A DNA stretch of 61,458 bases from positions 1 to 61,458 of the forward strand of contig JABSRB010000034.1 of the NCBI GenBank assembly GCA_013215375.1. The letters run 5' to 3'. Below the pieces are notes generated by a model. The model had not been told where the DNA came from. It did not search any database and saw only the letters and a program-made list of their open reading frames with translations. Shown piece by piece: positions 1-61,458 of this stretch. The DNA comes from Oceanospirillaceae bacterium. Lineage in GTDB: Bacteria > Pseudomonadota > Gammaproteobacteria > Pseudomonadales > Balneatricaceae. The translations under genes and the position numbers were made by a program. Position 1 is the first letter of the stretch. Every line of letters starts with the position of its first letter.

Positions 1-8
1 ATATTAAA

Positions 9-860
9 TTAGCCTTTGACGCTGCCTCCTACTAAGCCTGAGACAATAAATCGCTGGAAGAACACTGCGATTAACACCGGTGGGATTGAGGCTAATACAC
101 CCACCGCAGCTATCACGCCGAAATCGGTTACTCGACCTGCTGAAAAATCAGCAATGGCGACGGGAATCGTTTTAGAACTCAAGTCGCTGCTGAAGATCAA
201 TGCATAAAAAAACTCATCCCAAGCGGTTAGAAAAGATAGCATCGCAGTAGCCCCTATAGCCGGTAAGACAATCGGCAATACAACTTTTCGCAAGGTATAG
301 AGGGTGCCAGCTCCCTCAACTAAAGCCGCTTGTTCTATTTCTACAGGCAATACATCTATGTTGGTTTTCATCAGCCAAATGGCGAAGGGAATTAGCATGG
401 CGCAGTAGCTGATAATCAGTGCGAGTTTGGTATTCAAGATGCCTAAATCGCTAAATACTGAATACAGCGGCAGTATATAAGTGATAGGCGGCATCATGAT
501 GGTGGCCAAAAAAGCAAACATTAACGGCAGCGAGGCATTGCGCCGTGAAAATGCATAGGCGGCTAATACCCCGGCAAATAACGCAATGGCGCTAGCGCTG
601 ATGGCGATGATTAAACTGTTAAACATCGCGGCCAGGAAGCGCTTACCTGAGCCATTGTGCCAATCCAGCAAGGTGGCGTAGCGGCTGAAATCCCATTGCG
701 AGGGAATCCATTTAAGTGGCACATTGGTTAAGTCCGTGGGACTACTTAAGCTCATTAACACTAGCCAAACCACCGGTGCCAGCACAAAAAAACTTAATAC
801 TGTCAAGGTTAGGTAGAGTAATAAACTCATCGCTGGCGATCTTTTTAGGGTGTTTTGCAT
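9..860 (-). CDS. Carbohydrate-type ABC transporter permease (MalG/UgpE family)
   Basis: Inner-membrane permease of an importer that takes up sugars, polyols or sugar phosphates. It has about six hydrophobic segments and the cytoplasmic EAA loop (EGAGTLYTLRKVVLPIVLP), which docks on the ATPase. The ATG at 860 lies one base after the stop of the upstream permease gene (TAG-C-ATG), so translational coupling is likely; a longer frame to 905 would overlap that gene and is less likely. With this start the protein has 283 residues, normal for the family. It is the last gene of a binding protein - permease - permease operon. No ATPase lies in the window, so it must be beyond the left edge or a shared MsmK/UgpC-type subunit. 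Confidence 0.9.
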   Translation of the reverse strand: MQNTLKRSPAMSLLLYLTLTVLSFFVLAPVVWLVLMSLSSPTDLTNVPLKWIPSQWDFSRYATLLDWHNGSGKRFLAAMFNSLIIAISASAIALFAGVLAAYAFSRRNASLPLMFAFLATIMMPPITYILPLYSVFSDLGILNTKLALIISYCAMLIPFAIWLMKTNIDVLPVEIEQAALVEGAGTLYTLRKVVLPIVLPAIGATAMLSFLTAWDEFFYALIFSSDLSSKTIPVAIADFSAGRVTDFGVIAAVGVLASIPPVLIAVFFQRFIVSGLVGGSVKG

Positions 861-861
861 G

Positions 862-1752
862 CTAAAGTGTTCCGTTTTGGCGCTTGGCTGCCTTGTAATA
901 GCCAAAGATAAGTATGATGGAGATTAACGCGACTATGATGGCGTAAGAGGAGCCACTGCCTGATCGCAAGTAGCTAAAATACTCTTGATAAACATAGAAA
1001 CTGGCGGTTTTGGTCTGATTGGCAGGGCCGCCACGGGTCATCACATAGATGATGTCAAAGACCCTGAACGCCTCTACTGAGCGCAGTACAATAATCACTA
1101 GCAGCGGGCCGATGATCCAGGGCAAGGTGATTTTATAGAAACGTCGCCAAGCTCCTGCTCCCTCTAAACGCGCGGCATTTAACATGTCCATTGGCACGGT
1201 TTGCAGCGCCGCTAAAGCGACGTAAGCTACCAGTGGGAAGTTTTTCCAAACATCGGCTAGAATCACCATGTTCATGGCTACCGCGGGGTCACCCAACCAA
1301 CTGCGATATTCACTGATAAGGCCAATTTGCAACAGCAGTGCATTTAGGGCGCCGTAATCTGGGTTGTAAATCAGACGCCAGGTAACTGCGTTGACGATGG
1401 TGGGAATAGCCCAGGGCAAAATGATCAGTGCGCGTATTAAAGTACGGCCTTTAAACTGCTGATTGAGCAGTAGTGCAACACCGACACCTAAAACAACTTC
1501 GGCGGCCACTGAGCTAAAAGTAAAATACAAAGTGCGGCCCAGCGAGTGGACAAAATCGGGATCGGTGAGGGCGTAGTGGTAGTTTTCTAATCCGATAAAA
1601 GAAACAACAGTTGGCAGTGCTGAAATTTCACTGTCGGTAAAACTCAACCAGAGTGTTTTTAAAAAAGGTACAAAAGAGATCAGTGAGAGTACCAAAATCG
1701 CTGGCGCTAACAATAACCACTTTTGCTGTTTTGCGCCAAAAAATGACCCCAT
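862..1752 (-). CDS. Carbohydrate-type ABC transporter permease (MalF/UgpA family)
   Basis: First permease of the same importer, 296 residues, with six predicted membrane segments, the first near residues 11-31. The EAA loop is visible as NAARLEGAGAWRRFYKITLP. It pairs with the MalG/UgpE-type permease encoded directly downstream. About 235 bases separate it from the binding-protein gene, and that gap holds a long inverted repeat that could lower permease relative to binding-protein expression. Family membership is clear; the substrate cannot be read from the sequence. Confidence 0.9.
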   Translation of the reverse strand: MGSFFGAKQQKWLLLAPAILVLSLISFVPFLKTLWLSFTDSEISALPTVVSFIGLENYHYALTDPDFVHSLGRTLYFTFSSVAAEVVLGVGVALLLNQQFKGRTLIRALIILPWAIPTIVNAVTWRLIYNPDYGALNALLLQIGLISEYRSWLGDPAVAMNMVILADVWKNFPLVAYVALAALQTVPMDMLNAARLEGAGAWRRFYKITLPWIIGPLLVIIVLRSVEAFRVFDIIYVMTRGGPANQTKTASFYVYQEYFSYLRSGSGSSYAIIVALISIILIFGYYKAAKRQNGTL

Positions 1753-1830
1753 TTAAATCTCCTTTATTGTTGTTTTATTGAGAGTCAGCAGCGGGCTGAT
1801 TCTGTATCAGTTAATTCCCCGCACTGTGGA

Positions 1831-1966
1831 GGGTGTCGCAAAAGTACTGCACTCGATAATTCGGCGTTAAAAACTGGCTCAAAATGCTCATTTATAACTA
1901 TAAACTCCGCTATTTCGCCAGTTTTTGCCTTGCCTTATCATCGTTCGCTACCTTTTGCGACAGCCT
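1831..1966. repeat. Long intergenic inverted repeat (REP-like hairpin) inside the ABC operon
   Basis: About 136 bases bounded by the arms TGTCGCAAAAG (from 1834) and CTTTTGCGACA (to 1962). An inner pair, TTAAAAACTGGC and GCCAGTTTTTGCC, continues the foldback. It sits between the binding-protein gene and the first permease gene, so it would form a stem-loop in the operon mRNA. I remember similar elements between genes of other marine gammaproteobacteria, but could not search. A role in mRNA stability or attenuation is inference. Confidence 0.6.
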
Positions 1967-1987
1967 CTGTGCTGCGGGGGGAGGGGG

Positions 1988-3235
1988 TTAACGAATCCGC
2001 GCGACTTTTTTGCTGGCGGCATCCAGTGCCGACTGGGCATCGTTTTGCCCCAGTAAAACCTCGTGAATACGCACTTGTAAAATGTCGGAAATTTCAGCGT
2101 AAGACTGCACCAGTGGGCGGGGATACATGACTGCTATGGCATTGTTAGCCGCTGCGACTAAACTTTGCTGACCTTCGGTGACGGCTGCAGTACTGTAAGA
2201 GTCCTTCCAGATAGGCAAGCTCAGTTTGGCGAACTTCTCCTGGGTGCTGGCTTTGGTCAAGTGGCTGATAAAAGCCCAAGCTTGATCGGGATGGGCGCTG
2301 CCACTGGGAATTCCTAGGCCCATGGAGCCATTGACCGCTGATGCAGTAGAAATTCCCTTGCTGCCAGGGGCTGCTACTATGCCCACTTTACCGGCAATTT
2401 TGCTCTCCTTAGGATCGTTAGCCAAGGCATTCATGTAGGTCCAGTTGAGGGCGAATGCCGCTTCACCGTTAGAGAATACCCTGCGTACATCTTCCTCGGA
2501 AAACTCACGAGAACTGGGGTTAGTGAGTCCAGAGTCTAAAGAGCCGCGCATATAGTTAAGGGCTTTAACAGCGCCGCCTTTGTTGAAAGCGGGCTTGCCA
2601 TCGACAAAAAACTCGCCACCCATCGCCGACATAATCGTGGTGTAGTCACAAATCATTCCCTCGGACTGAGACCAGTTCCACACTAGCGGGTATTTAACGA
2701 TGCCTTTATCTTTGATGATCTTCGCTTGTACCAGCAGCTCATCCCAAGTGGTTGGCGGTGTATCTATTCCGGCTTTAGCCAGCATAGCTGTGTTATAGAA
2801 AAGGTATTTGGTATCTAAGATCCAGGGCATACCGTAGCGCTTACCTGCGAACTCAACCGTGGTCCATGCGCCTGGAAAAATTTGGCTACTGTAATCTGTG
2901 GGAATGCGCTCAGTGACATCCAACAAAAAACCGCGCTTGGCAAATTCGGCGGGCCAGATAACATCAAACAGTACGACGTCATAGCCTTGGGCTCCCGCAC
3001 CAGAGGCCGCCACAATTTTGCTGTGCAGGGCATCATAGGGAACAAATTCTAAGTTCACTTTAATCTCGGGGTTGGATTTTTCAAAGGCGGCGGTCATCGA
3101 TTTAACGTTGTCTTCACTGTATGCCGCTTGACTCATAAACAGTGCCTTGATGGTGGTCTCTGCTGCCGTAGCTGCCTGCATAGCGCTAGTTAGCGCAACT
3201 AGTGTAGAAGCCACTAATAATTTTTTTAGTTTCAT
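1988..3235 (-). CDS. Extracellular solute-binding protein, family 1
   Basis: Periplasmic receptor of the importer, 415 residues. A Sec signal peptide is visible (Lys-rich start, hydrophobic core, cleavage near ATAA-E around residue 25). The mature part has the MalE/UgpB-type pattern, with KALFMSQ near the N-terminus and a tail rich in Trp and Gly. It is first in the operon and divergent from a ROK regulator about 580 bases away. Ligand unknown: sugars and glycerol-phosphate diesters are both used by relatives. Confidence 0.88.
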   Translation of the reverse strand: MKLKKLLVASTLVALTSAMQAATAAETTIKALFMSQAAYSEDNVKSMTAAFEKSNPEIKVNLEFVPYDALHSKIVAASGAGAQGYDVVLFDVIWPAEFAKRGFLLDVTERIPTDYSSQIFPGAWTTVEFAGKRYGMPWILDTKYLFYNTAMLAKAGIDTPPTTWDELLVQAKIIKDKGIVKYPLVWNWSQSEGMICDYTTIMSAMGGEFFVDGKPAFNKGGAVKALNYMRGSLDSGLTNPSSREFSEEDVRRVFSNGEAAFALNWTYMNALANDPKESKIAGKVGIVAAPGSKGISTASAVNGSMGLGIPSGSAHPDQAWAFISHLTKASTQEKFAKLSLPIWKDSYSTAAVTEGQQSLVAAANNAIAVMYPRPLVQSYAEISDILQVRIHEVLLGQNDAQSALDAASKKVARIR

Positions 3236-3814
3236 GACTTTTAATTCTCCTTGTGGTGTAAAGTTTTTTTACTATTTTTTGTACAGTACGCACTCATTAT
3301 GCTTAAATTATTTATTATGTCAATTTGATTTAATAAATAAAATAGCTACATTTATGCTGTCTTTCGGCTAAGATTGATTAATCCTGTCGTTTGCTAGCTG
3401 TATTACAGAGCTATTGGCTAGCCTGGTAAAGGCAGGGGAAAGAATGTAAAGAACATCTTAATTTGTAGTGAAAATTCTGTATTGAGTGGCAAAATGCAGT
3501 TTAATAAAGGCGAATTAGGCGCAGCCTAGTTCATCAAGGATTGATTCCTCGCCCTTGGGACGTGAACTTGGTAAAACCATAAGTAACTCGTGCGGATATT
3601 GCATACGGCGCGGCGATGTTAGCGCTGTTATTCTTTTTAAAAGGTCTGATTCTATTGAGTACCATATGGGCAAGTTTGGGTGATACAGCAAAAAAAATTG
3701 GGAAATCACAAAAACCAGCGAGTAGTTTTTTCTAATATTACAGCTAGCTGAGTTTTAAAAAATAATATCTTGGCGCAGCGCTAATCTTCATAATTTGTTA
3801 ATAGGCTTTAAACC
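3236..3814. promoter_or_regulatory. Divergent intergenic region between the binding-protein operon and the ROK regulator
   Basis: About 580 bases that must carry both divergent promoters. The part near the binding-protein gene is very AT-rich (3260-3350), with TTTAT/ATAAA-type inverted words that could bind the regulator. Around 3508-3565 there is a short interspersed repeat (gaattaggcgcagccta...) related to segments near 5043 and 8943. No confident -35/-10 pair or operator can be fixed by eye. Confidence 0.35.
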
Positions 3815-4999
3815 ATGTTTCGTACCAAAGGTACAAATTTACTCCGTGCTAAAACCCATAATCACAGTGTTGTGCTGGAAATCATACGTCTGCAGGGGCC
3901 TGTATCCCGAACGGCCATTTCCAGCCAAACTGAGTTGTCGAGACAGACAGTGCAAAATATTGTCGCAGAATTAATAGAGGATGGCATAGTTAGTTTGTCG
4001 GCCGGTGAGAAAAAGGGCCGCGGCAACCCCGGAATGTTAGTGCAATGGTGCCCGGGTAAGGCGTTTAGTATCGGTATTCAGGTTGACCAGTTTAACGTCA
4101 CTGCCGTGGCTTGTGATCTCTCTGGAAAACAAATTTGGACGGATTCGAGGCGCCTCGAACAACGTAGTGTCGAGGATGCTAATTTACATGTATTAACGCT
4201 GGTGGAAAAATTTCGACACTGTTGCCCAGACAGTGCTGACAAAGTGCTGGGTATAGGTGTCGCCGCGCCAGGTCCCTTTGGTGAGCAAGTGAGTGGCAAG
4301 ACGGAAGCTACCGCTTTTTCTGAATTCGGCTGCAGTGACAACATCGCAATGCTCAGTGACAAAACCGGGCTGCCAGTCACTTTGGAAAACGATGCGACTG
4401 CGGCGGCCTTGGGCGAGTATTTTTACGGTAAAGGCAAGGGGTTAAACAGCTTTGTCTTGCTGCACTTTGGCCTGGGGTTTGGCGCAGGATTTATGTTAGA
4501 TGGAAATTTGTATCGAGGTGTCAACAGCAATGCTGGTGAATTGGGGCACATCGTCATTGAACACGGCGGCAGGCAGTGCCACTGTGGTAAACAGGGGTGT
4601 TTAGAGCGCTACTTGTCTATTTGCGCGCTTTGCGAAGCTCTGCAATTGTCCCCACGAGATGCCAGCTCTATCGATAAAATTGAACAATTGTTTAAGGCTA
4701 ATGACGCCAGAGTTTTAGCTTGGATAGAAGCTAACGCAATTTATTTAGAGCGTGTCATAGATATAGTCAAGAGCACCTTAGATGCAGAAATGATTTTTAT
4801 CGGCGGAGTGGTTTCCGCCGAATTAGTGGATGCCATCTTGCAGAGTTGCATTCGTCAAAGTGGGTCAGTGCTGGTGGCCAAGGACAGTTTTGACAATGTC
4901 TTTACCGCAGCATCCGGTCCGATTACCGTGGCACTAGGTGCCTCCGCTGCTGTATCGAGTGAAATTTTGGCGCCTTCTCTCGCTAAAATGCTGTTGTAA
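3815..4999 (+). CDS. ROK family transcriptional regulator (NagC/XylR type)
   Basis: Sugar-responsive DNA-binding regulator, 394 residues. An N-terminal winged helix-turn-helix (about residues 20-65; SQTELSRQTVQNIVAEL) is followed by a ROK domain. The ROK zinc cluster is intact (CHCGKQGC), preceded by GELGH, and the sugar-kinase-like ENDATAAALGEY is present. It is divergent from the ABC importer, the usual place for its regulator. The ligand is probably the imported solute or its phosphate, which is inference. Confidence 0.9.
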   Translation: MFRTKGTNLLRAKTHNHSVVLEIIRLQGPVSRTAISSQTELSRQTVQNIVAELIEDGIVSLSAGEKKGRGNPGMLVQWCPGKAFSIGIQVDQFNVTAVACDLSGKQIWTDSRRLEQRSVEDANLHVLTLVEKFRHCCPDSADKVLGIGVAAPGPFGEQVSGKTEATAFSEFGCSDNIAMLSDKTGLPVTLENDATAAALGEYFYGKGKGLNSFVLLHFGLGFGAGFMLDGNLYRGVNSNAGELGHIVIEHGGRQCHCGKQGCLERYLSICALCEALQLSPRDASSIDKIEQLFKANDARVLAWIEANAIYLERVIDIVKSTLDAEMIFIGGVVSAELVDAILQSCIRQSGSVLVAKDSFDNVFTAASGPITVALGASAAVSSEILAPSLAKMLL

Positions 5000-5433
5000 A
5001 AAGTAGGTAAATAAAACAGATCGACAAACTTCATCAATAGAGATGAATTAGGCGGAGCCTAAATCAGCAAGGCTAGATTTCCTGTGTCTTGGGGCTTGAG
5101 CTTTTTGTACTCAAAGTAACTAGAAATACTGCGCTTCAAGCAGTGAAGGCTTGCGAAGCGAGAGAGCTTACCTCGGGGTTTATTTGAGGCCAACAATGCT
5201 CATGGATTGCTGAAATTCAGCTTGCAAAAGGTAATGAGAGCTTTTAGACAAAGTGGGTATCGGTGTTAGCAGAGAGAAAAATAAGTAGTGAAAAAACGGT
5301 TGATAGTAATGTTGTCTATAGCGCCGCCGAAGTTTCGATATGTCCTATTCTACTTAAATATTAGCGAGTGCGTCATCCAGTGCCATGCTGTTTGACGACT
5401 CGCTGTTGTGTTGCCGATAGAAGTTAGTGTTGG
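5000..5433. other. Intergenic region with short interspersed repeats
   Basis: No gene is supported. The segment at 5043-5200 (gaattaggcggagccta, then a GCGAAGCGAGAGAGCTT word) resembles 3508-3565 and 8943-9010, so it seems to hold copies of a degenerate interspersed repeat. A small hairpin (TTGAG...CTCAA, about 5095-5115) is present, without the T-run of a good terminator. Confidence 0.4.
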
Positions 5434-7008
5434 TTAGATTACTTTAGCCAGAGTTTCAACATCATCAGCATGTTCTTCTTGGGCTATCTCTACCACTCCA
5501 TCGTCATGGAGGTACAAATGTGTGAGGCTGGGCTCATCGTGCTCCATACGCCAATTGATTAATTTGTGTGTATATTCGAGCATAAGCCCCTGGTAATTTG
5601 GGTCCTTAGACAGATCTTGCTGCTCGTTTGGGTCTTCCTGCAAGTCAAAGAACAGTGCTGGTAGGCCGCTGAAATGCACATACTTGTAACGTTTTCCCCG
5701 AATAATGTTGGCCCCGCACTGCTTTACCTTAAGTCCGAGGGGCGGAGCATCTCCGAGCTCGTCTGGGCAGCGCAAGTCAAACTCTGCGTGGTATTCTTCA
5801 CGCCAGTTTTGAGGGCTTTTGCCGTGTATAAAGGGTAGCAGGGAGCCGCCAACGCATTGTCGGGGTATGGGTAGGTCAATACTCTTTAATATAGTCGGCA
5901 TAATATCGACACTCTCGGTGAAAGCGTCTACCACGGCGCCGCGCTGTTCAGCTTTTGGGTGGCGTACAATCAGCGGCACGTGAAATGCTTGTTCATAGTA
6001 ACTGGCCTTTGAAAACATCCAGTGCTCACCCATTAAATCGCCGTGATCTGAGGTAAAGATGATGAGGGTATCGTCGTACAGCTGTCGCTCTTTTAAATGT
6101 TGAAATAACCTGCCCAACTGATCGTCTATTTCAGACATCATTCCCAGATAAGTCGCCTTAGTCTGGCGCAATTCTAGATCGGAGAGTTTAGGCACATCTG
6201 CTGGATTCGCGCCAGCGGTGTAGGGCGTCCCTTTTTGATTGTACAGGTAGTGTTTGAGCCAAGGGTGCTGGCTCGCCTCTTCTTCCATGGTATCGCGGCG
6301 GACAGGCAGAGGCATATCTTCGGCCTGATATTGGCTGTTATAGGGCTCTGGAGCGATAAAAGGTGGATGTGGAGAGAGGAATGATAAGTGAATAAACCAA
6401 GATTCTTTCTCTCTTACTGATAAGTAGCGTATTGCTTCATCGACCAAAAAAGCGCTGCGGCTGTGCTCGGCTTTAAAACGTGCAGGCGCAAAAGTTTTAC
6501 CTTTATCTGGATGTGTATCTTCCGCTGCTGGATTAAGCATGTCGTTCGCACTTTCAGGTACTTGATAGCCTTTCTCTTTAAGGAAAGCCAGCCAGGGCAA
6601 ACCTTGTCCATTGACGTGCGCGATAGGGTCCATCCCCGGCAGTACACCTTCGTAATTACGGGTGTTAGGGTCTCCCGGGTGAAATTGTCTGGGATCTAAG
6701 CCGACATCCGTATAGCCGAATAGGGCGGGGGAATAACCCACTTTTCGCGCTTCTAATGCGACGTTAGTATGTCGGGAATCTAGTGGGGTGCCATTGAGCA
6801 GAGAGCGATGATTGTTTAAATACATTCCTGTATAGAGACAAGTACGTGAGGGACCACAGGGCACTGCTTGGGCAAAGTGCTGCTTGAAATAACATCCGTC
6901 GGCCGCCAGTGTATCTAAGTGAGGGGTTTTCAACTGTGGGTGTCCCGCGACGCCTAAACAGTCGCCACGCCATTGATCGGCGGTGATAAACAAAATATTC
7001 AACTGCAT
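5434..7008 (-). CDS. Sulfatase-superfamily hydrolase, phosphonate monoester hydrolase-like
   Basis: Alkaline-phosphatase-superfamily hydrolase, 524 residues, with no signal peptide, so cytoplasmic. Metal ligand D11 is in FITADQWRGD. The nucleophile motif PCGPSR has C51, which would be converted to formylglycine. A second metal site is seen in FTSDHGDLMGEH. The stretches around VPCGPSR, PLDSRH and YKYVHFSGLPALFFDL follow the pattern I know from rhizobial and Burkholderia phosphonate monoester hydrolases, which also cleave phosphodiesters, more than that of choline or carbohydrate sulfatases. It stands alone on its strand between the ROK gene and the betaine locus. Superfamily is sure; substrate (phosphodiester, phosphonate ester or sulfate ester) is open. 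Confidence 0.8.
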   Translation of the reverse strand: MQLNILFITADQWRGDCLGVAGHPQLKTPHLDTLAADGCYFKQHFAQAVPCGPSRTCLYTGMYLNNHRSLLNGTPLDSRHTNVALEARKVGYSPALFGYTDVGLDPRQFHPGDPNTRNYEGVLPGMDPIAHVNGQGLPWLAFLKEKGYQVPESANDMLNPAAEDTHPDKGKTFAPARFKAEHSRSAFLVDEAIRYLSVREKESWFIHLSFLSPHPPFIAPEPYNSQYQAEDMPLPVRRDTMEEEASQHPWLKHYLYNQKGTPYTAGANPADVPKLSDLELRQTKATYLGMMSEIDDQLGRLFQHLKERQLYDDTLIIFTSDHGDLMGEHWMFSKASYYEQAFHVPLIVRHPKAEQRGAVVDAFTESVDIMPTILKSIDLPIPRQCVGGSLLPFIHGKSPQNWREEYHAEFDLRCPDELGDAPPLGLKVKQCGANIIRGKRYKYVHFSGLPALFFDLQEDPNEQQDLSKDPNYQGLMLEYTHKLINWRMEHDEPSLTHLYLHDDGVVEIAQEEHADDVETLAKVI

Positions 7009-7146
7009 TGCTCCAAATTGTGCGTAATTCTTTTGACGTTTTAAATTTCAGTGCAAAATAAAAATATTGTTTATCCATGCACATTAGGTATTTTGAATCG
7101 GGCTAGCCGAGCCAAATGAAGCCTAACGGGTATTAATGTCAGTTTG

Positions 7147-7173
7147 GTGACATTAATATGACTTAATTGTCAC
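7147..7173. promoter_or_regulatory. Palindromic site upstream of the PMH-like gene
   Basis: GTGAC and GTCAC half sites flank an AT-rich core (GTGACATTAATATGACTTAA then TTGTCAC). It lies about 140 bases upstream of the hydrolase start at 7008, so it is a candidate operator for that gene. The nearby DeoR-type regulator is one possible binder; this is inference only. Confidence 0.3.
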
Positions 7174-7420
7174 AGTTTTGTCTATCAAATATTGTCATTT
7201 TTATGTCTTAGCTGCCTTTTTATTATGCAGGCATCAATCAGTACAAGACAGAGAATAATCCCGAATAGGTGTAAATGTGAATAAGCAAATGAGTCAATTG
7301 CAAAAATAGGTAAAAGTAGCGTATTTTTAAAGGATGCTCGGTGGAGGAGGGAGGGCTAGAAGCTAAAAAGCTGTTAGTGAAAATATAACTTAATTTAAAG
7401 GTCTTAATAGATTTATATTT

Positions 7421-7560
7421 CCACTGTGTAGAGCAGCGCCTCTGTATACCCGGTGGAGAATACATAAGGTCTTTGGGCGGGGCCACAGCTCGTTAGTTAA
7501 AAGGCTAAGGTCTACAATATGAAAGACTAGTTTTACCACCGAGGGTACCCAGGAGGGATT
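7421..7560. repeat. Degenerate CTCTGTG/CACAGAG hairpin repeat
   Basis: Left arm ACTGTGTAGAGCAGCGCCTC (from 7423) and right arm TTTTACCACCGAGGGTACCC (from 7531) form an imperfect inverted repeat around about 70 bases. This is a diverged member of the family found near 16.5, 22.6, 22.8, 24.1, 26.3, 26.4, 28.3 and 31.4 kb. Confidence 0.55.
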
Positions 7561-7801
7561 TATAGGTACGAGATAGTGTTGTTAGTCATTGGGTAAAAAA
7601 TCACAGCGTTTTTAATGTCTATTCTTCCTCTGTACACTCGGTGGCGATAAAAAGTTAAAGGTTTTAGTTCGTGACGAAAGTCGGTAGCGAGCAAAAAAAT
7701 ATATGTCACATATTTTTTTACTCAGTGAGAAAATAACAGTATTAGAATTGTAGTGCAGTGGCTAAATCAAGCCCCATCCAGTCAGCTGCTAGTAACAGGT
7801 A

Positions 7802-8563
7802 CTAAGGTAAAATCAGTGTTACTTTATATTCCTCTAACAACGCGCATAGCTCAGCAGGCGGCGCCTGATTACAAATGAGCATATCAACCTGTTGTAAAGA
7901 GCAGACCTGAATTAACGCCCGGCTGCTAAACTTGCTGCTATCGGCGACCACTATGACTTGTTGCGCCTGTTTGATCATCGCCTTGGAGAATTCTGCCTCC
8001 AACATATGATGATCCATAAACTCACCTTGCAAAGAGATCGCGGCGATTGAAAGTATCGCGTATTTAACATGAAACTGGCTGACAAAGGTTAAGGCCGAGT
8101 GGCCAAAGACAGCGGAGTCATCCCTGCGTAGTTGCCCACCGGCCAAATGTACTTGATTATCCATAGCCACCACTAAAGTACGGGCAATTTCGGTACAGTT
8201 AGTGACCACATTAAGTGCTTTGTGACCACGTAGAGCACGGGCGACATAGGCAGTGGTTGAGCCGGTGTCTATCATCAGAGAATCACCGTCGACAATAATA
8301 GCGGCGAGTAAATTGGCTATTTTCTCCTTATCAGCGGCATTAGCTTGCATGCGTCGCACAAAAGGTTGTTCATCTTCCCCTTTAGGGGCCAATATCACCC
8401 CACCATGGACTTTTTGCAGATACTTTTTTTCAATCAGAGGTCGCACATTGCGTCTGATGGTTTCATCTGATACTTCCAACATCTCTGCTAATTCAACAAT
8501 AGAACATGAACCTCGGGCTTGAAGCAGGCTTAGGATGGCATCTTGTCGTTGGTGTTGCTTCAT
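7802..8563 (-). CDS. DeoR family transcriptional regulator
   Basis: DNA-binding repressor-type protein, 253 residues, normal for the family. The N-terminal DeoR helix-turn-helix (residues 6-58; SIVELAEMLEVSDETIRR) precedes a sugar-isomerase-like sensor domain with DTGSTT near residues 98-103. It is divergent from the betaine uptake operon, 480 bases away, so control of that operon is likely. DeoR regulators usually sense phosphorylated sugars or polyols; if the neighbouring kinase-like protein makes a phosphorylated intermediate, that could be the ligand (inference). Confidence 0.88.
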   Translation of the reverse strand: MKQHQRQDAILSLLQARGSCSIVELAEMLEVSDETIRRNVRPLIEKKYLQKVHGGVILAPKGEDEQPFVRRMQANAADKEKIANLLAAIIVDGDSLMIDTGSTTAYVARALRGHKALNVVTNCTEIARTLVVAMDNQVHLAGGQLRRDDSAVFGHSALTFVSQFHVKYAILSIAAISLQGEFMDHHMLEAEFSKAMIKQAQQVIVVADSSKFSSRALIQVCSLQQVDMLICNQAPPAELCALLEEYKVTLILP

Positions 8564-8783
8564 AGATACTTCTCGTTTGAATCATAATGGCTAAAGGGTT
8601 GCAGTATAACATCCAATCAAATCAACACATATCCAAATATTTCAATATGAAATGTGTAAATGTGTTGACTTTATGTGGTTGTTCTGCGAAAAGTTAACAT
8701 CTTGCTGCGTTGATACCGCACCTAGCATCGACAAATTTAAGCTAGCTTTAGCGGCTTATTTTCAGTTCAACCGCAATGAATTA
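8564..8783. other. Upstream region of the DeoR gene
   Basis: AT-rich 8590-8670 carries several related words (ATCAAATCAACACATATCCAAATATTT; TGTGTAAATGTGTTGACTT) that could include the regulator's own operator and promoter. A short plus-strand open frame here (8652-8846) has no family resemblance and runs into the repeat at 8784, so it is not called. Confidence 0.3.
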
Positions 8784-8942
8784 GTTCTCACCCTGAAACA
8801 GGGGCGTAGCGAGGGAGATCCAATAGTCCAAGATGAGTGGTACTAGATAGGGGCGTTTGGTTGTTCCAAATAACTCTATCTAGTGGTGATTAGATTGGAT
8901 TAGTGGGGCTGCCGCAGTAGTCCATCGTTTCTGGATGGGAAC
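8784..8942. repeat. 159-base structured repeat, copy A
   Basis: Begins GTTCTCACCCTGAAAC and ends GTTTCTGGATGGGAAC, which are nearly complementary ends. An inner stem pairs CTAGATAGGGGCGTTTGG with the complement of CCAAATAACTCTATCTAG. Copy B lies at 21911-22069 with the same length and layout. The nested stems suggest a non-autonomous mobile element or a structured RNA rather than a gene. It sits about 100 bases upstream of the betaine-binding-protein start. Confidence 0.65.
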
Positions 8943-9043
8943 GAATTAGGCTCCGCTTCCCTATTAGAGAAGGCTGGCGATGCGAGAGGGCTTGCCCCGG
9001 GGCTTTAAGGATTAGAAAAACAATAATTAATTCTGGAGGTATC

Positions 9044-9997
9044 ATGAACAAGCTCAATAGTTGGAAAAACACACTGCTTATGCTCGGGTTAAGCCTTGCT
9101 TGCGCTGCGACTGTGCAAGCTGCTGTGGAATCAAAAGACCCGATTAAACTGACTTTACACGATTGGACGGGGCAGTTAATTAGCACCCAAATCATGGGTG
9201 AAGTTCTGAAAAAAGCGGGCTATAACATTCAATATGTTCAAGCTGATTATATTGCCCAGTTCGCCGGATTGAAAACAGGTGACTTGCACGTCGCCATGGA
9301 AATTTGGGAAACCACAGGTCGAGAGGCGATGGATGAAGCCACCGCTACCGGTAAAGTAGAGAACCTCGGAGAATCCGGGATGCTGGCCACCGAAGAGTGG
9401 TGGTACCCAGATTATATGAATGACCTCTGTCCGGGGCTACCCGATTGGAAAGCACTGAAAAATTGCGCCAAACAATTTAGCACCCCTGAAACAGCACCGA
9501 TGGGCCGTTATCTGGGCGCGCCAGTGACTTGGGGCGGCTTTGATGATGAGCGGGTAGAGGCGCTGGATTTACCTTTTGAAGTGGTGCATGCCGGCACGGA
9601 TGCGGCGCTATTTGCCGAGTTAGAATCAGCCTATCAACGCAAGGCTCCGGTACTGTTGTGGGTCTATGCGCCTCACTGGGCACCGATCAAATATAAGGGC
9701 GAGTGGGTTAAGTTTCCCGATTATAACCAAGAGTGTTATAGCGACCCGAGCTGGGGCTTAAACCCTGATATGGCCTACGATTGTGGCAAGCCGACTGGGC
9801 CTATCTGGAAAGTCTCTTGGTCTGGGCTAAAAGATAAGTGGCCCGGTGCCCACAAAATCATCCGCGCCTTTAAGGTTGATAACGCAGAGATGGGCGCGAT
9901 GATCTCCAACGTTGATTTAGAGGGTGAAAAACTAGAGAAGATTGTCTCAGCTTGGATGAACACCAATTCAGCTCGCTGGCAGCAGTGGATTAAATGA
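9044..9997 (+). CDS. proX: Glycine betaine/proline-type ABC transporter substrate-binding protein
   Basis: Periplasmic OpuAC/ProX-family receptor for quaternary amines, 317 residues. The start is supported by CTGGAGG seven bases upstream. A Sec signal peptide ends near VQAA (about residue 26). The mature protein has many Trp residues (HDWTG, EIWETTG, EEWWYPDY, APHWAPIKY), as expected for an aromatic cage around a trimethylammonium group. First gene of a plus-strand operon with ATPase, permease, kinase-like and dehydrogenase genes. Confidence 0.92.
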   Translation: MNKLNSWKNTLLMLGLSLACAATVQAAVESKDPIKLTLHDWTGQLISTQIMGEVLKKAGYNIQYVQADYIAQFAGLKTGDLHVAMEIWETTGREAMDEATATGKVENLGESGMLATEEWWYPDYMNDLCPGLPDWKALKNCAKQFSTPETAPMGRYLGAPVTWGGFDDERVEALDLPFEVVHAGTDAALFAELESAYQRKAPVLLWVYAPHWAPIKYKGEWVKFPDYNQECYSDPSWGLNPDMAYDCGKPTGPIWKVSWSGLKDKWPGAHKIIRAFKVDNAEMGAMISNVDLEGEKLEKIVSAWMNTNSARWQQWIK

Positions 9998-10005
9998 AGT
10001 GTTTG

Positions 10006-10030
10006 GCCGATGAGATTCAAAGTCATCGGC
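10006..10030 (+). terminator. Stem-loop between binding-protein and ATPase genes
   Basis: GCCGATGA (10006-10013) pairs with TCATCGGC (10023-10030), followed by TGATATTTTA. With no long T-run it is better read as a partial terminator or 3'-end stabiliser that favours more binding protein than ATPase, a common arrangement in binding-protein-first operons. Confidence 0.5.
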
Positions 10031-10051
10031 TGATATTTTAAAGGCCTAATT

Positions 10052-11080
10052 ATGTCTAATACTGTGAAACTCTCCTGTCGGGGAGTGTGGAAGTTGTTCG
10101 GTGATAATGCCGAGCAATTCCTCAAACAGGGGATAGCTGCTAGTGATGATAGCGCGCTGATCCAAGCGTCGCTGGTGGGGGCGGTAAGGGATGTCAATAT
10201 TGATATCTATGAGGGAGAAATTTTTGTCATCATGGGGCTTTCGGGCTCCGGTAAATCGACCTTAGTACGCTGCCTGTCACGTTTAATAGAGCCCAACGCT
10301 GGGCAGATATTATTTAATGGTGAAGATTTACTGCGCATGCCCGAGCCGCAAATGGTGGAGATCCGCCGTCATAAAATGGGCATGGTATTTCAGCATTTTG
10401 CGCTGCTGCCACATTTGACGGTGCTGGGCAATGTGGCTTTCCCACTGGAAGTACAAGGTGTGGCTAAAGAGGCTAGGGAGCCTCGCGCCCGTGAGATGAT
10501 AGAGCTTGTAGGGCTCAGTGATCGCGCCGATAACTATCCGCGCGAATTATCTGGGGGGCAACAGCAGCGGGTGGGTATTGCCCGATCGCTGGCAGTGGAA
10601 CCTGAACTGTGGTTTCTCGATGAACCTTTCTCGGCACTTGACCCGCTGATTCGCCGCGAGATGCAAGATGAGTTTTTGCGCTTACAGCAGGCATTAAACA
10701 AAACCATTGTCTTTATTACCCACGATTTTGATGAGGCAATCCGTCTCGCCGATCGCATCGCGATTATGAAAGACGGCCAAGTGATTCAACTGGGAACTCC
10801 CGAAGAGTTAGTCTTAGCACCGGCCAATGATTATGTGGCTGAATTTACCCGCTACATTCCCAGGGGCAAAGTACTTAGTGTTGCAGCCGTGATGAAACCT
10901 GTCAGCGCTAAATATTTTGTGGCAAAAGTGCATTTTAAACAGCGTATCGAAGCGGTTATCGATCAAATAACGGCACAGGCGCAGCTGCCCCATGCTGTTA
11001 TTAATGAAGCTGGTGAAATCATCGGTCAAATTGACCGGGCAGATGTGGTTGATTTACTGGTGGGCCCAGCCAATGCCTAA
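10052..11080 (+). CDS. proV: Glycine betaine/proline ABC transporter ATP-binding protein
   Basis: ATPase subunit of a ProU/OpuA-type importer, 342 residues. Walker A GLSGSGKST is at 62-70, the signature is LSGGQQQRVGIARSL, Walker B is LWFLDEPFSALDP, and the switch His is in FITHDFDEA. After the nucleotide-binding domain a short CBS-like tail ends in NEAGEIIGQIDRADVVDLLV. The tail is shorter than the two CBS domains of E. coli ProV, so osmotic gating through CBS may be reduced. Its stop overlaps the permease start by 8 bases. Confidence 0.92.
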   Translation: MSNTVKLSCRGVWKLFGDNAEQFLKQGIAASDDSALIQASLVGAVRDVNIDIYEGEIFVIMGLSGSGKSTLVRCLSRLIEPNAGQILFNGEDLLRMPEPQMVEIRRHKMGMVFQHFALLPHLTVLGNVAFPLEVQGVAKEAREPRAREMIELVGLSDRADNYPRELSGGQQQRVGIARSLAVEPELWFLDEPFSALDPLIRREMQDEFLRLQQALNKTIVFITHDFDEAIRLADRIAIMKDGQVIQLGTPEELVLAPANDYVAEFTRYIPRGKVLSVAAVMKPVSAKYFVAKVHFKQRIEAVIDQITAQAQLPHAVINEAGEIIGQIDRADVVDLLVGPANA

Positions 11081-13061
11081 TCACTGGTTGCACAGGGGCC
11101 ACTGGAAGTATTTTTGGTTCTGTGCGCTGTTGATATCGCTGTATCTCAATTTATATGGACGGCAGTGGCTGCCGCGCTGGTCGCTAAAGTTTCCGCGTCA
11201 GTGGGAGTTACCACTGCGCCATGAAATTTCTACTTTCATGAACTGGTTAGTGGAAGACGCCAGCTTAGGTTTTTTTAGCTTTCGCGAGTTTACCCGCGGC
11301 ATTGCCTGGCTGTTGGACATCCCGCTGCAAATAGCCCGCAGTATTTTCTCAACCGGTTTGATGAAGGGCGTCGGCTCCGATGCCGTGCAATTATTGCCTC
11401 CTCTGCCTTGGTTGGGGGTGATTGCGGTGGTGGCGGCGATTGGTTACTGCGCCAAAGACTTTAAATTAGCATTACTGGTGGCTGGCTGTTTTGCATATTT
11501 AGCCGTGTTTGGTCAGTGGCAGAGCGCGATGGATACCTTGGCCTCTATCTTGATTACTGTGCCTATTGGTGTCGCCGGGGGCCTGTTGCTGGGAATCATT
11601 AGTTATCGTCACCATTGGCTCGAAAAATTAATATCGCCCTTTTTAGATTTGATGCAGACCATTCCTATCTTTGCCTACCTAGTCCCTATTTTATTTTTGT
11701 TTGGCTTTGGTCCCGTGGCAGCCATGGTGGGCACTATTATCTACGCAATGCCTCCCATGGTGCGTATTACTTTGCATGCACTGCAGAGCGTGCCCCCTGA
11801 GCTGGTGGAATTTGGCCGTATGGCGGGGTGTGTACCGCGCCAATTACTCTGGAAAGTGCTGATCCCCAGTGCTCGCCCAGGTCTGATGATAGGGGTTAAT
11901 CAAGTGATCATGTTGTCGCTCAATATGGTTATTATTGCCTCGATGATTGGCGCGGGGGGCTTGGGCTATGATGTACTTACCTCACTACGCCGCCTAGATA
12001 TTGGCGCCGGGTTAGAATCCGGATTGGCGATTGTGGTGCTGGCGGTCGCGCTTGACCGGTTGAGTCAGGCACTTGCGGTTAAAACGCAGGTCACCCGATT
12101 GAAAAAGGCCCCAAGTTTTGTGGCGCGCCACGCCTGGCTGTTAGGCACAACGTTAATAATAACAGTGACTTATTTACTAGGTTTTTTTATTCCCCTAGTG
12201 CAAAGCTACCCAGAATCACTGCAATTGACCACCGGCTCAAGTTTGAGCGAGGCAGTGAAATGGCTAAATATTAATATGTTTGACTATTTTGAAGCGGTTA
12301 AATCCGCACTACTGCTAAATGTATTAATTCCGCTGAAGCGTTTTCTGATCTCGCTGCCTTGGGGTTGGGTGATTGGCCTGCTGGCTATTTTGGGCTGGCA
12401 GTTAGGGCGCTGGAAATTGTGTTTGTTAGTAGTGGGCTTAGCGCTGTTTATTTTGCTCACTGGGCAGTGGCAAAAAGCCATGATCACCGTTTATCTCTGT
12501 GGTATCTCGGTGGTGATAGCGGCGCTGATTGGCATCCCCTTAGGTATCGTTTCCGCCACTAGCGAGCGGGCTTGGCGCATCAGCCAAATAATCATCGACA
12601 CATTGCAAACTCTACCCTCTTTTGTCTATCTTATCCCGGTGGTGATGTTGTTCAGGGTGGGAGATTTTTCGGCGATGATCGCCGTCGTGCTCTACGCGAT
12701 TACCCCGGCGATTCGTTATACCGCTCACGGAATTCGCAGCGTAGATGCGCAGTTGATAGAGGCGGGTATTGTCTCTGGTTGTACTAAGAGTCAGCTATTG
12801 TGGAAGATTCGCCTGCCAATGGCGATGCCTGATATTTTGCTGGGTATTAATCAGACCATCATGCTGGCGCTGTCAATGTTAGTCATCACCGCGCTGGTCG
12901 GTACCCGTGATTTAGGACAGGAAGTATACATAGCGCTAACCAGGGCAGATACCGGCCAGGGGATGATCGCCGGCCTGTCTATTGCGGCTATCGCGATTAT
13001 TGCCGACCGGCTAATTGCCACTAGTGCCAAACATACCCGGCAGCGGTTGGGATTGAATTGA
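11073..13061 (+). CDS. proW: Betaine-type ABC transporter permease with two fused membrane domains
   Basis: Inner-membrane permease, 662 residues with the ATG at 11073, about twice the length of ordinary ProW. Two copies of the transport domain lie in tandem: one with IPIGVAGGLLLGIISYRHHW and the EAA loop EFGRMAGCVPRQLLWKVLIP, the second with LIGIPLGIVSATSERAW and EAGIVSGCTKSQLLWKIRLP. Both halves also carry GQWQ(S/K)AM just before the domain. The gene therefore encodes a covalent permease dimer, so one polypeptide would pair with two ATPase subunits. The frame extends upstream to 10992 inside the ATPase gene, but the start overlapping its stop (ATGCCTAA) is more natural. Confidence 0.9.
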   Translation: MPNHWLHRGHWKYFWFCALLISLYLNLYGRQWLPRWSLKFPRQWELPLRHEISTFMNWLVEDASLGFFSFREFTRGIAWLLDIPLQIARSIFSTGLMKGVGSDAVQLLPPLPWLGVIAVVAAIGYCAKDFKLALLVAGCFAYLAVFGQWQSAMDTLASILITVPIGVAGGLLLGIISYRHHWLEKLISPFLDLMQTIPIFAYLVPILFLFGFGPVAAMVGTIIYAMPPMVRITLHALQSVPPELVEFGRMAGCVPRQLLWKVLIPSARPGLMIGVNQVIMLSLNMVIIASMIGAGGLGYDVLTSLRRLDIGAGLESGLAIVVLAVALDRLSQALAVKTQVTRLKKAPSFVARHAWLLGTTLIITVTYLLGFFIPLVQSYPESLQLTTGSSLSEAVKWLNINMFDYFEAVKSALLLNVLIPLKRFLISLPWGWVIGLLAILGWQLGRWKLCLLVVGLALFILLTGQWQKAMITVYLCGISVVIAALIGIPLGIVSATSERAWRISQIIIDTLQTLPSFVYLIPVVMLFRVGDFSAMIAVVLYAITPAIRYTAHGIRSVDAQLIEAGIVSGCTKSQLLWKIRLPMAMPDILLGINQTIMLALSMLVITALVGTRDLGQEVYIALTRADTGQGMIAGLSIAAIAIIADRLIATSAKHTRQRLGLN

Positions 13062-13129
13062 ATATTTATCGGTGCCGTTGCTAAAAGTGGGCAACCGAGA
13101 ATTAACTTAATAACTTAGAGGCAGTGCCT

Positions 13130-14017
13130 ATGTTAAGTGTGGCAAAAAATACCGCCGAAAATCTCAGCTGCTGGCAAGAGCCAGTATTGGCAGTGCCTCT
13201 AAGTGGTGGGCTGACCAATACCAATTTTAAAGTACGTTATAGAAATGATGATTACGTGATCAGAATTGGCGAGGACATCCCCGAGCACGGCATCATGCGT
13301 TTTAATGAGTTAAACGCCAGCCAAGCGGCATATCAAGCCGGAATTTCACCGCAGATAACTCACAGTGAAAAAGGTGTGTTAGTGATTCGTTTTATAGAGG
13401 GCAACACATTAGCTGCAGCGGATATACGCTGCGAGCAGATGTTAGCGCGCATTTTAGTGTTATTAAAAAGCTGTCACCAGCAAGTACCCCGCTATTTAAA
13501 AGCGGGTTGCATGAGCTTTTGGGTGTTCCAAGTTAATCGCACTTATGCGAGTACCTTAAGTGACATTCAAAGTCGCAGCAGTGCCGAACTCAGTCGGCTA
13601 ATAGAGATAAACGCACAGTTAGAAACGGCGGTCGGCAGAGTCAATATTAGCTTCTGTCACAACGATATGCTGGCGGCAAATTTTATTGATGGCGGTGAAA
13701 AGCTCTGGCTGATTGACTGGGATTACGCGGGGTTTAACAGCCCGTTGTTTGATTTGGCTAATTTGGCCAGCAACAGCGATTTGAGTGAACCGTTGGAGCG
13801 CTGGCTGCTGGAAAATTATTACCAGCGACCGCTCAACGAAAAGTTGTGGCGTAGCTACAGCGCGATGAAATGTGCCTCGCTGTTGCGTGAGGCAATGTGG
13901 AGCATGGTCTCTGAGAAATACACTCAACTGGATATTGATTACACGCAATACACCTTTAAAAATTTGCGGCGCTTTGAGCGCGCCTACTCAAAATATGTAG
14001 CAATAGCAGGAGCATAA
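13130..14017 (+). CDS. Choline/ethanolamine kinase-like phosphotransferase
   Basis: Protein-kinase-fold small-molecule kinase, 295 residues, with a start at the ATG behind TTAGAGG. The nucleotide loop reads LSGGLTNTNFKV, the catalytic Brenner motif is CHNDMLAANF (D and N both present), and the metal-binding motif is LIDWDYA. This is the LicA/choline kinase pattern. The setting between betaine transport and dimethylglycine dehydrogenase suggests a choline- or amino-alcohol-related substrate. Why a betaine demethylation operon needs a kinase is unclear. Fold sure, substrate inferred. Confidence 0.82.
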   Translation: MLSVAKNTAENLSCWQEPVLAVPLSGGLTNTNFKVRYRNDDYVIRIGEDIPEHGIMRFNELNASQAAYQAGISPQITHSEKGVLVIRFIEGNTLAAADIRCEQMLARILVLLKSCHQQVPRYLKAGCMSFWVFQVNRTYASTLSDIQSRSSAELSRLIEINAQLETAVGRVNISFCHNDMLAANFIDGGEKLWLIDWDYAGFNSPLFDLANLASNSDLSEPLERWLLENYYQRPLNEKLWRSYSAMKCASLLREAMWSMVSEKYTQLDIDYTQYTFKNLRRFERAYSKYVAIAGA

Positions 14018-14022
14018 TAGCG

Positions 14023-16473
14023 ATGACCTTTCCAACACAGGCACAAATAATTGTCATAGGCGGTGGTATTATTGGCTGCAGTACCGCCTATCACTTAGCG
14101 AAAGAGGGCGCCAAGGAAGTGATAGTGCTGGAGAGCGGAGAGCTCACCAACGGCTCAACATGGCACGCCGCTGGGCTTGTCGGTCAATTGCGCAGCTCGG
14201 CAAATATTACTCAATTGTTAAAAAATTCGGTGGATATCTACAAAAATCTGCAGGCTGAAACGGGCTTGGCAACTGGCTGGAAAATGAATGGTGGGCTGCG
14301 CCTCGCCTGCAATAAAGATCGCTGGATAGAAGTGCGGCGTCAGGCGACCACCGCGCACAGTTTTGGGCTGCCGATGGAATTGCTCAGTGCCAGTGAAGCG
14401 CAACAGCTCTGGCCGCTAATGGATGTGTCCGATATTGTCGGGGCGGCATTTTTGCCCACCGATGGACAGGCCAATCCCTCAGATATTACCCAGTCACTGG
14501 CGAAAGGTGCGCGCATGCGCGGGGTTAAGTTCTACCAAAATACGCGGGTGACCGGCATCAAAGTTGTGGCAGGCACAGTGGTGTCGGTCACCACTGACCA
14601 AGGTGAGATTAAATGTGAAAAGGTAGTGAATTGCTGTGGTTTATGGTCCAGAGAAGTGGGTCGTATGGCCGGTGTCAATGTGCCTTTACAGAGCGTTGAG
14701 CATCAGTACATGGTTACAGAGCCGTTAAAAGGCCAGCCAGTGCCCGGTGATTTACCAACCTTGCGCGATCCGGATCGGCTGATCTATTTTAAGGAGGAAG
14801 TGGGCGGGCTAATTATGGGCGGTTATGAGCCCAACCCCATTGCCTGGGCGCGAAAAGGCATCCCCGACAAATTCCATTTCTCGCTGTTAAATGAAAACTG
14901 GCAACACTTTGAACCGTTGATGGAGCAGGCGTTGTTTAGGGTGCCAGCACTAGAGACTGCCGGCATAAGAACCTTAACCAACGGCCCCGAATCATTTACT
15001 CCAGACGGTAACTTTATACTTGGCGAGGCCCCAGAGGTGAAAAACTTCTTTGTCGGCGCGGGCTTTAACGCCTTTGGTATTGCCTCAGGTGGCGGCGCGG
15101 GGCAGGCTTTGGCACAGTGGGTGATAGCGGGCGAGCCGCCGATGGATCTGTGGCCGGTAGATATTCGCCGCTTTAGTAAAGTGCACCGCGATGATGATTT
15201 TGTCTGCACCCGCACATTGGAGGCATACGCCAAGCACTACACCATGAGCTGGCCTCACGAAGAATATAGTAGCGCCCGCGGTGTACTGACTTCGCTGCTC
15301 TATCCAGAACTAAAAGCGCAAGGTGCCTGTTTTGGCAGCAAAAACGGTTGGGAGCGCCCCAACTGGTTTGCTCAAGAGGGCATGCAAGCCGTTGATCGCT
15401 ACTCTTACGGGCGGCAAAATTGGTTTGCAGCGGTAGGCGAGGAGCACAGGGCAACCCGTGAATCAGTGGTGGTTTTTGATCAGAGTTCCTTTGCTAAATT
15501 CAGCTTTAAAGGCCCAGATGCAGGGCAGGCGCTAAGCTGGATATGTGCCAACCACGTGGATGCAGAAGTGGGGAAGCTGGTCTATACCCAGCTGCTCAAT
15601 GATCGAGGAGGTATTGAATGTGACTTAACAGTGGCAAAAATTTCACAAGATGAATTTTACATAGTGACGGGCACCGGTTTTCGCACCCATGATTACCACT
15701 GGATTAAACATAACATCCCCGCACATTTGACGGAGTTTGAGTTTGTCGACATCACCGAACAATGGACTACCTTGTCGCTGATGGGCCCTAATGCACGTAA
15801 AGTATTGAGTCAGGTTACCCAAGCAGATGTCAGTAATAGCGGCTTCTCCTTTGCCACTGTACAGAAAATAGAAATTGCCGGGCATTTGCTGCAGGCACTG
15901 CGAGTTACTTACGTTGGCGAGCTCGGCTGGGAACTGCACATGCCGCGGGACGCGGGCGCCGATGTATATCGAGCAATCATGGCGGCAGGGGCAGAGCTGC
16001 AAATTCGCAACGCCGGTTATCGGGCGATTGAATCATTGCGTCTAGAAAAAGGCTACCGTGCCTGGGGGGCTGAACTCACTCCAGATAGCACACCTCAAGA
16101 GGCTGGGTTGGGCTGGGCGGTGAAATTAAATACCCAGCTTAACTTTAAAGGTCGCAAGGCGCTGGAACTGCGCAGAGGTCAGGCACTGCAAAAGCGCTTA
16201 GCCTGTTTTACGGTGGATGATCCGGATATTATTTTATTGGGTCGTGAAACGATATATCGCAATGGTGAGCGGGTCGGTTATCTGACCAGTGGCGGTTGGG
16301 GCTACACCATCCAAACCAACATAGGCTATGGATATGTACGTAATGACCAAGGAGTTGATAGCGAATATTTGCAAGCGGGGACATACGAACTGGAAATCGC
16401 CTCAACGCGAGTACCTTGTAAAATTCACCTCAAAGCTTTGTACGACCCATCGATGACCAAGGTCAGGGCATGA
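14023..16473 (+). CDS. FAD-dependent dimethylglycine/sarcosine dehydrogenase with GcvT domain
   Basis: Oxidative N-demethylase, 816 residues, the full length of the DMGDH/SARDH family. Rossmann motif VIGGGIIGCS lies at 11-20, and STWHAAG holds H48, the residue that carries covalent FAD in the mammalian enzymes. The C-terminal half is a GcvT/aminomethyltransferase fold (GELGWELHMPRDAG, RAIESLRLEKGYRAWGAELT), which binds tetrahydrofolate and captures the one-carbon unit. Expected step: dimethylglycine to sarcosine or sarcosine to glycine. No betaine demethylase (GbcAB or BHMT) is in the window, so the first step must be encoded elsewhere. RBS AGGAG is 10 bases upstream. Confidence 0.9.
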   Translation: MTFPTQAQIIVIGGGIIGCSTAYHLAKEGAKEVIVLESGELTNGSTWHAAGLVGQLRSSANITQLLKNSVDIYKNLQAETGLATGWKMNGGLRLACNKDRWIEVRRQATTAHSFGLPMELLSASEAQQLWPLMDVSDIVGAAFLPTDGQANPSDITQSLAKGARMRGVKFYQNTRVTGIKVVAGTVVSVTTDQGEIKCEKVVNCCGLWSREVGRMAGVNVPLQSVEHQYMVTEPLKGQPVPGDLPTLRDPDRLIYFKEEVGGLIMGGYEPNPIAWARKGIPDKFHFSLLNENWQHFEPLMEQALFRVPALETAGIRTLTNGPESFTPDGNFILGEAPEVKNFFVGAGFNAFGIASGGGAGQALAQWVIAGEPPMDLWPVDIRRFSKVHRDDDFVCTRTLEAYAKHYTMSWPHEEYSSARGVLTSLLYPELKAQGACFGSKNGWERPNWFAQEGMQAVDRYSYGRQNWFAAVGEEHRATRESVVVFDQSSFAKFSFKGPDAGQALSWICANHVDAEVGKLVYTQLLNDRGGIECDLTVAKISQDEFYIVTGTGFRTHDYHWIKHNIPAHLTEFEFVDITEQWTTLSLMGPNARKVLSQVTQADVSNSGFSFATVQKIEIAGHLLQALRVTYVGELGWELHMPRDAGADVYRAIMAAGAELQIRNAGYRAIESLRLEKGYRAWGAELTPDSTPQEAGLGWAVKLNTQLNFKGRKALELRRGQALQKRLACFTVDDPDIILLGRETIYRNGERVGYLTSGGWGYTIQTNIGYGYVRNDQGVDSEYLQAGTYELEIASTRVPCKIHLKALYDPSMTKVRA

Positions 16474-16522
16474 TTTCAAGCTAGAGGGGGAGATGATTAC
16501 TGGATTTCATGTGTTTATTACA

Positions 16523-16603
16523 TCTCTGTGTAGCGTAGCGCCTCTGTGTTCTGTGTGGTGAGAAATCTTTAATAGATAGGTTTACCACGCAGAACGCGTG
16601 CTT
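16523..16603. repeat. CTCTGTG hairpin repeat, short member
   Basis: Left arm TCTCTGTGTAGCGTAGCGCC (16524 on) with CTGTGTGGTGAGAAA; right arm GGTTTACCACGCAGAACGCG (to about 16600). The loop is only about 20 bases, against 30-110 in other copies. It lies between converging genes. Confidence 0.6.
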
Positions 16604-16650
16604 AAATGTGGCGCCGTTAGGGAGTGATATTAGAATGACTGTCTAATGGC

Positions 16651-18816
16651 TTACTCGCTATTTTCTTTATTGAGCAGGGTGCTAAATGGCCGTTTGTTTT
16701 CTGTGGACCAATGATCGGATGCATTGATAAATTGTTTAAAAGATAATGGCCTGCTGAATAAATAGCCCTGCGCAGACTGACAGCTATTTTGCCTTAAAAA
16801 TTCTTGTTGCGTTTCATTTTCAACCCCTTCGGCGATGACTCCTAAATTTAAACTTTTTGCCATGGCTAAAATTGCCAGCACAATGGCGTTTTGGTTGTGC
16901 CCAATACTTAATTCTTGGATAAAAGAGCGATCTATTTTTAAGTGATCTATAGGCAGCTTTTGTAAATAAGAGAGCGAGCTATAGCCAGTGCCAAAATCAT
17001 CTATAGCAATAGTAATACCCAGTTTTCTAACGGCTGTTAAGAATACTTGCACAGTCTCGAAGTCATCGACTAACACGCCTTCTGTAAGTTCCAATTCAAG
17101 AAAGGAGGCAACGTCGATCTCACTTTTTGTAACGCTATTGGTGATAATACCTAATAGCTGTTGGTCTCGTATTTGGATAGGGGATAAGTTAACTGATAAT
17201 GTAATAGGTATGTTTTGTTTATGTAAAATCTCCAGTAATTTAATGGATTCCTTAATCACCCATTGACCAATGGCCACGATTAACCCTGTCTGCTCAGCGA
17301 TAGGGATAAACTCATCGGGTAAAATCAAACCTTGATTGGGCTTGTTCCATCGAATCAGTGCTTCAGCTTTGATAACGTTGCCAGATTGAAGGTCATAGAT
17401 AGGCTGTAAAAAAAGCTCAAACTGCTTATCTTCAATTGCCACACGTAATGCCGCTTCTAATTCAATTCGCCGCAGCGACTGCAGTCTGAGTGCCTCAGAG
17501 TAAAAATGGATAGACTGATTTTTTTTATCCCGTCCAAAAAAAGCGGCCAAATCTGCATTTCGCATTAACTCTTGTGCGCTAATAACATCATTTTGGTAGT
17601 GGGATGCACCAATGCTTAAGCCAATTTTACAAGTGTTTTGGTTGATGATATTGATTGGCTCACAAGCGGCATTGATCAAACGCTTAGCGACGAGTTCGCA
17701 CTCTTCTTCATTTGATTTGTATAAAATAATGGCGAATTCGTTACCACCAAGACGGGCTAAAATGCTCTGTTCGCCAATAATGGGTTTTAACCGAGCAACC
17801 ACGGTTTTAATCACTTCATCGCCTGCGGCATAGCCGTATGCTTCATTGATCCGCTTGATGTGTTTAATATTGATCTGTAAAACAAACAGTGAAGAGTTAC
17901 GGGTCATTGCGTTTTCTAAGCTCTGCCAAAAAAATTGTCGATTGGGCAAATCCGTCATGACGTCAAAATAGGTGAGTTTTTCATTACTTTGTTGTAAGTA
18001 TTTTACGCGGCTTATATCCGTTACAAGCAATAACCAATAAGTCAGTTTGGTATTAATATCTTTTACAGGGCAAATAGTTATGTGAAGCCAGCGACTCACT
18101 GTATCTGGCTTTATCCAATAAATTTCACTATTCCATTTTTTCTGGGTATTGAGTACCCTTTGAAATTCAGGGAATTGGCGGTGACAGAGATCTAAAATAA
18201 TATCGATAGGTGCAATGCTGTCATTTTCTCTAATATCAAAAATATGAAAAAGGGCTGGGTTCTGCGCTAAGGGCTGCATGTTTGCATCAATCATGGCAAT
18301 ACCAAACTCACAGTGTTCCATTAGCTCTTTAATAGGTGAATGCAGGTCAATTTTATTACTTAAGTTATAAGTGAGAGACTCTATACGTTTATAGATTAAC
18401 TCGTGTTGCTCTAATACTTTATCGTTAGATATTAACAATTCTCGGGCGAGCTGTAGGGTGCTTTGGCGAATATTATATTCATTTTCTAAGTTGATAATAA
18501 CCAGATATTTCTTGTCGTCCTGAGTGATAGCAGAAGCTTCTAACCGCCAGAGACCAACGCTGGTTTGTTCGCTCCAAATCCCAGAGTTAATACGGCCATC
18601 AAGGTTACTTGTCCAAAATTTATTGGCATCATACAAAAAGTCAGTTAAGTAAACTGAATTGTTGTTTTCAGGGGTTACTTCACCGTTTAAGCCCCTGGGG
18701 AAAATAGCCGAGAACCAAGTTGTATTTGAATGGATGGCTCTATAGCTATTATCTTGATTTTTAACCATCACGGCGCAATCAAGTATGTTTAATTCTTGAA
18801 GTAATGAAGCCAGCAT
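16651..18816 (-). CDS. GGDEF-EAL domain protein (probable c-di-GMP phosphodiesterase)
   Basis: Cytoplasmic c-di-GMP protein, 721 residues from the ATG at 18816, 22 bases past the GTPase stop; the frame extends further but would overlap the GTPase gene. The N-terminal 300 residues look PAS-like. The GGDEF domain is degenerate at its signature (RLGGNEF, Asn for Asp). The EAL domain looks complete (KAEALIRW, ELTEGVL, IDDFGTGYSS, KIDRSFI). Net phosphodiesterase activity, with GGDEF as regulatory domain, is the likely reading. No TM segment. Last gene of an operon with a small GTPase and an OmpA-domain protein, so its output may be tied to a GTPase-controlled envelope complex (inference). Confidence 0.88.
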   Translation of the reverse strand: MLASLLQELNILDCAVMVKNQDNSYRAIHSNTTWFSAIFPRGLNGEVTPENNNSVYLTDFLYDANKFWTSNLDGRINSGIWSEQTSVGLWRLEASAITQDDKKYLVIINLENEYNIRQSTLQLARELLISNDKVLEQHELIYKRIESLTYNLSNKIDLHSPIKELMEHCEFGIAMIDANMQPLAQNPALFHIFDIRENDSIAPIDIILDLCHRQFPEFQRVLNTQKKWNSEIYWIKPDTVSRWLHITICPVKDINTKLTYWLLLVTDISRVKYLQQSNEKLTYFDVMTDLPNRQFFWQSLENAMTRNSSLFVLQINIKHIKRINEAYGYAAGDEVIKTVVARLKPIIGEQSILARLGGNEFAIILYKSNEEECELVAKRLINAACEPINIINQNTCKIGLSIGASHYQNDVISAQELMRNADLAAFFGRDKKNQSIHFYSEALRLQSLRRIELEAALRVAIEDKQFELFLQPIYDLQSGNVIKAEALIRWNKPNQGLILPDEFIPIAEQTGLIVAIGQWVIKESIKLLEILHKQNIPITLSVNLSPIQIRDQQLLGIITNSVTKSEIDVASFLELELTEGVLVDDFETVQVFLTAVRKLGITIAIDDFGTGYSSLSYLQKLPIDHLKIDRSFIQELSIGHNQNAIVLAILAMAKSLNLGVIAEGVENETQQEFLRQNSCQSAQGYLFSRPLSFKQFINASDHWSTENKRPFSTLLNKENSE

Positions 18817-18838
18817 TTTCTTTGTCTCTATATAATAA

Positions 18839-19336
18839 CTAAGTGTGATTGAGCGAAATTTTGGCAACATCGAAAAACAAGTTATCAACCCCGGTATTTT
18901 GTTTGGCACTTGTTTGTAACTGTGCCTCAAACAGTGACGGGCTCTCATTCTCTAAAATAGAGTGCCAAGCATCAGCAGGGGGCAAATCCGATTTGTTAAT
19001 AACTAATATTACCGGGATCTCTTGTTCTTGTTTAAGCATACGTGTGATTTCTAATCCATCTTGAAAGGATTGTATCCGCGATTGATCCACAACAACGATA
19101 GCGACGGAGGCCCCCCTGATAAATTTGCGGTTAAATCCAGAATACCGATCGATACCTTCAATATCCCACAACATTAGTTGAACATTATTGTCGTTTAATT
19201 TAACTATTTTTTTATCAATTTTCACGCCAATAGAAGTTAAGTACTTATCGTTAAAAATGCCTGCCACATAACGATTAACTAAGCTTGTTTTACCGACGGC
19301 GGAAGCGCCAAAAATACATACTTTTTTTTGAATCAT
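18839..19336 (-). CDS. Ras/Rab-like small GTPase
   Basis: Small GTP-binding protein of 165 residues. P-loop GASAVGKTS is at 10-18, the G3 region WDIEG at 57-61, G4 NKSD at 114-117, and a G5-like TSAKQNTG near the C-terminus. The residue corresponding to the catalytic Gln of Ras is Ile (DIEGI), so intrinsic hydrolysis may be low and need a partner. No lipidation signal. Its start overlaps the stop of the OmpA-domain gene (ATGA), so the two are translationally coupled. Prokaryotic Ras-like GTPases of the MglA/Roc-like type often control polarity or surface complexes; a role here is inferred. Confidence 0.85.
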   Translation of the reverse strand: MIQKKVCIFGASAVGKTSLVNRYVAGIFNDKYLTSIGVKIDKKIVKLNDNNVQLMLWDIEGIDRYSGFNRKFIRGASVAIVVVDQSRIQSFQDGLEITRMLKQEQEIPVILVINKSDLPPADAWHSILENESPSLFEAQLQTSAKQNTGVDNLFFDVAKISLNHT

Positions 19337-21303
19337 TGATTAGTGTGCTCCAGGTCTAGTGCCGTTTTTGCTGCACTTATATTGACCACCGAGAACATCA
19401 CACGACGGTCTTTTTTATCGAGGCTACCAAGCCCAAGTGCTTCCATGACCTCAGCATCGACCTTATTGCTAATTAGATTTGTTTTAACAGATTGAGCGCG
19501 TGCGAGACTCAATTGTCTATTGTGAACTTTACTGCCTTTAGGGCTGCTGGCGCCAAGTATTAGAATTTTTATATTGCTATTTAGTTGCTCAGATAAATTC
19601 AGTATTTCAAAAACATTTTGGCTAACCAGCGTTAGTTTATTGAGTGAAAAGCCGCTTAACTGACTTTCATTTTGGTTAAATATAATCGCGGTGTTCTCGA
19701 GTTTGTTAATGCTTTGGGTTAATAAAGCGCGATTGATTTTTACCTTTGAGGGCAATAAAGTAGGGAACACTTTAACCTTAGAGATTATTGATTTTAGATT
19801 TATTTCATCAGGCAAAGCAGCGACCAAATGTTTTAATTGTCTAAATTTTTCCTGGCTAAGTTGGCCGCTAAAAACGTGGTTGATATACGTTAGCTCAGGA
19901 AACTGCACCGCGAGTAAACTGAGCCTTAATGGTGTCAACTGTGCATCTAACGAGCGGTAAACACGCTCGTTTATCACCAGCTCGGTGGCCGATAATTTAG
20001 TGCCCTTTAACCATGATAAGGCGGGTTCTGCCAGAGGATCTCGTAATATAGTAATGCAAACTTTGTCATCACATAGCTCTGCATCCAATAAAACAATGCC
20101 GGGGGATGCCGGCAGAGCCTTTATTTTATGCACTTTAGACTCTTTTATTAAGACAGGATCCAATGAGCGATACGGGCGCTCCATGATGTTAATTTCAGTA
20201 CCTGCCAGTTTGGCGTGTTCTATCCATTTTGCAGCAGGTTGTGCGAGAGGGTCCCTTAATAGCTCAATGCAAATTTTATTGTTACAAGCATCCACGTTTA
20301 ATAAAACAATACCTGGGGTATTAACCAGCGAGTTTATCCGTTGGATTTTTGAATTCAACTGCCATTGCAGCAAGGTAAAATAACCAATAACGAAAAAAAA
20401 CGCCATGAAGAGCGCTATCGCCATCCAAGGTTTTTTCTTCTTAAGAGTTATTGACTCTTTTTGTTGCGCAAGTAGGCAGTCGTTGAGTTGTTGTTCTGTA
20501 TTAACAAAAGGGAGCGCATCACCATCGAATTGATCGAGTTCTGCACCATATATTTTATGGATAGTCTCAAGGCTTAATTGTAGAGATTCGCCAATTGCGG
20601 CTGGATAATTGCCCGTAATGGCAGCGACTAACATCGCTTGCGGGCCCTGTTTTATTAACAGAGTGAAATCATCCGTTTTTATTTCATCTAAGAATTGTTT
20701 ATTATCTTTATTAGCGGAATAAAAAGAGTCTGAAACAAAATCATTAATGGCACTTAACATAGCTGAAACCGTATCGCCATCAGTGGCTTGGGTTTTATCT
20801 CTGACCACTGTATTGAGTAACATACTGGTTTCGTTGTGGATCAACAGTATTTGCTCAACCCGAAAAACAAAGGTTTGGCGGATAACATACTGAGCATAGG
20901 GCACGCCTGTTCGCCATGCTCTAAAGCGCCACTGTAACCCCTTAATGGTAAAGCTACTTTCTAATAAAAGGTTAGTTTGTTCCATAAAACCGGTGATAAA
21001 CGCACTCACAGCCTTACGTATTAAACCTCCGACAAGTGGATATAAATAACCGATAAATAAGTCTTTTTTCTCTAAGACCGATTTTTCTACCGCTTTCTCA
21101 ATAAGAGGAGCAAGCACTTGGCTGACGGTACCATCGGTATTTTGTCGATCGTGTAGGGCCTCTGTTAATACCTTACTCACTATTTTTCGGGCATCTTCTT
21201 CAACGACATCGCGAATGCGTTGATTATTTTTACCCAAGATGATTTGTCTAAAATCTGCTAGCTCTTGGGATTCACTTAGGGGTGATGGGTTATTGGATTC
21301 CAT
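19333..21303 (-). CDS. One-TM OmpA-domain protein with internal duplication
   Basis: 656 residues; ATG at 21303, eight bases after the upstream stop. Residues 1-280 are soluble, mostly helical, and cytoplasmic by topology. A single TM segment lies near 292-315 (ALFMAFFFVIGYFTLLQW). Then come two tandem repeats of about 70 residues (TPGIVLLNVDACNNKICIEL... and SPGIVLLDAELCDDKVCITI..., each with LRDPLA and YRSLD), each with a Cys pair. A C-terminal OmpA domain (SPKGSKVHNRQLSLARAQSV) would bind peptidoglycan. This architecture would link cytoplasm and cell wall. No close match to a named protein. Confidence 0.8.
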   Translation of the reverse strand: MESNNPSPLSESQELADFRQIILGKNNQRIRDVVEEDARKIVSKVLTEALHDRQNTDGTVSQVLAPLIEKAVEKSVLEKKDLFIGYLYPLVGGLIRKAVSAFITGFMEQTNLLLESSFTIKGLQWRFRAWRTGVPYAQYVIRQTFVFRVEQILLIHNETSMLLNTVVRDKTQATDGDTVSAMLSAINDFVSDSFYSANKDNKQFLDEIKTDDFTLLIKQGPQAMLVAAITGNYPAAIGESLQLSLETIHKIYGAELDQFDGDALPFVNTEQQLNDCLLAQQKESITLKKKKPWMAIALFMAFFFVIGYFTLLQWQLNSKIQRINSLVNTPGIVLLNVDACNNKICIELLRDPLAQPAAKWIEHAKLAGTEINIMERPYRSLDPVLIKESKVHKIKALPASPGIVLLDAELCDDKVCITILRDPLAEPALSWLKGTKLSATELVINERVYRSLDAQLTPLRLSLLAVQFPELTYINHVFSGQLSQEKFRQLKHLVAALPDEINLKSIISKVKVFPTLLPSKVKINRALLTQSINKLENTAIIFNQNESQLSGFSLNKLTLVSQNVFEILNLSEQLNSNIKILILGASSPKGSKVHNRQLSLARAQSVKTNLISNKVDAEVMEALGLGSLDKKDRRVMFSVVNISAAKTALDLEHTNQ

Positions 21304-21311
21304 TTTCAATA

Positions 21312-21860
21312 CTAGCTGTCTTCATCGTTTTCAAGATTACTTACAACAGTAGCGAGCAGTTTAGCCAGTGTTTTTCTGTCAGTTTTAGAGCTATTCAGGT
21401 CTTTCTTTACTTGATTCAATAACTCAATAGTTTGATGGTGTTGCTTGGTGAAATAGGTAGTGAGTTGCTCTGTCTCATCCTCTAGCTTTTTACGAATCTC
21501 ATCATCTTGTTGCCGGCTATTGATATCAATTGTTTCTAGTTCGGTGGTTAGTTGGTTAGTGTCATCAGTTAACTGCGATGTTTTGTTTTCGTAGGTGTTA
21601 TCCACCTCGGTAATACGTTCATCGAGTTTATTGACATTGTCTTCTAACGCCGCCTGCATCTTTTCTATTTGTTGCTGTTGTGATTTAGCAATTGACTGAA
21701 AGTTTGCTTGCATATCACTGCGCATTTTATTTATCTGCGCTTCTAAGTCTGTCTTAGCAGCACCAAAAACAATATTTCTTAACTGATCTAGTTCAAGGGC
21801 AGAGCTTTGTGTTTGCGATGGCTCTTGTGATTTGATTTTAGAGGGGTTTTGTCCAGGCAT
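21312..21860 (-). CDS. Coiled-coil protein, first gene of the GTPase/OmpA operon
   Basis: 182 residues, Gln/Asn/Asp/Lys-rich, with long heptad patterns from about 30 to 160 (MQANFQSIAKSQQQQIEKMQ and following). No signal peptide or TM segment. The last residues are acidic (NLENDEDS). Lies eight bases upstream of the OmpA-domain gene. It may act as a cytoplasmic scaffold or the effector of the GTPase. No catalytic motif; function unknown. Confidence 0.75.
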   Translation of the reverse strand: MPGQNPSKIKSQEPSQTQSSALELDQLRNIVFGAAKTDLEAQINKMRSDMQANFQSIAKSQQQQIEKMQAALEDNVNKLDERITEVDNTYENKTSQLTDDTNQLTTELETIDINSRQQDDEIRKKLEDETEQLTTYFTKQHHQTIELLNQVKKDLNSSKTDRKTLAKLLATVVSNLENDEDS

Positions 21861-21910
21861 AGTTACATCCTTAATAATCGCCGGTCAATGATAGATTAAA
21901 CAATTACCTA

Positions 21911-22069
21911 GTTCTCATCCAGAAACGGGGTCGTAGCGAGGGTGGTCCAATTGATCGAGATGCGCAATACTAGATGTGGGCGTTTGGTCATTCCAAATAA
22001 CGACACCTAGTAGTGAGCAGATTGAGCTAGTGGGACATCCGTAGTAGACATCTGTTTCTGGATGGGAAC
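21911..22069. repeat. 159-base structured repeat, copy B
   Basis: Ends GTTCTCATCCAGAAAC and GTTTCTGGATGGGAAC (15 of 16 bases complementary). Inner stem CTAGATGTGGGCGTTTGG pairs with the complement of CCAAATAACGACACCTAG. Same length and order of stems as 8784-8942, with several differences between the copies that keep stems paired. Located upstream of the coiled-coil gene start. Confidence 0.65.
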
Positions 22070-22348
22070 TACCTATAACCTACATCCGTGTTTTATAGTT
22101 ATTATCGATTAAAATATACCCTGTTTATAGGACAAATGAAAATTTGTGAAGTAATTAGAGATTGTTAGATTGCTATTCAACTCATTGTATATCCAATAGT
22201 TTATACTAAACTCTCAATCTTAATGTTGTGTTAATCTAAAAATCGAAAGGAAGTGGAAAGCTGTGGGCTACACAGTTACAGTTTGTAGATAAATAAACAG
22301 TGGATGGTTTATACCTTCCAAACAATAATGGGTTAGCGGGAAAATTCT
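22070..22348. other. Intergenic region before a small conserved gene
   Basis: AT-rich, no open frame of note. Probably carries the promoter of the 56-residue gene. The ribosome-binding site is weak (TAGCGGGAAAATTCT before the ATG). Confidence 0.3.
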
Positions 22349-22519
22349 ATGTCTAAGAAAGTAGTAAAGTTTGAATACGAGAAAGAAACCAAAAACAGTG
22401 TTCGCTATAAGGAAGTCCCCGATGAAGGTACTGCTCCCATCATTGGATCTTTGTATGTGCAGAAGTGGTTTGCGGGTAACAGTAAATCTATTGAGATAAC
22501 GATTGATAAAAAAGACTGA
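22349..22519 (+). CDS. Small conserved hypothetical protein, 56 residues
   Basis: Reads MSKKVVKFEYEKETKNSV... with a conserved centre (EVPDEGTAPIIGSLYVQKW) and a beta-rich end (SIEITIDKK). I recognise this as a short stand-alone protein seen in many bacteria, with an invariant GxLYVQK core, no known function and no signal peptide. It stands alone amid repeats. Its conserved core argues that it is a real gene despite its size. Confidence 0.75.
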   Translation: MSKKVVKFEYEKETKNSVRYKEVPDEGTAPIIGSLYVQKWFAGNSKSIEITIDKKD

Positions 22520-22604
22520 CTTTGGTCGCGGGCAAGAAAAGTGACGGGAAAAAAAGGTTAAGAACGGTGAACTTGTACCCACAACAGAGCGATGAGGGGA
22601 TTGT

Positions 22605-22740
22605 GTTCTCTTCTGTGTAGCGCAGCGCCTCGGTGGTGGAAAAGATAGTCTTTAGTCGTTAGTTGTTAGTTAGTGGGGGGGTAGTTAAAAGACAAAGATT
22701 AGTTTTACCACAGAGGACACCGAGAGCACGGAGGAGAGAA
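22605..22740. repeat. CTCTGTG hairpin repeat with heptamer-like loop
   Basis: Left arm TTCTGTGTAGCGCAGCGCCT then CGGTGGTGGAAAA; right arm AGTTTTACCACAGAGGACAC then CGAGAGCACGGAGGAG. The loop (22645-22700) holds 7-base units TTAGTCG, TTAGTTG, TTAGTTA. Confidence 0.7.
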
Positions 22741-22787
22741 TAATAGATTAAAAAAAAGTCATTGGTCGTTAGTCGATAGATAAAAAA

Positions 22788-22992
22788 CTCCTGAGTCTTA
22801 ATGTGTGCTCTTTCTCTGTGTAGCGAAGCGCCTCTGTGCCCTCTGTGGTGGAAAAGAAAGTCGTTGGTCGTTAGTCAAAAGATTAGTTTTACTACAGAGG
22901 GTGCCGAGAGGAGGGATTAAAAGATATAAATGAAAAGTGGCGAGTTGTGGGTTTCGAGCTGCAAGTCAAATGACTTGAAACCTGAAACCCGC
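22788..22992. repeat. CTCTGTG hairpin repeat with conserved flanks
   Basis: Preceded by the shared leader AACTCCTGAGTCTTAA, then TTTCTCTGTGTAGCGAAGCG and CCCTCTGTGGTGGAAAA. Loop TCGTTGGTCGTTAGTC. Right arm TTTTACTACAGAGGGTGCCG, then the shared trailer GAGGAGGGATTAAAAGAT and a stretch ending in GAAACCTGAAACCCG. The leader and trailer recur in other copies, so the mobile or copied unit is longer than the hairpin. Confidence 0.7.
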
Positions 22993-23012
22993 ACATACGA
23001 AAGTGGCAGAAG

Positions 23013-24014
23013 TTAAGAAAAGTCCCATAGTTTTTTCAGTAGCGGGGTGCTTTGCATCATACGTTTGTTGTATTTACCGCGTATTTCAATCAGGCCAAAA
23101 AACAGCCAAAAGCGTTCTAACATGCGGGTATGATAAGCAGCGGCAGCTGAGGATTGGCGAGTGCTGTATGTGCTGTCCTCAAACTCTTCTGCGACCTCTG
23201 CAAAAGTGCTGATTAGCTCTTCACTAAATTTGACGCAACTAACCTGGTTGCCATCCAAGCGCTGTAGTTTAACCAGCGAGTACCAAATTGTTTGTTGAAA
23301 AAATGACGCTTCTGGATAACCATCTTCATAGCCCCAGTTGAATTTTTCGAAATAGGTGGTAAATAACAGCTGAAATAAATCGTAGTCGCTAATCTGTAAT
23401 GCTTTCTTGGTTAATAGAAAATAGCCTTTTTGCTGACGTAATAATCCTGCGAGTTCAAAGATTATTTTGGCTTTATGCAATTCTCTAAAGTCATCTTCTT
23501 TTTTAAAAGTCCGCACTAGAGAGAGAAAGCTATTGCGATCAATATGATCTTGTACCTGGGTCTGTACATGCCTGACTAATGCTGTCGGTAAATAACCGGC
23601 CGCCGTGGCTTTTATTTTTGACTTAAGTGCAAAGCTTTTAAACGCATGAAAGATAGCGATGATCGCTGCACTTTCTAACGATCCGTTGGCTGATTCACCG
23701 GCATGGGATCGCCATTTAAACAGGGTTTGTTCCGCAGTGGGTGCATAGAGCAAAGTGTGCATTTGCGTTGGCGAAAAACCACCCAGTTCAACTTGAGGCG
23801 CTTCGTTTAACTGTCGCACTTTATGGTCGAGGAAAACCTGCATATCTTGCTCGGACTGAAACTGCTGACCGGCCATGGCTTGGACGAGCTTTTGGTTGGC
23901 TTCACGGGCCAGATTTTCCCCTGGCTGCGCAGGACTGAATATATCAGCACAACATTTTTTATATTTTTTGCCGCTGCCACAAGGACAGGGATCATTTCGA
24001 CCGATTTTAGACAC
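23013..24014 (-). CDS. SEC-C motif protein
   Basis: 333 residues. The N-terminus (residues 5-25; [18 protein letters not shown]) is the SEC-C zinc-binding motif found at the SecA tail and in many stand-alone proteins. The remaining 300 residues are helical with no motif I can name. No signal peptide. The gene is flanked on both sides by hairpin repeats and has no operon partner. Function unknown; the SEC-C motif suggests binding to ribosome, SecB or other proteins. Confidence 0.8.
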
Positions 24015-24053
24015 GAGTATTAACCTTTAATCTCATAAGATATCGATGATATT

Positions 24054-24222
24054 AGCATCGTTAGTCGTTAGTCAATGGTCATTGGTCGCTAGTCGATAGG
24101 TAAAAAACTCCTGAGTCTTAAATGTTTACTCTTTCTCTGTGTAGCGCAGCGCCTCTGTGACCTCAGTGGTGATAAATCTTTAAAAGACTAGTTTCACCAC
24201 AGAGGGCACTGAGGAGGGAATG
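24054..24222. repeat. CTCTGTG hairpin repeat preceded by degenerate heptamers
   Basis: Heptamer-like string TTAGTCG TTAGTCA ATGGTCA TTGGTCG CTAGTCG (about 24061-24095), leader AACTCCTGAGTCTTAAATG, left arm CTCTGTGTAGCGCAGCGCCT, right arm GTTTCACCACAGAGGGCACT and GAGGAGGGA. Here the heptamers lie outside the hairpin, just 5' of the leader. Confidence 0.7.
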
Positions 24223-24358
24223 AGCATTTCAATTTGCAATGGCGGGAAAAAATTTTGGTAGGGCGTTTAACTCACCATCCCACTGGCAACAAAGACAACT
24301 GCTTTTCGGGTAAAGGTGGCAGCTGAGGTTGATGCAACTTTTACTCAGCTCTGTTTAT

Positions 24359-25267
24359 TTAATTCACCGTAAAAATTTCGCCACTGTTGAGCAGCTGTAT
24401 TTTTCCAGCGACTGTACTTTGTTTATCCAGTAATACTTGAATTGGCTCTAGGTATAGCTGATACGTAGAGTGATGAATGGGTATAGTTATTTTCGGTTTA
24501 ATCACAGCCATCAAATCCAGTACTTCTTCAGCACCCATGCTGATTTGCCCCAGTGGTCCGCTAGTCCCTACTCTGCCCAAATGTGGCAGCATGATGTCGG
24601 GGGCGGGATAAGCTTTTAAGCGCTCTAACAACTGCGTGGTCGCGAAACTATCACCGGTCCAATATAACGATTTTTCCCAACTCCCATGGCTAAAAGTAAA
24701 CCAATAGCCATTACCGCGACCTAACAATGCGCTAATGTTTTGGTCAGTGCTGTGACTAGCCGGTAGTGCGGTGATCTCTATGTTGTAGCCATTTTCTGAA
24801 AGCTGCCAATGCTGGCCCCAGTCTAGTTCATGGATATTGGAAAAACCTTGGGCAGCTAATTGTTCAGTAGCTCCTGCGGGTACAATAAAGTCCAGTTGCT
24901 TATCAAGTTGTTTTTGCGCGCTTTGGTCAAAGTGATCTTCGTGAGTATGACTTAAAATACTCAGATCAATATCATTGATATTTAAATCAGGCAGCGCGGT
25001 TAACCTTTTATGATCGACAACTTTGGGGCCTTTGGCTAAATCAAACATCTGGTTGGGATCGCCCATTTGATATGCCTGCTCTCCCTCTCCTAACATTGGG
25101 TCAGTGAGTAACTGTAGCGGTCCAAACGTGATTAACACAGTGGGTCCCCCTAACCACTGCAGGCTTAGTTTTGGTTGAGATTCCTGCGCCACAATCACTG
25201 GACTAGTGACTAATAGGCTTAGGGAAACTGTGCTGAAGATGCTTTTAACTAACCGTAAATTAACCAT
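24359..25267 (-). CDS. Exported MBL-fold metallo-hydrolase (UlaG/RomA-like)
   Basis: Metallo-beta-lactamase-fold hydrolase, 302 residues from the ATG at 25267 (AAGAGAGAT seven bases upstream). A signal peptide of about 27 residues ends near VIAQE. Motif SHTHEDHFD provides zinc ligands, with later His in LPASHS, the Asp in YWTGDS and His in IPIHHS. The short DPML after a beta-strand is typical of the UlaG-like branch. Divergent from a LysR regulator 107 bases away, which probably controls it. Substrate unknown. Confidence 0.85.
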   Translation of the reverse strand: MVNLRLVKSIFSTVSLSLLVTSPVIVAQESQPKLSLQWLGGPTVLITFGPLQLLTDPMLGEGEQAYQMGDPNQMFDLAKGPKVVDHKRLTALPDLNINDIDLSILSHTHEDHFDQSAQKQLDKQLDFIVPAGATEQLAAQGFSNIHELDWGQHWQLSENGYNIEITALPASHSTDQNISALLGRGNGYWFTFSHGSWEKSLYWTGDSFATTQLLERLKAYPAPDIMLPHLGRVGTSGPLGQISMGAEEVLDLMAVIKPKITIPIHHSTYQLYLEPIQVLLDKQSTVAGKIQLLNSGEIFTVN

Positions 25268-25333
25268 AAATATCTCTCTTGGTGATGATGAATTTAAGCT
25301 CAGCAGTTTACACAGGGGATCTTTGTCTGATAA

Positions 25334-25350
25334 GTTACGCAAAATATAAC
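25334..25350. promoter_or_regulatory. Candidate LysR box
   Basis: GTTACGCAAAATATAAC: GTTA and TAAC half sites around nine bases, containing a T-N11-A core, in the divergent gap between the MBL hydrolase and LysR genes. The position suits autoregulation and activation of the hydrolase. Confidence 0.45.
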
Positions 25351-25373
25351 AGACTGTATAAAGATTATTGACA

Positions 25374-26228
25374 ATGGCTCAGTTAGATCAACTACACACT
25401 TTTTTAGTGGTCGCTAAGACCCTTAACTTCTCAGAGGCGGGGCGGCGTTTAACGTTGCCCAGAGCGACTGTTAGCGCCAGGATTAAAGCGCTGGAAAAAC
25501 GTCTTAATACCCAGCTTTTTTTACGCAGCACTCGTAAAGTCGCTTTAACACAGGAGGGGGAAGCATACTTTTTAGTCGCAGAGCGTTTGCTTAATGAACT
25601 GAATATCATTGAAGAGCGTTTTATGCAGCGCATCTATTTGCAGGGCGAAATCAGGCTTTCCGTTCCGGTAGAATTTCCTCAGCAGTCACTGGTCAGTTTA
25701 CTGGCTGATTTTTCGCAGTTACACCCTAAAGTCACAGTGCAAATAGTGGTTACCGATAAAGCCTTAAACTTAGTGGCAGACAGGATAGATATCGCCTTTC
25801 GCGGGCGCGCTGTGACAGCCCAAGATCTGATCGCCAGGAAGCTGGGAGAAACCCCGCTGTTGCTGCTAGCATCACCAAGTTACTGCAATAGGCACGCTGC
25901 ACTGATTAAAGCCGTTAATTGGCAGCGCCTGGCGGTGTTAGACCCACTGCGATTAATTCCTTTTACAGCAGCGACAGCACCCGTAGATACCACCAGCATG
26001 GCTTTGGCGCGTAGTTTTGCACAATCGGGTACAGCAGTAGCGCTGCTGCCAAAACAATTTTGTAATGATCAAATCAGTAGCGGACGTTTAGAGGCTATTA
26101 CCAGCCCCTGTCAATTACCCAAATTACCGATATATCTGGTCTACGCCTCAGGCAATCGTTTATCGAAAAGAGTGCGCACTTTAAAAGATTTTATCTGGGA
26201 AAATAGGCACAAGTACCAGCTAGTGTGA
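25374..26228 (+). CDS. LysR family transcriptional regulator
   Basis: 284 residues from the ATG (an in-frame TTG lies two codons upstream). N-terminal helix-turn-helix (FSEAGRRLTLPRATVSARIK) and a periplasmic-binding-like effector domain with PSYCNRHAAL. The CrgA/AaeR-like short C-terminal domain is normal for the family. Divergent from the MBL hydrolase. Effector unknown. Confidence 0.9.
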   Translation: MAQLDQLHTFLVVAKTLNFSEAGRRLTLPRATVSARIKALEKRLNTQLFLRSTRKVALTQEGEAYFLVAERLLNELNIIEERFMQRIYLQGEIRLSVPVEFPQQSLVSLLADFSQLHPKVTVQIVVTDKALNLVADRIDIAFRGRAVTAQDLIARKLGETPLLLLASPSYCNRHAALIKAVNWQRLAVLDPLRLIPFTAATAPVDTTSMALARSFAQSGTAVALLPKQFCNDQISSGRLEAITSPCQLPKLPIYLVYASGNRLSKRVRTLKDFIWENRHKYQLV

Positions 26229-26274
26229 ACACCAGCTCCGGACTATTACAGAGGGTAGCTGAGATGATTTACTT

Positions 26275-26660
26275 AAAACTCCTGAGTCTTAAATGTTTAC
26301 TCTTTCTCTGTGTAGCGAAGCGCCTCTGTGCCCTCGGTGGTGGAAAAAGATTGTCATTAGTCATTAGTCGATAGATAAAAAACTCCTGAGTCTTATATGT
26401 TTACTCTTTCTCTGTGTAGCGCAGCGCCTCTGTGATCTCTGTGGTGGAAAAAGATTGTCTTTAGCTTTTAGCTTTTAGCTTTTAGCTTTTAGCTTTTAGC
26501 TTTTAGCTTTTAGCTTTTAGCTTTTAGCTTTTAGCTAAAAGATGAAGGGATTAAAAGATTAGTTTTACCAGACAGAGCACGGAGGAGGGATAAATAGATT
26601 TAAATGAAAAGTTGTGATCTGTAAGTCAAATAATTTGAAACCCGAAACCCTCTTTTTTAT
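26275..26660. repeat. Tandem pair of CTCTGTG repeats with shared leader and trailer
   Basis: Two leader-plus-left-arm units (leaders near 26276 and 26380, arms at 26305 and 26409), then a long heptamer array (26461-26536), then one right arm (AGTTTTACCAGACAGAGCAC) and the trailer GAGGAGGGATAAATAGAT ending in GAAACCCGAAACCC. The second unit looks inserted into, or duplicated next to, the first. No gene in the interval. Confidence 0.7.
26461..26536. repeat. Heptanucleotide array, unit TTAGCTT, about 11 copies
   Basis: Perfect 7-base tandem repeat of 76 bases inside the loop of a hairpin repeat. Being perfect, it is probably young or actively changing in copy number. Confidence 0.95.
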
Positions 26661-26747
26661 CCGAATTTATATACAAGAAGATAAAAAGGGCTTAATATCT
26701 GTATCACTAAGTGCTATGGTGTTTTGGCGATAATCTAAAGGCAGAGA

Positions 26748-27122
26748 ATGCTAATAATTAAAAACAAAGCGTTCCATAAGTGGGCTATTAAGGAAGATTT
26801 AGCCGACGCGGCTTTATTGGCTGCGGTAAATGAGATGGAACGCGGCCTGATTGATGTTGAGTTAGGGGGCCATGTTGTAAAAAAGCGTATAGCGGTAGAT
26901 GGCAGAGGAAAGAGTGGTGGATTAAGAACTATCATTGCTTACAAAGCAGGAAGTAAAGTGTTCTTCGTCTATGGTTTTGCGAAAAATACCCGTGCCAATA
27001 TTAGTGCTACAGAATTGAAGGCGTTAAAGTATTTAGCGAAAGAATTATTGGGTTACAGTGACACAGAATTAAACGTTGCTATTAAAAGTGGTGTGTTAAT
27101 CGAGGTAGAAAACGATGGATAA
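26748..27122 (+). CDS. RelE/HigB-like toxin of a NadS-type pair
   Basis: 124 residues. The sequence MLIIKNKAFHKWAIKEDLAD, then GGHVVKKRIAVDGRGKSGG, then KVFFVYGFAKNTRANIS has the pattern of RelE-superfamily ribonuclease toxins encoded before a NadS/HigA-like antitoxin (basic RGKSGGLRT core and FVYGFAKN strand). The gene overlaps the next by eight bases, as usual in toxin-first modules. Catalytic activity is assumed from family. Confidence 0.82.
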   Translation: MLIIKNKAFHKWAIKEDLADAALLAAVNEMERGLIDVELGGHVVKKRIAVDGRGKSGGLRTIIAYKAGSKVFFVYGFAKNTRANISATELKALKYLAKELLGYSDTELNVAIKSGVLIEVENDG

Positions 27123-27420
27123 ATCAATATTGGATATGGTTCACGACAGTGCCCAAGACTTACTCGATGCTGGGGTGATGAAAGAGACAACAATGCGCGA
27201 GTTTGATGCGCTGTGCTTGCCACCGGTTGAGCAATATTCTGCTGTACAGATCAAGGGGATTCGCACAAGAGTAAAGGCTAGCCAAGCGGTTTTCGCCGCC
27301 TACTTGAATACCAGTAAATCAACAGTCCAGAAATGGGAGCAAGGGGTTAAAAAACCCAATGGCCCTTCTCTAAAATTATTGAATTTAGTGGCACACAAAG
27401 GCCTGACGGTATTGGTTTAA
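27115..27420 (+). CDS. NadS-like XRE antitoxin
   Basis: 101 residues; C-terminal helix-turn-helix (SQAVFAAYLNTSKSTVQKWE, then GVKKPNGPSLKLL), preceded by a helical N-terminus that would bind the toxin. Overlaps the RelE-like toxin gene. It probably represses its own promoter with the toxin as co-repressor. Confidence 0.85.
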   Translation: MDKSILDMVHDSAQDLLDAGVMKETTMREFDALCLPPVEQYSAVQIKGIRTRVKASQAVFAAYLNTSKSTVQKWEQGVKKPNGPSLKLLNLVAHKGLTVLV

Positions 27421-27488
27421 ATAAAGGTTGTTGATCCTAGGCCGTGAGTTGGTGGTCAAAAACAAACACAGCTTTAAGTATGTTGGTT

Positions 27489-27520
27489 TCCTCTGTGTAG
27501 CGCAGCGCCTTTGTGTCCTT
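27489..27520. repeat. Isolated left arm of the CTCTGTG repeat
   Basis: CCTCTGTGTAGCGCAGCGCC followed by TTTGTGTCCTTTAGC, with no right arm nearby; a truncated copy between two converging toxin-antitoxin pairs. Confidence 0.5.
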
Positions 27521-27535
27521 TAGCCGTAAGCATAA

Positions 27536-27835
27536 TCACATTGCCATTGGCTGGACATCTCTCTCAATTATTTTACCGCTATGCTCTGTTGCTATTTTTA
27601 AGTCGTAATCTATTTGTAAGTTCATCCAGCTTTGGGCATCGGTTCTGAAGTATTTGGCTAAACGTAAAGCAGTATCAGGGGAAATGCCTCTACGCTCCTT
27701 GAGTATTTCACCTATTCGACTAGAAGGTACTCGCAATGCCAGAGAGAGGGCATTCGCCGATAGGCCCAAAGGAATGAGGTATTCTTCTTTTAATATCTCG
27801 CCTGGGTGTATAGCTCTCATATTATTTGTAATCAT
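27536..27835 (-). CDS. higA: HigA family antitoxin
   Basis: 99 residues; begins near MRAIHPGEILKEEYLIPLGL, the HigA signature, followed by an XRE helix-turn-helix (SANALSLALRVPSSRIGEIL) and RRGISPDTALRLAKYF. Downstream of higB on the same strand, 10 bases apart. Neutralises HigB and represses the operon. Confidence 0.92.
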   Translation of the reverse strand: MITNNMRAIHPGEILKEEYLIPLGLSANALSLALRVPSSRIGEILKERRGISPDTALRLAKYFRTDAQSWMNLQIDYDLKIATEHSGKIIERDVQPMAM

Positions 27836-27845
27836 AATTATTGCC

Positions 27846-28124
27846 TTAATGATAATCGGTTATTTCAACATCAAATGCATTGTTATCTTCCCATCGGAAA
27901 CATAAGCGCCATTGCTGATTGATGCGAATGCTGTGCTGCCCTTTTCTATTTCCTGATAATTGTTCTAGCCGATTCCCTGGCGGGCTTCTCAAAAAGTCGA
28001 TTGTTGCTGCCATATCAAGTAAGTGAAGCTTCCTTTCCGCTTGTCTTTGGAATGCTTTAAATTGACGTGGATTGCCCCCAGCAAAAAGTTGAGCTGTATT
28101 TTTATCGGAAAATGATTTAATCAT
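27846..28124 (-). CDS. higB: HigB-type RelE/ParE toxin
   Basis: 92 residues from the ATG at 28124 (MIKSFSDKNTAQLF). Contains LDMAATIDFLRSPPGNRLEQ and SIRINQQWRLCFRW, the HigB core with catalytic-type basic residues. The frame extends upstream without good support. First in a HigBA pair. Ribosome-dependent mRNA cleavage is expected. Confidence 0.9.
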   Translation of the reverse strand: MIKSFSDKNTAQLFAGGNPRQFKAFQRQAERKLHLLDMAATIDFLRSPPGNRLEQLSGNRKGQHSIRINQQWRLCFRWEDNNAFDVEITDYH

Positions 28125-28340
28125 AAAGGTATTATATAACGTCTTTCGTATAACGCAATGCGTATAGTCAGTCACTAGTTCAGCTATGAGCTAAAAATAT
28201 AAGTTATGGGTAAAAAAAGTTTCGGGTAGTTGGCTGTGAGTCAAAAGATTAGAAGTTAAAAAGGCAGTAACGTGCAAAAGGGTACAAATGAAATGCTAAG
28301 CCCGAAACCTGATACCTATTGAAATTATGGTGCTTTGTAT

Positions 28341-28680
28341 TTCCTCTGTGTAGCGTAGCGCCTCTGTGATCTCGGTGGTGGGAAAAGATTGTCTTAGATC
28401 AGTGGTCGTTAGTCGTTAGCTAAAAGATGAAGAATTAAAACATTAGTTTTACCACAGAGGGCTCGGAGGAGGGATTAAAAGCTAATAAGTCATTAGTCGT
28501 TAGTCGTTAGTTAAAAAATTAAGGGATAAAAAGACTAGTTTTACCACAGAGGTCACGGAGAGCACGGAGGAGGGATTAAAAGATTTAAATGAAAAGTGAC
28601 GAGTTGTGGGTTTCGAGTAGCGAGCTGTAAGCCAAATGATTTGAAACCTGAAACCTGAAACCTGAAACCTGAAACCTGGT
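28341..28680. repeat. CTCTGTG repeat with two right arms and a GAAACCT array
   Basis: Left arm CCTCTGTGTAGCGTAGCGCC (28344), right arms at 28443 (TTTTACCACAGAGGGCTCGG) and 28538 (TTTTACCACAGAGGTCACGG), with TTAGTCG heptamers between. Trailer GAGGAGGGATTAAAAGAT leads into five perfect GAAACCT units (28643-28677). The unit at 28640 shares text with 22970-22992, where there are only two. Confidence 0.7.
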
Positions 28681-28765
28681 TTATGTATATTGTATTTGTT
28701 ATAACAAAGAGTATAATTTTGTACATAATAAAGTACGTTTTTGTGTTGTATGTTGAGGTGAGTTT

Positions 28766-29053
28766 ATGTCTATTCAATTAATATTGGCTGAAAAAACAGT
28801 ATCAGTGACAGAGCTTAGAAAAAAGCCGTGTGATTACTTTTTAGATGAGCCGGTTGCGGTGCTGTCTAATAATAAAACAGCGGGCTATATGATAAGCGCC
28901 AAGCTTTACGAGCAAATGGTAGCGCTTATAGAGTCTCAATCTAAAACCTCCCGATTTAGACCTTCTCAAGCTCGGCTTGCTCAGATTTCTGCACATAGTA
29001 GCGCTAGTCTGCTTGCTACCTCAGATAAAGAGTTAGGCGATTTTTCAGAGTGA
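28766..29053 (+). CDS. yafN: YafN-like (Phd/YefM family) antitoxin
   Basis: 95 residues. ILAEKTVSVTELRKKPCDYF and PVAVLSNNKTAGYMISAKLY align by eye along most of E. coli YafN, as does RFRPSQARLAQI near the C-terminus. RBS TGAGGTGAG. Its last codons overlap the start of the truncated yafO (GTGA). Likely still able to bind DNA; its toxin partner is broken. Confidence 0.9.
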   Translation: MSIQLILAEKTVSVTELRKKPCDYFLDEPVAVLSNNKTAGYMISAKLYEQMVALIESQSKTSRFRPSQARLAQISAHSSASLLATSDKELGDFSE

Positions 29054-29172
29054 TACGGGTATTTAAAAGTAGTATTATTCGTCAAATATTAAGTTCTGAA
29101 GAGCTTGACGCGCTGATTGACGATTTTAAAAGTCATAAAATGACAGGGATAGTCCCTGACAAGAAACTATAA
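29050..29172 (+). pseudogene. yafO: Truncated yafO toxin gene
   Basis: GTG start overlapping the yafN stop. The 40-residue product (IRVFKSSIIRQILSSEELDA, then LIDDFKSHKMTGIVPDKKL) matches the first third of YafO (about 132 residues in E. coli), then stops at TAA. No YafO-like text is seen in the next 250 bases in any frame, so the rest is deleted rather than frameshifted. The mRNA-interferase core is missing. Confidence 0.85.
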
Positions 29173-29430
29173 ATTAAGGCAGCTTTATCGTTAGGATATT
29201 TGTTAGCAGCATCATTAAAAATGCGTTTAGTTAGTGCGTTCATGCTCGAGGAGTAGGCTCTAATTATTATTTGATAAGCTTAATACGGAGTTGACCTGTA
29301 GCCAACATCGGAGAATAAAGAAGGTGGCGGGAACAAAAGGCTGCATATAATTAGTTAGTTAAAAAAGCTATGAGCTAGAAGCTAGAAGCAGTGATGTAAA
29401 AAGTGGATGTTCCATATCTTTCAATTGGTA

Positions 29431-30429
29431 CTAAATGATGCAGGTTTCCCTATAAGCGCCAGGAGGAGAGCCAGTCCAAGTGCTGTAAGCTCGAACGAAG
29501 GAGTTTGATTCTTGAAAGCCTAATAGGAATGATATTTCACCTAGTGATAACTTCGAATTTTTCAAATAGTGCTGTGCAAGGTTATGGCGAACAGCTTGCA
29601 GAACAGCTTGGTAATTGTGGGTTTCTATTGTCAGCTTTCGCTGTAAAGTTCTCTTGCTCATCGCCAACTTTTCAGCAACATGTTCAATAGTGCTTTCACC
29701 TGCTGGCAGCGTTTCTAATAAAACGGCTTTGACTCTATCGACTATCGTTGCAGCCGTCTCCAAATCTGCTAGTTTTTGATCAAGTTTCGTTTCAAAGTAA
29801 CTCCACATAGGCGTGTTTTTTGTTAAAAAAGGAGCTTTTGCATCGGTTGCTGTAAACCGAATTGCGGTCTTTCCGCCCAGTACTAACTGGCAGCCAAAGA
29901 ACTCTTCATATTCAGCGATGTTTATTGGTAATTCTGGCAGTTCGACACTGATAGGTTCAATGTGCTGCCTTGTTGCGAGCCGTGAAAGCTGGGTAAAGAA
30001 AACCATTTCTGTCAGAGAGAGTGAACGCGGTAATGGTTCTTCATACCCATAGCAGGTCACTATTAATTGAGTATATTCATCTTTAATAGTTACGGCTAAA
30101 TCCATAGGACCAATCAACGGCTTATATTGACTGATGCGTAAAACAGCGCAATTGAGATTTGCACTGCAAAGCGCAGCAAAAATGGGTACGTCAAAAGATT
30201 CTACAGACAATACCCGCGCTATAAGGAGCGGAACTTGACGGTTTCCTGCGGCTTTATCGATACCTCCCCATAATTGAAAGTACTCTTTAGAGGAAAGGGT
30301 GGCAGATTCTAAATTAAAAAGATCTGCAGGCAGCTGTGCATGCATGAGTATTTCATTAGTATCCAATTCCATGTCATTGAACAATACTTTCCAATTAGGG
30401 GATACAGCAAACCTGCTCGCTCTTTTCAT
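29431..30429 (-). CDS. AraC family transcriptional regulator
   Basis: 332 residues: an N-terminal arabinose-binding-like/OruR-type domain (about 1-210) and a C-terminal double helix-turn-helix (AEKLAMSKRTLQRKL; GEISFLLGFQESNSFVRAYS). Length and layout fit the AraC_bd plus HTH_18 group that often regulates lipid or alkane metabolism. Encoded 32 bases downstream of an SDR gene on the same strand, so probably its regulator. Confidence 0.88.
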   Translation of the reverse strand: MKRASRFAVSPNWKVLFNDMELDTNEILMHAQLPADLFNLESATLSSKEYFQLWGGIDKAAGNRQVPLLIARVLSVESFDVPIFAALCSANLNCAVLRISQYKPLIGPMDLAVTIKDEYTQLIVTCYGYEEPLPRSLSLTEMVFFTQLSRLATRQHIEPISVELPELPINIAEYEEFFGCQLVLGGKTAIRFTATDAKAPFLTKNTPMWSYFETKLDQKLADLETAATIVDRVKAVLLETLPAGESTIEHVAEKLAMSKRTLQRKLTIETHNYQAVLQAVRHNLAQHYLKNSKLSLGEISFLLGFQESNSFVRAYSTWTGSPPGAYRETCII

Positions 30430-30461
30430 ATCAATGTCTCAATGGGTTATTCTTATTTATA

Positions 30462-31253
30462 TCAGGCGCTTGCTTTTTTTTCCATGGTTTGACGAGAAAT
30501 ACTCAATACTAATTTTCTAGGCATCAATGGGATAATCCAGTTCAGCATGAATTTGAGTGATGATTGATTGAACGCGACCAACGTACCTTTTTCCATCGCT
30601 TGATAACCACACAAAGCAACTGACTCAGGGGATTTTGCATTTTTCCAAACATCCACACCTTCTAAATTACCAGCAGTAACAAAGCCAGTGGCAACAGCGC
30701 CGGGACAAAGTACAGTCGCTGTCACATTGTATTCTTTTACTTCTTCGGCTATCGCTTGTGTAAATGATGTGACGTAGGCTTTTGTCGCATAATAAACGGC
30801 CTGAAGAGGGCCAGGCATGAAGGAAGCCGTTGATGAAACATTCAATATACGTCCTTGATTGCGTTCTACCATACCGGTTAAATAGAGGTGGGTGAGAGCA
30901 GTCAAAGTCAGCATGTTTAGTTGCATCATCGCTTGTTCAACGACTAGTTCTCTTTCATGAAATAGACCATGACCACCAAATCCTGCATTGTTGATTAGCG
31001 TGCTTATTTTTAGCTGCAGAGCTTCTGTCTGTTGAAAAATTCTCTGTGCAGATTCTTCCTTTGATAAATCTTCTACTATGACAGTTACTTGTATTTCATA
31101 CTGCGCTTCAAGCTCAGTTTTCAAAGCCTCTAGCTTATCCTTTGAACGCGCTACTAGGACTAAATTGCCGCCTTTTTTTGCGTGGATTCGCGCTAGTTCC
31201 AAGCCTATACCGCCTGATGCTCCGGTAATGAGTGCAGTATTGGATGTCGTCAT
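30462..31253 (-). CDS. Short-chain dehydrogenase/reductase
   Basis: 263 residues. NAD(P) motif TGASGGIG at 8-15, NNAGFGG, catalytic Ser in LNVSSTASF and YATKAYV (Tyr and Lys present). Classical SDR, cytoplasmic, though the C-terminus (FMLNWIIPLMPRKLVLSI) is hydrophobic. Basic residue at NLVLVARSKDKL suggests NADPH. Operon partner of an AraC regulator. Substrate unknown. Confidence 0.9.
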   Translation of the reverse strand: MTTSNTALITGASGGIGLELARIHAKKGGNLVLVARSKDKLEALKTELEAQYEIQVTVIVEDLSKEESAQRIFQQTEALQLKISTLINNAGFGGHGLFHERELVVEQAMMQLNMLTLTALTHLYLTGMVERNQGRILNVSSTASFMPGPLQAVYYATKAYVTSFTQAIAEEVKEYNVTATVLCPGAVATGFVTAGNLEGVDVWKNAKSPESVALCGYQAMEKGTLVAFNQSSLKFMLNWIIPLMPRKLVLSISRQTMEKKASA

Positions 31254-31445
31254 TTTAGTTACTCGCTATTTTTAAGAAGGTGTAATAAGTATATGAGACT
31301 TAATGACACAGCACATTAGCGAAAGACGACATGTATTATGCAGATCGTGCCGCGTTGAATATTTAAAATAACAATATTAGAGTCTATTTTTTTTTGGGGG
31401 GGGAGGGGTCAATAGAGCTATGAGCTAGCAGCTATGAGGAGATTG

Positions 31446-31737
31446 TCTTCTCCTCAGAGTAGCGCAGCGCCTCTGTGACCTCTGTGGTGGAAAAATCTTG
31501 TCTTGGGTCATGGTCGTTAGTTAAAAGATTAGGGCCTAAAAGATTGGTTTTACCACAGAGGGCACGGAGATCACGGAGGAGGGATTAATAGATTTAAGTG
31601 AAAAGTGACGAGTTTAAGAACAAAAGATTAAAACCAGAAACTAAAGGGCGGTAGCGGGCAAAAAATGTAGCGGTAAAAAAGGCTACAAGCATAAAGACTG
31701 AGCCCGATACCCGATACCCGATACCCGATACCCGATA
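31446..31737. repeat. CTCTGTG repeat with CCCGATA heptamer array
   Basis: Left arm AGAGTAGCGCAGCGCCTCTG (31457) and CCTCTGTGGTGGAAAAA; loop with TGGTCGTTAGTT; right arm GGTTTTACCACAGAGGGCAC; trailer GAGGAGGGATTAATAGAT; then five perfect CCCGATA units at 31703-31737. A different heptamer occupies the same relative place as GAAACCT at 28643. Confidence 0.7.
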
Positions 31738-32089
31738 CTTTTTCAATACATTCCATCCAGATAAACATACAGTAAAACTGTTGCCTAAAAACAACATAAC
31801 TATCTGTAGTTATTAAAGATTTTGAAAAACCGATATGTTAATGTTTATCATTCAAAAGCTAAATGAGCGGTGTTTTATGTGCTCTTTGATATATAACGGT
31901 TTGTTTTGAAAATATTTTTATGAGACTTATACCTGGATTTAAATACCGCCCTCAAAGATATGGATAAGTCATCTCCTTATGTAGTTACGGCTTTCGAGAG
32001 TCCGCGTCCATAGAATTAGAAATGAGCTGACGATAAGTTAGTGCACAACATTGATAATACAAAAAGCCAATCAGGGAATGACTGCAAAG
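31738..32089. other. Intergenic region before the MazG-like gene
   Basis: AT-rich, with no supported gene or clear terminator. The promoter of the MazG-like gene should lie here. A TATAT-rich patch (31880-31920) is the best candidate region. Confidence 0.25.
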
Positions 32090-32440
32090 ATGGATGATTT
32101 CGAAGTTTTAAAGATAAAGCTAAAAAAGTTTGCCGATGATCGTGATTGGGATCAATTCCATTCGCCTAAAAACCTGTCGATGGCATTAAGTGTTGAAGCA
32201 TCTGAGCTGGTGGAGTGTTTTCAATGGCTCACTGAAAAAGAGTCACAAAACCTAACCTCAGAGCAATTATCAGCGGTGGTTGATGAAATTGCTGACGTAC
32301 AGGTTTATCTATTGCGTTTGGCAACCAAGCTGGATGTGAATATATTGGATGCTGTTGAGCAAAAGATGGTGAAGAATGCAGCTAAATATCCTGCTGATAA
32401 GGTGAGGGGGAGTGCTAAGAAATATGATCAGTATGAATGA
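32090..32440 (+). CDS. MazG-like nucleotide pyrophosphohydrolase
   Basis: 116 residues from the ATG at 32090. FADDRDWDQFHSPKNLSMAL, then EASELVECFQW and DEIADVQVYLLRLA give the EExxE...ExxD metal-binding pattern of the dimeric MazG/iMazG/RS21-C6 group, which hydrolyses dNTPs such as dCTP. Lies just upstream of the restriction locus but separated by about 100 bases of repeat, so co-transcription is possible, not certain. Such genes are common in defence islands. Confidence 0.87.
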   Translation: MDDFEVLKIKLKKFADDRDWDQFHSPKNLSMALSVEASELVECFQWLTEKESQNLTSEQLSAVVDEIADVQVYLLRLATKLDVNILDAVEQKMVKNAAKYPADKVRGSAKKYDQYE

Positions 32441-32542
32441 GAAAGTGCAGCTGGGAAGCTATGAGCTACAAGCTAGAAAGCAGTAATTGTCGATGGTGAA
32501 AAAGGTGGATGTCCCATACCTCCCCATACTTGAGGTTTGTTA

Positions 32543-33841
32543 ATGGAAATACAAATTGGTGATGTTTTAAGGTATAAAAAACCAGCGTGTCATAATAATC
32601 GGTATGAGGGTGGGTTCCTTAATTTTCATTTCATGATCCAAAAAACAGATATTAATCGGTTACAGTTGGAAAAAGGAATAAATCCAGCTGCTGCAATTAT
32701 GACAAGCGATTGTGGAAAAGTAAGACCTGCCATTTTGGTCTCCACAAGCCCTAACAAAAAAGGTACTGCTGAAACGCCTTGGCAGGATTATTATGATAGC
32801 GATAATGGCCATATTAGATACTTTGGTGATAATAAAGAGCCTAGCAAAGATCCTGCTCAAGCACCTGGAAATAAAGCGTTATTAGCGGCATTTCGGCTCG
32901 CACATTCACATGACCCATTAGAGCGATTACAAACACCACCTATATTGTTTTTTAAACGTGTAACCGTCGATGGTAAAGCAAAAGGTTTCCCAATGTTTCA
33001 AGGGCTAGGAGTTATCAATAGTATTGAGTTGGTATCCCAGTGGGACAATAAATTACAGCGCTCTTTTACCAACTATGCTTTTGATTTTACAGTATTGTGT
33101 ATGATGAAAGAGCACGACACCTTTGAGTGGGACTGGATTAATGCTCGTAGAGATAAGAACTTCTCAGTGCTTGACACAAACTTAAAGGCTCCCGCTAGTT
33201 GGAATCTTTGGCTAAAAGAAGGGGTTAATTCTTTAAGTAAAGCTCGACGACGAGTTTCAAAATTATTGGTTGTCAAAAGTGAAGAGCAAAAACCTCAACC
33301 TGGCTCTCTGCAGGAAATGCAGCTGCAAAGCATATACAGTTTCTATGATGGAAGAAAACATAAGTTCGAAGCATTGGCAGAATGGGTGGCGCAACGGGTT
33401 ATAGGAAAGGATATAGGGATCTATCAGCAAGGCTGGATAACACGTGGTTCTAGTGATGGCGGCGCTGATTTTATAGGAAAGGTAACTTTGGGCAGTGATT
33501 TCTCCAAAGTTGAATTAATTGTACTTGGACAAGCCAAATGTGAAGTTCTGACTAGTCCTACAGGCGGTAATCATATTGCCAGAACGGTTGCACGACTTAA
33601 AAGAGGTTGGATAGGTGCCTATGTGACTACTAGCTATTTTTCTGACGCAGTACAGCGAGAAATCATTGAAGATAAATACCCTATTATTCTAATCAACGGT
33701 AAAAGAATTGTAGAAGAGGTATCTAAGTTTTTGCATGAGAGCGAAGAATATCAAACAATAAATGAGTTTCTGGATTTTATGCTTAAGAGTTACCCAGAAA
33801 GGCTTAAACAACGTGAGCCTGAAGAGATACTTAATGCATAG
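32543..33841 (+). CDS. Restriction endonuclease with Mrr-type catalytic domain
   Basis: 432 residues from the ATG at 32543 (TGAGG upstream). The C-terminal domain (about 270-400) shows GGADFIGKV with D309 and, 21 residues on, LGQAKCE with Q330-x-K332, the Mrr/MspJI-like variant of PD-(D/E)xK. The N-terminal 250 residues (KVRPAILVSTSPNKKGTAE, GHIRYFGDNK, PMFQGLGVI) resemble the SRA-like DNA-binding half of AspBHI-type nucleases, by memory and with moderate confidence; those read 5-methylcytosine. Gene order with a cytosine methyltransferase directly downstream makes a restriction role very likely. AT-rich like the rest of this locus. Confidence 0.82.
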   Translation: MEIQIGDVLRYKKPACHNNRYEGGFLNFHFMIQKTDINRLQLEKGINPAAAIMTSDCGKVRPAILVSTSPNKKGTAETPWQDYYDSDNGHIRYFGDNKEPSKDPAQAPGNKALLAAFRLAHSHDPLERLQTPPILFFKRVTVDGKAKGFPMFQGLGVINSIELVSQWDNKLQRSFTNYAFDFTVLCMMKEHDTFEWDWINARRDKNFSVLDTNLKAPASWNLWLKEGVNSLSKARRRVSKLLVVKSEEQKPQPGSLQEMQLQSIYSFYDGRKHKFEALAEWVAQRVIGKDIGIYQQGWITRGSSDGGADFIGKVTLGSDFSKVELIVLGQAKCEVLTSPTGGNHIARTVARLKRGWIGAYVTTSYFSDAVQREIIEDKYPIILINGKRIVEEVSKFLHESEEYQTINEFLDFMLKSYPERLKQREPEEILNA

Positions 33842-33885
33842 TTTAAAAGGCAGTAAATGTTGTTCGCTCACTGAACAAAAAAATG

Positions 33886-33914
33886 TAGGTATATGCCGTA
33901 TCACCTATTATAAT
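33886..33914 (+). promoter_or_regulatory. Candidate promoter and operator before the methyltransferase
   Basis: A perfect -10 TATAAT (33909-33914) lies 33 bases before the methyltransferase ATG. Just upstream, inverted words TAGGT (33886) and ACCTA (33903) with 12 bases between cover the -35 position, where no good TTGACA is seen. This could be a regulated promoter allowing modification enzyme to be made apart from the nuclease. Confidence 0.45.
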
Positions 33915-33946
33915 TCGGTTAATTTTTTTTGGTCGTGTCGTTATTT

Positions 33947-35137
33947 ATGTATAAGCAACTTACTGCAATTGATCTGTTTTCTGGTGCTGGTGGATTTTCG
34001 CTAGCAGCGCACAATTGTGGACTAAAGGTGAAAGCCGCTATTGAATTTGATAAAGCAGCTGCATCAACTTATCAAGATAACTTAATTGATAAGTTAAAAA
34101 CACAAACGAAACTTATTGCTGGAGACATTAATCTAGTAAATATTGCTGATTTGATGTCAGAATTGGATCTTGGTCAAGGTGAACTGGATCTACTTCTTGG
34201 TGGTCCTCCTTGTCAGGGTTTTTCGTCGCACAGATTAAAAGGTTCGGGAATTGATGATCCACGTAATCAGCTTTTAATTAGATATTTTGATTTCGTTAAA
34301 GAGCTTCAGCCAAAGGCTTTTTTAATTGAAAACGTGTCGGGCCTACTATGGAAAAGGCATGAGGATTATCTAGATCAGTTTCTTGCATTAGCTAAAGAAA
34401 ATGATTATCAAGTTAAGTTTTGTAATACGTTGTTATCTAAAGATTACGGGGTTCCTCAAAATCGAAAACGTGTTTTTATTTATGGAGTTAGGAAGGATAT
34501 AGATAAAAAGGGAAAGTTTTTATTTCCACCAGATCCAACACATTTCAACCCGCAAAAAGGTATTCCTAGTTGGCCAACAAGCTCGACTGTTTTTGAAAAG
34601 CCAAGTCAATCAGTTTTACAGCAGTATGTTACTGAATACTATATGCCAGAGTTTGGAATAACAAAGAAAGAAGCTAAACAATTAGTTAAAAAATTGGTGT
34701 TCGGAAAAAAACTGCTCAAAAGAGACCCATGTAATTACCATATGCAACATACTGATTTACTGACAGAAAGGTTCAAGAGTACTAGACTTAATGGCAGCAG
34801 GCTAGATAGTGGGATCACGTTGGATTGCCATAAAACTCATGGTGGCCATAAAGATGTTTATGGTCGAATTATTCTCCACCTGCCTGGTAATACAATTACC
34901 ACTGGATGCAATAATCCTTCTAAAGGCCGTTTTGTTCATCCTTGGTTAGACCATGGCATGACATTAAGGCACGCCGCTAGATTCCAGACTTTTCCTGACT
35001 GGTTTGTGTTTAATGGCACTACAACTGAAAAAGCAAAACAAGTAGGTAATGCAGTGCCGATTTTATTAGGCGAAATATTGATTAACTCTATTAAACAAAA
35101 TATAGAAGCTGTTTTACAGTTAAAGGCTGCAATTTAA
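33947..35137 (+). CDS. DNA (cytosine-5-)-methyltransferase
   Basis: 396 residues from ATG 33947. Motif I DLFSGAGGFSLA (9-20), motif IV GGPPCQGFSSH with catalytic C89, motif VI FLIENVSGLL, motif VIII PQNRKRVFIYGV, and motif X KQVGNAVPILLGE are all in order, so an active enzyme is expected. The target-recognition region (about 200-320) is basic and unlike anything I can assign. Forms the modification half of the locus. Separated from the nuclease by 105 bases with its own candidate promoter. Confidence 0.93.
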   Translation: MYKQLTAIDLFSGAGGFSLAAHNCGLKVKAAIEFDKAAASTYQDNLIDKLKTQTKLIAGDINLVNIADLMSELDLGQGELDLLLGGPPCQGFSSHRLKGSGIDDPRNQLLIRYFDFVKELQPKAFLIENVSGLLWKRHEDYLDQFLALAKENDYQVKFCNTLLSKDYGVPQNRKRVFIYGVRKDIDKKGKFLFPPDPTHFNPQKGIPSWPTSSTVFEKPSQSVLQQYVTEYYMPEFGITKKEAKQLVKKLVFGKKLLKRDPCNYHMQHTDLLTERFKSTRLNGSRLDSGITLDCHKTHGGHKDVYGRIILHLPGNTITTGCNNPSKGRFVHPWLDHGMTLRHAARFQTFPDWFVFNGTTTEKAKQVGNAVPILLGEILINSIKQNIEAVLQLKAAI

Positions 35138-35164
35138 ATTATAGATAATAAGCTAGGAAAGAAA

Positions 35165-38143
35165 ATGTCATCAATATCTTTTCAAACGAAAGCACGAACA
35201 ATTGATCACTTGGGAAGGGAGCAAATTGCCGACTGTCCGACTGCTATATCTGAGTTATGGAAAAATTCATATGATGCATATGCTCGTCGTGCCGAACTAC
35301 ATCTATTTAATGATGATAAAAGTGTCGCTGCCATAGTTGATGATGGCCACGGCATGAACCATCATGACTTAATAACGAAGTGGCTGGTCATTGGGACTGA
35401 ATCTAAAGCATCAGGCGGAGAGATAGACTTAGACGATTTAGATGGTTTAAATGAAAGACCAAAACAAGGACAAAAAGGTATTGGTCGGCTATCTAGTGCT
35501 ATTCTTGGTTCGCTTCTATTACTCGTTTCAAAAAGAAAAAATTCAAAATTTGTGGCCGCTTTAATTGATTGGCGTTTGTTCGAAAATCCCTTCTTATACC
35601 TTGATGATCTTAAAATACCTGTTGAAGAATTTACAGACAAGAGAGATTTAATTGATTTGCTGCCAGTCATGTATGATGAGTTGATGTCCAATATTTGGGG
35701 CTCTCCTCTTGAAGAAGATAAAGAGAGAAGCGACCGAATCGAATTAGCTTGGCAGCAATACTCATTGGTAGAGCATCAATCATTTAAGCAGAAAAAATTA
35801 ACTGATGAGCTTACTACTAAAGAAAAAATAGAAAACACACTAATCTCATCAGTATACGAAGAGTATCATTTAGAAAAATGGCCTGTTTGGAATGGTTCTA
35901 GTGAAAAAGGAACTGCTCTATTTATATCTAATATTCATGATGATTTAAAAGCTCAATATGGCGATGAAGATGATCCGTTGGTAGCACGAGCGAAAGTGAA
36001 CTTTTTTTCTACACTAATCTCATTTACAGACCATGTTATTAAAAACAATCCAGTTGAATTTGACTACAAAGTGGTGCTGCATAAAGACTCATATAATAAT
36101 TCTCTTGTTTCACCTGATTTAGAATTTTCGCATGATGATTTTGAGAAAATGGAACACCGTGTTGTTGGCATAATTGATGATTCTGCTATTTTTAAAGGTC
36201 AAATTCATGCCTTCGGGCATGATCTCGGTGACGTAGTCATACCGTTACAGATAAAAATGCCTTTTCACCATTTAAGTAAAGTCGGACAAGTAAATATATT
36301 TTTAGCAAGTTATGAAGTAGAAAAAGGCAAGGGAGAATTAGGGGGAGTTAGAAGTTCTATGGAACCCGGTGTTTGGAACGATATCAATGAAAAAATGCGA
36401 CGATATAATGGGTTGAAAGTATACCGTGATGGATTACGTGTCATGCCTTATGGCAAACAAAGTAATGACTTTTTTGAAGTTGAAACTCGGCGCTCAAAGA
36501 ATGCTGGTGCGGCTCATTACTCTCTTCGTAACATGATAGGTGCGATCTCGCTAACGAAGAAATACAATTCAAATTTAAAAGATAAGGCAGGGCGAGAAGG
36601 TTTTATAGATAATAAAGCCTCTAAGGCGTTTAGGGATATAATTGAATTACTTTTAGTTGAAGTTGCAAATAGATATTTTGGTCGGAGTTCAAAGTCAATA
36701 CGTGGGACGTTTACAAAGCCACTTGAAGAAGATTATCAACAAAGAAAAGCAGCGCTAGATTTGAAGGAACAAAAAGCCAAAGATAAAAAAGCTTTTAACA
36801 ATAACTTAAAATCTTATGCACCAAAAGTAATTGAGTTGCTTACCCAAACAAAACTTTATCTATCAGAAGTTGAATCATTAGAAAAAAATTCCGAAAACAT
36901 ATTAAAACTACAAAAAAAAGCTGGAGATATTGGACAAAAAATATTAACAATAAAAATATCCAATGCGCCAAGAACACTAAAAGGAAATCAAGAAACCCTT
37001 TATCGCGAATATAAATCTAATCTTGCTTTTATCCAAAACACCTTAAAAGAAACGCAAACTTTTCTAAATAGCGAATTAGAACGGTTAAAACCTAAAGAAC
37101 CAGGCGAGCTTGCTTACTCTCAGTTACAAAGAAATGCTAAGTATATTCAAGATCAGTTAAGGGCATGGAAAGTTGAGGCCAGAGGTATTTTAAGTAAAGA
37201 ACAACAACGTATCGATGCCTTAATCGATGAGAAGAACAAGCAATATCATAAAATTGCGCAGCCATACATTGCTGAAGTTGAAAGTAATCGTATGTCTCTC
37301 GCGAAATGTTTAGAATTACTTGATCGCAAGAGGGAAGAGATACAGTTTGAAAATGAGCAAATTTTTTCGCCATATTTATCTACATTATCAAGTTTGAAAG
37401 AAAGTATAGATTTAGCAGGCCTTGCATATTTTTCAATCGATCAAGCTGATGAAATGCGAGAGGAGATCGACCGTTTAAATTCGTTGGCTCAACTTGGTAT
37501 TACAGTTGAAATCATAAGTCATGAATTACACCACATGCAGCATGATACCGAAATAGCTTTAGAAAAAGTTACTGACCAAATTAAAGATAAATCTACCACT
37601 GAAAACCTTGTCCGTACATATCGAGCCCTTAACGAAAAATTGAAATTTCTTTCTCCCTTGAAATTATCGGGTGAAGCTGAACGTGATTGGATTTCAGGTC
37701 ATGAGATAAAAGATTACATAGAAGAATTTTACGGTAATAGTATTAATGATATCAATTTAGAGTTTTCGTCCAAATTTTTAACCTTAAATGTGTATGATGA
37801 AAAATCAAGAATATTTCCAGTATTCATTAATTTAATTAACAATTCAAAATATTGGGTCAAACAAAAAGATAATAATGCCCAACAGATCTTACTTGATATT
37901 GTTAATGATAAAGTGGTTATTTCCGATGATGGAACTGGCGTACATGAAGACGATATCAAAAGCCTTTTTACTATATTTTTTACAAAAAAAGTCAGGGGAG
38001 GACGAGGGGTTGGCTTACATTTGTGTCGATCCAATTTAGCCGCCGCTGGGCATACTATTGAGTATGCGAAAGCCCCTGAGTACCAATTGTTAAATGGAGC
38101 TAATTTTGTCATTAATTTTAAAGGAGTTAAATATGACGGATAG
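35165..38143 (+). CDS. Dual-GHKL protein: Hsp90/MORC-like ATPase plus histidine-kinase-like module
   Basis: 992 residues. N-terminal GHKL domain: N-box ELWKNSYDA (E30, N34, D37), G1 DDGHGM (59-64), GQKGIGR lid (102-108), as in Hsp90/MutL/MORC ATPases. Residues about 150-500 form a transducer-like region, followed by long coiled coil (about 525-760). The C-terminus is a second GHKL unit of histidine-kinase type: H-box-like ISHELHH with H786, N-box FINLINNSKYW (888-898), G1 DDGTGV (921-926), F-box LFTIFFTKK and G2 GGRGVGLHL (945-953). No TM segment. Begins 27 bases after the methyltransferase and overlaps the receiver gene by 11. Two ATP sites in one chain, with a likely phosphoacceptor His, suggest a sensor kinase working for the restriction pair. 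Confidence 0.88.
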   Translation: MSSISFQTKARTIDHLGREQIADCPTAISELWKNSYDAYARRAELHLFNDDKSVAAIVDDGHGMNHHDLITKWLVIGTESKASGGEIDLDDLDGLNERPKQGQKGIGRLSSAILGSLLLLVSKRKNSKFVAALIDWRLFENPFLYLDDLKIPVEEFTDKRDLIDLLPVMYDELMSNIWGSPLEEDKERSDRIELAWQQYSLVEHQSFKQKKLTDELTTKEKIENTLISSVYEEYHLEKWPVWNGSSEKGTALFISNIHDDLKAQYGDEDDPLVARAKVNFFSTLISFTDHVIKNNPVEFDYKVVLHKDSYNNSLVSPDLEFSHDDFEKMEHRVVGIIDDSAIFKGQIHAFGHDLGDVVIPLQIKMPFHHLSKVGQVNIFLASYEVEKGKGELGGVRSSMEPGVWNDINEKMRRYNGLKVYRDGLRVMPYGKQSNDFFEVETRRSKNAGAAHYSLRNMIGAISLTKKYNSNLKDKAGREGFIDNKASKAFRDIIELLLVEVANRYFGRSSKSIRGTFTKPLEEDYQQRKAALDLKEQKAKDKKAFNNNLKSYAPKVIELLTQTKLYLSEVESLEKNSENILKLQKKAGDIGQKILTIKISNAPRTLKGNQETLYREYKSNLAFIQNTLKETQTFLNSELERLKPKEPGELAYSQLQRNAKYIQDQLRAWKVEARGILSKEQQRIDALIDEKNKQYHKIAQPYIAEVESNRMSLAKCLELLDRKREEIQFENEQIFSPYLSTLSSLKESIDLAGLAYFSIDQADEMREEIDRLNSLAQLGITVEIISHELHHMQHDTEIALEKVTDQIKDKSTTENLVRTYRALNEKLKFLSPLKLSGEAERDWISGHEIKDYIEEFYGNSINDINLEFSSKFLTLNVYDEKSRIFPVFINLINNSKYWVKQKDNNAQQILLDIVNDKVVISDDGTGVHEDDIKSLFTIFFTKKVRGGRGVGLHLCRSNLAAAGHTIEYAKAPEYQLLNGANFVINFKGVKYDG

Positions 38144-39854
38144 ACGAGAATTAATAAAAAAAGTCTACATTGATCCTATTCGTTCAGTATTAGCTATTGA
38201 TGATGAATTTACATCTTTGGATAACTACATTGCAGGTCAAGTCAAAGCTCCAAGCGGAATTCAAAAAGACATGCTCGCCAACTTTAGACAGAAAAAATGG
38301 CTAGTAGATATGAACGATGGAAGTGGAGGCAGCTCAGATTCAATATCACACTTGCATCAATGTGATTTGTTGGTTGTAGATTATCACCTTAATCGAGCTG
38401 ATGAGACAGATAATTCACAGTCACTGGATATAATAAAGCAGCTAGATAAAAACGAGCATTTCAATCTAGTTGTTGTTTACACTAGCGCAACCCCTAAAGA
38501 GGTTCAAACAACACTTGCAGAAATATTGAGCCCATCTAAACATGCCTTCGGGGATTTTGACTACTCTCAAGTTACTCAACAATTGGAACAATGGGAAGAG
38601 GCTACTGGTGAACAAGTAATCGATGAATTAATCGGTTGTTTAAGTGCTGGTGATTTTCGTAAGTTATACTCGCGCCCAGAGCTTATTGACACTGAATTAA
38701 TAGTTATGTTTTCTCCACTTGAAATATATCTGAATCAAAATGAATTCACCAGTTACGAAAATAAAGAAATACTTAAATTCATTTTTACTAAAAAAATGGA
38801 AAATCTAGTAGCACAAGGGCTTTTTCAAGGTAGTTCTGCTGTTTGGACAAGCGACGGTGATGAATATTTTTCGGTAAAAACATCTCAAATGTTCGTAACA
38901 GTCATATCCAAAGATATTACACCAGATCTTATTCCGTCGACCCTGTTAAGTGCACTTGAAAATTGGTATCCAACCTCAAACCGACTTTTATTAGCAAAAA
39001 TCCGAGCAGAACTCGAGGCTAATGGCGTTTTATTCGAAGAGCAAATTTTAGACTGCAAGTATACAAATGCAGGTTGGTTACAGCAATTTATTGATGATAA
39101 AATTGACGGAACCTCACTTACAATCACCAGACTTTTTGAAGTCATGTCGAAAAGTGTGCAAGAAAAAATTCGAGAGTATGCCGATAATTTGAAAGAGAAT
39201 ATTTTGATTGAAGGCTATAAAAACTCTGTTGTTTTGGAAGCTAAGTTTGATCCGGAAATCTCTGAACATAAAGTTAAGGTGAATAAACATTTAAACGCCT
39301 ATATCTGCTCGAAACCAGTGTCCGGTACACACATTGAAACTGGACACATATTAAAATGGGAAAATAGTGGTGATGTAGAATATTTATTATGTCTAACACC
39401 TATCTGCGATTTAGTTCCTGGCCGTGAAAAGGGATGGAGTAAAAAACTTACACCAATTATGCCCATAAAAGTATTAAAACTACACCAATCACTAAAAAAT
39501 GATGCGAATCAATTAAAAGAGATTGAAAAGAAAGGACACATTGTTTTTATAGATGGCACTGATATTAAATTGTTGGCAGTAACTCCTACAGGAAGTTCAA
39601 GTACAGCCATGGAAATTGAGCAGGTTTTTGTATCTGAACAAGGACGATTTATTGTTGATACTGATAAAAACTTAATTTGTGAACTTCAAAGAATCGTTTA
39701 TGAAAGTCCAGAGAAATCAGATAAAGGATTACATTATGAGACTGAAAATTGCAAAGTCGTTGGGCAATTAAGATATGAGTATGCTTTAAACTTGTTAAGC
39801 CAGCTGGGAGTTGATTTAACTCGAATTGGTTTGGATTTTGTTAAGTTAGCATAA
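38133..39854 (+). CDS. Atypical response-receiver protein of the restriction locus
   Basis: 573 residues; ATG at 38133 behind AAAGGAG, overlapping the kinase-like gene, so coupled. The receiver fold is at the N-terminus: acidic pair VLAIDDEF (D23, D24), phosphoacceptor LLVVDYHL (D83) and Thr/Ser VVVYTSAT (T117), with an unusually long stretch of about 55 residues between the first two. The remaining 450 residues have no DNA-binding or enzymatic motif I can name; a conserved-looking LLCLTPICDLVPG stands near 440-452. Role inferred as phospho-acceptor partner of the adjacent dual-GHKL protein, possibly contacting the nuclease. Confidence 0.82.
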   Translation: MTDRRELIKKVYIDPIRSVLAIDDEFTSLDNYIAGQVKAPSGIQKDMLANFRQKKWLVDMNDGSGGSSDSISHLHQCDLLVVDYHLNRADETDNSQSLDIIKQLDKNEHFNLVVVYTSATPKEVQTTLAEILSPSKHAFGDFDYSQVTQQLEQWEEATGEQVIDELIGCLSAGDFRKLYSRPELIDTELIVMFSPLEIYLNQNEFTSYENKEILKFIFTKKMENLVAQGLFQGSSAVWTSDGDEYFSVKTSQMFVTVISKDITPDLIPSTLLSALENWYPTSNRLLLAKIRAELEANGVLFEEQILDCKYTNAGWLQQFIDDKIDGTSLTITRLFEVMSKSVQEKIREYADNLKENILIEGYKNSVVLEAKFDPEISEHKVKVNKHLNAYICSKPVSGTHIETGHILKWENSGDVEYLLCLTPICDLVPGREKGWSKKLTPIMPIKVLKLHQSLKNDANQLKEIEKKGHIVFIDGTDIKLLAVTPTGSSSTAMEIEQVFVSEQGRFIVDTDKNLICELQRIVYESPEKSDKGLHYETENCKVVGQLRYEYALNLLSQLGVDLTRIGLDFVKLA

Positions 39855-40300
39855 AGTGACAATATGACAGTGCGCCGAGCCAAAGCGGTAGAAGACAGGG
39901 GCCGGGGGTCAGGTCTTTTCTTTTGCCTAGGGCTATGTTCGGGGAGTTTGTTGAAACGCGATACATAGCATATCCCTCATGAAATTTTCAGAACAATATG
40001 GGACAGTCACATTTTCTCACTGCCATATTACTAATAAACCAGCTGGAATTACTAGTGTTGATGATTACTGAAGATAAAAGTATCGCAGTACAAGATGACT
40101 TATTACGCAGCCCCCCCTTGTATTGTCGCCAGTGCGATTACTAAATTGATGAGTGGAGCGACAGTATTTAAATATTTACCAGCTGGAATTACTGGGTCAG
40201 TAAAATATCACAGTAGTGTAACCTAGTTACGAAGCTGCCAATTCCCTCTAGGTAAATATGAATTAATTGATTCTAACTAAGTATAAATAATCAGAGATAG

Positions 40301-40426
40301 ATGTTAAATATAAAAGAAACTGATAAGGCCTTGAAAAAGCTTAATTCTTCAATTTTAGCTGACCGTAAATACACTACTTGTTTATCCTATTGGAGTCGTT
40401 TTATAAGGCAAAGGGATGGAAAATAA
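40301..40426 (+). pseudogene. Possible 5' remnant of an HNH/NinG-like nuclease gene
   Basis: 41 codons; the end CLSYWSRFIRQRDGK resembles the segment just before the zinc Cys pair of HNH proteins of NinG type (W-S-x-F-I-R-x-R-D). Reading stops where an AATATGGGACAG repeat begins, so the repeat seems to have cut the gene. Could also be a chance frame. Confidence 0.35.
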
Positions 40427-40611
40427 TATGGGACAGGCTCTTTTAATCACTGCTATTTTCATGTGATCCAGCGGATAATGCTGATATGTAGCAAAGAAAT
40501 ATGGGACAGGCTGTGTTAATTACTGCTAATTACATATAAGTCAGATGAAATTACTAGATTCATTAATTAATTTAGAAAAATGCTTCGCTGTACCAAAATC
40601 CTAGCTACGAA

Positions 40612-40770
40612 GCCACCATCCCCCCTTTGGTATTGTCGCCGGAGTGATTGACTAAATTGATGAGTGGAGCGACAGGCCGTCGCGAAAAGCGAAGTTGAGC
40701 CATGGATGGCGAATCTGAGCGGCCGTCAATTTAGTCTATCACGTAGGAGTTTTTCGACAATATGGGGCGA
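40612..40770. repeat. Hairpin intergenic element
   Basis: TATTGTCG...GTGATTGACTAAATTGA pairs with the complement of TCAATTTAGTCTATCAC...CGACAATA, enclosing GCGAAGTTGAGCCATGGATG. Followed by TTTGGTTCGGTTTC and a segment (40797-40860) that is repeated before the decayed higA copy at 45.6 kb. Confidence 0.6.
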
Positions 40771-40919
40771 AATTTTCTTTGGTTCGGTTTCTTTTTTTCG
40801 TAAAAAGAAATGAACTCGCTGCAGCGAAACTGCACCTGAAACGGCTCTTAGATTTTAATTCTTAGATCAATGATTGTGTCAGTTCAAAAATCCTGCCATC
40901 AGATCAAGTTACAGGGATC

Positions 40920-41237
40920 CTATGCCGCATTCAAAACCGTAGCCTTCTCAAGCTTATCCAGTAACACCTCATTATGCTGTGTATTCCAAAGATTATTTAG
41001 GGTTTGTAAATTAATCCAAAACTCAGGTGTAGTGCTAAGTACCTTAGCAAGTATCAAGGCTGTTTCTACGGTGATAGCACGTTTGTTATTACATAGTTCA
41101 TTTACTGTTTTACGTCCAACCCCCATCGCAGTTGCGAGATTGCCTTGGGTGATATCCAAAGGCTCTAGAAATTCTAGAGTAAGCATTTCACCAATACTGG
41201 TGGGTTGATGTGCAGGTAAACGTAGAGTAGAAGTCAT
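40920..41237 (-). CDS. higA: HigA family antitoxin
   Basis: 105 residues: PAHQPTSIGEMLTLEFLEPL, helix-turn-helix TQGNLATAMGVGRKTVNELC and RAITVETALILAKVL. Follows higB by 11 bases. Two decayed copies of this same gene exist at about 45.7 and 53.8 kb. Expected to neutralise HigB and repress the operon. Confidence 0.92.
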   Translation of the reverse strand: MTSTLRLPAHQPTSIGEMLTLEFLEPLDITQGNLATAMGVGRKTVNELCNNKRAITVETALILAKVLSTTPEFWINLQTLNNLWNTQHNEVLLDKLEKATVLNAA

Positions 41238-41248
41238 AAATCACCTCG

Positions 41249-41536
41249 TTAGTACTTATGGGGATCTAAATAAAGCTCTATTGCTTTACCACTATCCCAC
41301 TTAAATATTAGTCTATATTGTTTGTTGACACGAATAGAGCACCAATGTGCCAGCTTTCCGGTTAAATGCTCAAACCTGTTCCCTGGTGGCGACCTAAGAT
41401 CACATTCAGCGCTGGCAACATGAATGAGATCAAGCTTGCGCTGCAAGCTGCTTTCTAGCGTTGACGGTATTAGCCGATGCTTAGTGCCTTGCCAATAATA
41501 ATCAGCCAGCCATTTATCTTTAAAAGATTCGATCAT
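41249..41536 (-). CDS. higB: HigB-type RelE/ParE toxin
   Basis: 95 residues: MIESFKDKWLADYYWQGTKH, then LHVASAECDLRSPPGNRFEH-like text (LIHVASAECDLRSPPGNRFE) and SIRVNKQYRLIFKW. Complete HigB length. Differs clearly from the HigB at 27846, so the two pairs are not a recent duplication. Confidence 0.92.
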   Translation of the reverse strand: MIESFKDKWLADYYWQGTKHRLIPSTLESSLQRKLDLIHVASAECDLRSPPGNRFEHLTGKLAHWCSIRVNKQYRLIFKWDSGKAIELYLDPHKY

Positions 41537-41618
41537 GCATAAATTGTAGCCTGTATCGATACAGGGTGCAATTTCTGTTATTGCGGAGAAAATTATGGAT
41601 TGGAATAGCTAGTTAGTA

Positions 41619-41657
41619 ACTAATACAATGTGTTAGTATCTAATACATTGTATTAGT
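41619..41657. promoter_or_regulatory. Operator palindrome of the RelE/NadS pair
   Basis: ACTAATACAATG (41619-41630) and its exact complement CATTGTATTAGT (41646-41657), with further TTAGTA/TAATAC half sites between and just upstream, 12 bases before the toxin ATG. Strong candidate binding site for the NadS-like antitoxin. Confidence 0.7.
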
Positions 41658-41668
41658 TTGGAGCGTTC

Positions 41669-42007
41669 ATGAATCTTGTTTTCAAAGAGACTGATATATT
41701 TACTAAACTTATTACTCAGCTGTTATCTGATGATGAGTATAAAGAGCTTCAAGAGCATTTGATTGAAAGACCTGATGTGGGTGCTGTGATTGAAGGCACA
41801 GGCGGTCTTAGGAAAGTGCGATGGGCAGCGAAAGGTGGTGGTAAAAGTGGCGGGGTTCGAATTATCTATTATTGGATAACCGAAGATCACCAAATTTACA
41901 TGCTGCTCGCTTATCCCAAAAGTAAACAAGATAATTTAACCGCCACTCAGAAGAAAGTGTTGAAAGCGTTAGTGCACAGAGAATTACAGGAGAAAGACAA
42001 TGGATGA
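41669..42007 (+). CDS. RelE/HigB2-like toxin
   Basis: 112 residues. RPDVGAVIEGTGGLRKVRWA, then GGGKSGGVRIIYYWI and YMLLAYPKSKQDNLT give the core of the RelE-like toxins that precede NadS antitoxins. RBS TTTGGAG. Overlaps the antitoxin gene by eight bases. Confidence 0.9.
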   Translation: MNLVFKETDIFTKLITQLLSDDEYKELQEHLIERPDVGAVIEGTGGLRKVRWAAKGGGKSGGVRIIYYWITEDHQIYMLLAYPKSKQDNLTATQKKVLKALVHRELQEKDNG

Positions 42008-42299
42008 TAATTTATTTGATCAACTGGTTAGCAGTGTTGAGCACGCAGGTGCTATTCGCCGCGAAGAAAAAGTCGCTTCTCGTGAATTTGAATACTGTGC
42101 TGTCGATGTTAAAGCAATTCGCGAAGCGACTGGTAGGACTCAAGAATCTTTTGCACAGATGATAGGTGCATCGGTATCAGCCGTTCGCAGCTGGGAGCAA
42201 GGTAAGCGTCACCCAGTAGGACCTGCACGAGTGCTTTTAGCAATGTTTAATGCCGATCCTAAAGCGGCTGATGAACTGCTTCACAGGGCTGCAGGGTAA
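42000..42299 (+). CDS. NadS-like XRE antitoxin
   Basis: 99 residues: helical N-terminus, then helix-turn-helix RTQESFAQMIGASVSAVRSW and EQGKRHPVGPARVLL. Typical partner of the preceding RelE-like toxin; probable repressor acting at the palindrome upstream. Confidence 0.9.
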   Translation: MDDNLFDQLVSSVEHAGAIRREEKVASREFEYCAVDVKAIREATGRTQESFAQMIGASVSAVRSWEQGKRHPVGPARVLLAMFNADPKAADELLHRAAG

Positions 42300-42396
42300 G
42301 ATTTAGCGCAGCGGAGGTAAGCTCTTCTGCAGGACTGGAAAATATGGGTCAGGCTCTTCGGTAAAAATGAAAAAGCTAAGAACTATAGAGGCGAGA

Positions 42397-42681
42397 ATGA
42401 GTAATTTCTTTGAAAGTATTAAGCAGGGCCTAACTGAAGCAGTAGATTACAGTGAAGGTAACGTTAAGCATGCCACAGTTCATAAATTTGATCCTGTTGA
42501 TGTCAAAGCAATACGATCAAATGTACATATGACACAAAGAGAATTTGCTGCAAATTTTGGTATTAGTTTAGGTACACTTCGACACTGGGAGCGTGGTGAT
42601 AGGACGCCTAGAGGGCCTGCTTTAGTTTTACTGACAGTGCTATCTAAAAATCCAAGTGCTGTTATTCAAGCTTTAGCGTAA
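42397..42681 (+). CDS. Orphan NadS-like XRE antitoxin
   Basis: 94 residues from ATG 42397 (GAGGCGAG upstream; frame opens at 42367). MSNFFESIKQGLTEAVDYSE, then helix-turn-helix MTQREFAANFGISLGTLRHW and ERGDRTPRGPALVLL. No toxin gene precedes it; the region upstream has a short AATATGGGTCAG repeat. It may be the remnant of a pair or a solitary regulator able to cross-talk with the adjacent RelE/NadS pair. Confidence 0.85.
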   Translation: MSNFFESIKQGLTEAVDYSEGNVKHATVHKFDPVDVKAIRSNVHMTQREFAANFGISLGTLRHWERGDRTPRGPALVLLTVLSKNPSAVIQALA

Positions 42682-43095
42682 ACAAAAAAATCAAAGATAT
42701 TTTAAATTATTTTATGGATGAAGTTCTTTTAACCTCTGCTGTATGCGGATAGCCTAGTAGGTATTTCTGGAGCAAAATATGGGCTATTTTCATCACTGCC
42801 ATATCGCTAATAAACCAGCTGGAATTACTAGTGATTATGATTGCTGTAGATAAAAGCATCGACGTAAAAAAGCCTAGCTATCGGCACAGACTTTATGCTC
42901 CCGGCAAAGTCTAAGTACCTACATCCCTGTCGGCAAAGCAGCGCAGTGAAGAGTTACCTTCAAACCCTAACTTTGGCTAAGGTGGCGTTGTTAAGTCTGC
43001 TAGACTAAGGAGCAGTTATGCTCGCGAAGCATTGACAAGAATTTATTATTTAATTCGACACTCATTTAACTCCATTGAAGTAAGACAACTTAACT
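42682..43095. other. Repeat-rich gap in the toxin-antitoxin island
   Basis: Contains an 85-base copy of the AATATGGGACAG repeat (42773-42860, with ACTGCCATATCGCTAATAAA and CCAGCTGGAATTACTAGTG) and a GGCAAAGTCTAAGTACCTAC...CCCTGTCGGCA segment (42902-42935) related to the repeats at 43.5 kb. No gene seen. Confidence 0.5.
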
Positions 43096-43416
43096 ATGAA
43101 AGCATATAGCAGCATTGAAGAACGAATCCAAATTTTAGAAGATCAAGTTTTGTTACTAAATGAAGAAATTGAGGTGCTAAAAACACCTCCTACCAGTGAC
43201 AATGAAAGAATTGTTTTAAAGTATATTGAAACAGGCAGTACGGGTAAAACGAAAGATTTTGTGCGCGGATTAGGTATTAAGTCAGTGCGTGGACTGTTTT
43301 CATCAGGTGACGTGAGCAGATTACTTAAAGAGGGAGCTGACGACATATCGCCTGCACTATTAGTGATCGCTATTAAGTTGGCTAATGGAAACAATAAAAA
43401 TGGACCAAGTCGATAA
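43096..43416 (+). CDS. Small coiled-coil hypothetical protein
   Basis: 106 residues. The N-terminal 30 residues form a clear coiled coil (IEERIQILEDQVLLLNEEIE). The rest (TGKTKDFVRGLGIKSVRGLF, DVSRLLKEGADDISPALLVI) looks like a small helical DNA- or protein-binding domain. Not recognised. Position between antitoxins and HipBA suggests another accessory cassette. Real by length and codon pattern; function unknown. Confidence 0.55.
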   Translation: MKAYSSIEERIQILEDQVLLLNEEIEVLKTPPTSDNERIVLKYIETGSTGKTKDFVRGLGIKSVRGLFSSGDVSRLLKEGADDISPALLVIAIKLANGNNKNGPSR

Positions 43417-43496
43417 GCGGACAGTTTTAGGAAGAGCGTATATGTACAGGATGTACGGTATAACGCGGTGACATGGCAGAATTTTGTTCCCGACAA

Positions 43497-43700
43497 ATTC
43501 TAAGTACCTGCATCCCTGCAGGCACAGACTTTTTGCTCCTGCAAATTCTAAGTACCTGCATCCCTGCAGGCAATGGCAAAAATCCTCTTTGGTTCGGTTT
43601 CTTTTTGCCTACAGGGATTGTAGGTAAGGGGCGTGAGCAGGACGCGGAAGCTTTGCCTACAGGGATTGTAGGTAAGGGGCGTGAGCGGGAAGTGCGACCC
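43497..43700. repeat. Palindromic direct repeats (TACCTGCATCCCTGCAGGCA / TGCCTACAGGGATTGTAGGT)
   Basis: TTCTAAGTACCTGCATCCCT occurs twice (43498 and 43546), each followed by GCAGGCA. Then GCCTACAGGGATTGTAGGTA plus AGGGGCGTGAGC occurs twice (43607 and 43662) in inverted sense. Between them lies TCTTTGGTTCGGTTTC. Probably a REP-like palindromic cluster; the open frame across it is not a gene. Confidence 0.7.
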
Positions 43701-43892
43701 GGACCGGTCTGGTTTAGAGGTTGTGTCGCTACTCAGGTTAACGAAAAGTATGGGACAGCCTCTTTATATCACAGTTAAATCTTCCCCCCTGTTGAAGCAT
43801 CCTCGAGTGATCAGTTCTTCTATCATCGCAACCGGGTGATGTTGGCCTTTGCCACTTGGATTGAAATCTGCAGTGGATCATCGAATCTAGCC

Positions 43893-45137
43893 TTATATTA
43901 TTTTATTTAACAGCATTAATTTTTGCTCTACTGTTTTAATGATGGTTTTACTGCTGCTGGAAGATACGCCAGTATTCTTTAATATCTCATGGAAATTTTG
44001 CATATTATCCATCAGATTTTGAGCAATGGGTCTGATGTTATTCGGCTTAATGCCGGCTTGTTTAGCCATTAACTCCAGTGACTTTTTACTGGGTGCTTCG
44101 CCTTCTCCGGCAAATGAGGTCATATGTTCTCGATAGGGAGAAGGTGAGTAAAGCACATCGTAAAAAGGGGATAAGCGCCAGTTGTTTTGGTCGTCACATA
44201 GGAAGGCGAAGTTTTTAGCATGATCATCTTGATTGCAAATCAAAAAGTTGAAAAGCGCTCTGCTAATCATTTTTTTGGCTTCATTAACACCGCACATCAT
44301 ACGCGTGGCCTTGATGAGGTCTATATAGTCCAGAGATGGCTCACGATAGGATGCATCAAGCAGGCCGCTTGCCGAAATCATATGTAGGCGGCCATTATTG
44401 CCAACACAATCAAATCTATCTTGCCTTAACCAAAATCTATCCTCTGCGACTTTGAGTAAATCAAAGTTAGCCGTATCTATGTTGCATTGCCTAGCAAGTG
44501 TCATACAACAGTACTCAACTAAACTTTCTTGGTGGGCGAGGTCGAATTTTTCTGAGGTGAGCTTAATTATGCTCGGCGTTCCGCTTATGTATCTGTTGGT
44601 GCTATAAGTACCGTCGGCTAAAAGAGTGACATTCAGCTTTGGTCTGGCGCCTCCCGATCCCGCTGTATTCATTAAACTGTCAATCAGTTGGCTTTCTGTA
44701 CCTTCAAATTCGTCGACTGCCTGCTTGCCCAGCTCTTGAATAGAGTGGCTTAGTGAGGGGGCTGTGGAAAAGGCCGTGCAGGGTTCATAATATAATGCGC
44801 CTAAGCAATTATCACCAATGAAAGCGAGACGCTCAAGCTGGGTGATAGTACTTGGATTTACGTCGTTTTTTCTAAAGACCTTATCCATTAGATAAAGTCC
44901 CCAGCCGTCAGGAAGGCTATCCGCAAATACACCTTGAAGCCTTTTATGCGGTGTTTGTGGGCCGAGCTGGGCTTGTGCGGACTCCTCTAGAGCAAAAGGG
45001 GAAATATTGCCATATTGATTTAAGTATTGCTCATTGTATTGAAAGTATATGCCACTTTTGTTTTCTGCAAGCTCACCTACTTTAATGGTATTACCATTAG
45101 CGAGCTTTCTTTTAACAACAAGTTTATGATCGAGCAT
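43893..45137 (-). CDS. hipA: HipA family serine/threonine kinase toxin
   Basis: 414 residues. N-terminal couple_hipA part (GNISPFALEESAQAQ), P-loop-like GSGGARPKLNV, catalytic CNQDDHAKNFAF and metal-binding LSPFYDVLYSP. Complete for the family. Expected to phosphorylate a tRNA synthetase or similar target and slow growth. Overlaps hipB by 14 bases; both read from a strong palindromic promoter region. Confidence 0.9.
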   Translation of the reverse strand: MLDHKLVVKRKLANGNTIKVGELAENKSGIYFQYNEQYLNQYGNISPFALEESAQAQLGPQTPHKRLQGVFADSLPDGWGLYLMDKVFRKNDVNPSTITQLERLAFIGDNCLGALYYEPCTAFSTAPSLSHSIQELGKQAVDEFEGTESQLIDSLMNTAGSGGARPKLNVTLLADGTYSTNRYISGTPSIIKLTSEKFDLAHQESLVEYCCMTLARQCNIDTANFDLLKVAEDRFWLRQDRFDCVGNNGRLHMISASGLLDASYREPSLDYIDLIKATRMMCGVNEAKKMISRALFNFLICNQDDHAKNFAFLCDDQNNWRLSPFYDVLYSPSPYREHMTSFAGEGEAPSKKSLELMAKQAGIKPNNIRPIAQNLMDNMQNFHEILKNTGVSSSSSKTIIKTVEQKLMLLNKII

Positions 45138-45408
45138 TTTTTAATACTTCGTCTAAGTTTTTGGGCGTATCAGGCTGCTGAGTGAGTTGTTGTAGTTCAG
45201 TGAGTTTTGCTGTTTCTGCGTATAGCATTAGGAACTGGCGAAAAGATATTTCACCGGTTTTTTCAAATTTACGGATAGTGCTGTCGGGTACACCTGTTTT
45301 TTCAGATAATGCTTTGGTACTGTAACCTTTTTCTTTACGCATTTTTTTGCAAAAAAGGCTGAATTCTAACTGTATATCAAAAGGGGTGAGTAGTGATAGC
45401 ATAGTCAT
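45124..45408 (-). CDS. hipB: HipB-like XRE antitoxin
   Basis: 94 residues. Helix-turn-helix GYSTKALSEKTGVPDSTIRK-type text after EFSLFCKKMRKEKG. First gene of the HipBA operon. Probably binds the palindromes at 45424-45483. Confidence 0.88.
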   Translation of the reverse strand: MTMLSLLTPFDIQLEFSLFCKKMRKEKGYSTKALSEKTGVPDSTIRKFEKTGEISFRQFLMLYAETAKLTELQQLTQQPDTPKNLDEVLKNARS

Positions 45409-45423
45409 ACCTTGTAAATTTAA

Positions 45424-45483
45424 TTGCTATTATAGTAGCTAATAATGTCCATTATTGTACTTAATTGCTATTGTAATAGCAAT
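45424..45483. promoter_or_regulatory. HipBA operator: three palindromes
   Basis: ATTGCTATTGTAATAGCAAT (45464-45483; nine-base perfect arms), a weaker copy TTGCTATTATAGTAGCTAA (45424-45442) centred 41 bases away, and AATAATGTCCATTATT (45441-45456) between them. Immediately upstream of the hipB start. Four-turn spacing suits cooperative repressor binding. Confidence 0.75.
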
Positions 45484-45559
45484 TTTGTTATTTGGTGGAA
45501 ATGCTGTAAAACAGTGGGGAAATGGCAGTGTTCTTTTTTGCTTATAGGATGTGGAGGCT

Positions 45560-45963
45560 TTTCGTAAAAAGAAATGAACTCGCTGCAGCGAAACTGCACA
45601 TAAAATGGGTCTTAGATTTTAAATAATCAACGTTTGATATCGATATTACTTCCCTAAGCAGCAATCAACACCGAGGCCTTCTCAAGCGTGTGCTGCAATA
45701 CTTCATTATGTGCGTATTTCCAAGATTATTAGGGTTTGTAAATTAATCCAAAATTCAGATGTAGTGCTAAGAGCTTTAGCGAGTACCAGGGCTGTTTCTA
45801 CGGTGATAGCACGCTTGTTATTGCAAAGCTCATTCACTGTTGCGTCCAACCTCCATCGCAGGAGCTAGCTTTCCTTAGGTAATATTTAAAGGCTTGAATC
45901 TATATTGTGAGCATTTAACTCATGCTGGTGGGCTGATGTGCGGGTAAGCGCAGAGTAGAAGTC
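45560..45963 (-). pseudogene. higA: Decayed duplicate of higA with its 3' flank
   Basis: From 45655 to 45963 the sequence follows the intact higA at 40920-41237 closely (for example GGGTTTGTAAATTAATCCAA, GGCTGTTTCTACGGTGATAG and the end GTAGAAGTCAT) but with several small deletions that break the frame. The flank at 45560-45620 (CGTAAAAAGAAATGAACTCG, CTGCAGCGAAACTGCAC) also matches 40797-40860. No higB follows, so antitoxin plus flank was copied and decayed, or the toxin was lost. Confidence 0.85.
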
Positions 45964-46052
45964 ATCACCATCTAGTTAAGACCTTCGTATTGGCATCGCA
46001 GCGACTGGAGTTTGTGCGAAGTGAAATTGATTCAGCTAAGATAAAATAGCGA

Positions 46053-48263
46053 TTATATTGGTTGTGACTCAGTAAATATGGGAGCTGTATTGAGTGTGTT
46101 TTGAGCAGGATTTGTGGGTATAAGGAAAGTGTGGAGTTCATCGGCAGATAATGGCATAGAAATGTAATAACCCTGCGCATAATCGCACTCCATTTCAGTT
46201 AACATATCCAGCAGTTCTTTTGTTTCAACGCCTTCCCCAACCACTTTTAGATTTAACGAATGTGCTAAATTAATCATTGCCTTGATTACTTTTTCACTGT
46301 TTTTGCCTAAGTTTAGCAGGAAGCTTTTATCAATTTTTAGCTCTTTGACCGGTAGCATTATTAGATAAGAAAGCGATGAATAGCCAGTACCGAAGTCATC
46401 TATAGACATGGTAAAACCTTTACCGGTTAATTGATTCATAATATCAATCGCTTGGTCGGGTTTTTCCATCGCTGTCGTCTCGGTAACCTCAAGATTTATA
46501 TTAAAAGGCGAGATATTAGACTGTTTACATATGTTTTCCAGTATTAGGGGGATTTGAGGCTGGCTAAATACTCGCCCTGATAGGTTGATAGATATTGAAA
46601 GTGACCCATCAACGTCACAATAGGGTTTGCATTGTCTGCAGGCTTGTTGAAAAACCCATTGTGTTAATTGATGAATGCTACCTGTGCGCTCGCAAATAGG
46701 GATAAATTCAACGGGCGAGATTATTCCAAGCGTCGGATGTTGCCAGCGCACCAATACTTCTATCTTTGTAACTCGCTTAGACGCTAGGTTCAATATCGGT
46801 TGGTATACTAAGAATAATTCATTGTTTTCTATCGCTATGTTGAAATCCTGTGCCAATTGAGATTGTCGTTTTAACCTGAAATCTTCTTCAGCACTGTAGT
46901 GGAAGTGATGAATACCAGAATTTTTTGCGTGATACATCGCCATATCGGCATTTTTAATCAATGATGCTGAGTCTTCTCCATGTAGAGGGTAGATAGCTGT
47001 GCCTATATTTGCACTGATAAGTATGCTCGGGATGCTCTTTTCGTCGCAAAGGATTGGGCTTTCAAGCACCTTGATAAATTTTTGAGCTAGTGTCTCTACA
47101 TCATTATCATCACCACGCTCTAGAGCCAACAAAGCGTAGAACTCATCGCCTCCCATGCGAGCTACGGTATCGGTGCTGCGAAAAACACTAGAGAGTCGTC
47201 TAGCCACTTCAACGAGTATCAAATCGCCTATTTGGTGGCCATAATTATCGTTGATGGACTTAAATCCAGAGAGGTCGATGCTCGCCACAATAAACCGAGT
47301 ATTGTTACGTTTGCCAATTTCAATAAACTGCTCGAGGCGATCTTTAAATAATGTTCGGTTGGGCAGAGAAGTCAAAGCATCATGCAATGCTAAGTGTCTG
47401 AGTTCATCATTGGCTTTTGAGAGTGATTTTGTTCGATCTAGCACACGCTCTTCGAGCTGACTTTTCTGCGACTCAATGACTGTCATTTTATCAAGAATAG
47501 CGATGCGCATCTGGTCAAAGTTTGTGGCTAGTAAATAGAGCTCGTCGTTATGCTTGGTTTGCACGACATTATCGAGTTCTTTGGAGCTACTGAGTGTCTC
47601 TAGTTTTTCTGGGTTTAAAGCCTCGGCTGCATTGGCCAGTGCCTCTAATGGTTTGGCAATAAACCGGTTGATAAAATACAAAAAGAACAACCATAGTGCA
47701 GCAGTCTTTATTAGAGAGTTGATAATAATAAGTATAAAACTGTACTTAACGCGAGCAATGATTGTATTAACATCAGTGTAAATATAACCGTAGCCAATTA
47801 ACTTTAATGGATCGCTCTTGCTTTGGCGGTGTTTTAAGGGGAATTTGTATTCAAAGAGAGTTTGACGTTCCGCAGAATCTGCTTGAATCAATTTAATTTT
47901 TTTAATCCCTGGTTCTGACAGGTTTGAACTTGATAAAATTTGGCTCTGCGCAGTGACTACATTTCCACTATAAGCTAGTATTTGGTTTTTTTCGGTCATG
48001 ATTTTGATACCGGCTACGATATCGATTTTTGTTATTCCAGCAAGTGTCACTTCGAGTTGGGGTGTGTCGAATGACCACATAGAGCTTATAAAGCTGTCTT
48101 TAAATGACGCTTCGAGCTCATAAGTCTGATTAAAAATATTACTTTTCGCGTGGCGGTATTCAGTGATCAGCTGCACACTTGTCACCAATATGGTAACAAT
48201 CAGGTAACATCCAAATACGTAGCGTAGTAAGCGTAGGCCAATACCGTCTTTAAATTTATTCAT
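46053..48263 (-). CDS. Membrane GGDEF-EAL protein with periplasmic sensor
   Basis: 736 residues. TM1 about 14-34, a periplasmic loop to about 175, TM2 about 177-197, a HAMP-like segment (FIAKPLEALANAAEALNPEK), then GGDEF with intact MGGDEF and EAL with EVLVRW (Val for Ala), IDDFGTGYSS, KIDKSF. Both cyclase and phosphodiesterase activities are possible. Overlaps the preceding binding-protein gene by eight bases (ATGAATAA), so the binding protein likely delivers its signal to this receptor. Confidence 0.9.
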   Translation of the reverse strand: MNKFKDGIGLRLLRYVFGCYLIVTILVTSVQLITEYRHAKSNIFNQTYELEASFKDSFISSMWSFDTPQLEVTLAGITKIDIVAGIKIMTEKNQILAYSGNVVTAQSQILSSSNLSEPGIKKIKLIQADSAERQTLFEYKFPLKHRQSKSDPLKLIGYGYIYTDVNTIIARVKYSFILIIINSLIKTAALWLFFLYFINRFIAKPLEALANAAEALNPEKLETLSSSKELDNVVQTKHNDELYLLATNFDQMRIAILDKMTVIESQKSQLEERVLDRTKSLSKANDELRHLALHDALTSLPNRTLFKDRLEQFIEIGKRNNTRFIVASIDLSGFKSINDNYGHQIGDLILVEVARRLSSVFRSTDTVARMGGDEFYALLALERGDDNDVETLAQKFIKVLESPILCDEKSIPSILISANIGTAIYPLHGEDSASLIKNADMAMYHAKNSGIHHFHYSAEEDFRLKRQSQLAQDFNIAIENNELFLVYQPILNLASKRVTKIEVLVRWQHPTLGIISPVEFIPICERTGSIHQLTQWVFQQACRQCKPYCDVDGSLSISINLSGRVFSQPQIPLILENICKQSNISPFNINLEVTETTAMEKPDQAIDIMNQLTGKGFTMSIDDFGTGYSSLSYLIMLPVKELKIDKSFLLNLGKNSEKVIKAMINLAHSLNLKVVGEGVETKELLDMLTEMECDYAQGYYISMPLSADELHTFLIPTNPAQNTLNTAPIFTESQPI

Positions 48264-49086
48264 GCGCAGCAGCTAAGCCGTATTTTGCTTGAAGTCTGGC
48301 TAAGGTACCATCCACCGATAACTCACCCAAAGCCTTGCTAAGCGTTTCAAGAATCTTCGCATCGGTTGAATTGTGAAAGGTGTAGCCCATTGCTGAATGT
48401 TTCAAAACATAAATGATTTCAAAATTATCAGGGTTAATCTTTGCCTTTCTAAATAAAAGCTGTGTGGTAGCGTGGGCATATCCCACGGCATCAATTCTAC
48501 CTGAGGCAAGCTTTTTAACCATGCTCAAGCCAGAGTTTAATCTATCCAAAGATTCTGGGTTTATCCCTTGTTTTATTAATAATTGCTCTCCTATGTCTTC
48601 TCTAACGACGCCTATATTCAGGTTATTTAATTCACTGGGAGATTTGATCGATAATTGGCTAGATTTAGCGGCTATAACAGCAATGATATTAGGGGCTATC
48701 GGCCCGATAAATTTCATTTTCTGTAACCGGTCTTCTGTATAAGTTGTTGAAAACAAAGCTGTTCCGGGTTCGTTTAAAACCTTGTAATAGCCACGCGCCC
48801 AAGGGTTCATCTTTATATTTATATCTTGGTCTGAAATTCCAAGTTTAGTGAATATTTGCAGTAAAAGCTCCACCGAGAAGCCTGTTGTTTTACCTGTTTT
48901 TGGATCGAGGTAATTAAACGGCGGATACTCTTCTGTGATCCAGTTTAAATGTTTGATTTTCTGTATTACCGGTACTAGATCGCTTAATTCTTCTTCAGCA
49001 ACAGCACAAGTGCTAACACTAAGCCAGAGTACCAATGCAGCAAAAAAATATTCTATCGGGGATTTCTTGTAATGAATCAAGCTCAC
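48256..49086 (-). CDS. Periplasmic solute-binding protein, family 3
   Basis: 276 residues with an N-terminal signal segment (FFAALVLWLSVSTCAVAEEE). Core features: WITEEYPPFNYLDPKTGKTT near the start and GVVREDIGEQLL in the middle, as in amino-acid-type binding proteins. No transporter genes nearby; the coupling with a GGDEF-EAL membrane protein argues for a sensory rather than uptake role. Confidence 0.87.
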   Translation of the reverse strand: MSLIHYKKSPIEYFFAALVLWLSVSTCAVAEEELSDLVPVIQKIKHLNWITEEYPPFNYLDPKTGKTTGFSVELLLQIFTKLGISDQDINIKMNPWARGYYKVLNEPGTALFSTTYTEDRLQKMKFIGPIAPNIIAVIAAKSSQLSIKSPSELNNLNIGVVREDIGEQLLIKQGINPESLDRLNSGLSMVKKLASGRIDAVGYAHATTQLLFRKAKINPDNFEIIYVLKHSAMGYTFHNSTDAKILETLSKALGELSVDGTLARLQAKYGLAAAHE

Positions 49087-49709
49087 TCTTAAGCACCTCT
49101 ATATAAGGAAACACAGACTAAGATTTACTTAAATACATAAATAACGAATTGATATAAAAGAAGTTAAATTGATCCTGCCACAAAAAAAAGCAATTTACTA
49201 TGCTTACCATAAAATTTTTATTTGTTTGATTTAACCTAAATAAGTGAATCGAAACAGACTGTTAGGCTTTGGTGACAGTTTGATGAAAAGCGGTTTGAGA
49301 AGTGTTAATTGGCATCTTGATAATAGCTTGATCGAATCTAGCCGGAAGCCCAGCGCACCTATCATTGATTCTTAGCTTTTTAAATGCTCGGTACTCCTGC
49401 GGTGTATTTGACTTGTACACATGTTTTTTCCTGCCATGATCCCTCTTTTTAGGTCTGAAAATATGGGAGCTATCGGGCAGTTTCATTTATTTCTTATCTC
49501 AGGAAGTTGCGATAAATCTGCAGTTGGTCGCTTAGGTATCCACCTAAGCGGGACGAACAGGATAATCCGTGCTCTTTGTTAATGCTTTTCGCCGGGCAGC
49601 CCGCCCGCCTGTAGGCATTGGGGCTATCACGAAAAACCTTGTTCGCTAGGGCCGTATTGGACTTATTCGCTAGTTCCCAAGGGCAGGACTGTTTCATTGT
49701 TTATGATTA
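49087..49709. other. Intergenic region with REP-like palindromes
   Basis: Two short minus-strand open frames (about 49262-49486 and 49494-49697) lack family features and overlap palindromes, so are not called. The stretch 49140-49260 is AT-rich and should contain the promoter of the binding-protein/GGDEF-EAL operon. Confidence 0.4.
49529..49615. repeat. REP-like palindromes
   Basis: CGCTTAGGT-ATCC-ACCTAAGCG is a perfect nine-base stem (49529-49550). Then GCCGGGCAGCCCGCCCGCCT (about 49591 on) is a GC-rich imperfect hairpin. Lies about 100 bases past the stop of the ABC exporter operon. Confidence 0.6.
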
Positions 49710-51491
49710 TTACGCCAATACCCCTTCATCGTCCTCAATATTAGTGTTATCCGTTAACAAACTCGCATATACGCCGCCCATTGCCAGTAAATCCTGATGG
49801 TTACCTCGTTCGACAATCTTGCCTTGGTTGAGCACCAAGATTTGATCGGAGTGTTTAATAGTACTCAGGCGGTGAGCAATGGCGATCACGGTCTTTTCCT
49901 CGAACAGACGGCCAATGGCTTTCTGGATGAGGTTTTCGGTAATAGAGTCCACTGAGCTGGTGGCTTCATCCAACATCATCACTTGTCCGCCCTGGGCCAC
50001 TGACCGGGCAAAGGAGATCAGCTGAGCTTGGCCGGCGGATAAATTACTGCCATTATTTTTTAGCTCAAACTGGTACTGATCCGCCAGATCCAAAATAAAG
50101 TCGTGGGCATACACGTATTCAGCGGCGTCGATCACAGCTTCATCTGTTATTTCTTGGGCACCTAGGGATATATTAAAATGGATATCCTTTTCAAACAAAA
50201 ATACGTCTTGTTGCATTAGGGAGAATAAATGCAGCATTGAATCTTTGGGGATGCTGGACAGTTCAATGCCGTTCAGAAGAATGCTGCCCTGGTAATCCAG
50301 GTAGGTTTTATTCATGATGCGAATGATGGTCGATTTGCCTGAGCCGGTAGTACCGACTAAGGCTAGTTGCTCACCTTTGGTAAGGGTGAAGGACACATCA
50401 TCTAAAACGTAGGGGCCGGCATTGTTATAGCGAAAACGTACATTTTTAAATTCAAGGGTTTTGAAATTAGCTAAACTTTCTATCAGCGACTCTGCGGGTA
50501 ACAATGTTAGCCCTTGTTCTTCGAGCTTTTCTACAAACAGTTCTTCGATGTGTTCAAAGGCGGCAAAAGAGCGTTGTATGGAGGCTATTTGTGAGGTGAA
50601 GTCGCGCAGCGGTACAAACACTTTTTCTAACGTATTGATGAAGGCTATCAATACACCGAGGCTGACGAAACCTGCCAGTACTGTGCCGGAGCCATACCAA
50701 ATAATCAGTCCGATGGTGATGGAGGTGATACCCGTTATCACCGAAAATAAGCTGGCATCGTATTTATTGGTTTTTAGTTGTGCGCGTAAAAAATCTTGCG
50801 TGTAATTATGATACTTAGCTTCAACCTCTGCCTCGGCGCCATATAATTGCACGGTTTTAACGCCGAGCAAACACTCTTGTAAAAAGCCGGTGCTTTTGGC
50901 CAAAGACGAGCGGGTGATGGTGTACATTTCTCGCAGGCGATTACGCACATACTGGGTCAGCATCAGCACTGGCGGAAACACCAGTAATACTAACAAGGCT
51001 AACTGCCAGTTAATGAAAAACATGAAGGTTAGCACTGCCAACGTATTGATGGAGTCCTTCACCAAGCTCAGCACGCCGAGCACAAACGAATCCCCGATGA
51101 CTTCTAAATCGCTGGTTAATCGCGACAAGGTGACGCCTGTGGGCGTTTTGTCATAATAGCTTCTGGGCAGTTTTAAGATGCGCTTAAATAAGGCCATACG
51201 AATATCAAAAACAGCCTTCTGCCCAGTGATGCGTAAGCAGTAGGTGTAGATAGCATCAGCAATGTAGTTGACGACTAATACCACCAACATGCTGGCAATC
51301 AGCAACATCAGGCCATCGTATTTACCGGGGGTGAGGTGTTCATCAATGACTTGAATAACTAGCCAGGGAAATAACAAGTTGGCCAGCACTGATATCGGCA
51401 TCATCAGCAAACCAATCACGGCGGTTTTTTTGTAGCGTTTAGCATAGTGAAAGAAATGTTTGAGGTGTAGCACATCTAGGGATTTAATCAT
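49710..51491 (-). CDS. ABC exporter half-transporter, catalytically complete subunit (MdlB-like)
   Basis: 593 residues: six-TM exporter domain (about 20-320) and nucleotide-binding domain with Walker A GTTGSGKST, signature LSAGQAQLISFARS and Walker B VMMLDEATSSVD with catalytic Glu, H-loop IAHRLSTI. The LSAGQ variant of the usual LSGGQ marks it as one half of an asymmetric pair. Start overlaps the stop of the upstream half-transporter (ATGA). Likely exports lipid or hydrophobic compounds; substrate unknown. Confidence 0.9.
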   Translation of the reverse strand: MIKSLDVLHLKHFFHYAKRYKKTAVIGLLMMPISVLANLLFPWLVIQVIDEHLTPGKYDGLMLLIASMLVVLVVNYIADAIYTYCLRITGQKAVFDIRMALFKRILKLPRSYYDKTPTGVTLSRLTSDLEVIGDSFVLGVLSLVKDSINTLAVLTFMFFINWQLALLVLLVFPPVLMLTQYVRNRLREMYTITRSSLAKSTGFLQECLLGVKTVQLYGAEAEVEAKYHNYTQDFLRAQLKTNKYDASLFSVITGITSITIGLIIWYGSGTVLAGFVSLGVLIAFINTLEKVFVPLRDFTSQIASIQRSFAAFEHIEELFVEKLEEQGLTLLPAESLIESLANFKTLEFKNVRFRYNNAGPYVLDDVSFTLTKGEQLALVGTTGSGKSTIIRIMNKTYLDYQGSILLNGIELSSIPKDSMLHLFSLMQQDVFLFEKDIHFNISLGAQEITDEAVIDAAEYVYAHDFILDLADQYQFELKNNGSNLSAGQAQLISFARSVAQGGQVMMLDEATSSVDSITENLIQKAIGRLFEEKTVIAIAHRLSTIKHSDQILVLNQGKIVERGNHQDLLAMGGVYASLLTDNTNIEDDEGVLA

Positions 51492-53254
51492 GTGACGGCC
51501 TCCGATTCATGTTGCTGTAACTCCCATGTCTCGCGGTAATAGCTGGAGGATTCAAGTAGTTGGGCGTGAGTACCACGGGCGATGATTTCACCTTCTTGCA
51601 ACACTAAAATGTTGTCCATGTATTCCAGTGCGCTAACGCGGTGCGAAACTACCAACAAACTTTGCCCCTGCATACGCTTGAAAACGCCTTTTAAGATAGA
51701 TCGCTCAGTGTCGTAATCGACCGCTGATAATACATTGTCCATGATGATAAGGTCGCAGGGGGTGAGCAGGGCGCGGGCGATGCTCAAACGTTGCTTTTGC
51801 CCCCCCGATAACATAATGCCTTTTTCACCCACTAGCGTTTGATCGCCAGCGTTAAAACGTTGCACATCTTCACTTAACTGACTGAGTTTAAGTACTTGCG
51901 CTACGTCGAGATCATTGGCTTGGTTAGCGCCAAATTTAACATTCTGAGCAACGGTATCGGAAAACAGAAAAGGCTCTTGAGTAATAGTGCGCACATAGCT
52001 GCGCCAATCGTTGCGTGACATTTGCGTAATATCTTTGCCACCCCAAAAGATCTGCCCTGTATCAAGGGACAAATGATGATTTAAACAATTCACTAAGGTA
52101 CTTTTACCTGAACCAATGCTGCCCAAAACGCCTACTTTTTCGCCGGCTGCAATGCTGAAGTTTAGGTTTTTTAACACCGGTTCACTGGATTTGTTTTTAG
52201 AGCTTGGGTAGGCGTAACTGAGATTTTTTACCAACAAGGTTGACCCTCGTAAGCTGGATTTTTCAGCGTCTTCCATTCTCAAGCTATCGGTGCTGGGTAC
52301 TTCGCTATTGAGAATACTCTGCACACTATCAATACTAATCATGCCCATTTGATAAACGGTGGCTATGCGCACTAAGTGCATTAGCGGCAGCGCTAGGAGT
52401 ACCGAGTAGGATAAAAACGCGGTAATCTCGCCAATCGACAACTGTGACTGCAAAAGATAGTAACCACCGAGACCTAAAATCAGTACTTTCATGAATTGGT
52501 TGGCGTAATCCAAAATAGGCATAAAGAAGGTTTGGATTTTGGCAATTTTCAGCGTGCAATCCAACAGACGCTGATTGATCTTGGCCACCTCGCCGGTTGC
52601 CCAATCACCCATTTGCTGATTTTTAATTAAGTCGATGCCCGATAAATAGTTCATCAACTGCTCGGATAAATCCTGCAAATCTATCAAGCGCTGTGTTTGA
52701 AAGGCGCGCAATTTTCTAAAACCCATCCAGAAAATAACAGAGGCAATAGCGATCGGGATCACCGAGTACAGGGTTAGTTGCGGAGAGATTCTCCACATCC
52801 AAATAGGGGTCAGTGTTAAGGCAAACAAGATATTAAACAACTGTAAAAAACCAATGCCATAAAACAGCCGAATGCCGGTGAGGTCATTATTGATAATGGA
52901 GATAAGTTTGCCTGAGGCATATCGCTGATGAAAAGTGGCAGGCAGACGATTCAGACGATGAAAAAGATCATTTTTTAAAGTAGCTTCGGTAATTCGCCCA
53001 GGGTTTAACGCGTACATCCGCGACAGAATACGAACAATCACCATGATCACCGATAGCCCAATCACCCACTGTACGTTTTCAAGTAAATCCGCTTTTGACT
53101 CAAGTGTTGATTCATTCAGTAAATCAACGGCAAGCTGGATGTAGCGCGGAATTTCTACCTGTAAGAAATTGACCACAAAAATACAAATAATCGCCAACAA
53201 ATACGAAGTTTTGTTCAACATCAAATAGTGAATGATAAATTTTGATTTAGTCAT
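51488..53254 (-). CDS. ABC exporter half-transporter, degenerate-site subunit (MdlA-like)
   Basis: 588 residues, six-TM domain plus nucleotide-binding domain. Walker A GSIGSGKST and signature LSGGQKQRLSIARA are canonical, but Walker B reads LIIMDNVLSAVD: Asn replaces the catalytic Glu (Asp in E. coli MdlA). One of the two ATP sites in the heterodimer should thus be inactive. Overlaps the partner gene by four bases and the small upstream gene by eight. Confidence 0.9.
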   Translation of the reverse strand: MTKSKFIIHYLMLNKTSYLLAIICIFVVNFLQVEIPRYIQLAVDLLNESTLESKADLLENVQWVIGLSVIMVIVRILSRMYALNPGRITEATLKNDLFHRLNRLPATFHQRYASGKLISIINNDLTGIRLFYGIGFLQLFNILFALTLTPIWMWRISPQLTLYSVIPIAIASVIFWMGFRKLRAFQTQRLIDLQDLSEQLMNYLSGIDLIKNQQMGDWATGEVAKINQRLLDCTLKIAKIQTFFMPILDYANQFMKVLILGLGGYYLLQSQLSIGEITAFLSYSVLLALPLMHLVRIATVYQMGMISIDSVQSILNSEVPSTDSLRMEDAEKSSLRGSTLLVKNLSYAYPSSKNKSSEPVLKNLNFSIAAGEKVGVLGSIGSGKSTLVNCLNHHLSLDTGQIFWGGKDITQMSRNDWRSYVRTITQEPFLFSDTVAQNVKFGANQANDLDVAQVLKLSQLSEDVQRFNAGDQTLVGEKGIMLSGGQKQRLSIARALLTPCDLIIMDNVLSAVDYDTERSILKGVFKRMQGQSLLVVSHRVSALEYMDNILVLQEGEIIARGTHAQLLESSSYYRETWELQQHESEAVT

Positions 53255-53504
53255 TACTGTCCGAGTTCTCCTGGTCTTTAGGTGAATAGTCTTTAGGTGA
53301 ATAGTGCTTAGGCGGATGTTTTATAGATGGATGAGAAGCAAGGCAGGCCTCGATAATAAGCGCGCGCGCGTCACCTTGTTGACTTAGCTGCTCAAGCAAC
53401 CAAGCAGGCAGGCGAATGGGCTGAGTTTTTACACCTGGCTTGCGGCCGCAACCGTTGCGCTTGCCGCCGTGATCACAGCAGCCATCATTAAACTTATCGG
53501 GCAT
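53247..53504 (-). CDS. Small Cys-rich protein with ribbon-helix-helix-like core
   Basis: 85 residues. N-terminal Cys/His/Gly cluster (DGCCDHGGKRNGCGRKPG) could bind metal. Residues 26-55 (TQPIRLPAWLLEQLSQQGDA, then RALIIEACL) have the strand-helix-helix pattern of ribbon-helix-helix DNA-binding proteins. The tail has a tandem HYSPKDYSPKD repeat. Overlaps the exporter gene by eight bases, so it belongs to that operon, perhaps as a metal- or redox-sensing regulator. Family assignment is tentative. Confidence 0.65.
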   Translation of the reverse strand: MPDKFNDGCCDHGGKRNGCGRKPGVKTQPIRLPAWLLEQLSQQGDARALIIEACLASHPSIKHPPKHYSPKDYSPKDQENSDSND

Positions 53505-54102
53505 TTTTATTCGCTTTGCAGGAGGAGGTAAGAAGGAAAGTTGATAAGTGTACGCTTATCAAGTGGTTTTGGCTAGCTGATATGCGTAACTTGTGTTTAG
53601 GGATGTGGCAAGGTGCTAGTAAGGTGAATGAGAGCCGTGAATCTGAGTCATTATAATTTAAAGATCTTTGGTGGCGTTTGTTTTTTAACCGTTATAAAGC
53701 TTTGCGCCCACCATGTACAAATCTAGGCTGGTTGTAATCTCTAAGTAACAATCAACACAGTGCCCGGCTGTAAAGTTTCATTATGTTGCGTGTTCAAGGG
53801 TTCTTTAACGTTTGAAATTTAGTCCAAAATTAAGGTGCTGTACTAAACATTTTAGCTATAATTATGGATAATTCTACAGTTATGTAATCGCAGCTCGATA
53901 GCCAATGAAGTTTTCTTTTGATGCTAAAACTGGTGCTTGCTATTCAATAGAATTAGAGAAGTCCTGAGTAAGGGGTAATCGTTATATAACAACCGGCTAA
54001 ATGTTTTTTGAATGTATAGTCAGCTGTTATAAAGGGGCTAATTGGCATGATTTATGATGTGACTACAGCTAAATATCATGATCTTATTTATGGAGAGCGC
54101 CG
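53505..54102. other. Intergenic region with a decayed toxin-antitoxin remnant
   Basis: Contains the remnant at 53735-53935 and otherwise AT-rich DNA. Promoter for the binding-protein gene at 54103 probably lies at 54020-54090, with RBS GGAGAG next to the ATG. Confidence 0.4.
53735..53935 (-). pseudogene. Strongly decayed third copy of higA
   Basis: Words from the other copies can be followed in order: AACAATCAACAC, TTCATTATGTTGCGTGTTC, TTTGAAATTTAGTCCAAAAT, GTACTAAACATTTTAGC. Identity is lower than for the 45.7 kb copy, and its opening (CAATCAACAC) is closer to that pseudogene than to the intact gene, suggesting it derives from the same duplicate lineage. Confidence 0.6.
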
Positions 54103-54858
54103 ATGAGAAAGCGAAATAAAAGGACAATAATACTGTTTTTTTGGGTAACGCTAGCTGCCTTATTCATGTGTACTAAAGTATTTGCAATTGATGTCACAAT
54201 CACAACTGTAGGTGTTAATCCCAGAGGGTTTGTGGATGAGCAGGGTGTGATTGTGGGAAGCTCGTATGAGATTGTAAATCGAATTGCTGAAGAAGCAGGA
54301 TTAACTTATAACAACAGTCTTGTACCTTTCCATAGGCTTGTTCGGACCCTTAAGTCGGGAAAAACGGACATCGCTTTATTGGTTCCAAATAAGAGAGTTA
54401 ACGAAATTTCTATCCCTCTGATTAGTGTCCAGAGTGTTAATTTTATTGTTATTGGAAGAAAAGGAACCCGCATTAAAAAATTGAATGAAATAGCAGGAAA
54501 AAGAGTGGGATACCTTCGCAAAACGGTAATAGTTTCGCAAATTATGGAAGGGCTAGATATACAAAAAAGCGAAGGGGGGCAGTATAGTAGTATGCTTAAA
54601 ATGTTGATTTTGGGCCGGATTGATTTCTTAATTGCCCCCAAGGCCAACATTTATTGGGCGTTAAAAGAGCTGAACTATCCCCCCGATGAACTGGGGGAGC
54701 CACTATTAGTTAAAAAGTTAGAAATCTATCTGGTTTATTCTAAAAAAACAGCAGATCAGAAAAAAATGACCACGTTGATAGCAGCCGTCAAGAAGCTTAA
54801 AAAAGAGAAGGTTATTCAAGCTATCATCAATAAATATGACTATTCGATAAAGAAATAA
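54103..54858 (+). CDS. Periplasmic solute-binding protein, family 3
   Basis: 251 residues with a signal peptide (FFWVTLAALFMCTKVFAID). The mature part has GSSYEIVNRIAEEAGL, ALLVPNKRVNE and GKRVGYLRKTVI, as in short amino-acid-type binding proteins. Stands alone, with no permease or receptor beside it. May serve sensing or be a stand-alone relic. Distinct in sequence from the one at 48256. Confidence 0.85.
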   Translation: MRKRNKRTIILFFWVTLAALFMCTKVFAIDVTITTVGVNPRGFVDEQGVIVGSSYEIVNRIAEEAGLTYNNSLVPFHRLVRTLKSGKTDIALLVPNKRVNEISIPLISVQSVNFIVIGRKGTRIKKLNEIAGKRVGYLRKTVIVSQIMEGLDIQKSEGGQYSSMLKMLILGRIDFLIAPKANIYWALKELNYPPDELGEPLLVKKLEIYLVYSKKTADQKKMTTLIAAVKKLKKEKVIQAIINKYDYSIKK

Positions 54859-55002
54859 ATGGATATTAAGGGGGGGCTTCTGGCATATTTTAATGCATCT
54901 CTCGCGGCCTCTAGGTAAAATTTATAACTGTTTGGGCTATCAGAGAAAGCTCAACCAACAAACTTCACTTGTAAAAAAATCTGTAACAACCGCTAGATAT
55001 AG

Positions 55003-55242
55003 TCATTGTGTGCCAGCCCAAATATAGGTCACATCAGCACACCATACTTGGTTTGGCGCAGTTACATCAAACTCTCTACTCAATAGACTAGGTGCAATTT
55101 TAGATTCATCTTCTGCTACCTTATATTCATGCTTATTGGGCTGTTTGCTTGGTAGATTAGCCTCTTTCATTAACCCAGCCGCTGTGTAGCGACCAACATT
55201 ATGCCTTGCTTTAGAGAGCTGCTCTGCGATGGTTCTAACAGC
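55003..55242 (-). pseudogene. IS3-family transposase (OrfB) fragment
   Basis: The minus strand reads AEQLSKARHNVGRYTAAGLM then EFDVTAPNQVWCADVTYIWA before a stop: the start of the DDE domain, with the first Asp in ADVTYI. Only about 80 codons remain, no ends or OrfA are seen, and it abuts the stop of the HupE-like gene. Element inactive. Confidence 0.85.
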
Positions 55243-56076
55243 TTAATGAAAATGCGCATCTCCATCATCATGTGTATGCCATGTACCATCTTTAATCTCA
55301 TACGCGGATATGTCCCTTTTCTTGGTCGTTTTTGTCTCAGTTGTTGCTGCTTGAACTTGATGTAGATGGTTGTGTTCGTGTTTATTAAAGGGAAAATCGT
55401 CAAGATAATGAGTGTGTTGGTAGCCGTGTAATTGCATTGAGAAAAATACCAAGCCAATGATGATTAAGCTAACATTTGCTAATTTACAGAATGTCACGTA
55501 CATATTGGTTTTTCGAATGGCTATTAACATGACAAACATTAGGCTCAAGGCTACTACTTGTCCAATTTCTACGCCTAGGTTAAAGCTGATTATTTTTAGT
55601 AAAAGTCCTTGTTCGTTTAAGGGGATTTGTTGTAATCGTGTCGATAGGCCAAAGCCGTGAATCAAACCAAATAAGAAAACCATCCAATTAATATTGGGCA
55701 CTTTAATATTAAAGTGTTTTTCAAAACCGTTTATATTTTCAAAACCTTTATAACAAACGGTTAACGCAATAACAGCGTCGATCAGATAATAATCAGCAGT
55801 AATTGACCATAGCGTTGCAAATATGAGCGATATAGAGTGACCAATGGTAAAGGCCGTAATTATTAGAAAAATGTCTTTAAATTTAGTGAGGAAAAAAATC
55901 ACGCCAAACAAAAATAATAAATGGTCATAACCTGTGAGCATATGACTAGCCCCCAGTTCGAAAAACTGCATATTACTGCCTTCGTTGACTAGATGTTTGT
56001 CGGCTTCAGACATACCATGTGCAAATGCATGGTTACTAAATGCTAAATATAAAATGATAGAAATAAGAAACTTCAT
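55243..56076 (-). CDS. HupE/UreJ-like membrane protein
   Basis: 277 residues; signal peptide with AFAHGMSEADKHL, then about six TM segments with ASHMLTGYDHLLFLFG and LFGLIHGFGLS, the HupE/UreJ_2 signature. His-rich C-terminus (HKHEHNH-type words and HTHDDGDAHFH). Such proteins are probable Ni/Co or other metal permeases. Here it follows a DUF4198 gene with a Fur-type box, so iron-linked control is likely. The end abuts an IS3 remnant but looks complete. Confidence 0.82.
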   Translation of the reverse strand: MKFLISIILYLAFSNHAFAHGMSEADKHLVNEGSNMQFFELGASHMLTGYDHLLFLFGVIFFLTKFKDIFLIITAFTIGHSISLIFATLWSITADYYLIDAVIALTVCYKGFENINGFEKHFNIKVPNINWMVFLFGLIHGFGLSTRLQQIPLNEQGLLLKIISFNLGVEIGQVVALSLMFVMLIAIRKTNMYVTFCKLANVSLIIIGLVFFSMQLHGYQHTHYLDDFPFNKHEHNHLHQVQAATTETKTTKKRDISAYEIKDGTWHTHDDGDAHFH

Positions 56077-56373
56077 AAATCCCTCATGAAAGAAATTAAC
56101 AATAATTATTTTGGCGATATTAAGGAGTCTTACATAAGTTGTGTTGATAGATCGGTAGGGGGTCTAAAACTTCGATCAAGAAAAACTCTCAATAAAATTG
56201 CATTCGCTATGCTTGATAGTGGCAAAGCAAAAGGCAATGTTTGCTGAGAGCTGATCGCATCAGCGCTATAATGACAGCTGCTAGTGTTCTTTTGAGAAAA
56301 GCTGACAGCTGTAAATATCTACAAACAGATGAGTGATAAATATAAGCTCTCTATTCACCATTCATTGAAAGGG
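56077..56373. other. Gap between the DUF4198 and HupE-like genes
   Basis: About 300 bases without a gene. Contains a TGACAGCTG palindromic word repeated at 56272 and 56303 (ATGACAGCTGCTAG and GCTGACAGCTGTAAA). No clear terminator, so read-through to the HupE-like gene is possible. Confidence 0.35.
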
Positions 56374-57096
56374 CTAGTGTTCTTTTGCGGCAGATTTAAA
56401 AGATACTGTTGAATAATATCCAAACTTGTCTTTTGTTGGATCATCTTTAAGCTCTAAACTATACTTAGCTGCTATGACATTAAGACCGTTATTTCTAACG
56501 GTAATGGTTACTTTACCCTCAGAATCCGTAGTGTAAGTATTTATATGATCTGTAACGTAGTCCCCATAAACCTTAACTCCAGCTAATGGCTGCCCATCAA
56601 ATAATACTTGGATAGGTAATTCAGAACCTGGCAGCAGTTTTGTGGGATTTTCAAGTGGTAAAATCTCAAGCTTAATGCCTTGCTGTTTTGGCTTTCCGGT
56701 TAGCGTCGCAGCGATATGACTCGCGTATTTAACATAATAACCAGAGCTAACTGCATTTTCGACTTCATTTTTAGGCAGGCTAAAACGCTTGCCTTCTTTA
56801 TCTTTGGTAGAATAGCCGCGAACGTACTCTGCACTAGCATAAGTTACATCTTCACCAACAGTAAATAATATGTGATCTTCCTGTATATTGATGTTGATCT
56901 CTCCACTAGAGAGATTGGATTTTTTGGCAACTAAATTTTCTACATATTTAGTCTCATAGCCTTGGTCAGATAAATCACCATAGATGATGGCTAAATTATC
57001 GTGACGTTCTGCAATCCAGATAGCATGCGCTTGTACTTGAGTAACAATTGATGAAGCCATCAGTGCTGAGAGTGCTACTAATTTCAAATTTTTCAT
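56374..57096 (-). CDS. DUF4198 family periplasmic protein
   Basis: 240 residues with a signal peptide ending at VQAHAIWIAE; the mature protein begins with His, typical of this metal-related family. The second half is an Ig/CNA-like beta fold (ELPIQVLFDGQPLAGVKVYG, TDSEGKVTITVRNNG). Family members accompany nickel, cobalt or iron uptake systems. Paired with the HupE-like gene on the same strand and preceded by a Fur-type box. Confidence 0.85.
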   Translation of the reverse strand: MKNLKLVALSALMASSIVTQVQAHAIWIAERHDNLAIIYGDLSDQGYETKYVENLVAKKSNLSSGEININIQEDHILFTVGEDVTYASAEYVRGYSTKDKEGKRFSLPKNEVENAVSSGYYVKYASHIAATLTGKPKQQGIKLEILPLENPTKLLPGSELPIQVLFDGQPLAGVKVYGDYVTDHINTYTTDSEGKVTITVRNNGLNVIAAKYSLELKDDPTKDKFGYYSTVSFKSAAKEH

Positions 57097-57136
57097 ATAA
57101 TTCCCTATTAGATCCTTTAATGAGAACGCTGGTGTT

Positions 57137-57155
57137 AATGATAATCAATATCATT
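57137..57155 (-). promoter_or_regulatory. Fur-type box upstream of the DUF4198/HupE genes
   Basis: AATGATAATCAATATCATT is a 9-1-9 inverted repeat (8 of 9 positions), close to the Fur consensus GATAATGATAATCATTATC, 41 bases before the ATG at 57096. Suggests iron-repressed expression. Confidence 0.75.
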
Positions 57156-57889
57156 TCAGGCGGTAGGTTATCATTACTTTTTTGGAAGTACAAGTGTAAA
57201 GATTCTGGCTTAAGTACTTATTAGCTTTAGATCTTTGGTCCTTTTTTATGGCCTTCCAGCGAATGCTAGTTAGGGCACGGGACAGGTTATTCAATTGTCT
57301 GGGATCAATGCAGCAAAAATCTTTCAGGCTACTACTACCCCCAACACCTAACTACATACTTTCAGCCTAAGCTTAACTTTGTTAAGTAAGAAGATGGCTT
57401 AGAAGGGGTTGTGGGGTATCCAGTAGATATTTCCGGTTCAAAAATTAAGTGTCGTTCTCTTTAATTAATCTCGTTAGCCTGAGTAATTATCCAGTGCCAA
57501 GCACTAATATAGGACCGGATCTTTTTGTCACTGAAACATCGGAATAATGTAGCTAAAAGCATTATCGTGCACGGCTTAACGACTAAGTCACTAGTCCTTT
57601 GATTGCAGCCTTAGATATCTATTTAATCGGTGTAGCGTATCGGCAGGAGGTTTAAGAGCCCTTTGTAAGAGGATAGCTGATCCTGTATTAGCAGTGCGTA
57701 GTTGTGATCAGGGTATGTACCTTGTAAGAGCTCGCGTACTTATGGCTATATTCAGTGCAGCGTATGTACTGCTTTACCGAGCTACAGAGTAGGGCAAGTA
57801 TGATATAGGTAAGGCGTGAGATCAGGACGCCGTAGCTTTTCGTAAAAATGAATACTGTGATATCCAGATTACCGCAAAACACTGTGCAT
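57156..57889. other. Long intergenic region without recognised genes
   Basis: Over 700 bases. Short frames only. Near 57785-57845 there is text (AGGTAAGGCGTGAG...CAGGACGC and GCTTTTCGTAAAAATGAA) related to the repeats at 43.6 and 45.56 kb, so it appears to be a decayed repeat copy. The rest shows nothing I can name. Confidence 0.4.
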
Positions 57890-57920
57890 AAAAAAGGCCG
57901 ATAAAATTATTTTACCGGCC
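57890..57920 (-). terminator. Rho-independent terminator of hflX
   Basis: On the minus strand GGCCGGTAAAAT pairs with ATTTTATCGGCC (one G-T wobble), followed by TTTTTT. It lies about 42 bases beyond the hflX stop. Confidence 0.88.
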
Positions 57921-57961
57921 GTTATCTGCTTACTACAGCGAAATTTCCTAAAAAATGACAG

Positions 57962-59362
57962 TTAGCTTCTAAGTTGCCACTTATCTCTCGCCTTTGAGTC
58001 TTTCTTCCCCGCTAGGGCATCCATGCGCTTTTTCAATTTCGCTAAATTAATCGCGCTAGATCGCACTGTAAGTTTAATGTGTTCGTATTCATATTCTTCT
58101 TTAGTCACGCTCATCACTGATCGAATTTCACCGATGATACCTTTGGCGGTATAGGGAACAATGATCTCTTCTTCAATCATTCCATCCAGAGAAGTGCTCT
58201 TGATGTATTTGTGCAATTTACTGATATCATCAGCATCGCGCGCGGAGGTCATCATCGCATCCGGAAACTCTTCCAGCAATGCTTGTTGCTGCTCAGTACT
58301 GAGTAGATCTGACTTATTCAATACCAGTAATTTTTCGCTGTCCTCTACACCTACCTCTTCCAGTACTTGGTGCACTACATCTAATTGCGCACGAAACGAA
58401 GGATCAGAGGCATCAACCACATATAACAACAGTGATGCATCTTGTGCTTCAGCTAAGGTTGAGTGGAATGAGGCGACTAGGTCATGGGGTAGTTTTTTAA
58501 TAAAACCGACCGTGTCAGAGACTAAAATCCGCGGTTGAGTCTCAGGGTACAAAGCGCGAACGGTGGTATCCAGCGTGGCAAAAAGTTTGTTTTCGCCCTC
58601 GACAACGCTACCGGTAATCGCGCGCATCAACGAAGACTTGCCCGCATTGGTATAACCCACTAAAGCGACACAAAATTTATCAGAACGCAGTGTGCGTCGA
58701 CCTTTCATCTCATCTTGCAGGCTAGCCAGCTCGTGCTTGAGTGCGGCTAGTTGGTCGCGTACTTTACGACGGTTTAGCTCAAGTGCGGTCTCACCTGCGC
58801 CTTTACCCATTTCACGTTCTTTATCGCCTGTAGATGCCTCACGCAGTCGCGGAGCGACATAGTTAAGGCGCGCTATTTCAACTTGTACTTTGGCTGTTTT
58901 AGTACGGGCATGACGGCTAAATATTTCAATAATAATGCCGGTGCGGTCAAACACTTCTACGCCTAGTTGGTTCTCGACATTACGTAGCTGAGAGGGGGTT
59001 AAATCGCAATCAAATACCACTACATCTGCACAGCCATAGGGCAGGTTTTCTGAGGAGATGTTTTCAGGTAACGATGCTATATCTATTTCATCAGCAGTCA
59101 GTTCGTTTTCTTGGCTACCTTGAACTTCGCCCTGGTTGCCCGTCAACTGCGCTATATCAGCCAGCTTTCCAGAGCCTAGTACATTGACTCTGTTAGTCGA
59201 GCTCAATTTTTGCATTTGACTGCCAACCACTTTAAAGCCAAGTGTGGTCACCAAACGCGCAAGTTCTGCGAGAGATTCGACAGCCTCGTCACCGTTAAGC
59301 TCAGGCGTACAAATAGAAATAAGTAAAGCGTTAGTCCGTGAGGCTCTTTCTGTTAGTTTCAT
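57962..59362 (-). CDS. hflX: HflX-type ribosome-associated GTPase
   Basis: 466 residues from the ATG at 59362 (the frame runs on to 59482 but that part lacks HflX features). N-terminal nucleotide-binding-like domain (LVTTLGFKVVGSQMQK), GVEVFDRTGIIIEIFSRHA-type linker, coiled coil, then G1 GYTNAGKSS, G3 DTVGFIKKLP, G4 NKSD. It rescues or splits stalled ribosomes in relatives. Not next to hfq, unlike the E. coli gene, and diverges at the N-terminus (extra acidic loop near residues 90-105), so it may be a second HflX in this genome. Confidence 0.88.
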   Translation of the reverse strand: MKLTERASRTNALLISICTPELNGDEAVESLAELARLVTTLGFKVVGSQMQKLSSTNRVNVLGSGKLADIAQLTGNQGEVQGSQENELTADEIDIASLPENISSENLPYGCADVVVFDCDLTPSQLRNVENQLGVEVFDRTGIIIEIFSRHARTKTAKVQVEIARLNYVAPRLREASTGDKEREMGKGAGETALELNRRKVRDQLAALKHELASLQDEMKGRRTLRSDKFCVALVGYTNAGKSSLMRAITGSVVEGENKLFATLDTTVRALYPETQPRILVSDTVGFIKKLPHDLVASFHSTLAEAQDASLLLYVVDASDPSFRAQLDVVHQVLEEVGVEDSEKLLVLNKSDLLSTEQQQALLEEFPDAMMTSARDADDISKLHKYIKSTSLDGMIEEEIIVPYTAKGIIGEIRSVMSVTKEEYEYEHIKLTVRSSAINLAKLKKRMDALAGKKDSKARDKWQLRS

Positions 59363-59664
59363 AATTTTTTCTGTTAGTGCACCGCAGTGCAGACCTTGTT
59401 TTGCGAAGGGCGCTAATTCTACGCTGTTATAGAGCAATAGAGAATTAAATATAGTGTTTATCTTTGTAAGGAGCTTGACCAAGAACAGACTGATTTACTG
59501 CGACCAAGCCTATATGGTTAAAAGTAACGCTAAATTTCGTTAAATAGCACGCTATTCGCCTCAAATTACCGTTAATTTTTCCTCAAATAATCTTGCTCTC
59601 GCTACGATCGCTATTCCCGGTCAAGCTCCTAGCTAAAAATAGTGCGCCAAAATGTTGTACTACC

Positions 59665-59703
59665 GACTAATGACTAATGACTAATGACTAATGACTAATG
59701 ACT
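59665..59703. repeat. Heptanucleotide array, unit GACTAAT, 5.5 copies
   Basis: Perfect 7-base repeats following CTACC, just before the AbiEii stop. Unit is the complement of ATTAGTC, related to the TTAGTCG/TTAGTCA words in the hairpin loops at 22-28 kb. Confidence 0.95.
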
Positions 59704-59710
59704 TCAAATT

Positions 59711-60601
59711 TCAAATCCCCATATCAAACCGGCTCCTAGGTTTATCTCCTTCAATAATTAAATCTGACATGCCCTTTATTTCTGATTGCACGTAAGCCCA
59801 ATAATCAGGGTTATCCAGTGTTCTGGTTTTAATCTGGCTTGGGATGAAACGACTCATCTCCATATTAAAGTCTTTGCGGACTATTTCTTCATGCAATAAC
59901 TTGTCAACTTGGGTGCCAAGCGCTTGGCTAAAGTTTACTTTGGTTTTCTTGCGCGCTTCTAACTTTTGCACGATTAGTGTTGTTGAAACATCAATACCTC
60001 GTTGTCTGATCCAGACGATATCCCAGAGATCACGCGGTTTAATTCGCCTTGCACGGTAGGCTAAGGCAATAAATTTATCGGCAAGGGTTTCCTCTAGGGA
60101 TTGTACTGGGACTATTAAACCTTCTGTTGGTACCACTACGTTATAGTGATTTATCAATGGTCTCTTTTGGGTATCAAATGAGGGGATGGCGCAAACGTCT
60201 ATATGCATTTTCTGGCGCGGTAGGTCGGGTCTATTAGCTTCTTTTTCTATGCTTATATTCCATGAGGATGTATTTCCCTGTTTATCGGCGCTCGGCTTGT
60301 GCACCCACACTTGTGTTTCATACTTGTTTTGTAAGTACTCTTGGATATCAATTTCTAAACCATTAAAGTCCGAGGGCTTAAAGTTATACCCACCATTAAA
60401 GTCTAGATCCTCAGAGAGTCTAGCGCTGTTGAAGCACATCCGCAGTGATGTGCCGCCGATGAATGCCAGAGAGTGCAAGGCGCCTTGTTTTACCATGACA
60501 TCCATTATGTCGTGATGAAGAATCTCTTTTTCAATAACGGGTGTGAGGGCAGCATATTCAGGATTAGCTGCAAGGATATGTCGTATGTATTCATTTAACA
60601 T
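59711..60601 (-). CDS. AbiEii-type nucleotidyltransferase toxin
   Basis: 296 residues from ATG 60601, one base after the antitoxin stop. Nucleotidyltransferase motifs FIGGTSLRMCF and RLSEDLDF are present, then DVCAIPSF and a C-terminal helical part. Family enzymes modify tRNA 3' ends and cause abortive infection. Forms a type IV-like AbiE pair with the gene upstream. Confidence 0.9.
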   Translation of the reverse strand: MLNEYIRHILAANPEYAALTPVIEKEILHHDIMDVMVKQGALHSLAFIGGTSLRMCFNSARLSEDLDFNGGYNFKPSDFNGLEIDIQEYLQNKYETQVWVHKPSADKQGNTSSWNISIEKEANRPDLPRQKMHIDVCAIPSFDTQKRPLINHYNVVVPTEGLIVPVQSLEETLADKFIALAYRARRIKPRDLWDIVWIRQRGIDVSTTLIVQKLEARKKTKVNFSQALGTQVDKLLHEEIVRKDFNMEMSRFIPSQIKTRTLDNPDYWAYVQSEIKGMSDLIIEGDKPRSRFDMGI

Positions 60602-60602
60602 C

Positions 60603-61127
60603 TTAGTTCTCAAGCATTTGTGTGTTTCTATTGCAGTTTTTTAGGTCGGTAATTGCCTGCTCTTTTTTTGCGCGATACATGTTTATTTCTTCATCGAAAT
60701 AGAGGTTGGGGGCAATTTTTCGTAGTGGCTTTTTGGTATGTGTAAATTCAATAACACCGTAGGGCGTTGTAAACGTGCCGTTTCGGCCTTTCGTTATAAT
60801 TGTAAGTCTATCTATGAGTATTTGAGAAATATCGCCTGTGTGGCTTAGTTGGCTCTCTAAGCTTATGTAGCTAAGTACTCCAGAGCGGATTTTTTTAGCT
60901 ACTTTATAAATGGCAGTGGAGCGGGAGGGGGGAGTAAGTGTACTTTCGAAAATCCCTGATGCGACTCTGCGAATGACTCCAGATTTTACACAGTTAGAGA
61001 GAAAGTTTGTAAATGTCGCAGTGTTTTTCTCATTGAGCATATAAGCTAATTCAGCAGCAGTGTGGATGCCACCACCAGCTTTAGAGGCACTTGAAAATAC
61101 GGATAACAATTTCTCTTTTTTAGTCAT
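60603..61127 (-). CDS. AbiEi-type antitoxin
   Basis: 174 residues. N-terminal winged helix (GIHTAAELAYMLNEKNTATF), VRRVASGIFES-like text (VIRRVASGIFE) and YISLESQLSHTGDISQILID, the AbiEi_4-like pattern. Toxin gene follows with a one-base gap. Acts as repressor and antitoxin. Confidence 0.87.
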   Translation of the reverse strand: MTKKEKLLSVFSSASKAGGGIHTAAELAYMLNEKNTATFTNFLSNCVKSGVIRRVASGIFESTLTPPSRSTAIYKVAKKIRSGVLSYISLESQLSHTGDISQILIDRLTIITKGRNGTFTTPYGVIEFTHTKKPLRKIAPNLYFDEEINMYRAKKEQAITDLKNCNRNTQMLEN

Positions 61128-61342
61128 TTGGTCTACACAATATTGCTTATTATGAGAGGTATTGTATACCTTGGACAGGTTACGTGCAATTCAACAGGTC
61201 TACACTTTATCTGTGTTTATCATGATAAATTGTAGACTCTTTAGTTGTTCAGCAGGTAATTAAGTGGTGCTAGAACTGAGGCGTTATAATTCTAGAATAA
61301 GTGCCATATGTATGTGCAATGATTTTCTTGTAGAATCTCATG

Positions 61343-61380
61343 CTACCGCCTACCGACTACCGACTACCGACTACCGACTA
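61343..61380. repeat. Heptanucleotide array, unit CTACCGA, about 5 copies
   Basis: CTACCGC followed by four CTACCGA units and CTA. Intergenic, near the right edge; rest of the window (61381-61458) has no supported feature. Confidence 0.92.
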
Positions 61381-61458
61381 TATCCTTCTCCAATAACGAG
61401 ATAAAAAAGCTCATCTCTAAAGCTTTTTCTTTTAAACTTTTAAAGCGTCCAGATGCAC

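Follow-up and report, generated by a model that had tools for sequence, protein, structure and literature searches.

The locus at positions 32537 to 39854 of the window (the whole stretch of 61,458 nucleotides analysed here, from an Oceanospirillaceae bacterium) contains a conserved unit of three genes, which encode a C5-cytosine methyltransferase, a GHKL/kinase protein and a receiver protein, together with the gene of an optional nuclease. We consider the chance about even (roughly 0.5) that this locus is a mobile defence module in which the conserved triad and an accessory nuclease form complementary layers, rather than a cognate restriction-modification pair. The genes and the features within them are as follows.

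32537..33841, + strand: MspJI-family nuclease ORF, 434 aa
32654-33223, + strand: RE_AspBHI_N (SRA-like recognition domain), Pfam
33428-33715, + strand: Mrr_cat nuclease domain, Pfam
33929..35137, + strand: C5-cytosine DNA methyltransferase ORF, 402 aa; starts at TTG; ATG at 33947 is a possible later start
35165..38143, + strand: MORC/MutL-like ATPase and histidine-kinase protein ORF, 992 aa
35240-35572, + strand: HATPase_c_3, Pfam, 67.6 bits
37490-37663, + strand: HEF_HK, Pfam, 27.7 bits; H786 codon at 37520-37522
37808-38113, + strand: HATPase_c, Pfam, 43 bits
38133 (ATG)..39854, + strand: receiver protein ORF, 573 aa
38379-38381, + strand: acceptor D83, from the 82-sequence receiver alignment
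38910-38912, + strand: K260, after an insertion of ~130 aa, from the same alignment and the AlphaFold2 model

The four genes are co-directional, with successive gaps of 87, 27 and -11 nt in the window; that is, the kinase and receiver ORFs share 11 nt. The first-pass annotation had described four genes on one strand, the last two overlapping, in an AT-rich segment. All of this was borne out: the ORFs lie intact on the + strand, their Pfam domains exceed the curated cut-offs, and the GC content is 35.9% over the locus against 41.6% and 40.6% in the 10-kb flanks and 42.2% in the window. The promoter scan (24 matches against 30.9 in shuffled sequences) and the terminator scan (4 against 5.3) were not richer than shuffles, and it is therefore the gaps and the overlap that suggest an operon. 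A repeat artefact was rejected, the direct-repeat families being short and scattered (among the 20 of 53 families listed). Genes of toxin-antitoxin type flank the locus on both sides; apart from these, scanning ten further large ORFs from the window revealed no convincing defence gene.

In the 992-residue protein, HATPase_c_3, HEF_HK and HATPase_c each scored above their own Pfam cut-off, and a long helical middle part lies between the N-terminal ATPase and HEF_HK. With the AlphaFold2 model (pLDDT 82.5), Foldseek matched the ATPase half to MORC2 (5e-9), MORC3, MutL (1nhh) and Hsp90, and the kinase half to the kinase cores of CpxA, ZraS and YycG. In the model, a MORC/MutL-like ATPase is thus joined in one protein to the core of a histidine kinase, in agreement with the earlier reading of two ATPases in one chain. 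All 86 aligned kinases retain the N-terminal ATP motifs and H786 (one kinase alignment consisted of the window protein and 52 of 83 relatives), and H786 was thus the right histidine to single out.

The receiver protein matched PF19192 (Response_reg_2) with 48.3 bits, over the curated cut-off. It was aligned with 81 of 82 relatives; L104, with a kinase identical to the L091 one, was left out. D83 and K260 are invariant in all 82 receivers, which identifies D83 as the right acceptor, as had been proposed, and the acidic pair D23, D24 and T117 occur in at least 90% of them. The AlphaFold2 model (pLDDT 88) found only receiver-like folds in Foldseek, and the C-terminal output region (residues ~264-573) had no match by fold or profile search. 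A known nuclease hidden in the C-terminus was rejected on this ground; the region might conceivably be a new nuclease fold.

The methyltransferase matched PF00145 (2e-62) and also TIGR00675. It is complete, as first described: the PPCQ motif with Cys95, ENV and GNAVP are all intact, and all 82 aligned methyltransferases share the catalytic Cys95.

The nuclease belongs to the MspJI family. Residues 4-433 of its 434 match the PADLOC model mREase_II (PDLC03206, 2.8e-150), the MspJI structure 4f0p is matched over the whole length (E=3.9e-88), and D311-Q332-K334 align with D334-Q355-K357 of MspJI, so that the D-Q-K site is kept. The SRA-like plus Mrr_cat architecture is that of MspJI, AspBHI and LpnPI. 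The name "Mrr-type nuclease", given at first, therefore fits the catalytic domain but not the whole protein. From family membership, cleavage is predicted to depend on 5mC (5hmC). The proposed restriction-modification pair is not supported, since this nuclease family cuts methylated DNA and MspJI-type genes accompany only 4 of 80 triad loci, outside the conserved unit; a conventional type II pair is likewise rejected by the predicted modification dependence. According to the available text of PMC3874153, the gene of MspJI itself adjoins a cytosine methyltransferase, as in the window, but that enzyme is thought inactive, whereas the methyltransferase here looks intact and is accompanied by a kinase and a receiver. 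No match was obtained in viral contigs scanned with the nuclease pattern; phage records gave one divergent MspJI-family match and two partial kinase matches.

To define the conserved unit, we used the best 80 of 116 relatives, found by a genome scan with two short conserved peptides; divergent triads such as L016 were therefore likely missed. Among these 80 loci, 79 have a receiver ORF directly beside the kinase gene. A C5-methyltransferase was counted as adjacent at up to 400 nt upstream or 600 nt downstream; 72 loci have one, 56 of them upstream and 16 downstream. All six viral-contig copies have methyltransferase, kinase and receiver. The conserved unit is thus these three genes, with the nuclease optional; of the four-gene co-occurrence that the first-pass annotation had named as a check, the methyltransferase and the receiver stood, and the nuclease did not. 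Some triads are located in prophages. Of five loci whose neighbours were scanned, two (L091, L069) have a tail-protein gene next to the triad, and in one (L103) the triad is flanked by a replication-nicking protein and the portal; no match came from the other two (L102, L094).

Other neighbours were considered when they recurred in at least two loci, and some of these were profiled. Vsr neighbours occur in 31 of the best 80 loci, 62 of the 80 have none of four recognised nuclease clusters, and 38 have neither Vsr nor these clusters within four genes. Neighbour counts are lowered by shortened flanks in 28 of the 80 loci; in 16, one flank of the kinase is below 3 kb. The "HNH_2" neighbours reach at most 9 of the 80 loci by a single-linkage BLAST cluster; a direct search started from one of its members gave 6, including two that are visibly dissimilar.

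The four MspJI-type cases among the best 80 of 116 differ in arrangement. L019 is a near-identical copy from the window's own lineage, the only one with the nuclease directly beside the triad and in the same orientation; L067 and L076 have it adjacent but on the other strand, and in L040 it lies ~9 kb away. In L076 the nuclease accompanies kinase and receiver, and the locus yielded no C5-methyltransferase. MspJI-family genes are rare: in three samples, of 369, 398 and 385 genomes, the family cut-off was exceeded in 2, 3 and 3 genomes, respectively (the own genome is counted in the samples of 369 and 398). The three MspJI-type loci besides the own one compare with an expected 0.0016-0.0017 (P 6e-10 to 9e-10), a value that overstates the link because its background is whole genomes and not other defence loci. 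In a quick kinase tree these three fall in branches separate from the window's. A link between an MspJI-type nuclease and a missing methyltransferase is not claimed: the methyltransferase is missing in 2 of the 4 MspJI-type loci against 8 of the best 80 overall (P=0.048), and a methyltransferase-like remnant adjoins the kinase in one of those two.

A second kind of modification-dependent nuclease recurs beside triads. In E. coli SE15 (record NC_013654.1), a complete triad is followed by a predicted phosphorothioate-dependent nuclease (NF045808, 436 bits), and 205 of 5426 E. coli genomes cover this 7.2-kb stretch to 80% or more. A relative adjoins the Kuenenia triad L096.

Much of the triad is already in print, and the earlier remark that no characterised system with this set is known is not supported. 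The available text of PMC8011034 (Bellieny-Rabelo, Pretorius and Moleleki, 2021) describes the HEF_HK/Response_reg_2 pair (PF19191/PF19192), with 91.6% linkage in 644 regions, receiver loop extensions and a conserved Lys. Its group 1 has the same order of HATPase_c_3, HEF_HK and HATPase_c, with an adjacent Response_reg_2 protein, an upstream C5-methylase and surroundings rich in restriction-modification genes. The window receiver fits the Response_reg_2 features (acceptor Asp, acidic pair, Thr and Lys). The terms MspJI, AspBHI, Mrr and "modification-dependent" are absent from the main text of that paper, and the unmatched output fold and the count of triads without a nuclease were not seen in its available text; the ~130-aa size of the insertion before the Lys comes from our alignment and model. 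Added here are the conservation counts of H786, D83 and K260, the fused-fold model, the unmatched output, the prophage triads and the E. coli nuclease pairing. We found no phage or biochemical test of the HEF_HK/Response_reg_2 triad in the literature.

Other systems resemble parts of the locus. The paraMORC/MORC ATPases (Iyer, Abhiman and Aravind, 2008; available text of PMC2292703) share the N-terminal GHKL ATPase of MORC/MutL-like fold and restriction-modification neighbourhoods with C5-methylase and Vsr. However, the window protein carries a second, histidine-kinase ATPase with an H-box, and its partner is a receiver, a word absent from that text. MZA and DISARM are likewise ATPase-based defence modules, and a C5-methyltransferase and an MspJI-family nuclease occur in the same loci as MzaB (L013) and DrmB (L108). 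The window nuclease, kinase and receiver gave no match to Mza or Drm models at E<=0.1, the matches of the methyltransferase include DrmMII (among the 25 of 63 listed), and neither the DISARM DrmA/DrmB core nor MzaB, Z1 and AIPR were found in five locus proteins and ten further window ORFs. Literature searches found no paper joining MspJI with DISARM or Z1, or two-component systems with anti-phage action; for MspJI together with receiver, kinase and anti-phage action, the one paper found was a review that mentions neither "receiver domain" nor "histidine kinase".

Our favoured reading draws on the conserved triad, the invariant H786, D83, K260 and Cys, the MORC-like and kinase-like halves, the phage context, and the optional nuclease with its second, phosphorothioate-dependent type. 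The C5-methyltransferase would mark resident DNA. The MORC/MutL-like half, probably a dimeric DNA clamp, would report DNA without the mark, or foreign in some other way, leading to autophosphorylation of H786; the phosphate would pass to D83, and the novel output region of the receiver would then act. The MspJI-family nuclease would cut 5mC in sequence contexts other than those methylated by the resident enzyme, and would cover phages or plasmids arriving with foreign 5mC (or 5hmC). The two 5mC enzymes are compatible only if their specificities do not overlap, and sequence context may provide this. The 38 of the best 80 loci with neither Vsr nor a recognised nuclease, and the unmatched output, count against this reading, as does the result that ten further large window ORFs, toxin-antitoxin genes aside, gave no convincing defence gene; L076 fits poorly with a nuclease complementary to a resident mark.

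The nuclease may instead be a stand-alone type IV-like enzyme that came to lie, in a region of mobile and toxin-antitoxin genes, next to a triad with which it has no functional link. The flanking toxin-antitoxin genes are consistent with this, as are the unconserved position and strand of the nuclease and its occurrence elsewhere: MspJI-family genes lie beside MZA-type genes in L013 (by PADLOC), L109 (by annotation) and L110 (by resemblance), beside a DISARM DrmB-like gene in L108, and, in L009, L014 and others, with no such gene nearby. However, so rare a family would then have come to three triad loci outside the window lineage, on separate kinase branches, and we regard mere neighbourhood as rather unlikely. 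The first-pass annotation had proposed that a His-Asp relay gates the nuclease. Phosphotransfer from H786 to D83 would release or activate the nuclease on infection and leave it harmless until needed in a 5mC-marked cell, which would solve the 5mC paradox. The invariance of H786 and D83, the gene order with its short gaps, and the recurrence of two unrelated kinds of modification-dependent nuclease speak for it. The gating part fared less well than the relay residues: no MspJI-type nuclease was seen in 76 of the best 80 of 116 loci (28 of the 80 with shortened flanks), L067 and L076 carry it on the opposite strand, only the window lineage has it next to the triad in the same orientation, and purified MspJI cuts in vitro (available texts of PMC3874153 and PMC12707154). 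Relay gating is thus unlikely, and marginally more doubtful still is its wider form, in which a MORC-type clamp-kinase reads DNA methylation and the phosphorylated receiver, through its new output fold, switches on interchangeable modification-dependent nucleases.

It is also very improbable, in our estimation, that the methyltransferase methylates invading DNA on infection and the neighbouring 5mC nuclease destroys it. Of 15 independently sampled loci, 9 do have a C5-methyltransferase no more than ~9 kb from the MspJI-family gene, and 6 have one no more than ~1.5 kb away, whereas phosphorothioate nucleases are reported near dnd modification genes in <3.6% of cases (available text of PMC7461809). 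The 15 include L126 and L127, both without C5-methyltransferase, and L015, a 96-aa fragment; of 11 plasmid matches, H4 was left out, its row agreeing almost exactly with that of H3, as were one divergent phage record and the alphaproteobacterial L120 and L121, below the family cut-off. However, three of the 15 are related Priestia plasmids, the methyltransferase adjacent to MspJI is thought inactive, and the host's own DNA would escape marking only if the methyltransferase were silent before infection.

We know of no two-component-type control of a restriction nuclease, and none was found in the literature. If relay control were true, it would be the first known of this type, and one cell could then hold both an enzyme that makes 5mC and one that cuts DNA carrying it. 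The locus exposes a neglected puzzle, namely that a nuclease predicted to need 5mC has as its neighbour a 5mC methyltransferase that looks intact. The unit seems to be the triad, in many loci with no recognised nuclease beside it, and the effector may therefore be the new output region of the receiver. With the E. coli SE15 triad and its predicted phosphorothioate-dependent nuclease, a stretch common to 205 E. coli genomes, as a laboratory entry point, the HEF_HK/Response_reg_2 family passes from a bioinformatic family to a testable system.

The four open reading frames claimed by the first-pass annotation were found intact at their position in the window. These genes and their neighbours are listed below.

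27846, HigB-like gene
28766, Phd/YefM-like antitoxin gene (score below its cut-off)
32051-32440, + strand, gene for a MazG-like nucleotide pyrophosphohydrolase, ending 96 nt before the nuclease
32537-33841, + strand, nuclease
33929-35137, + strand, C5-methyltransferase
35165-38143, + strand, 992-residue kinase
38133-39854, + strand, receiver protein
40920, HTH antitoxin-like gene
41249, HigB-like gene
43893, HipA gene

The receiver ATG lies at 38133 and the kinase ends at 38143, so that the two genes overlap by 11 nt; the gaps are 87 nt between nuclease and methyltransferase and 27 nt between methyltransferase and kinase. The segment is AT-rich, as had been noticed (GC 35.9% across the locus vs 42.2% in the window). 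Toxin-antitoxin type genes flank both sides (27846-29053 and 40920-45137). Past the receiver gene, at 40111-40675, there are short direct repeats, one of 63 nt (75%) and one of 25 nt (100%, spacing 511 nt), which are possibly mobile-element remnants. Ten other large ORFs gave PADLOC matches that were partial, low-scoring or confined to general domains; the small-part mad3 matches of two adjoining ORFs at 49710-53254 (593 and 588 aa; 2.6e-24 and 8.4e-21) possibly reflect merely a shared domain.

The assembly (96 contigs, 5.0 Mb, 95% complete) contains one match each for the receiver and the MspJI-type domain. A 6.8-kb contig of the Colwellia sp. ALOHA_DT_125 MAG, L019, is 99.8% identical to the window along its full length and also carries the MazG-like gene. 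Its kinase gene (L019:3463-6451) is split in two frames, by either assembly error or real variation; in the window the frame is single and open.

We scanned genome_contigs with a six-kinase alignment, which gave 116 relatives, and the best 80 were kept. Among these 80, the receiver abuts the kinase in 79, the exception being a 3.6-kb contig (L080), and a C5-methyltransferase is adjacent to the kinase in 72 (56 upstream, 16 downstream). All six viral-contig copies also have methyltransferase, kinase and receiver. That is, the conserved unit is this triad. The co-occurrence of four genes proposed earlier therefore held for these three and not for the nuclease: one of MspJI type is present in 4 of the best 80. 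In 31 of the best 80 a Vsr repair endonuclease is encoded no more than four genes away, and four recognised nuclease clusters (HNH_2, MspJI, NOV_C, HNH_5-like) together account for 18; neither was seen in 38, where other nucleases may hide, because neighbours found in one locus only were left unprofiled. No nuclease is annotated alongside the Pseudoalteromonas and Pantoea plasmid triads, and Vsr is the sole annotated nuclease neighbour of a Rhizobium plasmid triad.

As for the nuclease itself, its domains are RE_AspBHI_N (5.6e-31) and Mrr_cat (4.6e-6), PADLOC methyl-directed mREase_II covers almost all of it, and the MspJI structure 4f0p aligns with nearly its full length (3.9e-88), followed by AspBHI and LpnPI with partial alignments. 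In the 4f0p alignment D311, Q332 and K334 correspond to MspJI D334, Q355 and K357, which we take to be the catalytic residues. A PD-QxK site is a feature of the MspJI family according to a passage of PMC12707154, and cleavage near 5mC is a property of its enzymes according to part of PMC3874153. By sequence, then, the nuclease belongs to a modification-dependent family. The locus was first read as a restriction-modification pair, but since this family cuts near 5mC, it would by family not combine a modification-blocked enzyme with a protecting methyltransferase. The methyltransferase is complete, as claimed: all checked motifs are present, PPCQ and ENV are common to 82/82 aligned sequences, and the METHYLTRANSFERASE appears to be active. 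The gene of MspJI likewise adjoins a cytosine methyltransferase, but that one is thought to be inactive (PMC3874153).

All 86 aligned kinase sequences retain H786 as well as the ATPase motifs of the N-terminus. The kinase model (53 sequences; pLDDT 82.5, pTM 0.63) matched MORC2, MORC3, MutL and Hsp90, and also the kinase cores of CpxA, ZraS and YycG, in Foldseek. Going by the Pfam map and by how long the alignments are, we placed the MORC, MutL and Hsp90 matches in the N-terminal half and the kinase-core matches in the C-terminal part; the predicted folds agree with the two ATPase types noted earlier. The ATPase half would be the sensor. In the receiver model (82 sequences; pLDDT 88), D83 sits where beta-3 ends; K260 lies just past a strand (253-259) that comes after an insertion, mostly helical, of about 130 residues. 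The Foldseek hits were receivers or folds resembling them (3h5i at probability 1.00), none with an E-value below 0.001; residues ~264-573 gave no credible match against PDB and viral models, nor a match in a profile search. The first-pass annotation knew of no characterised system with this set, but the kinase/receiver pair has been published (Bellieny-Rabelo and colleagues 2021, PMC8011034), in a paper whose main text does not contain MspJI, AspBHI, Mrr or 'modification-dependent'.

The four of the best 80 with an MspJI-type nuclease are as follows.

L019, same lineage as the window
L076, Brevundimonas, opposite strand, 46% identity to the nuclease of the window; the locus yielded no C5-methyltransferase
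L067, Dadabacteria bin, opposite strand, 31% identity over part
L040, Phyllobacterium, ~9 kb away, 44% identity over the part available

In a quick FastTree kinase tree the window pairs with L020 only, and L076, L067 and L040 are mutually separate inside one large clade. Three such loci besides the window's own copy far exceed the expectation from genome-wide family rarity (P 6e-10 to 9e-10, best 80 of 116 relatives), although the true significance is smaller because defence genes cluster. A serious rival is that nuclease and triad are mere neighbours. The triad kinase was seen in none of 15 MspJI-family loci sampled irrespective of triads (10 plasmids, 5 genomes). In these 15, a C5-methyltransferase lies within ~9 kb in 9 and within ~1.5 kb in 6. 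MzaB (PADLOC) neighbours the nuclease gene in L013, and Z1/ATPase gene sets lie near it in L109 (annotation) and L110 (ORF resemblance). In L108:5506-10716 a C5-methyltransferase is directly followed by the nuclease, with Vsr and a DISARM DrmB-like protein nearby. L015:8904-13926 has a different dual-HATPase protein (740 aa), an adjoining 370-aa protein that is receiver-like by eye and lacks a Pfam match, Vsr, a C5-methyltransferase and a 96-aa nuclease fragment; it is possibly a parallel version of the theme. Cleavage gated by phosphotransfer from H786 to D83 is attractive, because it would explain how a 5mC-dependent nuclease stands beside an intact-looking 5mC methyltransferase, but as a general rule it is opposed by the optional presence of the nuclease and its varying strand.

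A complete triad occurs in E. coli SE15, where the three proteins are 56%, 41% and 29% identical to those of the window. Next to it comes a member of the phosphorothioated-DNA-binding restriction family (436 bits), a predicted second type of modification-dependent partner. This 7.2-kb stretch is at least 80% covered in 205/5426 E. coli genomes. According to passages of PMC7461809, the SBD-HNH enzyme EcoWI depends on phosphorothioate in vitro and in vivo acts in restriction of modified plasmids, and fewer than 3.6% of phosphorothioate-dependent nucleases lie near dnd genes. The MspJI-family genes sampled here differ in this respect, with their frequent C5-methyltransferase neighbours. In E. coli O8:H28 (L116:6804-11586), kinase and receiver lie beside ssrA with an IS3 element upstream; the kinase is shortened (about 570 aa), and no methyltransferase is among the annotated genes. 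Among 25 rows taken across the 774 E. coli genomes that matched, 18 cover the same part of the query.

We found no functional test of the triad in the literature. Contextual evidence suggests a role in defence, namely the methyltransferase partner and the patchy spread across several phyla. Phage neighbours were seen in three of five scanned loci (a tail protein in L091 and L069; L103 between a replication-nicking protein and a portal), with no phage match in L102 and L094, and an integrase-type cluster lies near 9 of the best 80 of 116 relatives. The most economical reading takes the triad as the system, to which the nuclease would add an optional layer with complementary specificity.
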